Of a stretch of 64,000 bases of DNA, positions 1-64,000 are shown piece by piece. Position 1 is the stretch's first letter; each line of letters starts with the position of its first letter. The DNA lies in assembly GCF_030315685.1 (NCBI RefSeq), contig NZ_JASXSI010000002.1, forward strand, positions 1 to 64,000, read 5' to 3'. The translations under genes were made by a program, and so were the position numbers. The notes below the pieces were generated by a model. The model was not told the DNA's origin. It did not search any database and worked only from the letters and a program-made list of their open reading frames with translations. The stretch is from Gordonia sp. ABSL11-1 (GTDB lineage Bacteria; Actinomycetota; Actinomycetes; Mycobacteriales; Mycobacteriaceae).

Positions 1-2
1 GA

Positions 3-42
3 ACTGTGGCCCCCGAAGGCAATTCGGGGGCCACAGTCTTTT
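3..42 (+). terminator. Rho-independent terminator hairpin
   Basis: A perfect 15-bp stem (3-17 with 23-37) encloses a five-base loop and is followed on the plus strand by a short T run (39-42). The T run suits a plus-strand gene ending just left of the window. The stem lies about 20 bp past the stop of the leftward hydrolase, so it may also end that operon. Confidence 0.85.
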
Positions 43-57
43 GTGCGTTCAAGCCTT

Positions 58-903
58 TTACGTTCGCCTGTTGTTCGTCTCGTGCGACGACAACCATCGG
101 AGAATCTCCCCGGTGAGTGCGGCCGGTGCGTCGAGCTGGATCAGGTGACCAGCGCCGGCGATCGTGCTCACTGTTGCTTCGGGAATGAGATCGTGCAGCC
201 GATGGGCCGTGTCCACGGGTATCCATTGGTCCTCGGACCCCCAGACGATGTGAGTCGGGATGTCGAGGTCGGGATATCGCGGTTCGATCTCGTCGGTGAA
301 CGCCTGGTCGGCCTGGGCGATCTGTCGATAGAAGGCCGATTGCCCCGATTCGTCGAGCCACGGTGTCAGCAGCAGCTCGAGATCGTCTGCCCGGATCTCT
401 CGGTGCGCGGCTCCGCGGATGTAGGCCTCGAGGGCGCCGCGATGGATTGCCGCTGGCAGTGCGGCGAACACGTCGGCGTTGTCGTGGACCAGTGAGAAGA
501 ACGGCGAGCCCCAGGGCCTCAGCGCCACGACGTCCACGAGGCAGAGCGATCGGTAATGCGCGTCGTGGAGCAGTGCCGCGCGAAGGGCGATGGCGCCGCC
601 GATGTCGTGGGCGATCACGTGCGGACTCTCCAGCTCCCACATCTCGAGGAGATGCGCGAAGAGGCGGGCCTGTACGCCGATGTCCACCGGGTGGTCAGGA
701 TCTTTGGAGGAGTGTCCGTATCCCGGCATGTCCCAGAGGTGTACGCGGAATCCTGCAGCGCAGGCGTCGGCGATCGGTTGCCACAGCGCGGACGACCAGG
801 GGGTCCCGTGCAGGAATACCACGGGCTCCCCGGCGCCGAAACGGTCCCAGGCGATCGTCCGTCCCCGCCATGGTGTCGACCTGGTCAACGGTTGTCGGTT
901 CAT
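58..903 (-). CDS. Alpha/beta-fold hydrolase with Asp nucleophile
   Basis: This 281-residue protein has the alpha/beta-hydrolase layout. An HGTPWSS oxyanion-hole motif lies near residue 32, the nucleophile elbow reads AHDIGG near residue 99, the acid is probably the Asp of WGSEDQ, and the catalytic His is in GAGHLIQLD near residue 253. An Asp rather than Ser at the elbow is the pattern of haloalkane dehalogenases, fluoroacetate dehalogenases and epoxide hydrolases, so hydrolysis through an ester intermediate is likely; the substrate is unknown. It is the last gene of a leftward operon, 18 bp after an APC permease and behind a universal stress protein. No strong ribosome site precedes the start. 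A plain esterase is less likely because Ser is absent. Confidence 0.8.
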   Translation of the reverse strand: MNRQPLTRSTPWRGRTIAWDRFGAGEPVVFLHGTPWSSALWQPIADACAAGFRVHLWDMPGYGHSSKDPDHPVDIGVQARLFAHLLEMWELESPHVIAHDIGGAIALRAALLHDAHYRSLCLVDVVALRPWGSPFFSLVHDNADVFAALPAAIHRGALEAYIRGAAHREIRADDLELLLTPWLDESGQSAFYRQIAQADQAFTDEIEPRYPDLDIPTHIVWGSEDQWIPVDTAHRLHDLIPEATVSTIAGAGHLIQLDAPAALTGEILRWLSSHETNNRRT

Positions 904-921
904 CCGTTCAGTGTTGCAACG

Positions 922-2484
922 TCAACGGTCGATCAGCGAGCTCTCGTCGAGGAGAGCCGGTGTGTCGCGCCGAAGGGTGCGCCCGGCGAAGAACTCGGGC
1001 GAGACGGCTCTCATCACGAACATGAGGATCACGCCGAGACCGAGGAGTCCGAAGCCCATGTAGAAGACGAGACCGATACCGAAGATCGATGCGCCACTGC
1101 CGTTGTCGGGGTTCATGCTCTCACGCACGGAGATCACGAAGACGGTGGCGAGCATCAGGCCGCCGAGCAGTGGGAACAGGAACTTGAAGACCGCGTTGCG
1201 CACGCTGGTGAACAGCTCGCGACGGAAGAACCAGACGCACGCGAATGCGGTGATCCCGTAGTACCAGCAGATCATGATGCCGAGTGCGGCGATGGTGTCC
1301 AGCAGTGTGTGCTCCGACAGCAGGCTGACGATCGTGTAGAACGCGCCGGTGACAACACCCGCGAGGACGGTGCTGTACGTCGGCACGAGATATCGCGGGT
1401 GGACGGAGGCCAGGCGCCGTGGGAAGGCGCCATAGGCTCCCATGGCCAGCATTGTTCGTGCCGCGGGTAGGAACGTCGTCTGCAGGCTCGCGGCCGACGA
1501 CGCGAGAATCGCCAAGAACAACAGTGGTCCCGCCCAACTCCCCATGACGGGATAGGCGAGTGCGCCGAAGACATTTTCCGAGATCTTGTCGTTGCCCAGT
1601 CCGATACCGGTGTCGCCGACGCCGGCATACATCATGACCGCCACCGCGACGAGAAGATAGGTCAACAGGATCGAGATCACGCACAGCAGACCCGCACGGC
1701 CGGGAACCTTTGTCGGGTCCTTGGATTCCTCACCGAGGGTGAGGCAGGTGTCCCATCCCCAGAAGGCGAAGATGGAACCGGTGACGCCGATGACGAACGC
1801 CCCCAGTGCGAGCCCGGTGAACGGGTTGAACCAGTCGAGGCTGAAGCTGAGTCCGGCGGGCGCGTCCCCGTTCACCGATTCGACGATGGCGGCGATGGCG
1901 AACGCGACGAGGACGATCATCTGGAAGCCGACCAGGATGTACTGGACCCGCTCGCTGGTCGTGATGCCGCGGCCGGAGATGTAGGTGGCGACGGCGATGA
2001 AGGCGAGCGTGGTCACGATGTTGATCGCCTTGTTGTCGGCGAGGTCGGCGATCCCGGGGCTGTTGAACACCCGGGCGATGAAGAGATAGCAGAACTCGAC
2101 GGCGATCGCGGCGAGGTTCGACAACACGATGATCGTCGCGAGCACCATGCCCCAACCGCACATCCATCCCACGTACGGCCCGAATGCCTTGGTGGACCAC
2201 GTGAACGAGGCGCCGCAGTCGGGCGCGCGGGAATTGAGCTCCCGATAGGCGTAGGCAGTGAGGAACATCGGGATGAACCCGGCGATGAAGATCGCCGGCA
2301 TCTTCAGGCCGACGGCGGCGACGATCAGCCCGATGCTGGCCGTCAGTGTGTAACCGGGTGCGACGCAGGAGATGCCGAGCACGGCGCCGGCGAAGGTGCC
2401 GACCTTGCCGGAGGCGAGTCCCTTGTCGACGAGATCTGACGAGCCGCCCTGCGGACCCGGCCCGCCTCCGGCCGGGTCGCTCAT
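922..2484 (-). CDS. APC-family amino acid/polyamine permease
   Basis: The 520-residue protein has about 12-14 hydrophobic helices and the APC-superfamily opening: a glycine-rich first helix (GYTLTASIG) soon after a soluble N-terminus. It should be an inner-membrane importer of amino acids or amines. An upstream in-frame extension exists, but the ATG at 2484 overlaps the stop of the universal-stress gene as ATGA and begins the family-like sequence, so I start there. A second, broken copy of this permease lies at 10.3-11.9 kb with closely similar sequence, next to agmatine/putrescine genes. That suggests an amine or basic amino acid substrate, but this is inference. The C-terminal tail of about 30 residues is polar. 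Confidence 0.85.
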   Translation of the reverse strand: MSDPAGGGPGPQGGSSDLVDKGLASGKVGTFAGAVLGISCVAPGYTLTASIGLIVAAVGLKMPAIFIAGFIPMFLTAYAYRELNSRAPDCGASFTWSTKAFGPYVGWMCGWGMVLATIIVLSNLAAIAVEFCYLFIARVFNSPGIADLADNKAINIVTTLAFIAVATYISGRGITTSERVQYILVGFQMIVLVAFAIAAIVESVNGDAPAGLSFSLDWFNPFTGLALGAFVIGVTGSIFAFWGWDTCLTLGEESKDPTKVPGRAGLLCVISILLTYLLVAVAVMMYAGVGDTGIGLGNDKISENVFGALAYPVMGSWAGPLLFLAILASSAASLQTTFLPAARTMLAMGAYGAFPRRLASVHPRYLVPTYSTVLAGVVTGAFYTIVSLLSEHTLLDTIAALGIMICWYYGITAFACVWFFRRELFTSVRNAVFKFLFPLLGGLMLATVFVISVRESMNPDNGSGASIFGIGLVFYMGFGLLGLGVILMFVMRAVSPEFFAGRTLRRDTPALLDESSLIDR

Positions 2485-3353
2485 GACTGTGCCTGCCGCG
2501 GCACGACGATCATCGGTACGGCCAGGACGCGGAGCATCTTCGCCGCCGTCGAACCGAGGAAGAGTTTTCGGGGTGCGGCGAGTCGGCTCGAGCCGACCAT
2601 GATGACGTCTCCGTCGTGCCAGTCGACGGTCAGCACGGCATCCTCGATGTTGCGGCCCTCCGCGACCGCCGAGTCGAGTCCGGTCCCCTCGGGAAGACGC
2701 GAACGCGCCTCGTCGAGGGCGCGGCCGGCGAGCTCCATCCCGCGCTCGACGGCCTGCTGCTCCTCCTCGGCCGAGAGCTTCGGCGGCCAGTCGTCGCGCG
2801 ACACCAGCGACATCAGGCGTAGCGGGATCTGCCCCTGTGCGCTGAGTTCGACGGCGGTGTCCAGCAGGATCTCCGCGCCCGGACGTCGGCCGATGGCTGC
2901 GGTGATCTCGCGGACCCGCTGCGGCCCGGTGCGGCTGAATCCGCGGGGCGCGAGCGCCACCGGGACCGGAGAGGAATGCAGGAGGTCGTTGACGACGGAA
3001 CCGAGTGAGTGTCGACCGATGAGGCCGCCGCCCGAGCCCCCGACGACCAGCATCGTGGAGTCCAGTCGATCGATCTCCTTGAGGATGCCGTCGGCCGAGT
3101 TCTCGTCGACCGCGACATGAGTTCGAACGGTCACGTCCTCGGGGACGAGCGCGGCGGCCTGGTCCAGCCATTCCTTGGCGGCCTCGTCGAGGACGTCGGC
3201 ATAGCTGCCGGTGGCGGCGAATGCCTCCGGCTTGTCCGGGGGGATGACCAGCGAGATGTCGAGCGATGCGTGAAGAGTGCGGGCGAGGCACGCGCCCAGC
3301 GCGACCGCATCCTCCCCGCCGGGGGTGGCCAGATACGCGACCAGCAACCTCAT
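2481..3353 (-). CDS. Tandem universal stress protein (two USP domains)
   Basis: The 290-residue protein carries two UspA-type domains, roughly residues 1-140 and 150-290. Each ends in the nucleotide-binding pattern G-x2-G-x9-G-S: GGSGGGLIGRHSLGSV in the first and GSSRLAAPRKLFLGST in the second, so ATP binding is expected. I start at the ATG at 3353, which gives the typical beta-strand MRLLVAYLA; the open frame upstream adds only non-conserved residues. The stop overlaps the permease start by 4 bp (ATGA), which implies translational coupling. USP-permease pairs are common, the USP being a cytosolic partner or regulator of the transporter. Confidence 0.85.
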   Translation of the reverse strand: MRLLVAYLATPGGEDAVALGACLARTLHASLDISLVIPPDKPEAFAATGSYADVLDEAAKEWLDQAAALVPEDVTVRTHVAVDENSADGILKEIDRLDSTMLVVGGSGGGLIGRHSLGSVVNDLLHSSPVPVALAPRGFSRTGPQRVREITAAIGRRPGAEILLDTAVELSAQGQIPLRLMSLVSRDDWPPKLSAEEEQQAVERGMELAGRALDEARSRLPEGTGLDSAVAEGRNIEDAVLTVDWHDGDVIMVGSSRLAAPRKLFLGSTAAKMLRVLAVPMIVVPRQAQS

Positions 3354-3513
3354 CGTGCACTCCGATCGTGAGCTCTCCGAAATCATGCAGGTGAACTCAC
3401 TGTGCGCCGGTCGACGGGGGCACGCATCCGCCAACATGGCACACATCAGACCGCCGAGGTGGACATGGTGGCGTGCTCCACGACGCGTCCGGTCACCACG
3501 GTGAGACGAGGGC

Positions 3514-3543
3514 GGGCCGGACCGCTCGTGCGGGCCGGCCCGT
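3514..3543 (-). terminator. Possible GC-rich terminator hairpin after the monooxygenase
   Basis: An 8-bp perfect inverted repeat (3514-3521 with 3536-3543) with a 14-base loop lies about 20 bp past the stop of the leftward monooxygenase gene. There is no clear U run, as is common in actinobacterial intrinsic terminators. The rest of 3354-3560 must hold the promoter of the stress-protein operon; I see no clear hexamers. Confidence 0.4.
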
Positions 3544-3560
3544 CGACGACCGTGCCGAGG

Positions 3561-5414
3561 TCAGCTCAGGTGGTGTACCTCCTGGAGCCCGTATACCGGG
3601 GTCGGGATGCCCTCGTACCGTGCTTTCAGTTGCAGCGCGAGATACAGCGAGTAGTGCCTCGACTGATGCAGGTTGCCGCCGTGGAACCAGAGGCCCGGCT
3701 GCTGAGTCGGTTTCCACATGTTGCGCTGCTCGCCTTCCCACGGACCGGGATCCTTCGTGGTCTCCGAACCGAGGCCCCACACCTTGCCCACTCGGTCGGC
3801 CACCTCCTGGCCCATCAGGTCGGCGGCCCACCCGTTCATCGATCCGTATCCGGTCGCGTAGACGACGACGTCGGCCGGCAACTCGGTCCCGTCGGCGAGC
3901 ACGACGCTGTGCTCGGTGAGGTGATCGACTTGCCCGTGTTCGAGCTTGATGGTGCCGTCGGCGACGAGTTCGCAGGCACCGACGTCGATGTAGTAGCCGG
4001 AACCGCGGCGCAGGTACTTCATGAACAGGCCCGAGTCGTCGTCGCCGAAGTCGAGGTCGAACCCGGCCGCCTCGAGCCGATTGTAGAACTCCTTGTCACG
4101 ATCGCGGATCTGGTCGTAGAGCGGGATCTGGAACTCGTGCATGATCCGATACGGCAGCGATGCGAACGTGAGATCGGCCTTCTTGGTCGTCATTCCGGAC
4201 GCGACGGCCTGCTCGCTGTAGAGGGCGCCGAGCCCGATCTCCATCAGCGAGTCGGAACGCACGATGTGGGTCGACGAACGCTGCACCATCGCGGTGTCGA
4301 TGCCGTTCTCAACCAGCGCTTTGCAGATGTCGTGCGCCGAATTGTTCGACCCGATCACCACCACCTTGCGGCCGGCATAGCGGTCGGGTCCGGGGTGCTG
4401 GCTGGAATGGTGTTGGTCTCCGGCGAAGATGTCTTGGCCGGGGATCGTCGGCACGTTGGCCTTGCCCGACATGCCGGTGGCGAGCACCAGCTGCGTCGGA
4501 TGCAGGGTCAGCGACTCGCCGTCGCGATCGAGTTCGACGGTCCACTGCCCGCGCGCCTCGTCGTACGTCGCCGAGCGGCAGGTCGTCGCGCTCCAGTAGG
4601 GGACCTCCATGACCTTGGTGTAGAACTCGAGCCAGTCACCGATCTTGTCCTTGGGTGCGAACACCGGCCAGTTCTCCGGGAACGGGAGATAGGGCAGGTG
4701 GTCGTACCAGACGGGATCGTGCAGGCAGAGGGACTTGTAGCGTTTGCGCCACTGATCGCCCGGACGCTCGTGTCGGTCGACGACGATCGACGGCACGCCG
4801 AGTTGCCTCAGACGTGCGCCGAGCGCGATACCGCCCTGGCCGCCTCCGATGACGAGGACGTAGGGCTGTCGGGAGCGACCCAGCTCGGCCTCCTCGTCGT
4901 CCCGCTTCTCCGCCCACGACCGGCGATCGGGATCGGAACCGTGGACCGCGCCGAGCACGCGTCCGGGGCCGGAAGGCTCTTCGTGTCCCTTGAGTTCCTG
5001 CAGGGTGGTGAGCAGGGTCCAGGCGACATCGTCCCCGGTCTCGGGGTCGGGCTTCAGCCGCAGATGCCCGACACCGCGGCCGGTTGCGGTCTCGAACTCG
5101 ATGAACGCGGTCACCACGCCGTCGTCGTCCGTGGGCGGTTCACTGGTCCGGAACCCACGGGGATCGGTGTCGGCCACGCGTTCGCCGAGCATGTCGGCGA
5201 TCTGATCACGGCCCTCGACCGTCTTCAGGTTCCAGGTGAAGGACACGAGGTCCCGCCAGAAACTGTCCGCGGCGAACATGCCGGTCACCCGTGCGATGTC
5301 ACGGGCGGCCAGTGCCGCAGAGAAGTCCGCGAGCCAGGCGTCGACCCGGCGCTGAGCGTCGTCGGCGGTCGGCTCCGCGGAACCGGTGCCGGTGGGTTCG
5401 AGGGTCTGCGTCAT
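3561..5414 (-). CDS. Flavin-containing monooxygenase with N-terminal NTF2-like domain
   Basis: The 617-residue protein has an N-terminal NTF2/SnoaL-like domain (about residues 15-150). A class B flavin monooxygenase follows: the FAD Rossmann motif is VLVIGGGQGGIALGARL near residue 180, the FMO fingerprint is FAGDQHHSSQHPG, and the NADPH Rossmann motif is VVVIGSNNSAHD. It should use NADPH, O2 and FAD to oxygenate a small molecule; the substrate is unknown. The ATG at 5414 is preceded by a strong AAGGAGA ribosome site, so the longer open frame is not used. It diverges from the GAF/HTH gene at 5588, with an inverted repeat between them, so that regulator probably controls it. The NTF2 fusion could shape the active site or help dimerise. 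Confidence 0.85.
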   Translation of the reverse strand: MTQTLEPTGTGSAEPTADDAQRRVDAWLADFSAALAARDIARVTGMFAADSFWRDLVSFTWNLKTVEGRDQIADMLGERVADTDPRGFRTSEPPTDDDGVVTAFIEFETATGRGVGHLRLKPDPETGDDVAWTLLTTLQELKGHEEPSGPGRVLGAVHGSDPDRRSWAEKRDDEEAELGRSRQPYVLVIGGGQGGIALGARLRQLGVPSIVVDRHERPGDQWRKRYKSLCLHDPVWYDHLPYLPFPENWPVFAPKDKIGDWLEFYTKVMEVPYWSATTCRSATYDEARGQWTVELDRDGESLTLHPTQLVLATGMSGKANVPTIPGQDIFAGDQHHSSQHPGPDRYAGRKVVVIGSNNSAHDICKALVENGIDTAMVQRSSTHIVRSDSLMEIGLGALYSEQAVASGMTTKKADLTFASLPYRIMHEFQIPLYDQIRDRDKEFYNRLEAAGFDLDFGDDDSGLFMKYLRRGSGYYIDVGACELVADGTIKLEHGQVDHLTEHSVVLADGTELPADVVVYATGYGSMNGWAADLMGQEVADRVGKVWGLGSETTKDPGPWEGEQRNMWKPTQQPGLWFHGGNLHQSRHYSLYLALQLKARYEGIPTPVYGLQEVHHLS

Positions 5415-5488
5415 GGTCTTCTCCTTGCACGTGAGCGGGCATCTCGGTGTGAGCCACAGCACATCGCGGAACCGATGTGAGGGGCAAG

Positions 5489-5539
5489 GGTTGCATCGGG
5501 TTGCGGGCACAGCCCGTCGAGGCGCAACCCCGTGCAACC
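5489..5539. promoter_or_regulatory. Inverted-repeat operator between monooxygenase and regulator
   Basis: Two 17-bp arms (5489-5505 and 5523-5539) are inverted repeats with two mismatches and a 17-bp spacer. Each arm carries two copies of a GGTTGC-type half-site (GTTGCA and GGTTGCG). The element sits between the divergent monooxygenase (start 5414) and GAF/HTH regulator (start 5588), where an operator or activator site is expected. Confidence 0.6.
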
Positions 5540-5587
5540 TCTCTTCCGTCTTTGCGGCAGACCTGTGATCCGGAGCACAATCGGGGG

Positions 5588-6814
5588 GTGTCGGTACCAG
5601 AGATCCACGCCGGTCCCGAGCCCGCGATGTCGGCGGGCGACGATCCGCGTCACTACGCCCAGCTGTTGGCTGCCGTCTACGATGCGGCCATGGCGGGGGA
5701 GAAGATGCCCGCGCGGCCGCGGTCGGTGATCAGTGACTCCTGGGACCGGGTGTTGACGGCGGGTGTCGATCCGGATGTCGGTGCGCTCGACGACGGCCTC
5801 GACGTGTCCGAACTCGAGGCCCGGCGTCTGGACTCGGGTCTGGCGGTGGTGCTGGAGGACCTGACGCGCGGATTGGAGTCGGTGATCGCCGATGGCGACA
5901 ACATCCTCGTCGTCGCGGACGCGCACGGCCACGTGCTCTGGCGGAGCGGCGCGCCTCGCGTTCTGCAGCGCGCCGACCGCCTCGGATTCGTCGAGGGTGC
6001 CGATTGGGGCGAGAACACGGTCGGCACGAACGCCATCGGGACCGCACTGATGTCGCGGCGAGCGGTGCAGGTGTTCTCTGCCGAGCATTTCGTGCGGACC
6101 CACCATTCGTGGACCTGCGCCGGTGCGCCCATCCGCGATCCGCGGACCGGGGCGGTGCTCGGCGCCGTCGACGTCAGCGGCCCCGCGGCGACCATCCATC
6201 CGACCACGGTCGCGCTCGTCGACGTGGTCGCCAGGCTGGCCGAATCACAACTGCGCGATCACCATCGGAGATCGCTCGATCAACTGCGATCGGTGGCCGC
6301 GCCGATGCTGGCCCGACTGTGCAGTCCGGCCCTCGCTGTCGACAACGACGGTTGGGTGGCCGCGCTCGACGGCATCACGCCGCGCAGCCGGCTGACCCTG
6401 CCCCGCCAGACCGCACCCGGCCGGACCATGCTGCACAGCCTCGGCGAATGCGACCTCGAACCTCTGCCCGGTGGATGGCTGGTGCGGATCGCCGAGCCCG
6501 AGTCGCACTCGTCTGGAACCGCCATCGACCTGGACCTGAGCGATCCTCGGAATCCGTCGGTCACCGTGTCGGGCGGTGCCGGACGGTGGACGATGCAGCC
6601 GTCCCCGCGGCACACCGAGATCCTGACGTTGCTGGCACATCACCCCGAGGGTCGGAGTGCGGCCCAGATGTCCGAGCACCTGTTCGGCGTCGGTGATCGA
6701 ACCATCACGGTGCGCGCCGAGATGTCGCGGCTGCGCAAGCATCTCGGTGGGCTCCTCGCCGCCAACCCCTACCGGTTCGCCGACGGCGTGCAGGTGCATC
6801 TCGGCGCCGGCTGA
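5588..6814 (+). CDS. GAF-domain helix-turn-helix transcriptional regulator
   Basis: The 408-residue protein has a GAF sensory domain (about residues 95-210, with WGENTVGTNAIGTAL typical of acetoin/aldehyde-type regulators such as AcoR). Its C-terminal winged-helix region (about 330-400) reads like a response-regulator DNA-binding domain. There is no sigma-54 ATPase domain, which fits the actinobacterial branch of this family. I chose the GTG at 5588, behind a G-rich stretch; an in-frame ATG at 5627 is also possible, while a longer frame from 5477 would run through the inverted-repeat operator. It is divergent from the flavin monooxygenase, so it likely senses that enzyme's substrate. It ends exactly where the broken amine oxidase gene ends on the other strand. 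Confidence 0.75.
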   Translation: MSVPEIHAGPEPAMSAGDDPRHYAQLLAAVYDAAMAGEKMPARPRSVISDSWDRVLTAGVDPDVGALDDGLDVSELEARRLDSGLAVVLEDLTRGLESVIADGDNILVVADAHGHVLWRSGAPRVLQRADRLGFVEGADWGENTVGTNAIGTALMSRRAVQVFSAEHFVRTHHSWTCAGAPIRDPRTGAVLGAVDVSGPAATIHPTTVALVDVVARLAESQLRDHHRRSLDQLRSVAAPMLARLCSPALAVDNDGWVAALDGITPRSRLTLPRQTAPGRTMLHSLGECDLEPLPGGWLVRIAEPESHSSGTAIDLDLSDPRNPSVTVSGGAGRWTMQPSPRHTEILTLLAHHPEGRSAAQMSEHLFGVGDRTITVRAEMSRLRKHLGGLLAANPYRFADGVQVHLGAG

Positions 6815-8175
6815 TCAGTCCAGGTCGTCGTCGATCACCTGCGCGGTGCGTTTGCCGATTCCGGATGGCGCCGTCGCCGTGCTGATATCCGGCGCCGGCG
6901 ATGTCGGAGCAGGAGAAGTGGATCGGTCCGACCGGCGTGCGCTGATCGCGGCCGTAGCGATGCAGCCCACCGAGGACGAAGCTCGCGGCATAGGCACCGC
7001 GGGTCCATTCCTCGGAACCCCAATCGGATTCGTAGTACACGACGGGTTCGATTGCCTTCGGGCCGAGGAACCGCGCGATCGACGCGAGGATGTGTTTCCG
7101 GCGCTCGTCGGCGGGCAACTCGAACATGGCGTCGGCCTTCTGGTCGGAGAAGAATCCGACGAGGGTGCCACGATCGTCGTCGTGGTTTGGTGTTGTCGTA
7201 GACCTCCTGCACGAGCTCGGACCCGCCGAACCCCGTGCCCGACAAGCCGTCCGCGCGCCGGAACGGTGTCTCGTAGACCGGGTGCACCTTGATGACCAGG
7301 CCCAGGGACTGGTGCCGATGCATCTGGTGCTGCCGGCGCGGCAACGGCGGACCGAACGAGATTCGGCTGTACAGATTCGGCGGACCGCCAGGATCACCCG
7401 CTGTGCATGGCATTCCAGCCGTCGTCGGCGATGACGGTGACGCCGCCGTCCGGATTCCACCGAACCGTGCGGACCGGCGAACCGAGGAACACGTCGTCGC
7501 CGAGGCGCTCGGCCAGGCGCTGCGAGACCTGTTGCATGCCGCCGACGACACGTCGGTCGAGGACGAAGTCCTCGTCGACGACATTGCTGAACGATCCGGC
7601 GGATGCCGCCATCAACACTGCCTGCAGCACCGAGAACGCGTGTGCCGGTTTGGTCAGCATCCCGCCGGCGACGAACAGGGCGATGTTGTCGATGGCCTCG
7701 GCGTCGTCGGTGAGCCTTCGAGCCAGACCCGGAAGGACACGGTGTCCAACTCGGCCGCCCGCGGATGCGCCCACGGCTCCTCGGCCCCGATCTGCGCGGG
7801 GAGGTCGTCGATGATCCCGATGAGTCGGTTCATCTCGGCGAGAGTGCGTTCGCCGACCGGGAAGTCGTCACCGTCGTACACGATCCGCTCACCCGTCGGG
7901 GTGACATACACCGAACTGCCCTCGCGGTGGCGCGGGTAGGTCTCGAGGCCAAGTTCGTCGAGCATCTCGTACAGGCCGGACTGATCCGGTGACACCCACT
8001 GTCCGCCGATCTCCAGCACGGCGCCGTCGATGGTGTCGGTCCAGGTCCGACCGCCCACGCGATCGCGGGCCTCGAGGACGGCCACGCTGCGGCCCGCGGC
8101 GGCGAGGTGATGTGCGGCGGTCAGGCCCGACGGCCCGGCGCCGACGACGATCACGTCACGATTGATGGTGGTCAT
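6815..8175 (-). pseudogene. Flavin amine oxidase, frameshifted (putrescine oxidase-like)
   Basis: The N-terminus is a textbook flavin amine oxidase: a Rossmann motif (VIVVGAGPSGLTAAHHL) followed by GGRTWTD and GGQWVSPDQ, with a strong GAGGAGA ribosome site before the ATG at 8175. The homology then jumps between frames at about 7715, 7400, 7370, 7190 and 6880, although the C-terminal KRTAQVIDDDLD-like end is still present. Family members of about 450 residues oxidise primary amines such as putrescine. It follows agmatine deiminase and carbamoylputrescine amidase in the same direction, so the ancestral gene probably oxidised putrescine. Five or so indels make a functional product unlikely unless the sequence itself has errors. 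Confidence 0.8.
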
Positions 8176-8247
8176 GTGGTCTCCTCGATGCGAGATATGT
8201 TGTGCGGGTGGCACATGCCGTCCGGGTCGTCGGCGCGGGGGTGATGG

Positions 8248-9297
8248 TCAGGCCTGCGCGGCCGGCTCGTTCTGGGTGATGCAGTGGATGCCGCCGCCAC
8301 GGTCGAAGATCGGCCGTGCGTCGATCGCGACGACCGCTCGCCCGGGGTAGGCGGCGCCGAGGATCTCGGCCGCTTGCGCGTCGTTGCGGTCGGCGAAGCC
8401 GCACGCCACGACGACGCCGTTCCCGACATAGTGGTTGATGTAGCTGTGGTCGACGAATCCGTCTGCGTCGGTGAGGGCCTCGGGTGCGGGCACCTCGACG
8501 ACGTCCAGAGCGCGCCCGCCGGCATCGGTTGCGTTGCGCAGGATGCCGATGATCTCCTGCGACACGGCATGATCCGGATGCGAGCGATAGCGCTGCGAGT
8601 GGACGAGGACCGTACCCGGCGCGGCCAGCGCCGCGACGATGTCGACGTGTCCGCGTGTGCCATATCGCTCGGAGTCCCGGGTCAGACCGCGGGGCAGCCA
8701 GATCACCGTGTCGGCGCCGATCGTGCGACGCAGTTCGTTCTCGACGTCGGCGCGCGACATCCGCGGATTACGTCCCGGGTCGAGCTGCACGGTCTCGGTG
8801 ACCAGAACGGTGCCCTCGCCGTCGACCTGGATGCCACCACCCTCGTTCACCATGGTCGATGAGATGGGCGTGACGCCTTCACCGTCGCGGTCCGCCCCGG
8901 CGTGCTCCAGGACGAATCGTCCGATGTGCTGGTCGCGGTCCCATCTCGCCCAGTCCTGGGCGCCCCAGCCGTTGAAGACCCAATCGACACCACCGACGTG
9001 GCCGTCGTCATCGAGGACGAAGGTGGGACCGATGTCCCGCATCCATGCGTCGTCGAGTGGGGCCTCGACGATGTCGACGGCCGAGGTCAGATAGCGCTTC
9101 GCGGCGTCCATCTCGTCCGGGTCGACGATGACCACCACCGGCTCGAAGTCGCTGATCGCGTTGGCGACCGCGGCCCACGCCGTGCGCGCCTCGTGGTGCT
9201 CCTCGGCGGTGTCACCGAGGGAGTAGCCGGCGCTGGGGAACGCCATCCACGTCCGCAGATGTGGTTCGTGCTCGGCCGGCATCCGCCACGCCATCAT
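8248..9297 (-). CDS. aguA: Agmatine deiminase
   Basis: This 349-residue protein belongs to the agmatine deiminase (PF04371) branch of the guanidine-modifying enzymes, which hydrolyse agmatine to N-carbamoylputrescine and ammonia. Seen motifs are MRDIGPTFV (substrate Asp), NEGGGIQVDGEGT, GTRGHVDI (catalytic His) and the C-terminal GGGIHCITQ with the nucleophilic Cys. The length matches the family. The start ATG at 9297 overlaps the stop of the amidase as ATGA, so the two are coupled. With the amidase it forms the two-step agmatine-to-putrescine route. The next gene, an amine oxidase that would consume putrescine, is frameshifted. Confidence 0.9.
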   Translation of the reverse strand: MMAWRMPAEHEPHLRTWMAFPSAGYSLGDTAEEHHEARTAWAAVANAISDFEPVVVIVDPDEMDAAKRYLTSAVDIVEAPLDDAWMRDIGPTFVLDDDGHVGGVDWVFNGWGAQDWARWDRDQHIGRFVLEHAGADRDGEGVTPISSTMVNEGGGIQVDGEGTVLVTETVQLDPGRNPRMSRADVENELRRTIGADTVIWLPRGLTRDSERYGTRGHVDIVAALAAPGTVLVHSQRYRSHPDHAVSQEIIGILRNATDAGGRALDVVEVPAPEALTDADGFVDHSYINHYVGNGVVVACGFADRNDAQAAEILGAAYPGRAVVAIDARPIFDRGGGIHCITQNEPAAQA

Positions 9298-10289
9298 GCC
9301 CTCCCGGTGGGATTCTCGGTGTCGACCGGCTCGGTCAGGCGCCCGTAGGTGTCCGGTCGGCGGGTGGCCAGGAAGGGGAACAGGGTCAGCCAGTCGCGAC
9401 GCTGATCGAGGTCGAGATCGGCGACGAGGACCGCGGATTCGTCGCGCGGTGCCTGGACCAGGATGCGGCCGTAGGGATCCGAGATGAACGACGAACCGTA
9501 GAACGTGATCGCACCCTCGTCGCCATGACGATTGGGGGCGATCATGAACGTGCCGTTGGCGATACCGTTGCCGACGATGACCTGCTGCCACAGCGGCTGC
9601 GTGTCGAAGTCGGGGTGATCGGGCTCGGAGCCGATCGCCGTCGGGTAGACGATGATCTCGGCGCCGGCGAGCGAGTACATCCGGGCGACCTCGGGGAACC
9701 ACTCGTCCCAGCAGGTCGGCATGCCGATCCGTGCGCCACCCAGCGCGTCGGGGGTGTGCACGGTGTAGGCCTCTGTGGAGGACGGGCCGCCGCGGAAGTA
9801 TGTGTCCTCGTAGTATCCCGCGGTCACCGGGATGTGGAGCTTGCGTGTCCGCCCGACGAGACCGTCGGGTCCGACGAGGATCGCCGTGTTGTATCCGAGG
9901 CCGTCGTCGTCGGTGCCGGGTGCGGCGTCCTCTGCCTGTGCATGCTCGTAGAGCGACGCGTGCACCAGGATGTCGTGCCGTTTGGCGGCGTCGAGCGCGA
10001 ACCGGTGGGTCGGGCCGGACAGCAGGTCCTCGGCGTAGGCGCCGGGGTTGTCGCCGCCCCGCACGAACGCCGGGTAGCGGCTCAGCGTCAGCTCGGGCAG
10101 GAACACGACCTGCGCGCCCTGCTCGGCGGCCGTCGCGATCCCGTCGGCCAGCTCGGCCTCGAGTGCGCTCGGGTCCTCCTGCCAGCGATGCTGGACCAGC
10201 GCGACGCGCAGCGGCGGCCGCGCGGGGACATCGACACGCGCCAACGACGGGGGCGGGGTGAGTGCGGTGATGACGTTCATGGAATCCAT
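9294..10289 (-). CDS. aguB: N-carbamoylputrescine amidase-like carbon-nitrogen hydrolase
   Basis: The 331-residue protein is a nitrilase-superfamily hydrolase with the Glu-Lys-Cys triad visible: Glu in FLPELTLSRYP, Lys in GRTRKLHIP and Cys in GMPTCWDEWFPE. The last motif is typical of N-carbamoylputrescine amidohydrolase, which releases putrescine, CO2 and ammonia. It is somewhat longer than AguB (about 290) because of an N-terminal extension. Either the ATG at 10289 or the one at 10280 may start it. It is translationally coupled to agmatine deiminase downstream, which strongly supports the assignment. The upstream gene is a broken permease. Confidence 0.85.
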   Translation of the reverse strand: MDSMNVITALTPPPSLARVDVPARPPLRVALVQHRWQEDPSALEAELADGIATAAEQGAQVVFLPELTLSRYPAFVRGGDNPGAYAEDLLSGPTHRFALDAAKRHDILVHASLYEHAQAEDAAPGTDDDGLGYNTAILVGPDGLVGRTRKLHIPVTAGYYEDTYFRGGPSSTEAYTVHTPDALGGARIGMPTCWDEWFPEVARMYSLAGAEIIVYPTAIGSEPDHPDFDTQPLWQQVIVGNGIANGTFMIAPNRHGDEGAITFYGSSFISDPYGRILVQAPRDESAVLVADLDLDQRRDWLTLFPFLATRRPDTYGRLTEPVDTENPTGRA

Positions 10290-10320
10290 TCTTCTCGTGC
10301 AGCTCTACTCGTGGGGACGA

Positions 10321-11879
10321 TCAGCGCACCGAGGTCGGTGTCTCGGTGGTCGTCGATGTCGGATGGCGCTCCGGAACCGATCGCGGCAGCGTCTCGGACC
10401 GGAAGAACTCGGGTCGCAGGGCACGCAGCACCAGCATGACGACGCCGCCGAGGATGAACAGCCCGAAGCCGATGGAGAAGACCGGCCCGACGCCGAAGAT
10501 CGACGCCCCGCCGCCGTTGTCGGGGTTCATGCTCTCACCGACCGAGATGACGAAGACGGCGAGCAGGGCGATCCCGCCGAGCATCGGGAAGACCAGTCGG
10601 AAGATCGCATTGTGCAGGTTCGCGAAGAGTGTGTGGCGGAAGTACCACACAGGCGAACGCGGTGATGCCGTAGTACCAGCAGATCATGATGCCCAGCGCG
10701 GCGATCGTGTCGAGAAGTGTGTGCTCGGACAGGACGGTGACCACTGTGTAGAAGACCGCGGTCACGGTCCCGGCGACGAGCGCCGCGAACGACGGTGCGA
10801 GGAACCGGGGGATCTCGGCGAACTCCTTCGGGAACGCGCCTTAGCTGCCCATGGCGAGCATGGTGCGTGCGACGGGCAGGAAGGTCGTCTGCAGACTGGC
10901 GACCGACGACACCAGGATGGCGAGGAACAGCAGGATGCCGCCCCACTTGCCGAGGATCGGTTCGGCGAGCGCGCCGAAGACGTTCTCGGCGTTCTCCGGG
11001 TTGCCGAGACCGACGCCGTCGGTGCCGACGCCGGTGTACATCATGGTCGCGACGGCGACGAGGAGGTAGGTCAGCAGGATCGACACGACGCACAGGAGAC
11101 CGGAGCGACCCCGGGTGCGCTTGGGGTCCTTGCATTCCTCACCCAGCGTCAGACAGGTGTCCCAGACCCAGAACGCGAAGATCGAACCCGTGAGGCCGAC
11201 GGCGAACGCCGCGATCCTCGGACCGGTGAACGATTGAACCAGTCGATGTCGAACTGCAGGTGGGCGGGCGCCCCGCCGTCGCCGACCTGGATGAGGGCGA
11301 CGACCGCGAATGTGATCAGCACGACCATCTGAAAGGCCACCAAGACGTACTGGATTCGTTCGCTGGTGGTGATCCCGCGCATCGACACCCAGGTGGCGAT
11401 GGCGAGGAACACCAGGGTGGTCACGATGTTGACGGTCTTGTCGTCGTCGAGCCCGGAGAGCCATGTGGAGTCGAACACGCGCCCGAGGGTCAGATAGAAG
11501 AACTCGACACCGACCGCGGCGAGGTTGGAGAGGACGATGATCGTCGCGATGACCATGCCCCACCCGCACATCCGTCCGACGTACGGGCCGAAGGCCTTGG
11601 TGGACCACGTGAACGACGCGCCACAGTCGGGGTGCCGGAGTTCAGCTCACGATAGGCGCACGCGGTCAGGAACATCGGGATGAACTCGGCGATCAGGATC
11701 ACCGGCATCTTCAGTCCGACGGCCGCCACGATCAGCCCGATGGACGCGGTGAGCGTGTAACCCGTTGCCACGGTGGAGATCCTGAGGACAGTGCCGGAGA
11801 CGACCCCGATCTTGTCGGTCGCCAGGCTCTTGCCCTTCTCGGTGCCGGGTGGTTGCGGGGATACGCCGGTGAGCTCTGC
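10321..11879 (-). pseudogene. APC-family permease, broken second copy
   Basis: Homology to the intact permease at 922-2484 is continuous along the whole length but jumps frame. Comparing the two copies, I see a one-base loss near 11638 (after RELNS), a one-base loss near 11236 (at WFN), a Tyr codon changed to TAA at 10841-10843, and a two-base loss near 10650 (after FACV). The final segment runs in frame to a natural stop. No plausible start codon lies at the expected N-terminus. It sits directly upstream of aguB and aguA, where an agmatine/putrescine importer would be expected. A full-length transporter cannot be made from this sequence. Confidence 0.85.
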
Positions 11880-12370
11880 GGTACCGGCACAGACACGGAT
11901 CAGGACGACCTGATCGAACGTCGTCCCGGCGGCCACGATCAGCCGGAGGGAGTCGTCGACCTCGACGCGCGATGAACCGAGCCGACCGAAGGCGTCGGCG
12001 ACGCGCTCACCGGTCGTCGCGTCCCATCCGAGGGCATCGCGAGCGGACAGCACGAGCAGGTGTGTGTCGTGCGGGTCATCTGCTGGCGGGAAGCGGGCTC
12101 GAACGTGAGGCGCGGCGGTGCGGATGCGTTGTCGGTAAGGGCGCCGGCAGACGGCGCGGATGAGCTGTGGGCGGTGGCGAGAGGGAGGGACACCGGAGGA
12201 CTCCCTTGTCGTCGGTGGACGTCCGCGACCACGATGCCGACCGGCCGGTCGCATCGACCACCGACGAAACGGTGTGGGCGACGAGGCGAGCCGCAGCACT
12301 TCGGCGGTTGTCGCGTGCCGGGGCGCGTGCGAGGCGGCCGACAACCCGGCCGTGGCATAGATTCAGTGGT
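11880..12370. other. Intergenic/decayed region between broken permease and glutaminase
   Basis: On the minus strand an open frame continues upstream from the permease remnant (about 12080-11880) and encodes a short stretch (LLVLSARDALGWDATTGERV and following) that I cannot assign. It occupies the place held by the universal stress protein in the intact locus but lacks the USP nucleotide-binding motif. The right part must contain the glutaminase promoter. No convincing complete gene is visible. Confidence 0.4.
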
Positions 12371-13825
12371 GTGACCACGCATGTCGATGGATATCTCCGC
12401 CACATCATGGGCGTCTGCTCCGCGGACTCCTCGGGTGCGGTGGCCGACTACATCCCCGAACTCGCGCGTGTGGACCCGGATGGATACGGCCTGTCGATGT
12501 GTGTCCACGACGGCAACGTCTACTCGCAGGGCGACAGCGGCGTCGCGTTCACGATCCAGTCCATCTCCAAGCCGCTGACGTACGCGCTGGTCCTCACCCG
12601 ACTCGGTCCGGCCCAGGTGGATGCACGGATCGGGGTCGAGCCATCCGGTGAGGCGTTCAACGAGATCAGCGTCGACGCCGATCGCCGTCCGCGCAATCCG
12701 ATGATCAACGCCGGGGCGATCATGGCGGCGTCGCTGCTGCTGCCGCCCGTCCGCGATGTCGACGCGTCGACGGTCGAGTCGGTGTTCGGCGAGCTCGTCG
12801 AGTTCTACTCCGGTTGTGCCGGCCGACACCTCGAGCTCGACGAGGACGTCTACTCCTCGGAGGCACAGACCGGTGCCCGCAACCGCGCGATCGCCTACAT
12901 GCTGGACAGTTTCGGTGTGGTGGACACCGACCCGGAGGCAGCGCTGGATCTCTACTATCGCCAGTGTTCGCTGCGGGTCACCACCGACGACCTGTCGGTC
13001 ATCGGCGCGACCATCGCCAATGGTGGCCTCAACCCGCGGACCGGGCGCCAGGTCATGACACAGGAAGTGGCCCAGCGCGTGCTGTCGGTGATGACCACCT
13101 GTGGGATGTACGACGGCGCAGGCGACTGGGTGACCACGGTGGGACTGCCCGCGAAGAGCGGGGTGGGTGGCGGGATACTCGCGATCCTGCCGGGCCAGCT
13201 GGGGATCGGCGTCTACTCGCCCCGCCTCGACGTCCACGGCAACAGCGTTCGGGGGATCGACACCTGCCGGCATCTGTCGACCGATCTCGGTCTGCACATG
13301 TTCAACCTGACCCGCGAGAGCCGGGTGACCATCCGTTCCACCTATGACATCGGGGAGTTCGAGGTCGGCGACGACTGGACCGAGCGGGAGCGCAGTTACC
13401 TGAAGACGTGTCGGGAACGTGTGCGTGTCTACGAGTTGCAGGGTGATCTGACGTTCTCCGGTGCCGAGGCCGCCATGCGGCGGCTCGAGACCGACATCGA
13501 CCACTACGACGTCGCGATCGTCGACATCTCCCGGATCGGGATCGTCGATCCGGTCGCCCGGACGATGGTGCTGACCTTCAAACACGTCCTCGACGATCGC
13601 GGGCAGCGCGGCATGGTCGTCGATCCCGACGGCGTGATGCGCGCGAGTGTGGACCGGCACCGAAACGATCGCGTGGTTCCGGACATCGTTGCGCCCGAAG
13701 CGCTTCGCGGATTCGATCCGACATTGCCGCACGTGCACGCGACGATGGCCGAGGCGGTCACCGACGCCGAGGCGTTCCTGCTGAAACAGCGATACGGACC
13801 CGGCGATGGATTCGACGGGGTGTGA
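12371..13825 (+). CDS. glsA: Glutaminase with C-terminal STAS domain
   Basis: The first 310 or so residues are a serine-dependent beta-lactamase-fold glutaminase, hydrolysing L-glutamine to glutamate and ammonia. The nucleophile motif is FTIQSISKPLTYAL (SxxK near residue 65), with NPMINAGAI, the Tyr-containing YYRQCS, and AKSGVGGGI further on. A STAS domain follows (about residues 355-460), as in anti-sigma-factor antagonists. The GTG at 12371 gives 484 residues and the family-like opening; the longer upstream frame is antisense to decayed DNA. The STAS module probably binds a nucleotide or a partner protein and may regulate activity. The gene stands alone; nucS follows 40 bp downstream. Confidence 0.9.
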   Translation: MTTHVDGYLRHIMGVCSADSSGAVADYIPELARVDPDGYGLSMCVHDGNVYSQGDSGVAFTIQSISKPLTYALVLTRLGPAQVDARIGVEPSGEAFNEISVDADRRPRNPMINAGAIMAASLLLPPVRDVDASTVESVFGELVEFYSGCAGRHLELDEDVYSSEAQTGARNRAIAYMLDSFGVVDTDPEAALDLYYRQCSLRVTTDDLSVIGATIANGGLNPRTGRQVMTQEVAQRVLSVMTTCGMYDGAGDWVTTVGLPAKSGVGGGILAILPGQLGIGVYSPRLDVHGNSVRGIDTCRHLSTDLGLHMFNLTRESRVTIRSTYDIGEFEVGDDWTERERSYLKTCRERVRVYELQGDLTFSGAEAAMRRLETDIDHYDVAIVDISRIGIVDPVARTMVLTFKHVLDDRGQRGMVVDPDGVMRASVDRHRNDRVVPDIVAPEALRGFDPTLPHVHATMAEAVTDAEAFLLKQRYGPGDGFDGV

Positions 13826-13864
13826 TCGTCGGCGCGCGACGGGGTCGGCGTTAAGCTGACCCCC

Positions 13865-14548
13865 GTGCGTCTGGTTATCGCGAACTGCCAAGTGGACTAT
13901 GTCGGGCGACTGACCGCACATCTGCCGATGGCGAAGCGCCTGCTGCTGATCAAGTCGGACGGATCGGTGAGCGTGCACGCCGATGATCGTGCGTACAAAC
14001 CGCTCAACTGGATGAGTCCACCGTGCTGGATGACCGAGTCGGTCGTACCCGACGGTGTCGAGGCGGAGGCCTACTGGGTCGTCACGAACAAGTCGGGCGA
14101 GGAACTGCGCATCAGGATCGCGTCGATCGAGCACGACTCGGAGCACGAGCTGGGCGTCGATCCCGGTCTGGTCAAGGACGGCGTGGAGGCGCACCTGCAA
14201 GAGTTGCTCGCCGAACATGTCGAGACCCTCGGGCCTGGGCACAGCCTGATCCGCCGCGAGTACATGACCGCCATCGGGCCGGTGGACCTGCTGTGCCGCG
14301 ACGCCGTCGGGTCGACCGTGGCGGTGGAGATCAAACGGCGCGGGGAGATCGACGGTGTCGAACAGCTGACCCGCTACCTCGAGTTGCTCAACCGTGATCC
14401 GATCCTGGCCCCGGTCACCGGTGTGTTCGCCGCGCAGCAGATCAAGCCGCAGGCCCGGACATTGGCCGAGGATCGTGGAATCCGTTGTCTGGTACTGGAT
14501 TACGATGCACTTCGCGGTGCGGAGAGCACCGAGTTCCGTTTGTTCTGA
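13865..14548 (+). CDS. nucS: EndoMS/NucS mismatch endonuclease
   Basis: This 227-residue protein matches NucS/EndoMS, the mismatch-specific endonuclease that provides mutation avoidance in actinobacteria and some archaea lacking MutS-MutL. The N-terminal beta-sheet domain ([16 protein letters not shown], then [14 protein letters not shown]) mediates dimerisation and DNA binding. The C-terminal RecB-like nuclease domain shows [10 protein letters not shown] and VAVEIKRRG, giving the D-x(n)-E-x-K catalytic core near residues 140-160. It starts at GTG 13865. The neighbours downstream match the M. tuberculosis Rv1321 context. In these bacteria its action depends on the beta clamp; the C-terminal end (ESTEFRLF) may carry that contact. 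Confidence 0.95.
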
Positions 14549-14595
14549 GGCCGTTGCCGCGCCGATGGGCGTCGCGGTTTGTCGCGTGTCAGGTG

Positions 14596-15009
14596 TCAGG
14601 GTGCGGGGGTGAGTGCGACGACCGCGATCGTGCGATGCACCTTGTCCTGGTAGCCCTGGTAGTCGAAGACCTCGTCGTTGAGCGTCGACCACATCGCCGT
14701 GCGTTCGTCGCCGCTCAGTTCGGTCCCGATCACGGGAGTGATCGTCCCACCGATGTCGATCGTCGCCGGGGAGCCGGCGCGGAGATTCAGCCACCATCCG
14801 GGCTCCCAGTCGGCGCCGCCGTTCGACGCCACAACGATCCAGCGGTCGCCGTCGGGTCTGTAGATGAGGGGAGTGGTGCGCGGCGTTCCGCTCGTCCGTC
14901 CGGTCGTCGTCAGCAGCAGGAGGTCGGCACCGCGGAAACGTTGCGGTCGTAGCCGGGAGATGACCGCGTTCATCATGCGGTTGAGCAGCACGAACGCACG
15001 CTTCTTCAT
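14596..15009 (-). CDS. Deazaflavin (F420)-dependent nitroreductase-family protein
   Basis: The 137-residue protein belongs to the DDN/F420H2-dependent quinone reductase family, with the characteristic LLLLTTTGRTSGTPRTTPLIY, a short strand, then ASNGGADWEPGWWLNL. Family members bind F420 in a split beta-barrel and reduce quinones or nitro compounds, often near the membrane. The length is normal for this family. It converges with nucS and stands alone. The substrate cannot be told from the sequence. Confidence 0.85.
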   Translation of the reverse strand: MKKRAFVLLNRMMNAVISRLRPQRFRGADLLLLTTTGRTSGTPRTTPLIYRPDGDRWIVVASNGGADWEPGWWLNLRAGSPATIDIGGTITPVIGTELSGDERTAMWSTLNDEVFDYQGYQDKVHRTIAVVALTPAP

Positions 15010-15056
15010 GGCCGGGATCCTAACGGGGCCGCTCCCGTCGTCGCGCGTGAACGACG

Positions 15057-16166
15057 TCAGGTCGTCGTCGCCGCCGAGTCGTCGGCCTCCGTGCCGGATG
15101 AGGTGTCCGTCGGCGTCGGAGCCGCGGTGTGGTCGGCGGTGGTGGTGCTGTTGCCGGTGGCGCCGCCGGCCGCCGTGCCGTTGGTCTGGCCGGAACGCCT
15201 GACCTGCGATGAGCTCGACAGCGCGCGATTGAGGAGCTCGATGTCGTCGTTGTCGGTCAGCTCGGCGAGATCCTGGTGACGCTCGGCGAGCTGGGCGGGG
15301 ACCTTCGCCAGCTGATCGCGCACCTGGTTGAGCTGATCGACGACCTGCTTACGGGCGAGGTCGGCCTTGCCGGCCAACTCGCGCGAGCGGGCGAGGCGCT
15401 CGGTCGCGATCTCGAGTGCCGTGTCCTTCATCCGCTGAGCCTCGTGGCGGGCGCGGTCGCGCTGCGAGGTGATCTCGGCGTCGTGTCGTTCCCGCTCCGC
15501 CTGCCGGGCCCGGGTGCTCTGCAACTCGAGTTCGGCGGCTTCACCCTTGGCCTTGGTGACGATCCGTCGCGCCTCGTCGCGGGCGGCGTTCATCGTCTCC
15601 TTGTGCTCCGCCTCCATCGCGGCCTTGCGTTCGGTGATCAGCTTGGCGGCCTCCTCGGCCTCCTCTGCCGACTTCGCGGCGAGTGCATCCGCCTTCTCGC
15701 GGGCCTTGCGGGACTTCTCCTCGGCGTCGGCGACGAGCTTCTGGCCCTTGGTCTCGGCCGCGTCGCGCACCCGTTCGGCGTCGGACTCGGCGTCGTCGCG
15801 GAGGGAGGCTGCCTCCTGCCGGGCGATCGAGGTGATCTCTGCGGCCTCGGCGGCGGCCTCGGCGCGGATCTCGGACGCCTCGTCGGAGGCGAGCTGAAGC
15901 ATCCGGCCGAGCCGCTCGCTCATGCCCTGTGCGGTGGTGGGCGGAACCGACAGCTTGTCGATCTCGCGCCGCAGTTCCTCGATCTCGTCACGTGCCTGCT
16001 CGAGATGTGCGGCGAGCTCGTGGGCGTTGGCGGTCGCTGCGTCACGGTCGGCTGCGAGCACCCGCAACTCCGCATCCATGCGCTGTAGGTGCTCGGCGAC
16101 CTGATCGCGATCGAAGCCGCGCATGACGATGGCGAACGGGAGTTGCCGCGGTGCGGGAGCTGACAT
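15057..16166 (-). CDS. DivIVA/Wag31-like long coiled-coil protein
   Basis: Of 369 residues, the first 60 (PFAIVMRGFDRDQVAEHLQRM) match the DivIVA membrane-curvature domain. A continuous Ala/Glu/Arg-rich coiled coil follows (about residues 60-300) and then a Thr/Ala-rich, low-complexity tail. No catalytic motif is present. Such proteins localise at poles, septa or the inner envelope and scaffold growth or cell-wall enzymes. The closest functional idea is a DivIVA-domain paralogue, not Wag31 itself, which normally sits beside the ftsZ cluster. A short gap separates it from the epimerase gene, which is transcribed the same way. Confidence 0.75.
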   Translation of the reverse strand: MSAPAPRQLPFAIVMRGFDRDQVAEHLQRMDAELRVLAADRDAATANAHELAAHLEQARDEIEELRREIDKLSVPPTTAQGMSERLGRMLQLASDEASEIRAEAAAEAAEITSIARQEAASLRDDAESDAERVRDAAETKGQKLVADAEEKSRKAREKADALAAKSAEEAEEAAKLITERKAAMEAEHKETMNAARDEARRIVTKAKGEAAELELQSTRARQAERERHDAEITSQRDRARHEAQRMKDTALEIATERLARSRELAGKADLARKQVVDQLNQVRDQLAKVPAQLAERHQDLAELTDNDDIELLNRALSSSSQVRRSGQTNGTAAGGATGNSTTTADHTAAPTPTDTSSGTEADDSAATTT

Positions 16167-16194
16167 GCGGCACAGTCTAACTCAGTCCGCGGTG

Positions 16195-16692
16195 TCAGTG
16201 AGCTGGGGAATCCCTCGCGGGCTCGACCAGCTCGAGCAGGACGCCACCCGCGTCCTTCGGGTGCACGAAGTTGATGCGGGAGTCCGCTGTTCCGCGTCGC
16301 GGCTCGGGGTAGAGCACGCGGATGCCCGCGTCGGTCAGCCGGGCCGTCACGGCGTCGACGTCGGTGACCCGGACGGCCAGCTGCTGGAGTCCGGGCCCGT
16401 TGCGGTCGAGGAACTTCGCGATCGTCGAGTCGTCGTTGAGCGGGGCAAGTAGCTGGACGACCGCCCCGCCGGTCTCTCCGGCCGAGCGCGGACCGACCAT
16501 CGCCTCGATCACACCCTGATCCGTGTTGGTCTCCTCGTGCAAGGTCTCGAAGCCCAGATGATCGAGGTACCACTTCTTTGCGGTGTCCAGGTCGGGCACG
16601 GCGATGCCGACGTGGTCGACAGCGGTGACGAGGTCCGAGATGGCGGCGGTGGCCGATGCCGATGCGGCAGGGTCTGATGCTTGGGTGGTCAT
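16195..16692 (-). CDS. mce: Methylmalonyl-CoA epimerase
   Basis: The 165-residue protein is a VOC-fold epimerase interconverting (S)- and (R)-methylmalonyl-CoA in propionate, odd-chain fatty acid and cholesterol breakdown. The metal-ligand positions are visible: His in [10 protein letters not shown] near residue 27, Gln in VVQLLAPL, and the C-terminal Glu in [10 protein letters not shown]. The fourth region reads [11 protein letters not shown], with Gln where many homologues have His; I think this is usual in mycolate bacteria but cannot check. It is divergent from the thiolase gene, as in M. tuberculosis Rv1322A-Rv1323. Confidence 0.9.
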
Positions 16693-16773
16693 GCACTAAC
16701 GGTAGCGTTGGAGGTGGAAGCGCACAGAGCGGGCGCTCGGTCTGCCGCTCCTCACGATTGCTGGAGGTCTCCC

Positions 16774-18009
16774 ATGTCCACGTCCACCGAACAGTCGTCG
16801 ACGGTCATCGTCGCGGGCGCGCGGACCCCGTTCGGGCGTCTGCTCGGGTCGCTGAAGGATTTCAGCGCGGTGGATCTGGGTGCGGTCGCCATCAAGGGCG
16901 CGCTGGAGCGTTCCGGGGTGCCGGCGTCGGCGGTGGAGTACGTGGTCATGGGTCAGGTGCTGACGGCCGGCGCGGGGCAGATGCCCGCGCGTCAGACCGC
17001 GATCAAGGCCGGTATCGGCTGGGATGTGCCGACGCTGACCATCAACAAGATGTGCCTGTCGGGTGTCGACGCGATCGCGCTCGCCGATCAGCTCATCCGC
17101 GCCGGTGAGTTCGATTGTGTCGTCGCAGGTGGGCAGGAGTCGATGACCCAGGCGCCGCATCTGCTGCCCGGCAGTCGTGGCGGATTCAAGTACGGCAACA
17201 CCGAATTGGTCGACCACATGGCCTTCGACGGCCTGTGGGACGCGTTCACCGATCAGCCGATGGGCGCGCTGACCGAGCAGGGCAACGATGTCGACACCAG
17301 TGCTGCCGAAGCCGATGTGACATGCGGTTTCACCCGCGCCGAGCAGGATGAGTTCGCCGCCCGCAGTCATCAGCGCGCGGCGATCGCGTGGAAGAACGGT
17401 GTGTTCGCCGACGAGGTGGTGCCGGTGGAGATTCCGCAGCGCAAGGGTGACCCGATCGTCTTCGCCGAAGACGAGGGCGTGCGGGCCGACACCACGGCGG
17501 AGTCGCTGGGCGGTCTTCGGCCGGCGTTCCGCAAGGACGGCACCATCACTGCCGGCAACTCGTCGCAGATCTCCGATGGTGCCGCGGCGGTCGTGGTGAT
17601 GAGCAAGGCCAAGGCGACCGAACTCGGCGTCAGCTGGCTGGCCGAGATCGGACCCCACGGTGTCGTCGCCGGACCGGACTCGTCGCTGCAGGCCCAGCCG
17701 GCGAACGCCATCATCAAGGCGTGCGACCGTGCCGGGATCTCGCCCGCGGACCTCGATCTGATCGAGATCAACGAGGCCTTCGCCGCGGTCGGACTCGCCT
17801 CGGCCAAGCAGCTCGGCGTGGACCCGGAGATCGTGAACGTCAACGGCGGCGCGATCGCCGTCGGCCATCCGATCGGGACGTCGGGAGCTCGTATCGCCCT
17901 GCACCTGGCCCTGGAACTGCAACGTCGTGGTGGCGGGGTCGGCGCGGCCGCGCTGTGCGGCGCCGGCGGGCAGGGCGACGCCTTGATCATCCGGGTGCCG
18001 AAGAGCTGA
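16774..18009 (+). CDS. fadA4: Acetyl-CoA acetyltransferase (thiolase)
   Basis: The 411-residue protein is a thiolase that joins or splits acetyl-CoA units. The acyl-accepting Cys is in [11 protein letters not shown] (near residue 97), the catalytic His in [17 protein letters not shown], and the second Cys in [10 protein letters not shown] near the C-terminus. The ATG at 16774 follows a TGGAGGT ribosome site; an upstream ATG in the same frame lacks one and would overlap the epimerase promoter. It diverges from methylmalonyl-CoA epimerase, matching the fadA4 position in mycobacteria. Confidence 0.92.
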
Positions 18010-18044
18010 TCCGCGGGTGGTGGATGTCTCCGCAGGAGACTTCT

Positions 18045-18062
18045 ACTACACCTTGTCGTAGT
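18045..18062. promoter_or_regulatory. Palindromic ACTAC-N8-GTAGT element
   Basis: An 18-bp element with perfect 5-bp inverted ends (ACTAC and GTAGT) lies 20 bp upstream of the DUF3817 start. The arrangement resembles winged-helix repressor operators of the BlaI/CopY type, but a chance palindrome is possible. Confidence 0.35.
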
Positions 18063-18082
18063 TTAATGTCCGATTCGGCACA

Positions 18083-18442
18083 ATGGAGCTCATGTCGCAC
18101 TTCTTCGATCTCCGCACACCCGCCAAACGCTTCCGGTTCGTCGCCGTGTTGGAGGCGATCACATGGCTGGCCCTGCTGATCGCCATGTTCTTCAAGTGGG
18201 TCCTCGGACACACCGAGGCGGTGGCCGTGCCCGGCATGGTGCACGGCATCGTCTTCGTGCTCTTCGTCGTCGTGTCGCTGATCACCGCGGTCCAGCTGCG
18301 CTGGGGTGTCGTCGTCACGGTGCTGGCGCTGGTGTCCTCGGTCCCGCCGTTCGGCACCCTCGTCTTCGAGTGGTGGGCTCAGCGCAACGGCCACCTCGCC
18401 GAACTCTCCGACGACACGACCGCACCGCGCGTCGCGGCCTGA
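18083..18442 (+). CDS. DUF3817 small membrane protein
   Basis: The 119-residue protein has three to four hydrophobic helices and the DUF3817 pattern: RFRFVAVLEAITWLALLIAMFFKW followed by a helix containing PGMVHGIVFVLF. Function is unknown; family members are small integral membrane proteins of actinobacteria. A second DUF3817 gene occurs at 38407-38754. The ATG at 18083 or the one at 18092 could be the start. A palindrome lies immediately upstream. Confidence 0.8.
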   Translation: MELMSHFFDLRTPAKRFRFVAVLEAITWLALLIAMFFKWVLGHTEAVAVPGMVHGIVFVLFVVVSLITAVQLRWGVVVTVLALVSSVPPFGTLVFEWWAQRNGHLAELSDDTTAPRVAA

Positions 18443-18455
18443 CTTCGGTGCCCCG

Positions 18456-18761
18456 ATGATCGTCGCCTTCAGCCTGACACCGTCGGGCGGCGATGCCGTC
18501 GACGCGGACGGCGGGATGAGTGCGGCGGTCGCGTCGGCCGTGGAGGTCGTCCGCGAGTCCGGACTTTCGCATCAGACCACCTCCATGTTCACCTACCTCG
18601 AGGGCGATTGGGACGAGGTCATGGCCGTCGTCAGGGCGGCCACCGAGGCGGTCGCGCGTCACGCACCGCGGGTCGGGCTCGTGCTCAAGGCGGACATCCG
18701 GCCCGGCCACACCGACGAGATGACCGGCAAGGTCGAGCGGATCGACCGGCACCTCGCGTGA
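18456..18761 (+). CDS. MTH1187/YkoF-family thiamine-binding-like protein
   Basis: The 101-residue protein fits the MTH1187 (formerly DUF77) family, a ferredoxin-like fold that binds thiamine or hydroxymethylpyrimidine in some members. It has an opening IVAFSLTPSG strand, the conserved SGLSHQTTSMFTYLEGDWDEVMAVV core and a closing KADIRPGH strand. It starts at ATG 18456, 13 bp after the DUF3817 stop. Its stop overlaps the MFS start by one base (TGATG), so it may act with that transporter. Confidence 0.8.
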   Translation: MIVAFSLTPSGGDAVDADGGMSAAVASAVEVVRESGLSHQTTSMFTYLEGDWDEVMAVVRAATEAVARHAPRVGLVLKADIRPGHTDEMTGKVERIDRHLA

Positions 18762-20029
18762 TGGGCGGCGCGCGGTCGGCGGCGACCGATCGCCGGGCAC
18801 GGGCGTCGGTGGCCACGGTCTTCGCGCTGAACGGCTTTCTCGCGGCGATGTGGGTCGCGCACATCCCGGTCGTCACCGAACACACGGGTATCTCGCACGA
18901 CGCCCTCGGCGGCATGCTGCTGTTGCTGGGCGGATCCGCGTTCGTCGGCATGCAGCTGTGCGGTCCGATCATCGACCGGTGGGGATCGCGCCCGACCACC
19001 ATCGCGGCGGCAGTGCTGCTCTCCCTGGTGATCCTCGCGCCGGTGAGCGCCGACGGTGCCGGCACGCTGGCGATCGCCCTCGTCGGGTTCGGCTTCGCCA
19101 ACGGGGCACTCGACGTCTCGATGAACGCGCAGGCCGTCGCGGTCGAACGCAACTACGGCCGGCCGATCATGTCGTCGTTCCACGGCTTCTTCTCGGTGGG
19201 TGGTCTCGTCGGGTCGGGTGTCGTCGCGCTGACGCTGTGGCGCGATGTCCCGGTCCTCGTGACGGTGAGCGTTGCCGGCGGTGTCGGGCTCATCGCGATC
19301 GCGTGCGCTGCTCGGGGTCTCCTCCCGGCGGGGCTCCGCGAGCCGGTGACATCGACGACGCAGTCGTCGTCGGAGGGATCGGAGGCGCCGCGTCGGGCGA
19401 CCTCGCGCCGATGGTGGGTCGGCATCGATCGTCGACGGCTGGTGTTGCTGGCGGCGGTCGCGTTCGCACTGATGCTGGCGGAGGGCACCGCGTACGACTG
19501 GAGTGCGCTGCACATCGTCGAGACGTTCGGGAGCCCGGAGTCGGTCGGCGCGATCGCCTTCGGCGCGTTCAGCGCCGCGATGACCGTCGCTCGTTTCGGC
19601 ATCGACCCCGTCGCGGCCGCGCTGGGTCCGATCGCTGTCGTCCGCTGCGGCGCGTTGATCGGGATCGTCGGGATGACGCTCGCGGTGCTGGCGCCGACGG
19701 CGTGGGTGGCGATCGTCGGGTGGACGGTGTTCGGCATCGGTCTCGCCGGCCTCATCCCGCAGATCTTCACCGCCGCGGGCAACCTCACCACCGAGTCGAG
19801 CGGGCGCAGCATCTCGCTTGTCGTCGGCTGCGGCTACCTCGGCATGCTCGCGGGGCCGGCGGTGGTCGGCTTCATCAGCAACCGGAGCACTCTGGCGGTC
19901 GGTCTGGTCGTCGCGATCGGAGCCCTCGTGTTCGCCGCCGCCGCGGCGGGTGTGGTGCGGCCGGGTGACGCCGGACCTGCCCACGAGCAGCGAACCGTTC
20001 CCCGCGGACGTGACACACTGGAACGGTGA
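18761..20029 (+). CDS. MFS transporter
   Basis: The 422-residue protein has about 12 transmembrane helices and MFS features. FALNGFLAAMWVAHIPVVTEHTG resembles the YbjJ/fucose-permease-like subgroup, and CGPIIDRWGSRPTT is the cytoplasmic motif A between helices 2 and 3. It should be a proton-coupled importer or exporter in the inner membrane; the substrate is unknown. It overlaps its neighbours at both ends, by one base upstream and four bases (GTGA) downstream, so all three genes are one transcription unit. Pairing with a thiamine-binding-like protein hints at a vitamin precursor, as inference. Confidence 0.85.
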   Translation: MGGARSAATDRRARASVATVFALNGFLAAMWVAHIPVVTEHTGISHDALGGMLLLLGGSAFVGMQLCGPIIDRWGSRPTTIAAAVLLSLVILAPVSADGAGTLAIALVGFGFANGALDVSMNAQAVAVERNYGRPIMSSFHGFFSVGGLVGSGVVALTLWRDVPVLVTVSVAGGVGLIAIACAARGLLPAGLREPVTSTTQSSSEGSEAPRRATSRRWWVGIDRRRLVLLAAVAFALMLAEGTAYDWSALHIVETFGSPESVGAIAFGAFSAAMTVARFGIDPVAAALGPIAVVRCGALIGIVGMTLAVLAPTAWVAIVGWTVFGIGLAGLIPQIFTAAGNLTTESSGRSISLVVGCGYLGMLAGPAVVGFISNRSTLAVGLVVAIGALVFAAAAAGVVRPGDAGPAHEQRTVPRGRDTLER

Positions 20030-21030
20030 CACGACCAACGAATCGGCAGCAGGCGGCGGCCGCCGCCCGGCAACAGGCTGCAGCGGTAGCCATGGCGGGG
20101 GCGGTGGACCTGTCGGCCCTCAAGGAACGAGCCGACGCCCAGCGTCAACAGGGACAACGACCGACACGGCCCCGACCGGAGGCATCACCCGACGGCGCCG
20201 CGGGCCCGACGTCGGCGGGTGGCCCGGACGCCTCCGCCGGTGGTGCGGTCATGGACGTCACCGAGGAGACCTTCGAGTCCGAGGTGCTCGTCCGGTCCCA
20301 GCAGCAACTGGTCCTGGTCGACCTGTGGGCCGAATGGTGCGGTCCGTGCAAACAGTTGTCGCCGGTGCTGGAGTCCCTCGCCGCCCGCGCGCAGGGAACC
20401 TGGGTGCTGGCCAAGATCGACGTGGATGCCAATCCCCGGATCGCACAGGCATTCCGAGTGCAGTCGATCCCGATGGTCGTGGCCATCGCGCAGGGACAGC
20501 CCGTCGCGGCGTTCAACGGCGTGCGGTCGGAGGCCGAGATCACCCAGTGGGTCGACGAGATCCTCGCCCAGGTCGGCGATGCGCTACCGGGCATGGCTCC
20601 GCAGGGCGAGGCCGAACCCGAGGCCGACGACCCGCGGATGGTGGCTGCCGAGGACAAGCTGAACGGCGGTGACTTCGAGGGCGCACTCGCCGACTACCGG
20701 GCCATCGCAGAGGCGGAGCCCGACAACGTCGAGGCGGCTTCGGCTGCCCGCAATCTCGATTTCGTCCTTCGCGCCCAGGCGCACGATCCGGCGATCGTCG
20801 ACACGGCGGCACCGACCGATGTCGACGCCCAACTGGCGGCTGCGGACGTGCTGCTGCTGTCGCAGCAGCCCGAGCAGGCCTTCGACCGGATCATCGGCGT
20901 CGTCAAGGTGACCGCCGGTGACGATCGGACCCGGGCACGTACCCGGTTGCTCGAGCTGTTCGAGCTGTTCGATCCCGCCGAGCCGTTCGTCGTGTCGGCG
21001 CGGCGGAAGCTGGCGACCGCGCTCTACTGA
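20026..21030 (+). CDS. Thioredoxin-domain co-chaperone with TPR-like tail (YbbN/CnoX-like)
   Basis: The 334-residue protein has an Ala/Gln-rich N-terminus of about 75 residues, a thioredoxin domain (VLVDLWAEWCGPCKQLSPVLESLA with the WCGPC active site near residue 105), and a C-terminal TPR-like helical region (about 200-334). This is the layout of YbbN/CnoX, which couples redox protection with client transfer to chaperones. The N-terminal extension is typical of mycobacterial Rv1324-like proteins. The GTG start at 20026 overlaps the MFS stop. Confidence 0.85.
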   Translation: MTRPTNRQQAAAAARQQAAAVAMAGAVDLSALKERADAQRQQGQRPTRPRPEASPDGAAGPTSAGGPDASAGGAVMDVTEETFESEVLVRSQQQLVLVDLWAEWCGPCKQLSPVLESLAARAQGTWVLAKIDVDANPRIAQAFRVQSIPMVVAIAQGQPVAAFNGVRSEAEITQWVDEILAQVGDALPGMAPQGEAEPEADDPRMVAAEDKLNGGDFEGALADYRAIAEAEPDNVEAASAARNLDFVLRAQAHDPAIVDTAAPTDVDAQLAAADVLLLSQQPEQAFDRIIGVVKVTAGDDRTRARTRLLELFELFDPAEPFVVSARRKLATALY

Positions 21031-21119
21031 TCCCCACCCTCGCCGACCGTGCCGCGAGGACGGGTGGTCGGCGTCGGTGTAGGTCGCGCAGGGACATCGG
21101 CGACGGCGGGGTCCTGCGG

Positions 21120-23444
21120 TCAGCGCCGGTCGGTCAGACCTCCGGTGGGGGCCGGCGCGACGGTCGCCGATGCGGTGGAGGCCGACGGGATCTGCTCCGT
21201 GGTCCGGGCTGACGTCTCGACCGAGGTGCTCGGGCGCGAGGTCGGTGCCAGGAAGATCGCCGAGTTGGCCGGCAGCATGACCTGAGCCGAGGTGGCCCGC
21301 CCGTGCCATCCGGGGCCGTCGGCGACGACACTGCCGAGGTTGCCCTTCCCGGCGCCACTGTAGGCTGCCGAATCCGTGTTGAGGACCTCGTCCCAGGTGC
21401 CTGCCGTGGGCAGACCGATGCGGTAGTCGGCCCGATCGCTGCCGGAGAAGTTGAACAGGCAGGCCATCATCGAGCCGTCCGAGCCGAACCGCAGGAAGCT
21501 GATGACGTTGTTGGCGGTGTCATTGGCGTCGATCCACGAGTAGCCGTCGGGGGTCGCGTCCTGTGTGTAGAGGGCGGGATGCGCGCGATAGACCCGGTTG
21601 AGATCGGTGACCAGAGCCGAGATGCCGGAGTGCAGTTCGCCCTCCCACCCCTCCAGCTGGAACCAGTCGAGCCCGCGGTTGTCGGCCCACTCGCCGGTCT
21701 GGCCGAACTCCTGACCCATGAACAGCAGCTGCTTGCCGGGGTGGGACCACATGTACGCCAACAGGACTCGAACGCCGCATGCCTTGGTGAACGAGTCTCC
21801 GGGCATGCGGGTCCACAGGGTGCCCTTGCCGTGGACGACCTCATCGTGCGAGATCGGCAGGACGAAGTTCTCGCTCCAGGCGTACATGAGCGAGAAGGTG
21901 ATCTCGTGATGATGGAAGCTGCGATGTATCTGGTCCCGGCCGAGATAGCCGAGCGTGTCGTGCATCCAGCCCATGTTCCATTTGAACGTGAATCCGAGCC
22001 CGCCCAGATTGGTCATCTGCGTGACGCCCGGCCACGCCGTCGATTCCTCCGCGATCGTCAGCACTCCCGGGAAGTGTTTGTGCACGGTCGCATTCGTCTC
22101 CTGCAGGAACTGCACCGCCTCCAGGTTCTCGCGTCCGCCGTAGATGTTCGGACGCCATTGGCCGTCGGGACGTGAGTAGTCGAGATAGAGCATCGAGGCG
22201 ACGGCGTCGACCCGCAGTCCGTCGATGTGGAACTGATCGAACCAGAACAGGGCATTGGCGACGAGGAAGTTGCGGACCTCGCGTCGACCGAAGTTGAACA
22301 CGTAGGTGCCCCAGTCGAGTTGCTCGCCGCGCATGGGGTCACCGTCCTCGTAGAGCGGTGTGCCGTCGAAGCGGGCAAGGGCCCAGTCGTCCTTGGGGAA
22401 ATGGGCCGGCACCCAGTCGACGATGATGCCGATGCCCAGCGAGTGCAGATGGTCGACGAGGTACCGGAAGTCGTCGGGACCACCAAACCGTGCGGTGGGG
22501 GCGAAGTAGGAGGTCACCTGATAGCCCCACGACCCGCCGAACGGGTGCTCGGCGACGGGCAGGAACTCGACGTGGGTGAAGCCCTTCTCCACGAGATAGT
22601 CGCCGAGCTCGGTGGCCAGCTCCCGGTAGGACAGTCCGGCCCGCCACGACGCGATGTGGACCTCGTACACGCTGATCGGTTCGTCCACGGGCGTCCCGGC
22701 GGCGCGCCGGGCGATCCATTCGTCGTCGGACCATTCGTAGTCGGTCTCGCTGACGACCGACACCGTCGACGGCGGCACCAGCGTGCGTCGCGCCATCGGA
22801 TCGGCCTTGTCGCGGACGACGCCGTCGGCGCCGTGGATGCGGAACTTGTACGAGGCCCCGTCGCCGATGTCCGGGACGAACACCTCCCAGACCCCGCTGC
22901 TGCCGATGGACCGCATCGGCGTCTGGCGGCCGGCCCACCCGTCGAAGTCTCCGATCAGCGCGACGCCGTGGGCGTTCGGTGCCCACACCGAGAAGGCTGT
23001 GCCGCGAACCTCGCCGTCGGGTGTCGTATAGGCGACCACCCGCGCTCCGAGCACGTCCCACAGCGATTCGTGCCGGCCCTCGGAGAAGAGGTGCACGTCC
23101 ACCTCGCCCAGGCTGGGCAGGAAGCGATAGCCGTCCGCGACGACGTAATCGTCGGTGCCGCCTTGTGCATTCGGGTACGTGACGCGATACCGGTAGTCCA
23201 TGAGGTCACTGATCGGCACCGCGGCGACCCAGAGGTCGTCGGTCTGCCGGGTCATCGGATGGTCCTCGCCGCCGATCACCGCGACGACGGACACGGCGTC
23301 GGGACGTAACGTACGCAGGATCGTCCAGCCACCGGGAGCGTCGTGCGCTCCGAGGAAGGCGTGCGGGTCGGGGTGGGTCAGACTGAACAGCCGACGCAGG
23401 TCGTGGTCGGAGGCCGATGCTTCAGGACTCTGGCTCGTGGTCAC
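21120..23444 (-). CDS. glgB: 1,4-alpha-glucan branching enzyme
   Basis: The 774-residue GH13 enzyme introduces alpha-1,6 branches into glycogen. It has an N-terminal CBM48-type region (about residues 20-250) and the (beta/alpha)8 barrel with catalytic motifs [13 protein letters not shown] (nucleophile Asp), [11 protein letters not shown] (acid Glu) and [13 protein letters not shown] (stabilising Asp). A C-terminal beta domain follows. It is about 40 residues longer than usual because of a Ser/Thr/Pro/Ala-rich tail after the last beta strand. It follows glgE with an 8-bp gap, matching the GlgE pathway partners of mycobacteria that make branched alpha-glucan from trehalose. Confidence 0.95.
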
Positions 23445-23451
23445 GGGAACC

Positions 23452-25452
23452 TCACTGCATCCGGTAGGCGAGTCGACGGGCGGTACTCGGGTCCAGCGGC
23501 GGCAGCGACAGGATGTGCGCCACCGCCCGCCAGGGCTCGAGCTGGATGAAATTGGCCTGCCCCCAGTGGAATTCCTGACCGGAGACCTCGTCGCGCACGG
23601 TGAATCGGTCCTGCCAGTCGAATCCCAGGCTCGGCAGGTCGAGCCACAGTGTGGAGCTCTCGGTGCCGAAGGGATTCAGGTTGATCACGACGATGACCCG
23701 GTCGCCCGAGACCGGGTCGATCTTCGAATAGGCGATCAACGCCGGGTTGTCGAGATGATGGAAGGTGATGTTCCGCAGCTGCTGTAGTGCGGGATGGCGC
23801 CGACGGATCGCGTTGAGTGTGGTGATCCACGGTTCCAGCGACTCGCCGCGGCTGCTCGCGGCCTTGTAGTCGCGCGGGCGGAGTTCGTACTTCTCCGAAT
23901 GCAGGTACTCCTCGCTGCCCTCGGCGACCGCGACGTGTTCGTAGAGCTCGTAACCGGAATAGACGCCCCACGACGGCGCGAGCGTGGCCGCCAGCGCGGC
24001 ACGCAGTGCGAACATCCCGGGACCGCCGTGCTGCAGGCTTTCGTGCAGGATGTCCGGGGTGTTGACGAACAGGTTCGGACGCGCCTCGTCGGCGTGGCCG
24101 GCGATCTCACGTCCGAACTCCTCGAGTTCCCACTTCAGCGTCTTCCAGGTGAAGTAGGTGTAGGACTGGGTGAACCCGATCCGGGCGAGCCCGTACAGGC
24201 GCGCCGGCCGGGTGAAGGCCTCCGACAGGAACAGCACGTCTGGGTCGCGCTTCTTCACCTCGGTGATCAGCCACTCCCAGAAGTTCGGTGGCTTGGTGTG
24301 GGGATTGTCCACACGAAAGATCTTGACTCCCAGCCCGACCCACTTCAGCACGACCTTCAGCACCGCGCGGTAGAGCCCGTTGCGGTCGTTGTCGAAGTTG
24401 AGCGGGTAGATGTCCTGATACTTCTTCGGAGGGTTCTCGGCATACGCGATGGTGCCGTCGGGCTGTGTGGTGAACCATTCCGGGTGCTCCCGCGCCCACG
24501 GATGGTCGGGCGCGCACTGCAGTGCGAGGTCGATCGCGACCTCGAGGCCGAGTTCGGCTGCCCTGCCGATGAAGTAGGTGAAATCGTCCTCGGTACCGAG
24601 TGCGGGGTGGATGGCGTCGTGACCGCCCTCGTCGGAGCCGATGGCCCACGGGGAACCGACGTCGTCGGGTCCGGCGACGAGGGTGTTGTCCGGCCCTTTG
24701 CGATTGACCCGGCCGACCGGATGGATCGGCGGCAGGTAGACGACGTCGAAGCCCATCCCGGCGATGCGGGGCAGATCGTCGACCGCGGTCAGGAACGTGC
24801 CGTGGACGGGATGCCCCTCGCCGTCCCACCCACCGGTGGACCGGGGGAAGAACTCGTACCACGATCCGAACAGCGCTCGACGACGGTCGACCCAGACGCG
24901 ATACGAGCGTGACTTGGTGACCAGGTCGCGGACGGGATAGGCGGCGAGGAGTTCGGCGACCTCGTCGGAGAGGGCCAGGTTGACCCGGTTCTCCACCCGA
25001 CGACGGCGTGCACGCAGTTGTTCGACGGCGTCGGTGAGCGTCTCGGTGTGTTCGATCGGAACGATGTCGATGGCGCGCGTGAGCAGATCGGCGCCGATCT
25101 CCAGGTCGTTGGCCAGGTCGACGGCCCCCTGACCGGCGTCGATCTTCTTGATCACGGCTGAACGCCAGGTGGCGTACGGATCGCTCCACGCCTCGATGCG
25201 GAAGACCCAGTAGCCGACGTCATCGGGGACGAACGCGGCGTTGAACACGTCCGGTTGGCCGGCCGGTTGCATCCGGATGTCGAGCGCGGCACGGTTGGGG
25301 CCGTCCACGTGCACGGTGACCCCGAGCGCGTCGTGACCTTCACGCCACGCGGTTGCGCTGATCGGGATCAGCTCGCCGACAACGGCTTTGGCGGGCACCT
25401 GCCCGGCAGACACCAGGGGTTGGATATCGTCGATCCCCATCCGCCCGATCAC
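23452..25452 (-). CDS. glgE: Alpha-1,4-glucan:maltose-1-phosphate maltosyltransferase
   Basis: The 666-residue GH13_3 enzyme elongates alpha-glucan using maltose 1-phosphate. Family-specific features are the N-terminal domain beginning [21 protein letters not shown], the catalytic Asp in [12 protein letters not shown], the Glu in FLSEAFTRP, and [15 protein letters not shown] start at the GTG at 25452 because AGGAGG lies 7 bp upstream; the longer frame adds a repetitive, non-conserved leader. It works with GlgB just downstream, and with TreS and Mak, which are not in this window. Confidence 0.95.
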
Positions 25453-25557
25453 CAGCGGCCTCCTCTGTCCTAGACCTGCGGCCCTGTCCTGCGGCCCTGT
25501 CCTGCGGCTCTTCTGGCGCACGCTCCCGGTGTGGCGTCTCCGGCAACCCTGCCACGC

Positions 25558-27639
25558 TCAACCGTAGGGGATCGCGGCCAGTCTGCCCAACGCAGAACGG
25601 ACCAGATCGCCGTCGGTCGTCCGCCAGAACGGCGGCAGGGACGCGAGCAGGTACCCACCGTATCCGGCCGTGGCCAGTCGGGAGTCCAGAACGGCGACGA
25701 CACCCCGGTCGTCGGTGGATCGCAGTAGGCGACCCGCACCCTGGGCCAAGAGCAGCGCCGCGTGATTGGCGGCGACGGTCAGGAATCCGTTGCCGCCGCG
25801 GGCCTCCACGGCGCGCTGACGCGCGGTGAGCAGCGGATCGTCGGGGCGGGGGAAGGGGATGCGGTCGATCACCACGAGGCTGCACGACGGCCCGGGCACG
25901 TCGACGCCCTGCCACAGCGACAGCGTGCCGAACAGGCAGGTCTGCGGATCCTCGGCGAACCGGCGTACCAGCGCGGAGGTCGTGTCGTCGCCCTGGCAGA
26001 GCACCGGGTGATCGCTGCGCTCACGGATGGCCTCGGCGGCCTCGCGCGCCGCACGCATCGACGAGAACAGACCGAGGGTCCGTCCGTCGGCGGCCGCGAT
26101 GAGTTCGGCGAGTTCGTCGAGGGTCTGCTCGGCGATCGCATCCCGGCCCGGACGGGGCAGATGTCGGGCGACGTAGAGGATCGCCGCCTTCGGATAGTCG
26201 AAGGGTGAGCCGGCATCGAGTCCGGACCATCGCGGTGGAGCGTTGTCGGCGGGCACGGCCTTGCCGATGGCGGTCGACTCGATCTCCGGTGCGGGTGGGC
26301 GCTCGGTCGCGGGGTCCGCGCCGTCGGTGTCACGACGTCCGGCTGCGGGCAGTCCCCACGTGGCGGCCAGCGCGTCGAAGTTGCCGCCGACGGTGAGGGT
26401 CGCCGAGGTGAGGATGACCGTCGAGTTCGCGAACAGCGACGCGCGCAGCAGGCCGCCGACCGACAGCGGTGCGATCCGCACCACCGCCCGGGTGTCGTTG
26501 CCGGCCTTCTCGTGTGCGACCCACACCACGTCGTGCCGCTTGGCCGGGTCGGGCGTGTCGAAGGCGCCGAGGAGTCGGACGACGGTGTCGTGGGTCTCCT
26601 CGAGTGAGGTGAGGGCCGCGCTGCGTGCCGCCGCCGACTCGTCGGAGGCGCCGGGCATCCGGACCGGACCGATCTCGTTGCGGGCCAGCCACAGTCGGTC
26701 GCGCAGACTCGCCAGCGCCTCGGCCATGCCGGACGGCAGACGTGTCCATTCCCGGCCGGGGAGCTCCGTCAGCACGGCGTCGAGGTTCTCGCCGGCGCCC
26801 AGCAGCGCGTCGGTGGTCTCGTCGTCGAGGAGCTTGCCGCAGCGCCGGGCCACGAGTGTGATCCCCGCACCGGACAATTCGGCGGTGGAGACCGACGTGA
26901 TCCGGTCGACGAGTTCGTGGGCCTCGTCGATCATCACCACGTCGTGTTCGGGCAGGATGCTCGCCGGGCTCATCGCGTCGATCGCGAGGAGGGCGTGGTT
27001 GGTGACGATCACGTCGACCTTGCCGGCCGCGCGGCGTGAACGCTCGGCGAAACAGTCCTCGGAATAGCTGCAGTTCGCCGCGCCGAGACACTCACGGGCG
27101 GTCACGCTCACCTGGCGCCAGGAACGGTCCGACACACCGGGGGACAGGTCGTCGCGGTCGCCGGTCTCGGTCTCCGAGGTCCACTCCCGCAGCCGTGTCA
27201 CCTCACGTCCGGTACGCGACAGTTCGAACGCGTCGAACAACTCGGTGGCCGGCTCCTCGGCGGTCCCGCTGTGGATCTTGTTGAGACACAGATAGTTGCC
27301 GCGGCCCTTGAGGATGGCGAAGGTCGGCTCACGGTGCAGCGGACCGGCGAGTGCGCCGGCCAGTCGGGGCAGATCACGCTCGATGAGCTGGCGCTGCAGG
27401 GCGATCGTCGCGGTGGAGACCACCACGGTCCGTCCCGACTCGACGGCATGGCGGATGGCGGGCACGAGATAGGCCAGCGATTTGCCGGTGCCCGTGCCGG
27501 CCTGCACCGCCAGGTGCTCGCCGGTGTCGATGGCATGGGCGACGGCCGACGCCATGCGCACCTGGCCGTCGCGCCGGCTACCGCCGAGAGCGGTGACCGC
27601 GGCGTCGAGGAGCGCGGTCACCGGAGGGGTTGAGGTCAT
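25558..27639 (-). CDS. dinG: DinG-type ATP-dependent helicase
   Basis: The 693-residue superfamily 2 helicase of the DinG/XPD type shows Walker A in QAGTGTGKSLAYLVPA (near residue 40), DEAH in VVMIDEAHELVDR, and C-terminal motifs with GTLSLWQGVDVPG and the LAQGAGRLLRSTDDRG arginine-finger region. Cysteines in ECLGAANCSYSEDCF are placed as the Fe-S cluster ligands of this family. It should unwind 5'-to-3' at damaged or collided replication structures. The ATG at 27639 overlaps the pncA stop as ATGA, so it is co-translated with the NAD-salvage genes. Confidence 0.9.
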   Translation of the reverse strand: MTSTPPVTALLDAAVTALGGSRRDGQVRMASAVAHAIDTGEHLAVQAGTGTGKSLAYLVPAIRHAVESGRTVVVSTATIALQRQLIERDLPRLAGALAGPLHREPTFAILKGRGNYLCLNKIHSGTAEEPATELFDAFELSRTGREVTRLREWTSETETGDRDDLSPGVSDRSWRQVSVTARECLGAANCSYSEDCFAERSRRAAGKVDVIVTNHALLAIDAMSPASILPEHDVVMIDEAHELVDRITSVSTAELSGAGITLVARRCGKLLDDETTDALLGAGENLDAVLTELPGREWTRLPSGMAEALASLRDRLWLARNEIGPVRMPGASDESAAARSAALTSLEETHDTVVRLLGAFDTPDPAKRHDVVWVAHEKAGNDTRAVVRIAPLSVGGLLRASLFANSTVILTSATLTVGGNFDALAATWGLPAAGRRDTDGADPATERPPAPEIESTAIGKAVPADNAPPRWSGLDAGSPFDYPKAAILYVARHLPRPGRDAIAEQTLDELAELIAAADGRTLGLFSSMRAAREAAEAIRERSDHPVLCQGDDTTSALVRRFAEDPQTCLFGTLSLWQGVDVPGPSCSLVVIDRIPFPRPDDPLLTARQRAVEARGGNGFLTVAANHAALLLAQGAGRLLRSTDDRGVVAVLDSRLATAGYGGYLLASLPPFWRTTDGDLVRSALGRLAAIPYG

Positions 27640-28232
27640 TCGATCCGGGCGGATCCGTCGTAGAGGAGGTCGCCGACGAGATCGACACCGGCCGCGCGCA
27701 TCGCCGACAACGCCTTCGATGCGGTGTCCGAGGACACCGCGGCGGTGAAGTTCAGCAGCACCCGCGTGGTGAAACCCTCCCCGGCCGCGTCCAGGGCCGT
27801 CGCACGTACGCAGTGATCGGTGGCGATGCCGACGACGTCGACCCGGCCGATCCCGTGTTTGCGCAGCCAATCTGCCAGTGGCACATCGTCTTCGGTGGAC
27901 CCCTCGAAGCCGGAGTAGGCGGCACTGTACTGGCCCTTGGAGAAGATCGCCTGGGCGGCCGACGCATCGAACGAGGGGTGGAACCACACGCCGTCGGTGT
28001 CCACGCGGCAGTGCGGTGGCCAGGAGTCGACGTAGTCGGGCGTCTCGGAGAAGTGATCACCCGGATCGATGTGATAGTCACGGGTGGCGACGACGGTGCG
28101 GTAGTCGCCGACGATGCTCTCGATCGCCGCGGCGACGGCGGCCCCGCCGTTCACCCCGAGGGCGCCGCCTTCACAGAAGTCGTTCTGCACGTCGACGACG
28201 ATCAGGGCCAGATCCTTGGGTTTGCTGCTCAT
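27636..28232 (-). CDS. pncA: Nicotinamidase/isochorismatase-family hydrolase
   Basis: The 198-residue protein converts nicotinamide to nicotinate in NAD salvage. The catalytic triad is visible: Asp in IVVDVQNDFCEGG (near residue 15), Lys in FSKGQYSAAYSGFEG, and Cys in GIATDHCVRATALDA. Metal-binding residues DYHIDPGDHF fit nicotinamidases, not isochorismatases. It lies between pncB (7-bp gap upstream) and dinG (4-bp overlap downstream), so the two salvage steps are co-expressed. This is also the enzyme that activates pyrazinamide in M. tuberculosis. Confidence 0.93.
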   Translation of the reverse strand: MSSKPKDLALIVVDVQNDFCEGGALGVNGGAAVAAAIESIVGDYRTVVATRDYHIDPGDHFSETPDYVDSWPPHCRVDTDGVWFHPSFDASAAQAIFSKGQYSAAYSGFEGSTEDDVPLADWLRKHGIGRVDVVGIATDHCVRATALDAAGEGFTTRVLLNFTAAVSSDTASKALSAMRAAGVDLVGDLLYDGSARIE

Positions 28233-28239
28233 CTGCCGC

Positions 28240-29544
28240 CTATCCGAGGACGAATCGGGTGGGGACCGCGGGATCGCCGTGCGACAGGCCCAGCCCCTCC
28301 CACGGGAGGCTCACCAAGGCGTTCGCGAGGTGGTCGCGGCCGTCGGCGAGGGAGGGGAGACCGTCGACGGGCCGACCGTCGCGGACGAGGGGGATCTGCA
28401 GGGGACGCACGTTCAGGCCATCGACCGCCGGCGTGTCGTCGGTGGCGCGGTGCACGATCTCCTCGACGATCGTGCCCGATGCCCGCGCGGACCGGACAGC
28501 GGTCTTCGCGCCGCCGCGGGATTCCTTGTGACTGGCGCGTTTGGCCACCGGTCGTCCGTCGACCTCCACCAGTTTGTAGACCATGCCCGCGGTGGGTGCG
28601 CCGCTGCCGGTGACCAGTGAGGTCCCCACGCCGTAGGTGTCGACGGGTTCGGCGCGCAGCGAGGCGATCGCGTACTCGTCGAGGTCGCCGGACACGACGA
28701 TCTTGGTGGATGCGGCGCCCAGATCGTCGAGCTGATCGCGGACCTTGCGGGCCAGGACACCGAGATCACCCGAATCGATGCGCACACCACCGAGGTCGGT
28801 GCCCGCGACCTCGATCGCGTTGCGCACGCCCTGGGTGATGTCGTAGGTGTCGACGAGCAGGGTGGTACCCACGCCGAGCGCCTCGATCTGCGCCGCGAAC
28901 GCCGCCTTCTCGTCGGGACCGTCCGGTCCGGTGAAGCCGAGGGTGAACGCGTGCGCGGCGGTCCCCGCGCTGGGCACGCCGTACGTGCGCGCGGCCTCCA
29001 GATTGGAGGTCGCGGCGACTCCCGCCAGATAGGCGGCGCGAGCACTCGACACCGCGGCGCGTTCATGGGTCCGGCGCGAGCCCATCTCGATGATCGGACG
29101 GGACCCGGCCGCGCTCACCATCCGGGCGGCCGCGGACGCGATCGCACTGTCGTGGTTGAGGATCGAGAGGATCAGGGTCTCGAGGAGCACACCCTCGGCG
29201 AAGCTCGCCCGCACGGTGAGAATCGGCGAACCGGGGAAATAGAGCTCGCCCTCGCGGTAACCGTCGATGTCGCCGGAGAACCGGTACTCCCGCAGCCAGT
29301 CCACGGTGTCGTCGTCGAGGAAGCGCCGCACGACGTCGAGTTCCGCGTCACCGAACCGGAAGTCGGCGAGCTCGTCGAGCACACGTCCGGTGCCCGCCAC
29401 GACGCCGTAACGGCGTCCGTCGGGCAGCCTGCGGGCGAACACCTCGAAGACGCACGGTCGCTGCGCAACCGGATGCCGCAGCGCTGCCGAGACCATGGTC
29501 AGTTCGTACTGATCGGTCAGCAGCGCGGTGTTGTCGATGGTCAC
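28240..29544 (-). CDS. pncB: Nicotinate phosphoribosyltransferase
   Basis: The 434-residue type II PRTase-fold enzyme joins nicotinate and PRPP to give nicotinate mononucleotide with ATP hydrolysis. Seen motifs are [10 protein letters not shown] at the N-terminus, [15 protein letters not shown] (with the phosphorylated His region), [14 protein letters not shown], and [20 protein letters not shown]. It starts at a GTG at 29542-29544. Only 20 bp separate it from the divergent clpS frame, so promoters must overlap coding sequence or clpS starts later. Directly downstream is pncA, the preceding step in the pathway. Confidence 0.93.
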
Positions 29545-29564
29545 AATCGCTTACCCTTGGTCGT

Positions 29565-29999
29565 ATGGCGCCTGACGTAACTCGTGCGCACGAGGCTACC
29601 TTCCCGGGCGAACGGAGCGACGGGACAATCCACAGGGAGCGGCGTGACCCGGGAATCCACAGGCTGCGGATCGACGCGACAGTCCGCGGCGAGCAGACCG
29701 ACGCTCCCGGACCCGGTGGCACCGCCGTCGCCGAACCGGGCGTGGCGGAGGGTGCGACCGCACTCGACCGCCCCTGGGTGACCATCGTCTGGGACGACCC
29801 CGTCAATCTGATGCGCTACGTGACCTTCGTGTTCCAGAAGGTGTTCGGTTACTCGGAGTCGCGCGCCAACCAGCTCATGATGCAAGTGCACACCGAGGGC
29901 AAGGCGGTCGTATCGGCCGGGGACCGTGACAAGGTCGAGTCGGACGTCCGCAAGCTCCACGCCGCCGGACTCTGGGCCACCATGCAACGGGACACCTGA
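29565..29999 (+). CDS. clpS: ATP-dependent Clp protease adaptor ClpS
   Basis: The C-terminal 78 residues are typical ClpS ([54 protein letters not shown]). The protein delivers N-degron substrates to ClpC/ClpP. In this frame there are about 67 residues before the conserved core, compared with some 27 in mycobacteria as I recall. The leader is Arg-rich, and its ATG sits 20 bp from the divergent pncB start, so the true start may be internal; the GTG at 29742 would give 85 residues. The order clpS, DUF2017, P1 peptidase matches Rv1331-Rv1333. Confidence 0.88.
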
Positions 30000-30019
30000 T
30001 CGGAGAACCAGACACCACC

Positions 30020-30595
30020 GTGCGTACCTGGAAACGCAAGGGCCGTGGCGCCGCGACGCGCATCTGCTCGCATCTCGACGTGCACGAGGCGGAACTGCTC
30101 GCCTCGATGGTGACCTCGATGCGCGAGTTGCTGACCGAACGCGAGGCGTCGGCACCGCGCGACGAACTGTCCGAGGTCACCGGAATCCCGACGGGCCACA
30201 CCGCCGCGCCGACCGACGTCACGCTCGGCCGACTGCTGCCGGACTTCCATCGTCCGGATCAGGACCGTGAGCTCACCACCGACGTCGTCAACGGTGACAT
30301 CAACGGCGCGCTGCGCAGCATGCACGAGCCGCACATCATCGACGCCAAGATGTCGGCTGCGCAGGTGGTGCTCGACACCCTGCCCGACGGCGGCGGTGAT
30401 CTCGCGCTCACCGAGGCGCAGGCGATGGGGTGGCTGACGGCGCTCAACGACGTCCGGCTCGCACTCGGGGCGATGCTCGGCATCTCCGAGGACACGCCCG
30501 ACTCGCTTCCACCCGATCATCCGCATGCCGCACACCTGGACGTCTATCACTGGCTCACGGTCATGCAGGAACTGCTCGTCGAGTCGTTGATGTGA
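30020..30595 (+). CDS. DUF2017 conserved protein
   Basis: The 191-residue soluble protein matches the actinobacterial DUF2017 family found directly after clpS (Rv1332 position). It is all-helical in appearance, with no catalytic motif I recognise. A conserved C-terminal half includes LTEAQAMGWLTALNDVRLALGAML and YHWLTVMQELLVESLM. It starts at GTG 30020 and its stop overlaps the peptidase start by one base. The fixed context suggests a role linked to ClpS-dependent proteolysis, but that is inference. Confidence 0.85.
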   Translation: MRTWKRKGRGAATRICSHLDVHEAELLASMVTSMRELLTEREASAPRDELSEVTGIPTGHTAAPTDVTLGRLLPDFHRPDQDRELTTDVVNGDINGALRSMHEPHIIDAKMSAAQVVLDTLPDGGGDLALTEAQAMGWLTALNDVRLALGAMLGISEDTPDSLPPDHPHAAHLDVYHWLTVMQELLVESLM

Positions 30596-31704
30596 TGGGG
30601 ATGATCGCCAGACCGGGAGACCGGATCACCGACGTCGCCGGCATCCTGGTCGGCCATCACCACCGGATCGACGACGACGCCCGGGTGGCTTCTCCGGACG
30701 GCGCGGACCCGGGTCGCGGCTGGGCGACCGGGACCACCGTGGTGCGGATCGACGCCCCGGACGCGGTCTGTGCGGTCGATGTCCGCGGCGGTGGTCCGGG
30801 CACACGTGAGACCGATCTCCTCGACCCGGTGAACACGGTGCAGACCGCCCACGCGATCGTCCTCTCCGGGGGCAGCGCCTACGGACTGGCCGCCGCCGAC
30901 GGCGTGATGCTCGGACTGGAGGGCGCGGGCAGCGGACTCCCGATGGATGGCCGTGGACATGTCGTGCCGATCGTCCCGGGCGCGGTCATCTTCGATCTGC
31001 CGGTGGGTGCCTGGGAGCACCGACCCGACGCCGGGTTCGGCCGCGCGGCGCTGGCGGCGGTGACCGTCGACCTCGAGGTCGGCAGTGTCGGCGCGGGTGC
31101 GGGGGCACGAGCCGGTGCCCTCAAGGGCGGCGTCGGGACCGCGTCGGTCACCCTGACGGACGGCCCGGCCGCCGGTGTCACGGTGGGTGCTCTGATGGTC
31201 GCGAACCCGGTGGGGTCGGTGATCGATCCGTCGACCGGATTACCCTGGGGTGTAACGTCATCGGACACCGCCCACTTCGGCCTGGGGGTGCCAGCAGTCG
31301 ACGAGGTGGCTCGGTATGCGGAGCTGACCGCCAAACAGACCGTCCTCAACACCACGATCGGTGTCGTCGCCACCGATGCCGCCCTCGACGCGGCATCCGC
31401 GCGCCGGGTCGCGATGGCCGGCCACGACGGCCTCGCCCGTGCGATCGTCCCCGCCCACTCGCCGCTCGACGGCGACACCATCTTCGCCGTGTCGACCCGC
31501 ACCGCGCACCCCGAGCAGCCACCGGTGCCGGGTGGGATGAACCCCGACGTCGCGTTGCTCGCGGAGGTCTCCCGCGTCGCCGCGGTCGTGGTGCATCGCG
31601 CGATCGTCGGAGCCGTTCTCGCCGCGACACCGGTCGCCGGAATCCCGACCTATGCCGACGTGGTGCCGTCGGCATGGCGCGGATACCGTGGGTCGGCGGA
31701 ATAG
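30595..31704 (+). CDS. P1/DmpA-family N-terminal-nucleophile aminopeptidase
   Basis: The 369-residue protein is a peptidase family S58 (DmpA/BapA-like) member, as judged by ITDVAGILVGHHHRIDDD, the ETDLLDPVNTVQTAHAIVLSGGSAYGLAAADGV core, and the C-terminal NPDVALLAEVSRVAAVVVHRAIVGAV. These proteins self-cleave to expose a Ser or Thr nucleophile and hydrolyse N-terminal residues or beta-peptides. The likely cleavage region is around ANPVGSVIDPSTG. It overlaps DUF2017 by one base and corresponds to the Rv1333 position. Confidence 0.85.
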   Translation: MGMIARPGDRITDVAGILVGHHHRIDDDARVASPDGADPGRGWATGTTVVRIDAPDAVCAVDVRGGGPGTRETDLLDPVNTVQTAHAIVLSGGSAYGLAAADGVMLGLEGAGSGLPMDGRGHVVPIVPGAVIFDLPVGAWEHRPDAGFGRAALAAVTVDLEVGSVGAGAGARAGALKGGVGTASVTLTDGPAAGVTVGALMVANPVGSVIDPSTGLPWGVTSSDTAHFGLGVPAVDEVARYAELTAKQTVLNTTIGVVATDAALDAASARRVAMAGHDGLARAIVPAHSPLDGDTIFAVSTRTAHPEQPPVPGGMNPDVALLAEVSRVAAVVVHRAIVGAVLAATPVAGIPTYADVVPSAWRGYRGSAE

Positions 31705-31769
31705 CGGCGCGGATCGCGACGTTGCTGACAGCTGATGTCGCAAGGGGCTGTTGTCGAGGAGGAGTTGGA

Positions 31770-32174
31770 GTGCTGACGATCGGCCAGGAGTTGGTGGACG
31801 CGATGGTGGCGCACGCACGCGCCGACCATCCCGACGAGGCCTGCGGGATCATCGCGGGAGCGGAGGGTTCCGATGTCCCAGAGCGCTTCATCCCGATGAT
31901 CAACGCCGAGCGTTCGCCCACCTTCTACCGGTTCGACTCGGCCGAGCAGCTCGAGGTGTGGCGGGAGATGGACCGCGTCGACGAGGAGCCGGTGGTGATC
32001 TACCACTCGCACACCGCGACCGAGGCCTATCCGAGCCGTACCGACGTCTCCTACGCGAGCGAACCGAACGCCCACTACGTCCTGGTGTCCACCCGTGACG
32101 ACGACGCCGAGATCCGCAGCTATCGCATCGTCGATGGCGTCGTGACCGAAGAACCCATCGAGATCAGGAGCTGA
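31770..32174 (+). CDS. mec: CysO-cysteine peptidase Mec (JAMM metalloprotease)
   Basis: The 134-residue MPN/JAMM-domain protein releases cysteine from the CysO thiocarboxylate adduct. The zinc motif is present as EEPVVIYHSHTATEAYPSRTD, with an upstream Glu in DEACGIIAG. The GTG at 31770 follows a GAGGAGGAG ribosome site and gives the family start; the longer frame reads back into the P1 peptidase. It is followed at 5 bp by cysO and then cysM, so the whole O-phosphoserine-dependent cysteine pathway is one operon. Confidence 0.93.
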   Translation: MLTIGQELVDAMVAHARADHPDEACGIIAGAEGSDVPERFIPMINAERSPTFYRFDSAEQLEVWREMDRVDEEPVVIYHSHTATEAYPSRTDVSYASEPNAHYVLVSTRDDDAEIRSYRIVDGVVTEEPIEIRS

Positions 32175-32179
32175 CGACC

Positions 32180-32467
32180 ATGGCGGTAACCGTGTCCATC
32201 CCGACCATCCTGCGCACCCATACCGGAGGCGAGAAGCGTGTCGAGGCCAGTGGGACCACCTTGGCGGAGATCATCGACAGCCTCGAGTCGGCCAATCCGG
32301 GCATCAAGGAACGACTCGTCGCCGCCGACTCCGACGGTGCAGTCAAGTTGCACCGGTTCGTGAACATCTACGTCAACGACGAGGACGTCCGGTTCTCCGG
32401 TGGACTCGACACCTCCGTCGACGACGGCGACGACGTGACGATCCTGCCCGCCGTCGCCGGAGGCTAG
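32180..32467 (+). CDS. cysO: Sulfur-carrier protein CysO (ubiquitin-like)
   Basis: The 95-residue beta-grasp protein ends in the diglycine tail (PAVAGG) needed to form a C-terminal thiocarboxylate. The core includes VRFSGGLDTSVDDGDDVTILPAVAGG, typical of the ThiS/MoaD fold. CysO delivers sulfide to CysM, and the adduct is cleaved by Mec. It lies between mec and cysM with gaps of 5 and 6 bp. Confidence 0.95.
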   Translation: MAVTVSIPTILRTHTGGEKRVEASGTTLAEIIDSLESANPGIKERLVAADSDGAVKLHRFVNIYVNDEDVRFSGGLDTSVDDGDDVTILPAVAGG

Positions 32468-34118
<1,651 letters not shown>

Positions 34119-34122
<4 letters not shown>

Positions 34123-34919
34123 GCGAGCAGACCGCGCCGATCGGCATCTTCGACTCGGGTGTGGGCGGATTGACGGTGGCGCGCGCGATCATCGACCTCC
34201 TGCCCGACGAGGACATCGTCTACATCGGCGACACCGCGAACGGCCCGTACGGCCCCCTGGCGATCCCGGACATCCGACGGCACGCCCTGGCCATCGGCGA
34301 CGACCTCGCCGAACGCGGTGTGAAAGCGATTGTCATCGCGTGCAATACGGCCTCGGCCGCATGCCTGCGCGACGCCCGTGAACGCTATGCACCCATCCCG
34401 GTCGTCGAGGTCATCCTGCCGGCTGTGCGTCGTGCGGTTGTCGCCACCAAGACCAACCGTATCGGTGTCATCGGGACGCAGGCAACGATCGCCTCACGCG
34501 CATACCAAGATTCGTTCGCGGCTGCCCGCGACGCCGAGATCACCGCCGTCGCCTGCCCGCGCTTCGTCGACTTCGTCGAGCGCGGCATGACCAGTGGGCG
34601 CCAGATCCTGGGACTCGCACAGGGATATCTCGAACCGCTGCAGGAAGCCGACGTCGACACGGTGGTGTTGGGCTGCACGCACTACCCGTTGCTGTCCGGC
34701 GTCATCCAGCTCGCGATGGGCGACGAGGTGACCCTCGTGTCTAGCGCGGAGGAGACGGCCAAAGACCTCTTCCGGGTGCTGACCCAACTCGATCTCCTGC
34801 ACCCGCACTCCGATCGCGCGGCGATCCGCGAGTTCCGTTCCACCGGCGATCCGGAGTTCTTCGCCCGTCTGTCGACCCGTTTCCTCGGGCCGGCGATCGG
34901 TCAGGTCCAACACCTCTGA
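34119..34919 (+). CDS. murI: Glutamate racemase with apparent non-canonical start
   Basis: The 266-residue racemase supplies D-glutamate for peptidoglycan. Both catalytic Cys are seen ([10 protein letters not shown] and [11 protein letters not shown]), and so is the N-terminal [13 protein letters not shown] with its substrate-binding Asp-Ser. Between the in-frame TGA at 34062 and the GTG at 34161 there is no ATG, GTG or TTG. Starting at 34161 would delete the FDSG motif. I therefore start at the ATA at 34119, which overlaps the rhomboid TAG and follows a GGGGG stretch by about 7 bases. A sequencing error at the true start is the main alternative. The product itself is secure. Confidence 0.85.
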
Positions 34920-34994
34920 GCGTCGCAACCATCGTTGGGGAGTTGTGACCTACATGCGGACTCGTCCTCAGGCGGGCATGGCACAGTAGGGCCT

Positions 34995-35762
34995 ATGCGT
35001 CTCTCCGTCCTCGGATGTGCCGGAAGTGTGGGTGGACCGGACGCTGCCTGCTCCGGGTACCTGCTGTCCGTCGAGGGCGAGAGACCCGTGCTGATCGACT
35101 GCGGTCCGGGCGTCCTGTCCGAACTGCAGCGTGAGGTGGATCCCGTCGACGTCGACGTCGTCCTGTCCCATCTGCACGCCGATCACTGCCTCGACATACC
35201 CGCCATGCTGGTCTGGCGACGCTATGCGCCCCGACCGGCCACCGAACGTGCCCGGCTCTACGGCCCACCCGGCACCGCGTTGCGGATAGGCGCGGCCTCG
35301 GCGGAGATCCCCGGAGACGTCGACGACATCTCGGACACCTTTGACTGCCAGGCGTGGGAGGACGGGGTCGAGGTCACCATCGCGGGGGTGTCGATCACTC
35401 CCTATCGGGTCAATCACCCACCGGAGACGTACGGACTGCGCATCACCGGGCCCGGTGGACAGGTCATCGCCTACAGCGGTGACACCGCGATGTGCGACGA
35501 GGTCGTCGACGTCGCCGACGGCGCCGACATCTTCCTGTGTGAGGCGACCTGGACGCACGCACCCGACGAGAGGCCCCCGAACCTGCATCTGTCGGGATAC
35601 GAGGCCGGGCAGATCGCGACGAAGGCCGGCGTGCGGTCCCTTGCGCTCACGCATCTCGCGCCGTGGTTCGATGCCGAGACGATCCTCGCGGAGGCGCGGT
35701 CCACCTTCGCCGGTCCGGTCGACCTGGTCCGGCCCGGCCAGGTCTTCGATCTCGTGCCGTGA
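34995..35762 (+). CDS. MBL-fold cyclic-nucleotide phosphodiesterase-like protein
   Basis: The 255-residue metallo-beta-lactamase-fold protein shows VVLSHLHADHCLDIPAMLVWRRYAP (HxHxDH metal motif near residue 60), YSGDTAMCDEVVD, and ALTHLAPW near the C-terminus. The Rv1339 homologue at this locus is reported to degrade cAMP. The ATG at 34995 gives the typical start MRLSVLGCAGSVGGPDAACS. It lies between murI and rph, on the same strand, with a 75-bp upstream gap that probably has its own promoter. Confidence 0.88.
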   Translation: MRLSVLGCAGSVGGPDAACSGYLLSVEGERPVLIDCGPGVLSELQREVDPVDVDVVLSHLHADHCLDIPAMLVWRRYAPRPATERARLYGPPGTALRIGAASAEIPGDVDDISDTFDCQAWEDGVEVTIAGVSITPYRVNHPPETYGLRITGPGGQVIAYSGDTAMCDEVVDVADGADIFLCEATWTHAPDERPPNLHLSGYEAGQIATKAGVRSLALTHLAPWFDAETILAEARSTFAGPVDLVRPGQVFDLVP

Positions 35763-35807
35763 GACCGACCCGATCGGCCGTCGGGGGCGATCGTTAGAGT
35801 TGGGGCC

Positions 35808-36563
35808 GTGACGACACGAGCTGACGGCAGGGCCGATGACGAACTCCGACCGATCACCTTCACCCGCGGATTCACGAGTCATCCGGCCGGCTCGGTGCTG
35901 GTCGAGTTCGGTGGGACGCGAGTGATGTGTACGGCAAGTGTGACCGAGGGCGTGCCGCCATGGCGGCGCGGTTCCGGGCTCGGCTGGCTGACCGCCGAAT
36001 ACGCGATGTTGCCGTCGTCGACGCACGAGCGATCCCGTCGCGAGTCGGTGAAGGGCAAGGTCGGCGGCCGCACGCACGAGATCAGCCGTCTCGTCGGCCG
36101 GTCGCTGCGGGCCTGCATCGACCTCAGTGCATTGGGCGAGAACACTGTCGCGGTCGACTGCGACGTCCTGCAGGCCGACGGCGGCACCCGGACTGCCGCC
36201 ATCACCGGTGCGTATGTCGCTCTCGCCGACGCCGTGACGTGGCTGAAGGCGGCCGGCCGGCTCAGCGATCCGCAGCCTCTGTCGTGCATGATCGCCGCAG
36301 TGAGCGTCGGCGTCGTCGACGGGCGGGTGCGGCTCGATCTGCCCTACGAGGAGGACTCGCGGGCCGAGGTCGACATGAACGTGGTGGCCACCGACGCCGG
36401 CACACTCGTCGAGGTGCAGGGCACGGGCGAGGGGGCGACGTTCCCGCGCGCCACCCTCGACAAGCTCCTCGATGTCGCGATGATCGGCACCGAGAAACTC
36501 TTCGCCGCGCAGCGCGAAGTGCTGGCCGCACCGTATCCCGGCGACCTGCCGAACAAGCCCTGA
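35808..36563 (+). CDS. rph: Ribonuclease PH
   Basis: The 251-residue phosphorolytic 3'-to-5' exoribonuclease trims tRNA 3' ends. Diagnostic sequence includes [33 protein letters not shown]-type opening segments, RSLRACIDL, and [20 protein letters not shown]. The start is GTG at 35808. It overlaps the next gene by one base (TGATG), the widespread rph-rdgB pair. Confidence 0.95.
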
Positions 36564-37177
36564 TGGCGACAGTGCTCCTCGCCAGTCGCAACGCGAAGAA
36601 GCTCGCGGAACTGCGCCGCGTGCTCGACGCCGCGGGCATCACCGGAGTCGACGTCGTCGGACTCGATGCCGTGCCGGAGTACCCGGAGGAGCCGGAAACC
36701 GGCGCGACGTTCGAGGACAACGCACTCATCAAGGCCGTCGCCGGTACTCGGGCGACCGGATTACCCTGTCTGGCAGACGATTCCGGTATCGCCGTGGATG
36801 CCCTGAACGGGATGCCGGGAGTCTTGTCAGCGCGCTGGAGTGGACGGCACGGCGACGATGCGGCCAACAACGAGCTGTTGCTCGCGCAGATCGGCGACGT
36901 CCCCGACGACCGACGGGGCGGTGCCTTCGTGTCGGCGTGCGCGCTGGTCGCGCCGTCGGGCGAGCGGACCGTGGTGCGGGGTGAATGGCGCGGCACCATC
37001 CTGCGAGCACCGCGCGGCGACAACGGATTCGGCTACGACCCGCTCTTCGTCCCCGACGACGACGCAGCCGGCGGACGCTCGGCCGCCGAACTGTCGGCGC
37101 CGGAGAAGGACGCGCTCAGTCACCGGGGCAAGGCACTGGCACAGCTGGTCCCGGCGCTACGCGAGCTCGCCGGCTGA
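36563..37177 (+). CDS. rdgB: XTP/dITP diphosphatase
   Basis: The 204-residue Ham1/RdgB protein removes non-canonical purine triphosphates before they enter DNA. It opens with VLLASRNAKKLAELRRVL, has CLADDSGIAVDALNGMPGV (metal-binding Asp), and ends in the conserved GDNGFGYDPLFVPD and LSHRGKAL motifs. The ATG at 36563 overlaps the rph stop. Its 3' end overlaps the convergent glycosyltransferase by 21 bp. Confidence 0.95.
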   Translation: MATVLLASRNAKKLAELRRVLDAAGITGVDVVGLDAVPEYPEEPETGATFEDNALIKAVAGTRATGLPCLADDSGIAVDALNGMPGVLSARWSGRHGDDAANNELLLAQIGDVPDDRRGGAFVSACALVAPSGERTVVRGEWRGTILRAPRGDNGFGYDPLFVPDDDAAGGRSAAELSAPEKDALSHRGKALAQLVPALRELAG

Positions 37178-38305
37178 TCTCGACGAGCCGTTGAGCGTGC
37201 CGGGTCGGTGGTGCACGGTCAGCATGGCCTCGACCGAATCGGGCCACCGGTAGCGGGTGGCCCGTCGCCGTGCGGCCCGCTCGCGTTCGGGCCGGGGGAG
37301 TTCCAGGACCTGTTCGATCGCATCGGCGAAGGCCGCACCCGAATTCGCCGCCAGCGCACCGCATGTCGCGTCGACCAACCCCGCGACCGCCGACGACCGG
37401 GATCCCACCACCGGGGTGCCGGACGCCAATGACTCGAGCGCCGAGAGACAGAACGTCTCGTGCGGTCCGGGAGCCAACGAGATCTCGGTGGTCGCGAGCA
37501 GCGTGGCGAGGAGCTGCCGGTCGGCGAGGTGTCCGACGAACGTGACCGGCAGTCCCTGCGCGGACCGTTCGAGTGCCGGTCGGCAGGGGCCGTCGCCCGC
37601 GACGACGAGGTGGACACGCCGGTGGTCGGCGTGGAGCCGAGCGACCGCCTCGATACTGCGATCGGCACGCTTCTCCGGCGAGAGGCGACCACAGTGGGTG
37701 ATCAGCGTCGTCGTGTCGTCGGCAAACCGCGCTCCGACCGCGGGATCGGCGTGACGGGGATCGAAGACCTCGAGATCGACGCCCAGCGGGGCGTGCGCCA
37801 CGTTGGTAGCACCGATCCGATCGAACTCGGCCGCAGCGAAATCCGTGGTGCAGACCACGGTGTCGAACGACACCGCCGTGCGGCGGTTCGCCTCGTCGGC
37901 CATCGCCCGCGCGATCGGTGGCGGCATCGCCATCGACAACAACCGGTCGAGTCGCTCGTGCGAGACCATCGTCGAATGGATACCGCGCCGATGCGCCCAC
38001 TGACCGAAGCCGCGCAGGGTCAATCGGTCCGACACCTCGAGCGCATCGGGACGCAGGTGGCGGAGGATGCCGGCCACACGACGGGCGGGCGCGAGGCGGT
38101 ACCCGCCGGAGAAGGGGAGGCGGCCGGCGGCGACCTCGATCCGGTGTACGCCGTTGGGCATCGTCTCGGCGTGATCCGTCGCTCCCGGCACCACCAGGAC
38201 GACCTCGTGGCCCGCGGCGACATAGCCTGCGCCCCATCGGTCGACGGCGGTGCGGAGCCCACCGGATCGGGCGCCGTAGAAGTTCGCGAGCTGCACGATT
38301 CGCAC
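37157..38305 (-). CDS. GT4-family glycosyltransferase
   Basis: The 382-residue protein is a retaining GT-B glycosyltransferase. The N-terminal acceptor domain begins MRIVQLANFYGARSGGLRTAV. The C-terminal domain holds THCGRLSPEKRADRSIEAV, HLVVAGDGP and the E-x7-E donor signature in PGPHETFCLSALESLASGTPVV. The family includes actinobacterial mannosyltransferases of the mgtA type acting on membrane lipids, so a GDP-mannose donor is plausible but unproven. The last residues overlap the rdgB 3' end on the other strand. Confidence 0.85.
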   Translation of the reverse strand: MRIVQLANFYGARSGGLRTAVDRWGAGYVAAGHEVVLVVPGATDHAETMPNGVHRIEVAAGRLPFSGGYRLAPARRVAGILRHLRPDALEVSDRLTLRGFGQWAHRRGIHSTMVSHERLDRLLSMAMPPPIARAMADEANRRTAVSFDTVVCTTDFAAAEFDRIGATNVAHAPLGVDLEVFDPRHADPAVGARFADDTTTLITHCGRLSPEKRADRSIEAVARLHADHRRVHLVVAGDGPCRPALERSAQGLPVTFVGHLADRQLLATLLATTEISLAPGPHETFCLSALESLASGTPVVGSRSSAVAGLVDATCGALAANSGAAFADAIEQVLELPRPERERAARRRATRYRWPDSVEAMLTVHHRPGTLNGSSRSAGELA

Positions 38306-38406
38306 GGCTCAGTCTTGTCCGCGGCTCGTGAATCGACGCCGACGACGATGTCACCGCCAAGCGATCAGTGCGTGAACATCACCTGGCGACACACCGGGCG
38401 GGGGCG

Positions 38407-38754
38407 TCAGAGGTTGTACTGCGCCTTCACTTCCTTGGTGCGGATGTGCTCGAACCAGAAGGACAGGAAGGGGATCGTGCCGGCGATGCAGGTCAGGATG
38501 ATCTTGCCGAGCGGCCAGCGCACCTTGATGGCGAGGTCGATGGTGAGGATCAGGTAGACGAAGTAGACCCAGCCGTGCACGATCGGGACGAAGTCGAGCG
38601 CATCGACGTCGAAGCCGTACTTGAGGACGAGTTCGGCGACGAGTAACAGCAGCCACAGACCGGTGATCCAGGCCAGAATCCGATACCGCAACAGGGCGCC
38701 GCGCACCTTCTCCACGGGGGCGCCGGTCTCGGTGCTGCTGGTCGTCTCGGTCAC
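38407..38754 (-). CDS. DUF3817 membrane protein
   Basis: The 115-residue protein has three hydrophobic helices and the DUF3817 features (LLRYRILAWITGLWLLLLVAE, VPIVHGWVYFVYLI). It is at the Rv1342c position beside rph-rdgB. Function is unknown. It starts at GTG 38754 and overlaps the upstream gene as GTGA, so the two are coupled. The conserved His in the central helix is shared with the second DUF3817 protein at 18083-18442. Confidence 0.85.
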   Translation of the reverse strand: MTETTSSTETGAPVEKVRGALLRYRILAWITGLWLLLLVAELVLKYGFDVDALDFVPIVHGWVYFVYLILTIDLAIKVRWPLGKIILTCIAGTIPFLSFWFEHIRTKEVKAQYNL

Positions 38755-39133
38755 CTGCGTTGGTCCTCACTGCTCGGTTGTGATGCGTCGGACCGACGGA
38801 GGTCGGCCAGATAGGAGTTGTAGTCGGCGAGCGCCGAGTCATCGTCCGGGGCGGTGGTCGACCGCAGCGACGACGCGCTCGGTGTGGTGGGCCGATCCGG
38901 CAGGATGCCTGCAGGGATCTCGGTGGCGCCCTTGGATTCGGTCAGTTTGGCCTGTTCGTCGGGATTGCCCTCCAGCACGACGAACCGTCGGTACGCCCAG
39001 ATCACGGCGACGGCGAACGCGGGCCACTGCAGCGCGTAGCCGAGGTTCTGCGCGGTCCCGGCCGAGGATTCGTAGACGTCCCACTGCCACCATGCGAGTG
39101 CGAGGCACGCCGCCGCCACGACCACCAGAGCGA

Positions 39134-41160
<2,027 letters not shown>

Positions 41161-41161
<1 letters not shown>

Positions 41162-41580
41162 TAGGGGGCCTCGAGTATCGGGTTCTCGGCGTCGGTGACG
41201 ACGTGGAGGGCGACGCCGTGTTGCTCGAGTTCGGTGGTGAGCTGGCGGAGGAATGATGGACGCTGGGCGAGGATTTCGAGGCTGGTGACGTAGCAGTTGT
41301 CGATGCGTTCGGCTCGGGCGAGCGCCATTAGGTAGTACAGCCCGGAGCGTGTGGTTGAGTTGGCTGATCTGTGCATATCGATAACGTCGACGAGCCGTGG
41401 ATTGCTTTGGGTGGCCGCATACTTGTGAAGTCGAGTGAGCTGCGAGTTCCTTGCTGTGGAGGCCTCTGTTGGTTCAGTCGCGCCGACCCGGACGTAGCAT
41501 ACTGCTGTCCTGGGAGATTCATTATCGGAATGATGTTCTGATTCAGTACGATACTTGGTATCTGTATGAATGCTATTCAT
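41161..41580 (-). CDS. Catalytically dead resolvase-like protein
   Basis: The 139-residue protein aligns by eye to the N-terminal domain of serine recombinases: AVCYVRVGATEP, then a helix, an ARAERIDNCYV strand, and a closing ELEQHGVALHVVTDAEN. The catalytic Ser (usually YVRVS) is Gly/Ala at residues 33-34, and the conserved Arg-rich YKLDRLSR segment reads VTSLEILAQRP. It has no DNA-binding domain. The ATG at 41580 follows a GGAAAG ribosome site, and its stop overlaps the integrase start (TAATG), so the pair is translationally coupled. It could be a recombination directionality factor or a regulator that binds the integrase catalytic domain; that is inference. Confidence 0.7.
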
Positions 41581-41799
41581 GTGTCTTTCCTTCCTTGATT
41601 CAGTTATATTGGCGTTCAACGCATTAACCAATCTGTCCTAATGATAACTCTGGTCACTGGCTATGCCGATAGCGATTGTGACGCGGAATTTACATCTGTT
41701 GCAGTGGTTTACGCGGCGACTTGGTGATGTGGTGCGTCCCGGCGAATGGAAGACCTGCCGTGAGCTGCCGGTGTGAGTGTGCCGGGCACTGTTTCTGGT

Positions 41800-42489
41800 T
41801 CATTCCTGATTGCCTGCGCCGAGGAAGACATGGAGCCTGCCGCCGGCATCAAGCACGGTGTGCTCAGCGGTGATCTCGTCAAGGATGGCGTCACGATCGA
41901 TTGATACGAAATCGGAGAGGTGGTAGGCCTCGGCGATGGCCACCATCTTTCGTTCAGCATCCTCCAGGTGGGTCATCCCTTGCAGCATGTCCTCGAGGGT
42001 TCGGTAGCTCTCGTGGTAGCGCTGCGACCAGTCCTCAACCAGATGCTCGACATCCAGTGGACCGTCTGGGTCGGCGGTATCGAGCAATGCGTGCAGCGCG
42101 TCACCGTCTGATGGATGAACTCCACCGGTTTCAGCTGGCATCGACGCGAGCGAGTAGGTTGCCAGCCAGCAGGTCCAGCGCTGCAAGTCCGCCGGGACGC
42201 GGCCGTCGTGGACTTCCGTGAGCGCCGGCCGCCATAGGTCGCGGCCACCCTCCACGCCGCCGACCGCGAAGCGGCGGAGATGGTCTCGGACGGGAGTGGA
42301 TGCGAAGTCGTGGAGGCAGGCGGCGATTGCTCGCGCGACGTCGGTTGGGATCGGTCCTTGGCGGTCGACGGCTGCTTCGATCTGGGCGTTGACGAGTTCG
42401 AGCAGCCGAGGGTCGAGATCGTGCGCGGGGCTCGGTCGGTGGTCGGGGCCGTCCGAGGGTGTGGGCTGGGGTGGGAGTTCGTGATCCAT
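41800..42489 (-). CDS. Hypothetical element protein
   Basis: The 229-residue protein is acidic and mostly helical by appearance, with a Pro-rich first 30 residues and no recognised domain. The ATG at 42489 has an excellent AAAGGAGG ribosome site, so expression is credible. It follows the replication-relaxation gene by 19 bp in the same direction. Segments such as TCWLATYSLASMPAE and LEDMLQGMTHLEDAERKMVAIAEAY suggest a helical bundle. No function is proposed. The 219 bp to its left (41581-41799) hold no gene I can support and probably carry the integrase promoter. Confidence 0.7.
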   Translation of the reverse strand: MDHELPPQPTPSDGPDHRPSPAHDLDPRLLELVNAQIEAAVDRQGPIPTDVARAIAACLHDFASTPVRDHLRRFAVGGVEGGRDLWRPALTEVHDGRVPADLQRWTCWLATYSLASMPAETGGVHPSDGDALHALLDTADPDGPLDVEHLVEDWSQRYHESYRTLEDMLQGMTHLEDAERKMVAIAEAYHLSDFVSIDRDAILDEITAEHTVLDAGGRLHVFLGAGNQE

Positions 42490-42508
42490 AGGTTTCCTCC
42501 TTTCGGGG

Positions 42509-43357
42509 TTAAGCGGTTGTCGGTGGGTCGGGGTGCAAGATTCCCGGCAGTGGGACTGTCTGTGCTCCATTGGTTTCGGCGGTCACAAGGTCTATGAACG
42601 CATCCGGAAGGCAGTAGCGGAAGACCTCGTGGGGAAGGCCGAGTGAAGATGCGATGCGGGCAAGTTCTTCGCTGCGCCGAAGATCCGGAACGACCCACAG
42701 CACGGTGGGGAAGAGGTCGTGGGCGGCCTGGTATTGGCCGCTGTTGTAGTAGGCGCCGTAGGTCGTGAGCTTTCGCTCGAGAAAGGCACCGCGTTCGGTG
42801 CGCCGGTCAAGTTCGATGAACCAGTGCTGTTCGAAGTCGATTCCCGCGGTGACGGCGCGTAGGTCTGGCCGTAGCCACACTGGGGCGCCGTGAGTGCCGA
42901 TGAAGCGAGTCCAGGCGCGGCGCTCGGCCTGGATCTCCGGAACCTCCAGGGCCCGATCACGCTCGGCCTCGCGCAGACGCACAGCGAGTTCAGCGACCTC
43001 AAGGGTGTGGGCAATGAACTCGGTTGCCGGTTCGGTGTAGCGGCGGCGGGTGCCGCTGCCGCGGAGCGCCCGTAGGAGCCGTTCTCCGGTCGCGGCCAGT
43101 TGCCAGGTGGTGGCGGCGGATCCTTGGCGGACGCCGCCGATGCGCCGGGTCAGGTGGGCGACGAGGCCGAGTTCGGTCAGCCGTGCCAAAACGCGCGTGC
43201 AGGCCCGTGTGGCTGCCGATGAGGTTCGGTGACCTGTGGTGAAGTGCAGGCGCTGGATGTGGCGGGTGGTGAGGAGCCGGAAGTCTTCGAGGTCGTGGAG
43301 AATCTGTAGGTCACGCTCTGACAGACGGTCTTTGAGGTCGGACAAGAGGCGCATCAT
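42509..43357 (-). CDS. Replication-relaxation family protein
   Basis: The 282-residue protein begins with a winged-helix region (SERDLQILHDLEDFRLLTTRHIQRLHF) followed by LARLTELGLVAHLTRRIGGVRQGS, the pattern of the replication-relaxation family (PF13814) of actinobacterial plasmids and integrative elements. The middle contains DLRAVTAGIDFEQHWFIELDRRTE, where an Asp-Glu pair could be a nuclease-like site. The GGAGG ribosome site supports the first of two adjacent ATGs. It lies downstream of the VirD4-like ATPase. A role in initiating or processing element DNA is likely. Confidence 0.8.
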   Translation of the reverse strand: MMRLLSDLKDRLSERDLQILHDLEDFRLLTTRHIQRLHFTTGHRTSSAATRACTRVLARLTELGLVAHLTRRIGGVRQGSAATTWQLAATGERLLRALRGSGTRRRYTEPATEFIAHTLEVAELAVRLREAERDRALEVPEIQAERRAWTRFIGTHGAPVWLRPDLRAVTAGIDFEQHWFIELDRRTERGAFLERKLTTYGAYYNSGQYQAAHDLFPTVLWVVPDLRRSEELARIASSLGLPHEVFRYCLPDAFIDLVTAETNGAQTVPLPGILHPDPPTTA

Positions 43358-43538
43358 GGCGGTGGCCTCCGTCGATGCCTTGCCGCGCTAGACCTGGCCC
43401 GCGGGCCGGCCGGCCGGACCGCTGAATCAGCGGTCAGTTGCATCCCGGAAAGGCGGAACGAGGCCGATCGTGCTGCGGAAGCGGGAAAACGTGAGCAACG
43501 TGGCCGGATGGTCGACTGGACGGTTCGACGGACACTCC

Positions 43539-45749
43539 TCATGCTGTTCCTCCGTCGTCATTTGCTCTGGGGCGACGTCGCTTTCGGCCGACCGATGTGG
43601 GTGGGATTGGAGCGGTCGACGGAGCGGGAGGTGCAGGGGCGGTTTCGGACGCCGTCGGCAGCTGCGCGTCCTGACGGCCGTACTGTTCGCGGCTCTGGCG
43701 CCGGATGTCACTGTCGAGGCCGGTGGGTGGTGGCGGAGCGAGCGTTGACACCATCGTCCAGCCGGAGGACTCGCCTCCGGTCATGACCCGGACATAGGCG
43801 GTGCGGGTGGGTAGCTCCTGGAAGTCCTCGGGTGCGAGCACGCCATGGGTGAGTTTGGCTGCTTCGGCGGCGTCTTTTGCGCTTTCCAGGCGGAAGAACA
43901 CCTTGTTGCGGGCGTTGCTATCGACACCTTCTCGTAGGTCGGGAGGCAGCTGTGAGCGCGTTTGATGCGCGAGGACCCAGGCCACTCCGTAGCTTCGCGA
44001 TTGTGCCAGGACGTCGCCGATCTGAGTCGGCAGGTGGACGTAGTTTTGGCATTCGTCGACGACCACGACGCCCGGACGTTTCATCGGCTCGTGTTCGGTG
44101 GCCCGTTCCTGGGCGGCGTTCCACGCCTCGGCGACGATGAGGGAGCCGACCAGTTGCGCGGTGATTGGTCCGATCAGTCCCTCGTTGAGCGGTACCAGGA
44201 CGATCTTGTTGTCGCGGAAGAGATCGCGCAGGCGAAAGGCAGGACGCGGTTGATCGAGCAGGCGTCGGACGGCGGGGCGTAACAGGTAGCGGCGGAGCTT
44301 GTTGAGCGGAGCGGCGATCATGGCGGCTTGCGCGGCCGGGCTGTGGTCGTCGTAGGTGGCCCAGAAACCGGCCAGCGTCGGTTCCTCGGCGACGTGGCCG
44401 ATGACCCGCCGCCGAAATGCTGCTTCGGTGAGAAGCCGTGGTAGATCGACCAGTGTGAACGGCGTGCCGATGGCTCTTCCCGCCCGCGCGAGTGTCAGCA
44501 GACTGGCCATGAAGATGTCCTCGGTACGTGGTCCCCACCCATCGGCGAAAACTGCCCTGAACACAGCCAACAGGCCGTCGACAAGGACATCAGGATCACG
44601 GTCACCGGCATCGAGCGGGTTGATACCTGGGACATGGAGATCGGTCAGTGAGACGATGACTACGTCGTTCGCGCGTTCGGCGGGGACCGCGCGGGCGATG
44701 ATGTCGTCGATGAGCTGTTGCTTGGGGTCGATGACCAGCAGCGCCCGGCCAGCGGCGATATCGGCGGCAATTTGCAGGAGCAGGACATTGCTCTTGCCAG
44801 ACCCCGTTGGTCCCTGGGCAACCATGTGCATCAGGCTGTCGGTGGCGTTGACGCCGACGGTAATGCCGCTGCCTGGAAGAAATGTCGACCCAAACGCGCG
44901 CCCGCCTGGTGTTGGCAGGCGAACGGGCAGCAGCGGGCGGGGATGAAGTGCGGGCACGCCCGGCAGATCGGCATCGCCGAGCGGCCACGCCAGAACGCCA
45001 CACAGTTCGCCTGGGGTCAGCGTGAGAGGCCACCGCCTCGGCAGGTGTGGACCGTTGAGTGCCTCCGGCGCATCGCGTTTGAGCGTCAGATGGACCCCAG
45101 CGGCGCGTGCGGTACCAATCGCGCCGAACACACCCAGTATGAGGCGGCGCCTGCGTCCGGACGTATCGGCGGCGGCGCCAATGCGAATCAACGTCTGGAA
45201 CCGATGGTGCGCGAATCGATCTGAAACGCTGCGCTGAATCGGCGTTGGCGCCTGCATGACACCTTGGGTCAGCAGCTGAACGATCGGCTGTGCCGGGTCA
45301 GCAACCGGTCGTCTCATGGTCCGTCCTGCAACTCGCGGGCCAATAGTTACCTGCAGTACCAGAGTGTCGCTGTGAGCAAGATGAACGTCGAGCGCTGACA
45401 GCAGCGCCGTCGCCACGGCGATCGGATCGTATGCCAGTCCCAAAATTACTGGAGTAGAACGGATCTGGACCGCGGTCGCGACGGCGGGCCGGCCATTGGC
45501 GTCGCCGGGTAGCAAAACGGAGCCCGGAATCAAATCACGGAGTGTGCGCTGGACCCACCGCACGTGGTCTGCGGGTGTCCCAACAAGATGACGGGTGGTA
45601 CCTGACTGTGCTCGCGCCTCGAAGACGATCGGGGGACTAGAAGGGTCGGCAGCGAGCCGTGCGAGGAAAGACTCGAGCGTATCCGGCTCGAGTGGTCGTG
45701 CAGGCCAGACCTCGCTGAAGACCCAGGGAGGAGACTTTCGCGCACTCAC
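43539..45749 (-). CDS. VirD4/TraM-like conjugative DNA-transfer ATPase
   Basis: The 736-residue protein has an N-terminal region of about 280 residues and then an AAA+ motor domain. Walker A is VAQGPTGSGKSNVLLLQ (near residue 315) and Walker B is PGVVVVDECQNYVHL (near 563), with LAHQTRSQLP sensor sequence nearby. The C-terminal tail is Pro/Ala-rich and basic. This is the HerA/FtsK superfamily ATPase annotated in actinobacterial elements as a type IV coupling or TraM protein. It has no obvious transmembrane helices, so membrane anchoring would need a partner. The GTG start at 45749 overlaps the small upstream gene. Confidence 0.85.
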   Translation of the reverse strand: MSARKSPPWVFSEVWPARPLEPDTLESFLARLAADPSSPPIVFEARAQSGTTRHLVGTPADHVRWVQRTLRDLIPGSVLLPGDANGRPAVATAVQIRSTPVILGLAYDPIAVATALLSALDVHLAHSDTLVLQVTIGPRVAGRTMRRPVADPAQPIVQLLTQGVMQAPTPIQRSVSDRFAHHRFQTLIRIGAAADTSGRRRRLILGVFGAIGTARAAGVHLTLKRDAPEALNGPHLPRRWPLTLTPGELCGVLAWPLGDADLPGVPALHPRPLLPVRLPTPGGRAFGSTFLPGSGITVGVNATDSLMHMVAQGPTGSGKSNVLLLQIAADIAAGRALLVIDPKQQLIDDIIARAVPAERANDVVIVSLTDLHVPGINPLDAGDRDPDVLVDGLLAVFRAVFADGWGPRTEDIFMASLLTLARAGRAIGTPFTLVDLPRLLTEAAFRRRVIGHVAEEPTLAGFWATYDDHSPAAQAAMIAAPLNKLRRYLLRPAVRRLLDQPRPAFRLRDLFRDNKIVLVPLNEGLIGPITAQLVGSLIVAEAWNAAQERATEHEPMKRPGVVVVDECQNYVHLPTQIGDVLAQSRSYGVAWVLAHQTRSQLPPDLREGVDSNARNKVFFRLESAKDAAEAAKLTHGVLAPEDFQELPTRTAYVRVMTGGESSGWTMVSTLAPPPPTGLDSDIRRQSREQYGRQDAQLPTASETAPAPPAPSTAPIPPTSVGRKRRRPRANDDGGTA

Positions 45750-45988
45750 TTCGCTTCCTCCGAGTCGGGACCGCGATGGTCAGTCGGACTGGGCTCGGGC
45801 GCCGCGGTGCGTTCTGCTTTGGCGTCGGCTTCTGCCTGGGCGGCGGCCAGGTCACGGGCGTGCTGCAGCAGTGCGCGGGCAAGGCGAACACGATCTGGCG
45901 GATCGCGGCGATCGTCAGTGATACGAATTCGCCGGTCGGCATTGCGCCGGTACGCGCGGCGGGGATGGGTGCGACGGGAACGTGTCAT
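45746..45988 (-). CDS. Small basic coiled protein
   Basis: The 80-residue Arg-rich protein has a basic N-terminus (TRSRRTHPRRAYRRNADRR) and an Ala-rich helix (LARALLQHARDLAAAQAEADAK). The start at 45988 has an AGGAGG ribosome site, and the stop overlaps the ATPase start as GTGA. It resembles the small proteins that precede transfer ATPases in actinobacterial elements and may bind DNA. No family was recognised. Confidence 0.65.
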   Translation of the reverse strand: MTRSRRTHPRRAYRRNADRRIRITDDRRDPPDRVRLARALLQHARDLAAAQAEADAKAERTAAPEPSPTDHRGPDSEEAK

Positions 45989-46107
45989 CGCCTGAGTCCT
46001 CCTTTCTGTACGGCGTGATGGCTGGCGCTGATTGCGGCACATCCCCACACCCAAAGGAGGTCGTCTCTCTTGTCTATGCGCCTCTGGTCAGGAAAAGTCA
46101 ATGGCGA

Positions 46108-46123
46108 GTGTCGATTTGACAAC
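46108..46123. promoter_or_regulatory. TGTC-N5-GACA palindrome (copy 1)
   Basis: TGTC-GATTT-GACA at 46109-46121 sits upstream of the leftward transfer operon. A near-identical element occurs at 48239-48255 on the opposite orientation (12 of 13 core positions match when reverse-complemented). The repetition at two operon heads suggests a shared regulator of the element. On the minus strand a TTGACT hexamer and a CATAGA hexamer follow 17 bp apart, a possible promoter. Confidence 0.55.
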
Positions 46124-46166
46124 AACTGACCTCTAACTGATGAGATTATGAAATTCTGCTGAGTAC

Positions 46167-46367
46167 TCACCATGGTCGGCTCCTTGCTCGCCACCACAGC
46201 ACCACGATCCACACTGCGGCGGCGCAGACTCCGATGACGACCAGCCAGATCCAGATCCGGGACAGTAGGTCGACGGCGATGGACAGCGCCACCGCGCCGA
46301 ACAGTGCCACGAGGCAGAAGCGGGCGAACCAGTCGAGTGGGCTCTTAGTCGGGTTCGGCTCAGCCAC
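46167..46367 (-). CDS. Small two-helix membrane protein
   Basis: The 66-residue protein has a short polar N-terminus and two hydrophobic helices (FARFCLVALFGAVALSIAVDLL and WIWLVVIGVCAAAVWIVVLWW), ending in RARSRPW. The GTG at 46367 has a GAGGAGG ribosome site. It overlaps the MT-A70 gene by 8 bp. Small hydrophobic proteins of this size are common in transfer modules, and a membrane anchor for the transfer ATPase is one idea. Confidence 0.65.
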   Translation of the reverse strand: MAEPNPTKSPLDWFARFCLVALFGAVALSIAVDLLSRIWIWLVVIGVCAAAVWIVVLWWRARSRPW

Positions 46368-46959
46368 GGTGGCCTCCTCTCTGTGTGTCCGACGGCACGG
46401 GATACCCGGGCATGGTGATGTCGCTGTCGATTTCGTTGCCCCAGGCATGCCAGCCGGGTTGTCGGCGCCGGGCGAACAACTCAAGGTATGGGCCGCTCGA
46501 GATTCGCTCGATGACGGCGTACTGCTCCTCGGGCTTATGGGAGTGGTCCTGTAGCGGCGCGAACATCCAGGTCGGCTGTGCGCGGAAGTTCACCGGCGCT
46601 CGGCCGCGTGTACCGAGGATGAGGTGCTCGGTGGCGTTACGTAGGTAGTTGCCGAGGCCGAGGCGCGGTTTGATCCAGGTCAGGGGCGATCGAGGCACGA
46701 AGCCCCAGGACTCCATGACGTCGTACCCGTCGCGCAGCGTCGCGTTCGTCACCCAGAGCCACAGGTGCGCATCGTCTTCGGCGAGGTCGGCGACGGTCAT
46801 AGCCTTGATGCGGTCGAGTGTCATCAGCGAGTAGTGCTGACTTGCTCCCAGATGTCCCTTCTGCTGGACGTCCCAAGGTGGGTCGGCCATGATCGTCCGA
46901 AACTTCGGCGGGGGAGTGCCAGCTCGATTGTGTTGGCGGGCCTGTCGTGCGGTGCTCAT
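46360..46959 (-). CDS. MT-A70 family N6-adenine methyltransferase
   Basis: The 199-residue protein has the MT-A70 catalytic motif DPPW in TIMADPPWDVQQKG (near residue 28) and the SAM-binding region AHLWLWVTNATLRDGYDVMESWGF. It also shows TEHLILGTRG and the C-terminal KPEEQYAVIERISSGPYLELFARR, all typical of phage and element DNA adenine methyltransferases. No restriction enzyme is next to it, so it probably protects or marks the element DNA. The start overlaps the C5-methyltransferase-like stop as ATGA. Confidence 0.88.
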   Translation of the reverse strand: MSTARQARQHNRAGTPPPKFRTIMADPPWDVQQKGHLGASQHYSLMTLDRIKAMTVADLAEDDAHLWLWVTNATLRDGYDVMESWGFVPRSPLTWIKPRLGLGNYLRNATEHLILGTRGRAPVNFRAQPTWMFAPLQDHSHKPEEQYAVIERISSGPYLELFARRRQPGWHAWGNEIDSDITMPGYPVPSDTQRGGHRG

Positions 46960-47999
46960 GCGGGCATCTCCTTGTTGGCGGTTGACCCGGGTTTTGCGGC
47001 CCGAAGTGCTGAAATGACCTCGCGTGCAACGGCTGACGCGACCGGCACAGCTACTGAGTTGCCGACTTGACGAAGGGCGCGGGCCCGGGAAGCGGGCAGC
47101 TTGAAACCGTCGGGGAAGCCTTGCAGCGCAGCGGCTTCTCGCGAGGTCAGGCGGTGTACTCGGTCGTCAACGGTGTAGGTATCCCAGTTCACCCGGGCGT
47201 TGGCGTGGTCGCGGAGGCCGCTTCCGAGCAACGTGTAGCTCAGTTCTCGGTCGCACTGTCCGCCAAGGACGTCGCCGAGCGTCTGTGTAAGCGGCACCGG
47301 ATCGGGGAAGGCGAACGGTGTCGATGGATCTTTGAATCCGACCATGAAGAGCCGCGGGCGCAGCTGGGGAAGGCCGAAGTCGCAGGCACGGAGCACCCCC
47401 GTGTGAAACGAGTAGCCGAGCTGCGAGGTCATGGTGTTTCGGATAGCGGCGAATGTCCTGCCTTGGTGATGAAACCGAAGGCCCGCGACGTCCTCGAAGA
47501 TGTACGCCCGCGGTTGGGTGTGCCTGATGAGGCGCGCGAGATGGACGAGCAGGGTGTCGTGTTCGTCGTGGCCGCGCTGCATCTCCTTGAACGAGAACGG
47601 CTGGACGGGGAAGCTCGCCGTCACGACGTCGTGCTCGGGGATGTCGGCGGGATCGACTGCGCCGATGTCGGACGCGAACCGTCCGCAAGAGAAGAGTTCG
47701 GGCCGAAGCGTCTGAAAGTTGTTCTGGTATGTAGCACGGGCGAGCGGGTCGTTCTCGGTCGCGAACACGCACTGAGCGCCGAGGCTTGCGAGCGCGAGAT
47801 GGAATCCGCCGATGCCGGCGAGATCATCGACGAACCGGATGGGATCTTCGGTGCTGGTCGGCTCTTTGGGGCGGATGGGAGATGCTGCGGCGACGGCGTG
47901 CCGTCCGAGGCGGCTTTTGGGCGCAGGCGATCCTGTTGATAGTAGATCGAGGAGGCTGGTTTGGCGTTCTGCAGGTGGTGCAGGGTGGGGCGTGGTCAT
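46956..47999 (-). CDS. C5-cytosine methyltransferase homologue lacking the catalytic Cys
   Basis: The 347-residue protein has clear C5-MTase architecture: motif I FVDDLAGIGGFHLAL, motif II/III around FATENDPLARATYQNNF, motif VIII PQLRPR and motif X RQVGNSVAVPVA. In motif IV the canonical Pro-Cys-Gln reads Pro-Val-Gln (residues 131-133, FPVQPFSF), and in motif VI Glu-Asn-Val reads Glu-Asp-Val (169-171). Without the Cys nucleophile cytosine methylation is not expected. It retains SAM-site and target-recognition regions. It may act as a DNA-binding decoy, a regulator, or a partner of the MT-A70 enzyme downstream. The ATG at 47999 has a modest GGA site. Confidence 0.85.
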   Translation of the reverse strand: MTTPHPAPPAERQTSLLDLLSTGSPAPKSRLGRHAVAAASPIRPKEPTSTEDPIRFVDDLAGIGGFHLALASLGAQCVFATENDPLARATYQNNFQTLRPELFSCGRFASDIGAVDPADIPEHDVVTASFPVQPFSFKEMQRGHDEHDTLLVHLARLIRHTQPRAYIFEDVAGLRFHHQGRTFAAIRNTMTSQLGYSFHTGVLRACDFGLPQLRPRLFMVGFKDPSTPFAFPDPVPLTQTLGDVLGGQCDRELSYTLLGSGLRDHANARVNWDTYTVDDRVHRLTSREAAALQGFPDGFKLPASRARALRQVGNSVAVPVASAVAREVISALRAAKPGSTANKEMPA

Positions 48000-48238
48000 G
48001 GCGTGTAATTCCTTTCTGGCCCGGTGTTTTAGGGCGCACGAAACCGCGGCGACGACCTGGCAGGTCGTGCCGGGATAGGTGCGGGAGGTGCCGGGATCTG
48101 TCCCTATTACGGCTGAGCCGGGTTCTCGGCTCAATCGTCCGGCCGGGTGACGCGTCGCCCGGTGAGATGGGCGATCGGACACGGGAGTGCAGGGGTCAGA
48201 GTGGCGATTCTGGCAGTGGTTTGGTCACCGCGAATTGC

Positions 48239-48255
48239 GTTGTCAAATAGACAAC
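48239..48255. promoter_or_regulatory. TGTC-N5-GACA palindrome (copy 2)
   Basis: A 17-bp perfect-arm palindrome (GTTGTC-AAATA-GACAAC) lies between the VWA gene and the methyltransferase operon. Reverse-complemented, its core matches the element at 46109-46121 at 12 of 13 positions. Within it, TTGACA on the minus strand could double as a -35 hexamer for the methyltransferase genes. The rest of 48000-48271 shows no gene. Confidence 0.55.
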
Positions 48256-48271
48256 TTGGATACCTGAGGTG

Positions 48272-49003
48272 CTACGGATGGGCATCACCCGCCGCCCTTG
48301 CATCGATGAACGCGGCCGTTAGCGCCGTTGCGACGGCACCCGGTTGAGACGATGGTCCTATCCGCGACACGGTGACCGTAGGGTCAGCCTCGAGTACGGA
48401 GGGTGGCTCGGCCCCGAGCATGACCACGTGCTTGTCAGCTCCTAGGTTCCGGATCCGTTCAAGGACGTCGTCCGGGTGGTCGTCGGTGAGCAGGAAGTCG
48501 GAGAGCACCACCACCATGGCCTTGCCCTGAGCTTCGCTGGTGATCTGCTCAGCGATGTCGAGACTTGGGCCGAGCGAGCTCGACCCTGGGTCTGTCGGCA
48601 TGCGAAGCAGACCACGTTCGAGGTGCCGAAGACCTGATTTCGAAAGCGTCTGGCGCAGGATGGCTGTACCGCTGGGACAGTCAAACGAGACCAGGCTGAT
48701 CCGTTCGCGCCGGCAGCGGCAGGAAGCGGCAATGTGATGAATAGCCGTCTGCAGCTCGCTGATCCGGTCCGATAGCGGATCGTTGCCGCCCGGGCCGGAG
48801 ACGCTCGGGGAGTTGTCGATAAGTGCGATGAGGTCGACCGCGTGCCCCGGACACGCGCCGACGTCCGGCAGTACGAGTCTGGGTCTTAGCTCAGGGCGGG
48901 ACGTCGTGCGAGGCCTATCGGTCTGGGTCGGAATCACGCTGTCGGGCAGGAGTCCGACGGGCAGCAGGACTGGAACCGGTGACGATGACTGCCGGGTGTT
49001 CAC
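48272..49003 (-). CDS. VWA-domain protein
   Basis: The 243-residue protein is a von Willebrand factor A domain. A strand leads into the MIDAS motif DNSPS (DLIALIDNSPSVSG, near residue 60), a Thr/Ser follows in the DPGSSSLGPSLD region, and the Asp is in VVVLSDFLLTDD. It is probably cytosolic, since there is no signal peptide. The first 50 residues are Pro/Arg-rich and unstructured. It is the last gene of a three-gene operon with two GTGA overlaps. VWA domains with a MIDAS often partner MoxR-type ATPases, and here a STAND NTPase diverges from the operon. Confidence 0.8.
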   Translation of the reverse strand: MNTRQSSSPVPVLLPVGLLPDSVIPTQTDRPRTTSRPELRPRLVLPDVGACPGHAVDLIALIDNSPSVSGPGGNDPLSDRISELQTAIHHIAASCRCRRERISLVSFDCPSGTAILRQTLSKSGLRHLERGLLRMPTDPGSSSLGPSLDIAEQITSEAQGKAMVVVLSDFLLTDDHPDDVLERIRNLGADKHVVMLGAEPPSVLEADPTVTVSRIGPSSQPGAVATALTAAFIDARAAGDAHP

Positions 49004-50067
49004 CGCGTCTCACCTCCGCGCGGCTTGCGCCCGATCGGGGCAAGCGCCCGTCCGTGCCCGACGACATCGGGACTCTCCATGAGGGCGCGGTTCTTGTCGG
49101 CGGCGAGGTGCTCGCTCGCCGCCGATCCGCGGGCGCCATGTTCTCGGACCACCGACGCGGCAATCTCGCCCGCATGCAGGCCGAGAAGAAGGCGCGGCCC
49201 GGCCGTCAGACGCAAATGGCGACGTAGTGCTCGCTTGTAGGTGCGTTCGGCGCCATCGAGCAGATCAGCGATGGCATCGGCGTGTGTCCAGGAGTTGACG
49301 AACGAGGCCAACGCGATGCCCGAGGACAATGCGGCAAATGTCCAACCGGCCGCGGACCCCTCGATCGCGGCACGCAGCGTGTAGATGCCGGATCCGATGA
49401 AGAAGACGATCGCGAGCGCCAGAAGGTTGAGCCCGGCGAGCCAGGCTGTCTTCTGGCGGCGCCCGTCGAGTAGGTGCCGGTATGGTTCCAGGGATTTCGG
49501 CATGTCGTCCGAATACGTGCGGATGCCGACCTGCGACGCTCGGCCCAGCTGTTCACCGGCCAGACCCGCCGTGACCGCGGCGACACCGGCTGCGCAGCCT
49601 TGGATCACCGCCAGCATCGGCATCTCACCCAGGCTTATCGCCGCGGTCGACGTGCCGACCACATCACCGAGGAGGAGTCCGAACATCCTGCAGCGGTAGC
49701 CCCAGTGCGAACGTGTGGATCGCAGCACCAGTGCGCTCAACGCAGCCTCGGCGTCTCGAAGGTGGTCCCGGGCCGAGACGACGAGCGGATCGTCGATCGC
49801 GACGAGCTGGCGAACCCGATCAACATGAAGACCCAGTGCGGTCGCGCGCGCCGCCCGGGGACGGGCCAGTGCGACGCCTGCAGCCGCGTGAAGATGGAGC
49901 TGCTCCTGCGCCTCCGCGTCGTGGGCATCTTCGAGATAGGTCGCACCGGCCAGCGTCTGCGGCCGCGCCACCGCGCTGGCGCCGTCAACATGCGGCAGCC
50001 GGTTGGCGCGGACTGGTGTCGGGCGGGGAACCGCCCGGCGTCTGGGTCGCGTGCTAGTCCCGATCAC
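49000..50067 (-). CDS. Membrane protein of the VWA operon
   Basis: The 355-residue protein has a helical N-terminal region and about four transmembrane helices in two pairs (around GEMPMLAVIQGCAAGVAAVTAG, and around WLAGLNLLALAIVFFIGSGIY with AGWTFAALSSGIALASFVN). A basic, helical C-terminus follows. The GTG at 50067 overlaps the lipoprotein stop, and the end overlaps the next gene's GTG, so the operon is tightly coupled. No family was recognised. It may anchor the two VWA proteins on either face of the membrane. Confidence 0.65.
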   Translation of the reverse strand: MIGTSTRPRRRAVPRPTPVRANRLPHVDGASAVARPQTLAGATYLEDAHDAEAQEQLHLHAAAGVALARPRAARATALGLHVDRVRQLVAIDDPLVVSARDHLRDAEAALSALVLRSTRSHWGYRCRMFGLLLGDVVGTSTAAISLGEMPMLAVIQGCAAGVAAVTAGLAGEQLGRASQVGIRTYSDDMPKSLEPYRHLLDGRRQKTAWLAGLNLLALAIVFFIGSGIYTLRAAIEGSAAGWTFAALSSGIALASFVNSWTHADAIADLLDGAERTYKRALRRHLRLTAGPRLLLGLHAGEIAASVVREHGARGSAASEHLAADKNRALMESPDVVGHGRALAPIGRKPRGGETR

Positions 50068-50885
50068 TTCGCACCGCGCGATTCCGGATCGGTCACGATC
50101 AGGCACGACGCTGCCCGTGAGGCCTGGCAGACTTCGGTCTGGAACGCTTTGAGGGCATCGACGTACGTGCTCGGCAGCTGCCCGTCGTCGCTCGTCCGGC
50201 CCACCCCGATGATCCGGATGTGGACACCCGGCAACAAGGCGGGCGTGACGGTGCGCGCCAGCCGCGTCGCTTCAGTGGTCGTCAAGCCGTGATCGGTGAG
50301 CCCCGTCGGCACCGTGCTGATGCCATCGGTCAGCACGGTGAATGTCATTGACGTCGCACCCGCTGCTGGTTTGGCCTGAGCGAAGAATTCCGCCGCTGCG
50401 TGGTACTGAGCCGTCGTGTCCGTTCCGTCGCCGGGCAACGTGGCAAGAGCCGCCGGCAGCGCCTTATCGATGGCTTCTATGCTGTCGTCGACGATCTTCG
50501 GCACTTTGCGCAGCCTCGCGACTTCAGTTGCGCCGTCGGCACGTAGATCACCGTCGAACACCGTTTGTCCGACCTGCGAGCCCGAGAAGACAGTGAGGCG
50601 GAAAACGCCGCCGCATACAGCCGTCCGTGTAATCCCGCCGTGGATCACCTGTTGACGGATTGCGCGCGAGGTACTGCCGCGCGACGTGGTCGATTCGTCG
50701 GAGGCGATCAGCGCCGACTGTTGTGCACCCTTGCACTGCTCTCGCAGCGCATGGAGATCGGCAAGGACGCCCGGCTGGGCCGTTGAGGAGCAGGCCGACC
50801 CGAGGACAAGAGTCGCGGTAGCAAAAGTCATTCCAACTGCAACACTGCGAGCTCTGCGAAACACTTTAAAATCCCTGACTCGCAT
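50064..50885 (-). CDS. Exported VWA-like lipoprotein
   Basis: The 273-residue protein has a basic N-terminus, a hydrophobic stretch and a lipobox ending LGSACSS with Cys 32, so it should be lipid-anchored outside the membrane. After this, IASDESTTSRG resembles a degraded MIDAS, and TFTVLTDGIS looks like the later VWA strand with its Asp-Gly. A disulfide is possible from Cys pairs. Two adjacent ATGs (50888 and 50885) share an AGAGGAAG ribosome site. It is the first gene of the VWA operon and diverges from the STAND NTPase, with 274 bp between them. Confidence 0.7.
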   Translation of the reverse strand: MRVRDFKVFRRARSVAVGMTFATATLVLGSACSSTAQPGVLADLHALREQCKGAQQSALIASDESTTSRGSTSRAIRQQVIHGGITRTAVCGGVFRLTVFSGSQVGQTVFDGDLRADGATEVARLRKVPKIVDDSIEAIDKALPAALATLPGDGTDTTAQYHAAAEFFAQAKPAAGATSMTFTVLTDGISTVPTGLTDHGLTTTEATRLARTVTPALLPGVHIRIIGVGRTSDDGQLPSTYVDALKAFQTEVCQASRAASCLIVTDPESRGAK

Positions 50886-51159
50886 CATCTTCCTCTCGTT
50901 CGTGGTGCGATGTGCGGCCAACCGTAGGTGCCAGTCGAAATTGAGAACGGTCCCCGATACGTCAAACCCATGACCAATGACGGTCGCCTGGGTGCTCGAG
51001 GTGACAACCCCCGTGTACAGGCGCGACAGAACAGTTGGTGTGACATGGAGCACTTACTTGTCCTGGCGAAGCGATGTCGAGTGAGCCGTCGCCGGGGTGT
51101 GCGTGCACGTTCGGTTCGTTACGATTGCGGTTCGCGCTTCGTGGAAGCTGAGGAGTGTC

Positions 51160-54100
51160 GTGCCAGAGGAACCTGGTGTCAGGGAGGTGGTCTCCGCCAT
51201 CCATTTCCTGACCCGCACCGGCGGTAGCGGTGCAATTGACTCAGCGGAAGTCGCGGAAGCTCCCGCGCTACAGCGTTTGGCCGACGTCTGGCACGGCGGG
51301 AGTGATGCTACTGGTGTCGAACTCGTCCAGCGATTTCTGCGCGCATTAGTTGAGGAGTTCGGCAGCCCTGTGCCGCCGGAACACGGCGGACCTCGGGCGA
51401 TGTCCGAGGGCAACGTGGTCGTGGTCGTTGGCCGCATGTTGCGGCTCAACCCTGAGGTGCCGGCCGCGATCACTCATAGAAGAAGGGCGGCCGTGGCAGG
51501 ACTCAACGTCAGCATCGCCATCTTCCGAAATGACGAAGACCACAACAAGTTCGACCAGTATGTGGTTCGGTTTGCCCAGCTGGCGCTTCAGTTCGCAGAA
51601 GAGGGGCGTGCTAATCGCACTCACGCAGTCGGAGCTTCCCCAAACTCCAACTTCAGTGACGCGGCCCTCGGCCGGGTCGAGCGACTTTCACGTCGCTACA
51701 TCGAGGACGTCGGGGCGCAACACCTTCTCGGACGTGCTGCGACCAGCACCGGCAGTCTGTACGTCACCCGAGATGTTGAGGCACAGCTCGAAGCGGACCT
51801 TTTAAATCCTGGTTCTGACACGCGTGTGCTTGTCGGTGAGGCTGGGTACGGAAAGACCAGTCTGTTGTGGTCTCTGTGCAATAGATTAGAGCGCCGTGGC
51901 AGACGTCCGCTTTTAGTCTCCGCGACATGGCTGCAGGGCGACTCGCACGGCGAGCGGGTGATCTCCGCAAGAGCGGTAGTCGATGAGATCGCTGAGTCGC
52001 CGAAGGGAGCAGTCCTACTGCTCGACACTGCTGACCTACTGCTGCACAGTGAATCCGCACGCGTCGAGGTAGTCGAGCTGGTCGGGCAGATGAAGGCGAT
52101 GGCAGTGCCGACGATAATCTCGACGCGTCCACTCGAAGCTCGGAGTCTTGCGCCTGGCTTCGGTCGCCGGGTGTTTCTTGAGGCGTACGACCTGGAACGT
52201 GAGTTGCCGAATGCGATCGGGGCACTCGCCGCTACGTACTGCTCGACAACACACGCACCAACCTCAGATGCGGTAGCGGCGATTCTGTCCGCTCGGGCTC
52301 GAGGACTCATCGTTGACGAGGTCTGTCGAAGCCCGCTACTGCTACGTCTCCTGTTCGAACTGTCGGCACCGCACTTCCCCCTGCTGGAGATCGACGTTAC
52401 TGGGCTGTATGACCTCTTCTGGGAGCGACGCATAGCGACCGACGTTCGCCACCTCGACGGCGTCGCTTCGGTCACGCCGGAAGACGATCTGAGTGACTCA
52501 GCTGGCCTTATCGCTATTGCAATGCTGGCTCTCGGATCTCCAGAGCCCAGCATTGCTAGTGTCGTGCGCCGTGGAGCCGAAGCCGCACGGAATGCACAAC
52601 TGTCACCCACTCAGGATGACCTGACTCGCGCGCTAAGCGCCCTCGAAAAACGCGGTGTCGTCGTGACAAGAGACAAGTTCAGAGTGCACGACCGATCGGT
52701 GAGGTACTTCCACCAGACCTTCTTCGAGTATGCGGCGGCGAAAGGTTTGTGCGGTCGTGGTGCTGACCGAGAGGTGCCGAGACTCGTTCGTCGATTGCGG
52801 CAGCTTCCTGACGATCTGTTCGTCGGCGCAGTCCTTGAGCAGGTGTTAGTCATGCTCGCAAACGACGAGCTTGCTAGGCCCGTGGTCAAAGAAGCACTTC
52901 GTGATCTCGTTGAGTCTGAAGAGCCGAATCTCGTTGCGATCGCAATGGTGATCTGGGCGCATCACCCGTGGCTCTTAACGGCTGATCCCCAGCTGCTCTC
53001 CACCCTCAGCACGGACGCGCTTCGCAGATTCGTGCGAAGCGTCTCTGGCGTACATAGCGATCCGTTCTCGGTCGCAGAGCACCTCAATTCAATATGGATT
53101 CGCCATCGGGAGCTCCGAACCGATGTGGTGGCCGCGGCACTCTCGCTAGTTGGCCGATCGCCGGCGGCGGTAACGGAGTTCGTTCGGCTAGCAAGTGTCT
53201 TTAGCTGCCTTGCCGTCGAACATGCTGAATATGTGCGTGCCAACGCCGAACCTAGGGTGCTCTTAAGCAGCGTAATTCAAGAGGATCCCGCGTTGGGACG
53301 GGACCTGATACACGACGTAATATATGAGATAACGTTGGGTGACCGGAAGCGTCGTGAGCTGGCGCAGAAGACACGCAAGAACGATGCAGGCAAGGATCGC
53401 CAAGGTAAAGAAGCTGTCGCCCAATATCTTCGATTGGCTGCCGCCCACTGGCCTACGCTCGGATCAGATACGTATCTTAGGGAGCTTGAGGATCTCGTCG
53501 ACCGAATCCAGGACGCTTCCGGTGACAGCGATTCCAAGGTAGTTCGAGACGCCCTTGCTGAGGTGATTGCAGCGCGCTGGATCGCCCAACGGGGCAGCGC
53601 TTGGGCAGATGAGTGGGCAGCATGGGTCGCGGGCCTCTGTCGTAGCCTGGAATCGCAGATCGTTTCGGCAGACGGTGAGCTCAGAGACGGTGACCAGTCG
53701 CCAATACTCGGCAGCAGGCTTGTCGCGGTGGGTCTCGTTCTCGCCACATTCTCTCAATCGTCCGACACTTCCATCATTGACACAACCGTGGCGATTCTGT
53801 TCGGGCTTAGTGGTCCGTCCGCGCCCCGTCAATTGGGTCGCGGATGTGTCGTTCAGGTGCTGATTCGCGATTGTCCAGCAAGAGGCGCTGTCATCTTACG
53901 GCTCGCTGATTGCCTCGACGGGCATCTTCCGGCCGAACATCAAGTCTTCGTGCCTGGGCCAGAACTGTGGGCAGCGACATCACGCATGATTCTGATGGAT
54001 AGCCGCATTCCATCGACTGTGGTTACCGAGGTGCTCGCTCCAGTTACACGCGCGCAGTCAACCAATAATCGCCTTTGGACGTCACCAAGATGGCTGGTTT

Positions 54101-55524
54101 CTCTCGCCGCGGCGGCCATTGTCGCCGACGACCATTCAGCCCTCGTAGCGATCCGGTCCATGAAAGACACGCCCGTCGCTTCCGAAAGCTGGCAGCGGGC
54201 TGTGAACATTTTTCTGGATCATGCGCGAGAGCGAGCGCCGGAGCGCCCGGCAGTCTTGGTGCCGCTAGCGCTTACTCTGGCACGGAAGGTTAAGCGACCA
54301 TCCACCGCAAAATCTCTTCTTCTCCATGACGCCAACCGCGAGGAGCTCCGTAATCAGAGTGCCATATTCCGGGATTGGATTGGTGCACTTCTGACAGGGA
54401 CCGACAAGGAGCAGGCGGAGGGCGCAGATCTACTAGGACTATTGGTGAAGACGAGAGTTTTCCTACCAGAATTTGACAGAGTCCTAGGTTGGTATCAGGG
54501 ACTCCGCGATCCGTCTGCTAAGGCGAATGTTCTAAAATCCGCTTCTTTAATGACTATCAGGACGGCTCATTTGCCCGCGGCCGCGGTGCTCTTTTCGTCG
54601 ATCGTCACATCGAGCCGTGACCCGGAACCTCGGATTCGCCCTGCTCGGATCGAAGGGCGAGTTGATCAACCGAGGGTTGTTGACGCTGCGCGCGACGCCC
54701 TGCTAGAGGCACGCGCATTTCTGCCTGAAGCGTGCCCGGCGGAATGGGACGAAGTGTTTACGCTCATGTTCGCACCCCGCCTTCTCGGAAGGATGCGCAC
54801 GGAGGTCGGGGGAGCGGGCAATCTGTCGCGGTTCATGACGCTCGAGGTGGAGAATGGATACATCGACGACGTGCTTCTTCAGCTACGAGAAGTCGTCGAG
54901 GAGATGGAACGGTTGTCAGCCACCCAAGTGCACGACGTGGCGAACCGCATGCGCGTCGCGGTGGGGACGGCGATCAGACACGCCGAACCACGTCATTTCT
55001 ACGTTCTCGCCGACATTGCCGAACACGCACCGAGGCATCTCCGAACCCAGATCGCGCGAGGACTACTCAACGCGAAGATCCCGCCTGATCTCGAGAGGCG
55101 GCTTGCCGCCTACCTACCGGGTCGCCCACGCATCGATGGTGTTGGTACGTTCCCGGAGGTCCTGGCTGTGCCAGCGGTCACGGACGAGTCGGCAGACAGT
55201 AGCGGAACACTTGACAGTGAGATTTCGGAGCGCCGCCGCGTCTTGCGAGGGTCGGTTCGCGCCGCGCTAAGAGCCATAAGGAAATCCGGGCTCACTTCGG
55301 CACAGATGGGAAAGAACCTTCGCATCGAGCCATCCTCCTACCGGGCGCTTAATGTAGCAACAGCGTCCTGGCGGGTCCCATCCGAGGAGCTGTGTCGGAA
55401 GATCGATGCCTACTGCGACTCCGAACTGAGTCGATCCTTCGGGCTAGTGAACGCCCGCCGAGAGCTTGAAGAGGCGGAGGAGCGGAAGAAGGACCGCGAC
55501 TCATGGACACAGGGCATCCACTGA
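51160..55524 (+). CDS. STAND-type NTPase with HEAT-like C-terminus
   Basis: The 1,454-residue protein has a 200-residue N-terminal region of unknown fold and then a P-loop NTPase: Walker A VGEAGYGKTSLL (near 226-237) and Walker B GAVLLLDTADLLL (near 286). A winged-helix-like segment and a FHQTFFEYAAAKGL motif near residue 518 recall NACHT/STAND proteins. About 850 residues of helical repeats follow and end in a basic tail. Such proteins are ligand-gated switches in signalling, cell death and phage defence. The GTG at 51160 follows GAGGAG; a longer frame from 51097 is possible. The N-terminal effector could not be identified. It diverges from the VWA operon. Confidence 0.75.
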   Translation: MPEEPGVREVVSAIHFLTRTGGSGAIDSAEVAEAPALQRLADVWHGGSDATGVELVQRFLRALVEEFGSPVPPEHGGPRAMSEGNVVVVVGRMLRLNPEVPAAITHRRRAAVAGLNVSIAIFRNDEDHNKFDQYVVRFAQLALQFAEEGRANRTHAVGASPNSNFSDAALGRVERLSRRYIEDVGAQHLLGRAATSTGSLYVTRDVEAQLEADLLNPGSDTRVLVGEAGYGKTSLLWSLCNRLERRGRRPLLVSATWLQGDSHGERVISARAVVDEIAESPKGAVLLLDTADLLLHSESARVEVVELVGQMKAMAVPTIISTRPLEARSLAPGFGRRVFLEAYDLERELPNAIGALAATYCSTTHAPTSDAVAAILSARARGLIVDEVCRSPLLLRLLFELSAPHFPLLEIDVTGLYDLFWERRIATDVRHLDGVASVTPEDDLSDSAGLIAIAMLALGSPEPSIASVVRRGAEAARNAQLSPTQDDLTRALSALEKRGVVVTRDKFRVHDRSVRYFHQTFFEYAAAKGLCGRGADREVPRLVRRLRQLPDDLFVGAVLEQVLVMLANDELARPVVKEALRDLVESEEPNLVAIAMVIWAHHPWLLTADPQLLSTLSTDALRRFVRSVSGVHSDPFSVAEHLNSIWIRHRELRTDVVAAALSLVGRSPAAVTEFVRLASVFSCLAVEHAEYVRANAEPRVLLSSVIQEDPALGRDLIHDVIYEITLGDRKRRELAQKTRKNDAGKDRQGKEAVAQYLRLAAAHWPTLGSDTYLRELEDLVDRIQDASGDSDSKVVRDALAEVIAARWIAQRGSAWADEWAAWVAGLCRSLESQIVSADGELRDGDQSPILGSRLVAVGLVLATFSQSSDTSIIDTTVAILFGLSGPSAPRQLGRGCVVQVLIRDCPARGAVILRLADCLDGHLPAEHQVFVPGPELWAATSRMILMDSRIPSTVVTEVLAPVTRAQSTNNRLWTSPRWLVSLAAAAIVADDHSALVAIRSMKDTPVASESWQRAVNIFLDHARERAPERPAVLVPLALTLARKVKRPSTAKSLLLHDANREELRNQSAIFRDWIGALLTGTDKEQAEGADLLGLLVKTRVFLPEFDRVLGWYQGLRDPSAKANVLKSASLMTIRTAHLPAAAVLFSSIVTSSRDPEPRIRPARIEGRVDQPRVVDAARDALLEARAFLPEACPAEWDEVFTLMFAPRLLGRMRTEVGGAGNLSRFMTLEVENGYIDDVLLQLREVVEEMERLSATQVHDVANRMRVAVGTAIRHAEPRHFYVLADIAEHAPRHLRTQIARGLLNAKIPPDLERRLAAYLPGRPRIDGVGTFPEVLAVPAVTDESADSSGTLDSEISERRRVLRGSVRAALRAIRKSGLTSAQMGKNLRIEPSSYRALNVATASWRVPSEELCRKIDAYCDSELSRSFGLVNARRELEEAEERKKDRDSWTQGIH

Positions 55525-55705
55525 ACGCTCCTTAACGGCTCAAAGTCCGTCGGTGTGGCACCGTGTGACGGTCTGTTACGCCACAGCCGGAACACCCCGA
55601 TCCATGCCTTCTGCTGATGACGTGCCACTCAATACCGACTGTGCGAGAGACGATTTCGCTCACGAGGCTGAGGCACTTCCAACCAGCAGAAGGAAGGCTC
55701 TTATC

Positions 55706-57133
55706 ATGTCCATGCACCAACCAGTCGCCGGCGCGGATCGCGCGCTGCGCGTCGCCGAAGCACAGCGGCGAGGCAATCGCGCCTACCGTCGCTTCCTCAC
55801 GCGAAACGGCATCGATCCCGACCGGCCTCTGACGACGCCGGATGACTTCCTGGCCCTGCCGCCGACGAGCAAGGCCAGTTACCGGCACGCTGAGCCGCTG
55901 ACCGATCTGGTCGAACCCGCCGTGTTCGGCGCCGATACGATCTCAGAGAGTTCGGGTTCGAGCGGGACTCCGACGTTCTGGCCTAGGGACCGGGCAACCA
56001 TGTTGCACTGTGCGTCGATGTTCGACGTGAGCCTGCGGGAACTGGCGCAGACCGACTACCGTCCGGCGCTGGTGGTCGTGACGTTCCCGCTCGGGCCGTA
56101 CGTCGGTGGGACGCTCATGTACGACACCTTGCTGGAGCTCCACCGGCGGGGACATCGCATCTTGATTGCGACGCCCGGTATGGACGTCGACGCTGTGGCA
56201 CGCGTCATCGCGGAGGCCGAAGGTCTGGTCGAGCAGATCGTAATCTTCGCCTATCCGCCAGTGGCGCGCGACATCTTGGACCGGCCGAAATTGGTGGCCA
56301 ACCGGGATATCAAGTTGGTCCTTGGAGGCGAGCCGATGAGCGAGATCGTCCGCCAACGGAACCATGCGCTGCTCGGCGACCCCGAGGGTGATCGGATCCG
56401 AGTCGTGTACGGCGCCACCGACGTCGGCTTCGTCGGCTACGAAACATCCGCGACGGTAGCGATCCGGCGCGCTGCCGCCGCCGATCCGGCGCTCAACGCC
56501 AGCGTCTTCGGCGTCGAGGACGCGCAGGGCGGCGACCATGTTCACCAACCCGCGTTTGTTCAGTACCGGCCTGAGGCGACGTTCGTGGAGCGCGACCAGG
56601 ACGGCTACCTGCTGTTCACAGTCGGCGGCGTGCTACCTCTAGTGCGATACCGGGTCAACGACCGGGGCGATGTTCTTGCCGGTTCGAAGGTCGTCGAGCG
56701 GTTAGTCGCCGGTGGACGACCCGATTTGGCGGCTGTGGTCGACCAAACCGGGATGTACCTGTTTGTTGCGGGGCGCTCGGACGTCTCAGCGATCATAAGC
56801 GGGGCAAACATCTACCCCGACTTCGTTCGTCCTGCCGTCGAGCACATCTCATTAGCGACCCGATTAACCGGCAAGTTCTACTTCCGACCCGCAACAGACG
56901 ATGGCGACCATGCCGATGTCGACCTTGTTGCGGAACTTCGCGCCGGTCAGGATGCCGACCAAGAGACTGCCGCACACCTCAAACAACTGGTGATCGCCAG
57001 TCTGCGACAGCTCAGCGCCGAGTACCGAATCGTGCACAACAGCCGCGGTGCGGTTGCCGAACCCCGCGTCGTTCTGTTGCCCTTCGGTACGGACGGCTTC
57101 GATACCGACGGGAAGTCTCGTACCGTACAGTAG
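55706..57133 (+). CDS. PaaK-like AMP-forming acyl-CoA/adenylate ligase
   Basis: The 475-residue protein belongs to the adenylate-forming superfamily near phenylacetate-CoA ligase. The Ser/Gly/Thr-rich P-loop reads SESSGSSGTPTFW (near residue 90), a VVYGATDVGF segment takes the place of the YGxTE motif, and YRVNDRGDV and VAGRSDVSAIISG are the hinge region. The C-terminal domain ends early, at TDGKSRTVQ, still with a Lys that could be catalytic. It activates an unknown carboxylate. The ATG at 55706 follows AAGGAAGG. It converges with the double-TetR gene across a terminator and may be its target. Confidence 0.8.
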   Translation: MSMHQPVAGADRALRVAEAQRRGNRAYRRFLTRNGIDPDRPLTTPDDFLALPPTSKASYRHAEPLTDLVEPAVFGADTISESSGSSGTPTFWPRDRATMLHCASMFDVSLRELAQTDYRPALVVVTFPLGPYVGGTLMYDTLLELHRRGHRILIATPGMDVDAVARVIAEAEGLVEQIVIFAYPPVARDILDRPKLVANRDIKLVLGGEPMSEIVRQRNHALLGDPEGDRIRVVYGATDVGFVGYETSATVAIRRAAAADPALNASVFGVEDAQGGDHVHQPAFVQYRPEATFVERDQDGYLLFTVGGVLPLVRYRVNDRGDVLAGSKVVERLVAGGRPDLAAVVDQTGMYLFVAGRSDVSAIISGANIYPDFVRPAVEHISLATRLTGKFYFRPATDDGDHADVDLVAELRAGQDADQETAAHLKQLVIASLRQLSAEYRIVHNSRGAVAEPRVVLLPFGTDGFDTDGKSRTVQ

Positions 57134-57153
57134 TCGTAGTCAGTCGTGTGACA

Positions 57154-57194
57154 GTCCAGCGGCCGTTGACCATCAAAGTCAATGGCCGCTGGAC
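57154..57194. terminator. Bidirectional terminator hairpin
   Basis: A 17-bp stem (57154-57170 with 57178-57194) with a single G-T type mismatch and a 7-base loop lies exactly between the ligase stop (57133) and the convergent double-TetR stop (57214). It can terminate both. Confidence 0.8.
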
Positions 57195-57213
57195 CGTTCG
57201 CACTTCGGCGAGA

Positions 57214-58578
57214 TCAGGCAGTCCTGTCTTCGGCGTCAGGCGTCGCGGACTGCGGCTCGTCAACGGCGAACAGCACCGGCAAGAACATCCGATTGATGGC
57301 GTCGCCGACCTCGGCGGCGGTCTCTTGCCGTCTGCTGAGGCACCGAAAAATGATGTTGTTGGTCAGGGTCACCGCCAGATCGGTGGCGTCGAGGCCGTTC
57401 ATAACCTGACCCGCTTGCTGGCCTTTGGCGATGCAACCCATGATCGTGCCAGGGAAGAAGAGCTCTTCGCGAATGTGGGTCGCATTAACCTGGGCTTGGG
57501 CGCCGTGCAGGCTCAGCACCAACGCCATCGCGTCTACGAAACTGCGATGGCCGATGATCTGCTCGGCCATTCGTGCCGGGAACGACGAGATGATGTCGCG
57601 TGGTGATCGTCCCAGCCGCAGGTCGTTCTCAGTACGCCGCCGCAGTACGGCAACTGTCGGTGCGAGGGCGGCCACGACGATGTCGACGTTCGACGGGAAT
57701 AGGGCGCGCAGCGACAGAAGGGGCACTCCGGCGCGCCGCGCGATGTGCTGCTGCCTGGTGGCGAAGTATCCGCGCTGGGCGAACTCGGTGGCCGCAGCGT
57801 CGATCACGGCTTGCTCAGGGTCGTCCGGCCAGGCATCGACATCAACGTTGAGATCTGAGGACGGGTCGTCGATCAAAGGCACTATCGCATCGTCGATGTG
57901 GCCATGCTGTTCATCGAAGTCGATGACAGCCGACAACAATGCGACCACGCTGTCGCCCAGCAAGTTATCTGGTACTGACTCCGGGTCATACTGGGTTCGC
58001 AGTACGAGCCCTTCAGCCAAGGCAGTCAGAGCCACCGCAACAGTCCTCATCGAGAAGGGTTGCCGCAGACTCAAGCCGCCGAGACGGGTGAACGCTGCGG
58101 CCTGCGCGGCGATCACAGCAGCGGTGACCACCTTGTACTGGTCGTGCACAGCGCGTGCTGACGGGCCGTCTGGCGCGGCATAGGCAGTGATTCGTAACCG
58201 GAGCGGGGTGCTCGTATCCTGGCGAAGGTAGGCATTAGCCTGGTCGACCAGGTCCCGGATCCACACCCGTGGGTCTCCATCGGCGCCCACGCGGGTTCGC
58301 TCAAACATGTCGGCGATCATGGCGTCCGGCGGAGACGAACTGTCCGGAACGATGGAATGAAGCAATTCGTCGATGAACTGAGCTTTTCCGCCCGCGGCCC
58401 GGCTACCCCGAGGGTAGGCATTGTGGAAGGTTTGGGTCGATACTCCGGCCGCCGCCGCAACCTGTTCGATGCGTAGACCGGCCATCAACAATTCCGCGTC
58501 GCCGTTTGCGAGCAACGCTCGACCTGCAATCAGTAAGCGCCTACGCGAGCTTTCGGATCGTTCGGACCCCGATGTCAA
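57214..58578 (-). CDS. Double TetR-domain transcriptional regulator
   Basis: The 454-residue protein has two TetR-type helix-turn-helix segments. The first is RLLIAGRALL ... RIEQVAAAAGVSTQTFHNAYP (near residue 15-60); the second is AVIDAAATEFAQRGYFATRQQHIARRAGVPLLSLRALFP (near 255-300). Each is followed by a ligand-binding helical domain, so it is a fused dimer-like repressor. The TTG at 58578 has a near-perfect AAGGAGG site, which beats an upstream frame. A palindrome lies just upstream. It faces the ligase gene; ligand unknown. Confidence 0.8.
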   Translation of the reverse strand: MTSGSERSESSRRRLLIAGRALLANGDAELLMAGLRIEQVAAAAGVSTQTFHNAYPRGSRAAGGKAQFIDELLHSIVPDSSSPPDAMIADMFERTRVGADGDPRVWIRDLVDQANAYLRQDTSTPLRLRITAYAAPDGPSARAVHDQYKVVTAAVIAAQAAAFTRLGGLSLRQPFSMRTVAVALTALAEGLVLRTQYDPESVPDNLLGDSVVALLSAVIDFDEQHGHIDDAIVPLIDDPSSDLNVDVDAWPDDPEQAVIDAAATEFAQRGYFATRQQHIARRAGVPLLSLRALFPSNVDIVVAALAPTVAVLRRRTENDLRLGRSPRDIISSFPARMAEQIIGHRSFVDAMALVLSLHGAQAQVNATHIREELFFPGTIMGCIAKGQQAGQVMNGLDATDLAVTLTNNIIFRCLSRRQETAAEVGDAINRMFLPVLFAVDEPQSATPDAEDRTA

Positions 58579-59096
58579 CGTTCCCCTCCTTACGCCTCGA
58601 TTTGATGACAAAGTCAAGCATGCTGACGCGCCACGCGCACGGTGGCAAGCGTCCGCATGTCCACTCGGTGCAGGATGTTATAGCCCGCCACCTGGTGCAA
58701 CCGCTTCCGCGATGCGACGACCCCGGTCACCTATCACCTGGCCGGCAGGGGTGCATGTGCACATGTCAGCTTCCAACTTGTGGTCAGAGTCAATGTGTGT
58801 TGTACGCAGACGTTTCCTCTTAGCTCGTTAGCCAAAGCAATCATTATTACCTGCTCAACGGGTTGCATGTTCCACTATCTGAGGCCTCCGTTGTCGTGAG
58901 AGGCGAAGATACGAGAACGGATTGACGGCTAGTGACAGCTCTGAATGCCGAGGCGCCCTCGTTGTGCACCCACTGGGCATCGAGGGCGCCCGATGCTCGC
59001 GGGTACGCCCTGGAACGAGTCGCATACTTCTGTGCTGACTTCGTCAGAAGGGGAGACTCAACTTCTCGATATTGCCGCAGCGCTAGGCCAACACCC
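58579..59096. other. Non-coding stretch with no supported gene
   Basis: Apart from the ribosome site and palindrome of the double-TetR gene at its left end, I see no credible coding region. Open frames here (for instance 58506-58823 on the plus strand) do not resemble any family and have no good ribosome site. The right part leads into a fragment of a LuxR-type regulator. Confidence 0.5.
58613..58627. promoter_or_regulatory. Palindrome upstream of double-TetR gene
   Basis: GTCA-AGCATGC-TGAC is a perfect 15-bp palindrome (apart from the central base) about 35 bp upstream of the TTG start. Its place fits an autoregulatory operator. A chance occurrence cannot be excluded. Confidence 0.5.
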
Positions 59097-59294
59097 AAGC
59101 TCCCCAACCGTGAGGTGCAGGTGCTGTGCGCACGGGATGTTGTCAGACTCAGACGCGAGGCGGCCGAGCGACATTTCATGACAGAGGCGGCAGTCAGCAC
59201 ACATCTGGCCGGAATTAAGACGAAATACTCAGTACTAGGACGACCCGCCGTCAGAACCAAAGTCGCCATCTTCGTTCGGGTGGTACAAGACGGG
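59097..59294 (+). pseudogene. LuxR-type HTH fragment
   Basis: The translated segment KLPNREVQVLCARDVVRLRREAAERHF ... TEAAVSTHLAGIKTKYSVLGRPAVRTK matches the C-terminal DNA-binding end of actinobacterial LuxR-type response regulators in order and spacing. The receiver or sensor domain is missing and no start is suitable. It looks like a remnant left by insertion or rearrangement. The open frame then runs on to 59519 through non-conserved sequence. Confidence 0.6.
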
Positions 59295-59515
59295 CACGGG
59301 ACATTCGACGAATGTCAACCCCACCAGCCCTGCCGAGGCGACCATCAGGGTGTTCGCCCGAACCACGACCGTCACGAGACTAAATCAGAACCGACCCGAG
59401 GCCAAATGTGTAAGAACCTAAATATAGCAATAACGGTGACACAGCGACATAGGGATGATCTACGTCGACGAGCGACTATACAGTCTGTCCACTTCGGCGT
59501 ATTTACGGAGCTGAT

Positions 59516-60292
59516 GTGAATCCTGACGGACCACCTCAAAGCTTCGTAACGCGCACCAAGACGGGCGAGAATAGGACTGCAGGCCTGTTATTTCCTGCGG
59601 ATGCAGATTTGTCAAAGTTTCTTGCGGGCTGTCCGGACGCTTTACGTCGGCCGAATTTCGAAGTGTCGGCCTGGGGTAAAGCGGCCGTAGTCGACCCTTT
59701 GACCCGAAGCTCGAAGAGAATTGAAGTTCTGGTTTATCAAGACGGTATCAGTTCCGCGCTGGTTCCCTGTGGAAACGCGGTCGTCGCCGCTGCCGCTGCC
59801 TATGGCCGGCAATGGCCAGAGGCTGAAGTGGTTGCTTACGAGCCGAGGTCGGGTTATCGATACCAGCTGGCAGTCAAGGTTCTAACCAAGACCCAGTCAG
59901 TAGTCTCTGGTCACGTCGAATTCAGTGTCGGATTTGCATCAAGATTTCCGGACCATCCAGATTGTTTTCAACTAGATAATTATCTCATAATCTTGGGAGA
60001 CCATACTCGCGTCGAGAGGAAATTCGCAGAGAAGCTAGAGCATGGAGATAGGATGATGGTTTGCGGAAGTCGAAATCTGTATTTCATTAACTCCCATGGA
60101 AGGCATGGAAGTTATCCCATTACTGGGATAATTGCACTCGCAAGAATGATGACTCTCGGCCTGATCGAGTCGGCAGAGGTACCCGGTATTGATCAGCTTG
60201 GATTGGTTGTTGAGGCGGGGAGTAGGCCCGGTGCACGATCATTAAGGCTCCCCCAGCGCGTCGTAGAGATTGGAGAGTTCACTGGTGGATGA
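59516..60292 (+). CDS. Hypothetical protein, possible DapF/PrpF-fold epimerase
   Basis: The 258-residue protein has one suggestive motif: ISSALVPCGNAVVAAAAAYG near residue 80 recalls the Cys-Gly-Asn loop of diaminopimelate epimerase, PrpF and proline racemase. A second Cys occurs in MMVCGSRNLYF near 183, roughly where the partner Cys could lie. The overall match is weak. The GTG at 59516 has a GGAG site. It is the first gene of an AT-rich cluster and overlaps the PRTase gene by 8 bp, so it probably acts in the same pathway, perhaps racemising an amino acid. Confidence 0.5.
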   Translation: MNPDGPPQSFVTRTKTGENRTAGLLFPADADLSKFLAGCPDALRRPNFEVSAWGKAAVVDPLTRSSKRIEVLVYQDGISSALVPCGNAVVAAAAAYGRQWPEAEVVAYEPRSGYRYQLAVKVLTKTQSVVSGHVEFSVGFASRFPDHPDCFQLDNYLIILGDHTRVERKFAEKLEHGDRMMVCGSRNLYFINSHGRHGSYPITGIIALARMMTLGLIESAEVPGIDQLGLVVEAGSRPGARSLRLPQRVVEIGEFTGG

Positions 60293-60800
60293 CAAGCAGC
60301 TAGCACGGCATATGGTGCGTAAGCGAGACCATCTACGCGATCGCACCGGAAATGAGATGCCGTACCTGTTAGATATCAGAGGCGCTGGCGCAAATGTCGA
60401 GCTGCGCAACGAGATAATCAACAGAATGATGGCTGAACTGCATGGCCGAAATATATGCTCGGTGATAGGAGTGGCAAATTCCGGGCTAATATGGGGGGCG
60501 TGGCTAGCTGGCGGCCTTCGCGTTCCATACGGCACGGTATTGCCCGACGGACCACGCGAGTCTGGTCTTCAACGCAGTGTGGAGGGCGAGCTTCCGCAAG
60601 GTTCTGTGGTATTGGTAGACAACTGGATTATCACGGGTGATTCGGTAGGCCGCGCAATTGCAGCTATCTCCCGAGAATCGCCAGGGTTGACTATCGACTC
60701 TATCTTACTCGTCGCGCGACCCAAGGCTGTTCCAGATCTGGGTGTTCCCATACTTTCAGCGGTGGACGCTGAGTCGCTCTATGAGCTAAAGCGGGAATAG
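60285..60800 (+). CDS. Orotate-phosphoribosyltransferase-like PRTase
   Basis: The 171-residue protein has a type I PRTase fold: YLLDIRGAGANVELRNEIINRMM, CSVIGVANSGLIWGAWLAGGLRVPYG, and the PRPP loop VVLVDNWIITGDSVGRAI, where the usual Asp-Asp is Asp-Asn. The catalytic Lys-rich loop of true orotate PRTase (RKxxKxHG) is replaced by LPDGPRESGLQRSVEG, so the base is probably not orotate. The GTG at 60285 follows GGAGAG. PRTases in cargo clusters often make unusual nucleotides. The linked MBL, HAD and ATP-grasp genes fit a small biosynthetic pathway. Confidence 0.75.
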   Translation: MDDKQLARHMVRKRDHLRDRTGNEMPYLLDIRGAGANVELRNEIINRMMAELHGRNICSVIGVANSGLIWGAWLAGGLRVPYGTVLPDGPRESGLQRSVEGELPQGSVVLVDNWIITGDSVGRAIAAISRESPGLTIDSILLVARPKAVPDLGVPILSAVDAESLYELKRE

Positions 60801-60857
60801 AATATACTGAAAGAGCCACTAGAACTCACTCTAAGAATCCGAGAAAGGGGTTTTCAA

Positions 60858-61484
60858 ATGAAACTTACTAGATTACATCAGGCAGGATTTATAATCGAGT
60901 CACCAATTGGTGCTCGAATTGGCTTTGATTTTGGATCGGGCTCGAACCTAGATGACATCTCTCGTCTGAAACCTGACATTGTGTTTGTCAGCCATCAGCA
61001 CCCCGACCATTTTGACAGAGACCTTATTGACGGGCTTGCCGTACCCGTTGTCGGCCCTAAATCCTTGGTGAAGCAGCTAGCATTCGCCAGGCACTATGGC
61101 TTAGGACCTTGTGACTCTTTTTCGTTCGCAGACGTTATAGTAACGGCTATCCAGGTGAATCATGGACCAATTAGCGCAAGCATTGAGCATTTTGGCTATC
61201 TTCTGAAAATTCTGAACCGTACCATCTTTTTCATGGCCGATTCCAAAAGATTCGTTAAGCCGCCTGTGGCATTCGACACTGTTCTGATCCCGGTCGGTGG
61301 AAACAAAGTATTTACGCCACAAGAAGCGGCGGACTATCTATCTTCCATCTCCTTTGCCGGTACAATTATTCCTATTCATACCGAAATTGCTGCAATTGAA
61401 GGTTCACGCAGCGAGTTCATCGAGCTTGTAGGAAACGGTCAAATGGTATTCGATTTACAGCCGGGGCAATCGGCGGATATCTAG
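60858..61484 (+). CDS. MBL-fold metal-dependent hydrolase (UlaG-like)
   Basis: The 208-residue protein is a metallo-beta-lactamase-fold hydrolase: IVFVSHQHPDHFDRDLI holds HxHxDH (near residue 52), NHGPIS supplies another His, MADSKRF the Asp, and the C-terminal IPIHTEI the last His. It resembles UlaG-type hydrolases acting on phosphorylated or cyclic sugars and lactones. The ATG at 60858 follows GAAAGGGG. The AT-rich upstream 57 bp could hold a promoter or be a short operon gap. Confidence 0.8.
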   Translation: MKLTRLHQAGFIIESPIGARIGFDFGSGSNLDDISRLKPDIVFVSHQHPDHFDRDLIDGLAVPVVGPKSLVKQLAFARHYGLGPCDSFSFADVIVTAIQVNHGPISASIEHFGYLLKILNRTIFFMADSKRFVKPPVAFDTVLIPVGGNKVFTPQEAADYLSSISFAGTIIPIHTEIAAIEGSRSEFIELVGNGQMVFDLQPGQSADI

Positions 61485-61491
61485 GTGCGCA

Positions 61492-62088
61492 ATGAGTTTT
61501 CGAAGAGTCATTTGGGACTCGGACGGAACTATAGTGGACTCTGGGGATGCGATCAATAACATTGCACGCGATCTAGGCGCGCTTCTTCAGTTAGCTGATG
61601 TCTCAACTTATCGAGAACTTCTGTCAGCTGCCGGAGTGCAATTCGTCGATCCAATGAAGTTGACAACTATCCGAGATTTTCACAGGCTAAGCTTGTTGTG
61701 TCGCGCGCCCACTCTCGGAGTTGTAGAAGGGCTGCAAGAGATTATGGCGGGAGTCAAGATCGACCAGGTTCTGGTGACTGCAGGACACGCCGACACATTT
61801 GCCATAGCTGCGGGTCCTGAAATAGTCAGACATTTCGTTGAAATCGCTGGATGTGACGCGGCTGAAAAATTTGATTTGATCGGCAGATTTTCGGAAGGTG
61901 CGATAGCAATAACCGATTCGGTTGTTGACGCCGCGCGTTTTCAGCAGGCAAGAGTTCCATTTATTGGCGTGACCTGGGGTCTCGATGACTGGGAATCCTT
62001 AAAGGAGGCCGGTGCGATTTCAGTTTGCCGATCAGCGGGTGAGCTGCGCAAGGTATTGCTCTCGCTAGATATTGTCGACGAGACATAA
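61492..62088 (+). CDS. HAD-family phosphatase-like protein
   Basis: The 198-residue protein has HAD motif I VIWDSDGTIVDS (nucleophile Asp near residue 9), a motif II-like VTAGHA, and motif IV in AIAITDSVVDAARFQQARVPFIGVTWG. The cap insert is about 60 residues, as in beta-phosphoglucomutase-like phosphatases. It should dephosphorylate a small metabolite, possibly the nucleotide made by the PRTase. The ATG at 61492 is 8 bp from the MBL stop. Confidence 0.8.
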   Translation: MSFRRVIWDSDGTIVDSGDAINNIARDLGALLQLADVSTYRELLSAAGVQFVDPMKLTTIRDFHRLSLLCRAPTLGVVEGLQEIMAGVKIDQVLVTAGHADTFAIAAGPEIVRHFVEIAGCDAAEKFDLIGRFSEGAIAITDSVVDAARFQQARVPFIGVTWGLDDWESLKEAGAISVCRSAGELRKVLLSLDIVDET

Positions 62089-62101
62089 GAAATGAGCAGT
62101 T

Positions 62102-63436
62102 ATGAAGCAACAAAAAGACTTTCACGCTATTGCAGTGGAGTTGGCATTGCTCGCCGCAGGCCATAGTTTCCCTCGTCTGAGTCAAGTTGGTGCGGGCTGG
62201 GTTGAAGGGTCCGACGGGCCGCGGAGGTCCGAAATTTATTCCCTTTCGGAGCCCTCGTTTTCTATTGCGACCGATACGTCATCATTTGGTATTTTCTTGC
62301 TTGACACCTTAGTTGCGCGTGACGGACGAATCTGCTTAATCGAGGCAAATGGCTCGAATGCTGCGTTGTCATCGGCAATTTCGGGTCGTGACGATAGACG
62401 CGCGAGACATATGTACTTGACCTTACGTAGCCGACGTTGGACTGACGCTCCCAGCGTTGCATTAATCGCTTATGCGCCAAGTCTGCTTCACATCGGAGAG
62501 TTGTATCTAAGGGCGGGCGTATTTGCACAGTATCTCTCTGAAGAGTTTGTAGTTCGGCTGACAAATGACCGAGATCACCTAGGCGACGAAGAAATATCAA
62601 TAGTCTGCGGAAGAATTCCAGATCTCGCCGACCACATCACGTCGGACGGTAGAGGTATCTACTACAGGGGTCGGCCCGTCGTATTCGGGACCAATCCAAA
62701 CTTGCTTCCAGAGCTTGTTCGGCGTGGAATAATCCGGCGCGATGGAGATTCGTATAATCCACCACCCGACTTCCAACATGAAGGCGCGGCTGCCGCAATC
62801 GTGCATAATAAGAGCTGGCAACAGGACCTTGCGCAGGGTACTGGTTTTACACCGCTTCGCCATGCGGAAGCGGTAAGTGAGCACGATGCATGGGAGATTA
62901 TCGAGTCCTTTATCGCTGATGGAATGCCCGTCATAGGGAAAATCAATGCCGGCTCTGGTGGGGTGGGGATCGAGTGTTTTGCTCCTGTTAACTCCGTAGC
63001 CGAGCGACAAAGAAGGCTCGATAATATGCTTTCCACAGCGAGGGAGCGCTATGGAATGAATGCGGACGATACCATATTTCCACTGCGTTTCTTCGAATTC
63101 GCCACCTCGACACCGTACACTTTGCGCGACGGTCCGCGTTTGTGGGATTTTCGGTTTCAATGCTTAGTATCGCCGGGGCGGGTCGAAGTCACGCCATGCG
63201 TGATTCGGCTGTGCCCTGAGGCATTTGACGAATCGACCTATGATCGCGGGGGGGTGGTTGCGAACCTGACCGGTCGTCCGCCTAGTCTGCGTTACCTAAG
63301 GGCGCCGTCATCTCTGCGAAAGAGCGATCCGTCGGTCTCCGTTCTTGACGCGATGGGCATTGGCCAACAGCGCTATTACCAGATGGTCGAATCCTGCGCT
63401 CGTTGGTCGGAAGCCGCGTATAGAGGGCTCGCCTGA
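62102..63436 (+). CDS. ATP-grasp-like ligase
   Basis: The 444-residue protein shows ATP-grasp features: MPVIGKINAGSGGVGIECF (phosphate-binding Lys and Gly-rich loop, near residue 280), a later RFFEFATSTPY and DFRFQCLVSPG strand region, and an N-terminal LLDTLVARDGRICLIEANGSNAA that looks like the closing motif of this superfamily. The order of motifs is unusual, so it may be a circularly permuted or novel member. It would join a carboxylate and an amine using ATP. It is the last gene of the cluster, 14 bp after the HAD gene. Confidence 0.6.
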   Translation: MKQQKDFHAIAVELALLAAGHSFPRLSQVGAGWVEGSDGPRRSEIYSLSEPSFSIATDTSSFGIFLLDTLVARDGRICLIEANGSNAALSSAISGRDDRRARHMYLTLRSRRWTDAPSVALIAYAPSLLHIGELYLRAGVFAQYLSEEFVVRLTNDRDHLGDEEISIVCGRIPDLADHITSDGRGIYYRGRPVVFGTNPNLLPELVRRGIIRRDGDSYNPPPDFQHEGAAAAIVHNKSWQQDLAQGTGFTPLRHAEAVSEHDAWEIIESFIADGMPVIGKINAGSGGVGIECFAPVNSVAERQRRLDNMLSTARERYGMNADDTIFPLRFFEFATSTPYTLRDGPRLWDFRFQCLVSPGRVEVTPCVIRLCPEAFDESTYDRGGVVANLTGRPPSLRYLRAPSSLRKSDPSVSVLDAMGIGQQRYYQMVESCARWSEAAYRGLA

Positions 63437-63652
63437 TGAGTTGGTCCGACCCAGTCGTTGTGCTATCCGAGTAGTCGTGAGGTGCTGGTCCAGTGTGGGC
63501 AACTACAGTGCAGTCGGGTACTTCGGGTTAGTTGATCGTGGTGGGATCGACACAGATTGCGTGCCGCGCGCTCGATGCAAGAGCGGTAGGCGATCTATCT
63601 AGTGTCGTGTCTCGTAAGTTTGTAAACGCTTGACCGGTTGGGAGAATGAGTT

Positions 63653-64000
63653 GTGGCGGATTCCCCAGCTCCGGCGTTGACCCTTCGTGATGGCGATGAT
63701 GTTGAACTCGAACGCATTTTGCGGTCGACGACGGCGCCGGCGGGTGCGGTGAAGCGGGTTGGTATCGTGGCGTTGGCCGCCGAGGGGATGGCGAACTCGC
63801 GGATACAGGAGTTGACAGCCGCGTCGAGCGCGACGGTGGTGAAGTGGCGTAACCGGTATCTGCGTGAGGGACTGGCCGGACTGGTCGACGCCGAGCGTTC
63901 CGGGCGCCCCCGGGCGGGTCGACCACGCCGCGATCGTGGCCGCCACATTGAAGGGCCGCCAAAGAGATACGGTGTCTCGCACTGGTCGTCGCGGTTGCTG
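63653..64000 (+). pseudogene. IS630-type transposase N-terminal part, frameshifted and cut by window end
   Basis: From the GTG at 63653 the translation gives a helix-turn-helix region like IS630 transposases (RIQELTAASSATVVKWRNRYLREGLAGLVDAERSGRPR), then the match moves to another frame (VDHAAIVAATLK) near 63910-63950, and returns to the first frame for PPKRYGVSHWSSRLL. Two compensating indels are needed. The catalytic DDE part lies beyond the window. The sequence from about 63600 (GTGTCGTGTCTCGTAAG) may be the terminal repeat. 63437-63599 holds no gene I can support. Confidence 0.65.

Follow-up and report, generated by a model that had tools for sequence, protein, structure and literature searches.

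ATP-grasp enzymes are among the enzyme kinds found in Ter-associated biosynthetic modules. In the sections of the literature drawn on here, these modules are also described as containing PRTase and HAD enzymes, and their biosynthesis genes have been proposed to act in conflicts by way of a modified nucleotide or nucleoside-like molecule (PMC7824862); the corresponding sections of a second article make no mention of a PRTase (PMC4431377). A preliminary description of a 64,000-nucleotide stretch of the Gordonia sp. ABSL11-1 genome, referred to here as the window, had compared five neighbouring genes at positions 59516-63436 with such modules and suggested that they may form a metabolite pathway. 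The locus shares the PRTase and HAD enzyme kinds with the Ter module, but differs from it in that TerD (PF02342) has no match in the source genome, in a search whose control gave matches in 2 of 14 genomes, and in that the last protein, P0005, is not recognised by the Ter ATP-grasp model. PF15632 matched this genome only once, on contig C32 and below the cut-off. A Ter-type module is thus not supported; the reading as an acquired, recurring enzyme set was upheld. There is no sign of a known defence system either: none of the five proteins matches a PADLOC-DB family at E-values up to 1.

The five open reading frames are all located on the plus strand and encode a tentative PrpF-like isomerase (gene 1, 59516-60292), an orotate-PRTase-like protein with an altered PRPP motif and a changed catalytic loop (gene 2, 60270-60800), a metallo-beta-lactamase (MBL)-fold hydrolase of the UPF0173/TM_1162-like type (gene 3, 60858-61484), a HAD-fold phosphatase (gene 4, 61492-62088) and a probably circularly permuted ATP-grasp ligase (gene 5, 62102-63436). 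The gaps between them are -23, 57, 7 and 13 nt; the likelier start of gene 2 is the GTG at 60285, which gives a gap of -8 to gene 1. The GC content of positions 59516-63436 is 0.517 (51.7%), compared with a mean of 0.668 (66.8%, sd 0.025) and a minimum of 0.591 (59.1%) among 511 stretches of the same length (3.9 kb) within positions 1-55000. Both the compact arrangement and the low GC content reported earlier are thus confirmed.

The cassette appears to be part of a mobile genetic element. A probable integrative-element backbone (39134-51053, minus strand) lies beside a tRNA-Leu gene (39261-39345) and encodes a serine recombinase, a Replic_Relax protein, a coupling-protein-like ATPase and methyltransferases; the low-GC stretch with the cassette is found 18 kb from the recombinase, relaxation and coupling genes at the tRNA. 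No repeat of the tRNA region (39201-39420) of at least 18 nt, which could mark the far end of the element, was detected, either within the window or in the 19 kb beyond it. On the 3' side, the cassette is followed by the left part of a broken IS630-like element (63599-64000, continuing to contig position 64987, plus strand), which was read by eye. Further genes were noted in the same region: upstream in the window, a TetR-like gene together with an ORF that by eye resembles adenylate-forming enzymes and has no Pfam match, and downstream, an MBL protein matching the candidate defence family PDC-M48B (5.3e-72), a Tox-REase-7 protein with a HEAT neighbour and, approximately 13 kb from the cassette, lower-GC MFS and Gfo/Idh genes.

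A second cluster was found on plasmid pRJH2 of Rhodococcus pyridinivorans YC-JH2 (NZ_CP050180.1, HBA53_RS24485-RS24510), so that the genes are located in accessory DNA in both cases, a plasmid and a low-GC stretch, respectively. The PRTase-like, MBL, HAD and ATP-grasp proteins are encoded together in the window and again as a set on this distant plasmid, with identities of 34%, 37%, 35% and 36%, respectively, and the score of each of the four pairs was reached by 0 of 1000 shuffled sequences. On pRJH2 the four genes are contiguous and co-directional with gaps of -20 to 55 nt, and the catalytic residues of the MBL, HAD and ATP-grasp proteins are conserved. The ATP-grasp gene is the last one and the PRTase-MBL pair has the same order in both, whereas the HAD gene precedes the PRTase gene on pRJH2 and the place of gene 1 is taken by two ORFs, P0011 and P0010, which cannot be aligned with it. 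The recurrence of four enzymes thus bears out a single acquired enzyme set, and the scattering of single genes without conserved order, named previously as the refuting outcome, does not apply to the set as a whole, even though very distant ATP-grasp relatives do occur without it; only one other cluster was found, however, and its gene order differs in part. With two clusters known, a functional linkage of the genes is suggested by this one comparison.

The assignments of genes 3 and 4 as an MBL hydrolase and a HAD phosphatase held up. Gene 3 clearly matches PF13483 (6.4e-14) and retains the metal-binding residues of the H-x-H-x-D-H, H, D, H pattern (H46, H48, D50, H51, H102, D128 and H174). 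It resembles the UPF0173 hydrolase TM_1162 (PDB 3x2z) in these ligands and in a profile match across most of its length, but it scores below the cut-off of the NCBIfam model PRK00685 (29.8 versus 144 bits). The match of gene 4 to the HAD family is weak with Pfam (0.049) and clear by profile (1.8e-9), and all motifs, that is DxD, Thr, Lys and D...D, are present (D9, D11, T96, K126, D142, D146).

Gene 2 was correctly described as orotate-PRTase-like, but the changes previously placed in a base-binding loop are located in the PRPP-binding and catalytic loops. Its match to the Pfam PRTase family (4.9e-5) is under the Pfam cut-off, while the two-sequence PRTase profile (A2) clearly matches solved orotate PRTases (best 3e-10). 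Gene 2 shares this profile match and the D-x-R motif with PyrE, but reaches only 24.1 bits with the NCBIfam pyrE model, far under its cut-off of 106.8. Aligned with actinobacterial PyrE proteins, it lacks the Lys and His of the catalytic loop and reads GVANSG where PyrE has its loop, and the acidic pair ED of the PRPP motif is changed to DN (DNWIITGDS). We take these Lys, His and acidic residues to be functionally important in true orotate PRTases; since they are missing, the gene 2 protein may not use PRPP as a donor at all.

The description of gene 5 as an ATP-grasp-like ligase is supported by a profile-profile comparison, in which its ATP-binding region matches the Ter ATP-grasps (profile rows from 11 of 12 loci) with 90.6% probability over 62 columns. 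P0005 has no Pfam family at E-values up to 1, including ATPgrasp_Ter and the permuted ATP-grasp models. The CP_ATPgrasp families, which are permuted ATP-grasps, did not match P0005, P0009 or P0016 at this threshold. A search with ATPgrasp_ST gave no match anywhere, the controls being equally silent, and so carries no weight. Gene 5 has an E81/N83 motif near the N-terminus and an ATP-binding part starting at about residue 230. Like D-Ala-D-Ala ligase and the Ter-associated enzymes, it possesses an ATP-binding region, and it may share their E-x-N motif, which is weakly matched; the two occur in swapped order. Two local matches to the D-Ala ligase 1iov, of 4.7 and 11.3 bits (E 0.0086 for the whole sequence), follow this arrangement, and tubulin ligases weakly match the C-terminal motif (E 0.17-0.47). 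When the N-terminal piece alone was searched against the PDB at E-values up to 5, five of the six hits were D-Ala ligases at the E-x-N motif (best E 0.38), and it aligned with positions 200-240 of the 255-position YheCD model (E 0.075). Compared with the Ter ATP-grasps, the same piece scored 17.6, off the expected motif, and 1 of 100 shuffled sequences reached this value (best 18.2); rotated ATP-grasp sequences neither improved the PDB or Pfam matches nor lengthened the Ter ATP-grasp match. Because the rotation and Ter comparisons gave no gain, the permutation rests on the local D-Ala ligase, tubulin-ligase and YheCD matches. Gene 5 is probably, on this weak evidence, an ATP-grasp protein in which the C-terminal E-x-N piece has been moved to the N-terminus.

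Gene 1, previously a possible epimerase, is tentatively assigned as a PrpF-like isomerase. The protein P0001 comprises 258 residues, compared with 371 in the PrpF model, and its residues 36-89 match the N-terminal part of PrpF through the CGN motif with C85. Against a PrpF profile built from 4 of 6 loci (two weak partial matches were excluded), P0001 scored 27.1 and P0010 scored 37.3; neither value was reached by any of 100 shuffled sequences, and both were above all 13 natural control proteins. Parts of both proteins may thus resemble PrpF, an aconitate-type isomerase, but P0001, P0010 and P0011 have no Pfam match, PF04303 included, and P0001 has no NCBIfam match either. P0001 and P0010 match different halves of the PrpF profile, and comparison of the first genes with each other gave a z of about 0. 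As these genes cannot be aligned, P0011 does no better than shuffled sequences against PrpF (17 of 100 reach its score) and a tblastn search with gene 1 found nothing in plasmids at E-values up to 1, the fifth member may differ between the two clusters. A DapF epimerase is not supported: P0001 alone scored 16.1 against a DapF profile (rows from 13 of 18 loci), a value reached by 25 of 100 shuffled sequences, and a joint profile, for which no shuffles were run, scored 21.6 versus 16.7 for the reversed control. A single-sequence structure model of gene 1 had a mean pLDDT of 38 and was discarded.

A third cluster did not turn up in any of the collections covered, which comprised plasmids, phages, viral contigs, about 85,000 species genomes (scanned with two motifs) and the genomes searched with HMMs. 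In the plasmid search, P0005 and P0003 matched only pRJH2, and P0009 and P0007 only themselves. Phages yielded nothing with P0005, P0002 and P0009, nor did viral contigs with A1, A2, A3, A5, P0016 or the motif pattern. In the species genomes the P0005 pattern gave 32 matches, 0 of them relatives, and the PRTase pattern five, which were read as chance. The HMM searches were run on overlapping draws of genomes. Among 401 family genomes, the ATP-grasp HMM matched one, that of the window, and the P0005 HMM matched 2 of 296 phylum genomes. The A8 ATP-grasp HMM matched 3 of 396 phylum genomes, the source genome (G000) and G003 by construction and G1046 as a distant relative. In tblastn searches with 11 cassette proteins, the 9.0 kb around the G003 gene contained the ATP-grasp gene only, and the 8.4 kb around the G1046 gene only a 45-residue MBL-like match at the contig end (2e-4), too short to classify; very distant ATP-grasp relatives thus occur without the rest of the set. 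The PRTase HMM matched 3 of 394 class genomes (its own and two PyrE) and 6 of 59 genus genomes (its own, four read as PyrE, and L019). Among 10 listed of 107 matching papers, none names pRJH2. The literature searched contained no description of the gene set, which does not prove its absence. We propose that the cassette probably represents a genuine pathway, very rare and not yet described.

With some reserve, we favour the reading that the genes form a mobile cassette whose enzymes make a single small molecule, ribosylated or carrying a ribosyl phosphate and ligated through an amide. In this reading, the PrpF-like protein would isomerise an unsaturated or cyclic carboxylic acid, which the orotate-PRTase-like protein would link to ribose phosphate. 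The MBL enzyme could open a ring or ester, such as a lactone, imide or phosphodiester. The HAD enzyme might take off a phosphate, and the ATP-grasp enzyme might couple an amino acid or amine through an amide or comparable bond; in what order the steps run, and on which substrates, is a guess. As no transporter or regulator was recognised in either cluster, the product probably has an intracellular role. If right, this would be a compact, testable route to a possibly new metabolite, with an ATP-grasp family that escapes standard models and a PRTase without the standard donor-site residues, raising the question of what is transferred; its rarity and accessory setting would offer a clean case of metabolism spreading as cargo. 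The cluster is so far not evidence for a new mechanism. We consider doubtful, taken as a whole, the further reading that the product is a new nucleoside or ribosyl conjugate, made by a repurposed orotate PRTase with a changed ribosyl-donor site and a new permuted ATP-grasp, and that it favours mobile elements against phages or rivals.

A rival explanation is a conflict system, with the cassette supplying a modified nucleotide or nucleoside-like molecule that works against phages or competing mobile elements. The accessory DNA around both clusters, the PDC-M48B-matching MBL and Tox-REase-7/HEAT proteins downstream and the lack of a recognisable exporter in either cluster would fit, but the silence of PADLOC on all five proteins, the genome without TerD and the absence of a recognisable sensor or effector gene from the cluster make this unlikely; in our judgement, such rarity would also be odd for a useful defence system. 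Rhodococcus plasmids often bear catabolic genes. One might therefore speculate that the cassette breaks down or recycles an unusual ribosylated or dicarboxylic compound, as PrpF-like and UPF0173-like enzymes are isomerase and hydrolase types and the TetR-like gene and the adenylate-forming-looking ORF lie upstream. An ATP-grasp ligase, however, indicates bond making, and no transporter or oxygenase was recognised in either cluster, although many proteins of the pRJH2 flanks are hypothetical and lay outside the domain scan; such a salvage module seems improbable to us.

Returning to the biosynthetic cassette, its five genes could also provide a building block only, the rest of a larger natural-product cluster being encoded elsewhere. 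On pRJH2, the cassette adjoins a divergent operon that includes nucleotidyltransferase, PPDK_N and DHH genes, and the window cassette has the lower-GC MFS and Gfo/Idh genes downstream of it. This explanation is quite unlikely, given that R. opacus pKNR carries relatives of the side-operon proteins P0012, P0013 and P0014 but no detectable cassette, and no relative of P0012-P0015 was found in the window or the 19 kb that follow (tblastn, E up to 1e-3). That the genes are chance neighbours, acquired without a common pathway, would agree with distant ATP-grasp relatives that lack the set. Chance clustering is very improbable and largely refuted by the second cluster, because four genes, at 34-37% identity, are found together again on pRJH2.

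The cassette consists of five ORFs on the + strand at window positions 59516-63436 with gaps of -23, 57, 7 and 13 nt, as expected from the short gaps and overlaps first described. Its GC content of 51.7% is indeed below that of its surroundings (511 equal-length stretches of positions 1-55000: mean 66.8%, minimum 59.1%). A tblastn search with gene 5 against 72,556 plasmids returned one record, Rhodococcus pyridinivorans pRJH2 (NZ_CP050180.1), which carries on one strand, in this order, the genes P0011, P0010, HAD, PRTase, MBL and ATP-grasp. As this counterpart has 63.3% GC, low GC is not inherent to the cassette. The PRTase, MBL, HAD and ATP-grasp proteins share 34, 37, 35 and 36% identity between the clusters (local-score z of 23, 41, 21 and 85), and 0/1000 shuffles reached any score. 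The preliminary description had looked to the same gene order elsewhere; the four enzymes do occur together on pRJH2, but HAD precedes PRTase and gene 1 remains unaligned. No further clusters were found in the phages, viral contigs, plasmids and genome collections examined, including 1547 genome searches with cassette proteins or profiles in overlapping draws; relatives with changed motifs would escape our pattern scans, since these demand exact short motifs. Relatives of P0012-P0015, encoded beside the pRJH2 cassette, were absent from the window and the next 19 kb, and those of P0012-P0014 are present on R. opacus plasmid pKNR, which has no detectable cassette. This recurring operon (L003:4030-8844 on pRJH2, L023:829-4818 on pKNR; 35-48% identity) codes for a hypothetical protein, a nucleotidyltransferase and a PPDK_N protein, with a DHH gene on pRJH2 and a following radical SAM gene on pKNR.

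We regard the cassette as a compact mobile biosynthetic set, itself a known kind, in which two enzymes are unusual. One is gene 2, which is orotate-PRTase-like by profile comparison (3e-10), as proposed. When it and the pRJH2 PRTase were aligned with actinobacterial PyrE proteins, the changes lay in the catalytic loop (VRKSAKTHG in the comparison PyrE vs LPDGPRESG or LVDGPRSKG) and the PRPP motif (VEDTSTTG vs VDNWIITG or IDNWLSTG), which refines the base-binding-loop change first described. Neither cassette protein thus has the Lys/His of the catalytic loop or the PRPP motif's second acidic residue, presumed functional in orotate PRTases, and the two share the altered pattern.

The other is gene 5, for which neither Pfam nor NCBIfam gave a match. 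When this protein, its pRJH2 counterpart and one distant relative were combined into a profile, the profile matched the ATP-binding region of Ter-type ATP-grasps (90.6% probability, 62 columns), supporting the predicted ATP-grasp-like ligase. Against solved structures, D-Ala ligase 1iov was matched twice in swapped order (whole-sequence E 0.0086), query residues 228-294 aligning to chain residues 91-161 (4.7 bits) and query residues 63-95 to chain residues 251-283, containing the C-terminal E-A-N motif (11.3 bits); tubulin-tyrosine ligases were matched only in their C-terminal part. The N-terminal piece alone hit D-Ala ligases at the C-terminal E-A-N motif in 5/6 cases (weak, best E 0.38) and, also weakly, the YheCD model at its C-terminal end (E 0.075). 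Rotating the sequence did not raise match scores, and the N-terminal piece did not match Ter ATP-grasps at the E-A-N motif. On these alignments, whose E-values are weak, gene 5 is likely a circularly permuted ATP-grasp. Two members of the phylum, both with small genomes, encode distant relatives without the cassette, part of a wider family (L002:1351-2688, L014:1495-2829); in one of these two genomes, 45 residues at the contig end give an MBL-like match (L016:8228-8356).

The remaining assignments are firmer for genes 3 and 4 than for gene 1. The suggested MBL-fold hydrolase (gene 3; nearest UPF0173 protein TM_1162, 3.7e-8) retains all metal ligands and the suggested HAD phosphatase (gene 4; 1.8e-9 to 3mc1, AlnB 5.1e-6) its catalytic residues. 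Gene 1, described as a possible epimerase, had no database match, and the profile test did not support DapF. With four PrpF sequences from actinobacteria as the profile, its residues 36-89 matched positions 37-96, ending at the CGN motif (score 27.1), and P0010 matched positions 188-316 (37.3); both scored above 100/100 shuffles and above each of 13 natural control proteins, of which the highest reached 18.2. For P0011, 17/100 shuffles reached its score. Gene 1 aligned with neither P0011 nor P0010 (z about 0), and fifth-gene equivalence therefore depends on position and the shared PrpF lead.

ATP-grasp proteins are also members of the Ter system. Nucleobase PRTases and HAD phosphoesterases are named among its components (PMC7824862). 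TerD, already noted as missing locally, is absent from the whole Gordonia genome, and gene 5 gives no match to the Ter ATP-grasp model; we therefore did not file the cassette as a Ter module, but it could work in a Ter-like way. Co-occurrence is conserved between the window and pRJH2, as are active-site residues of the MBL, HAD and ATP-grasp proteins. From family knowledge, the PrpF-like protein would isomerise, the PRTase-like protein transfer a ribosyl group from an uncertain donor, the MBL enzyme open a ring or ester, the HAD enzyme dephosphorylate and the ATP-grasp enzyme perform an ATP-driven ligation. Neither cluster contains a recognisable transporter or regulator gene.

Starting 162 nt past the last cassette stop, on the 3' side, an IS630-like element extends from 63599 to contig position 64987 (L017:987, in the DNA following the window); by eye, its ends are CTAGTGTCG and its transposase is broken, interrupted by an IS3 OrfA-like piece on the opposite strand. 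The ~0.9 kb on the 5' side contains no convincing gene; an ORF there at 58932-59519, which by eye may encode a degenerate LuxR-type HTH but is not matched by Pfam, may be a remnant. Next outwards come a TetR-like gene and an ORF that appears adenylate-forming-like by eye, without a Pfam match. Beside a tRNA-Leu, genes at 39134-51053 for a serine recombinase, Replic_Relax, a coupling-protein-like ATPase and two methyltransferases (MT-A70, type II) probably form the backbone of an integrative element, whose far end was sought and not found; the cassette may lie inside this element. A 1475-residue ATPase (51097-55524), also on the 5' side and read as STAND-type with weak AAA/NACHT similarity, matched nothing in PADLOC at E up to 0.001 and is possibly a defence gene absent from lists. 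Downstream of the window, an MBL protein matches the candidate defence family PDC-M48B (L017:3426-4475, 5.3e-72) and adjoins a 241-residue ORF, and a protein with a C-terminal Tox-REase-7 domain and the HEAT-repeat protein after it (L017:8596-10633) are likely a toxin-immunity pair. The region therefore carries conflict-type genes, but nothing links the cassette itself to conflict. A second lower-GC patch (0.50-0.58) at L017:12520-15658 carries Gfo/Idh-like, MFS and GRDP-like genes.
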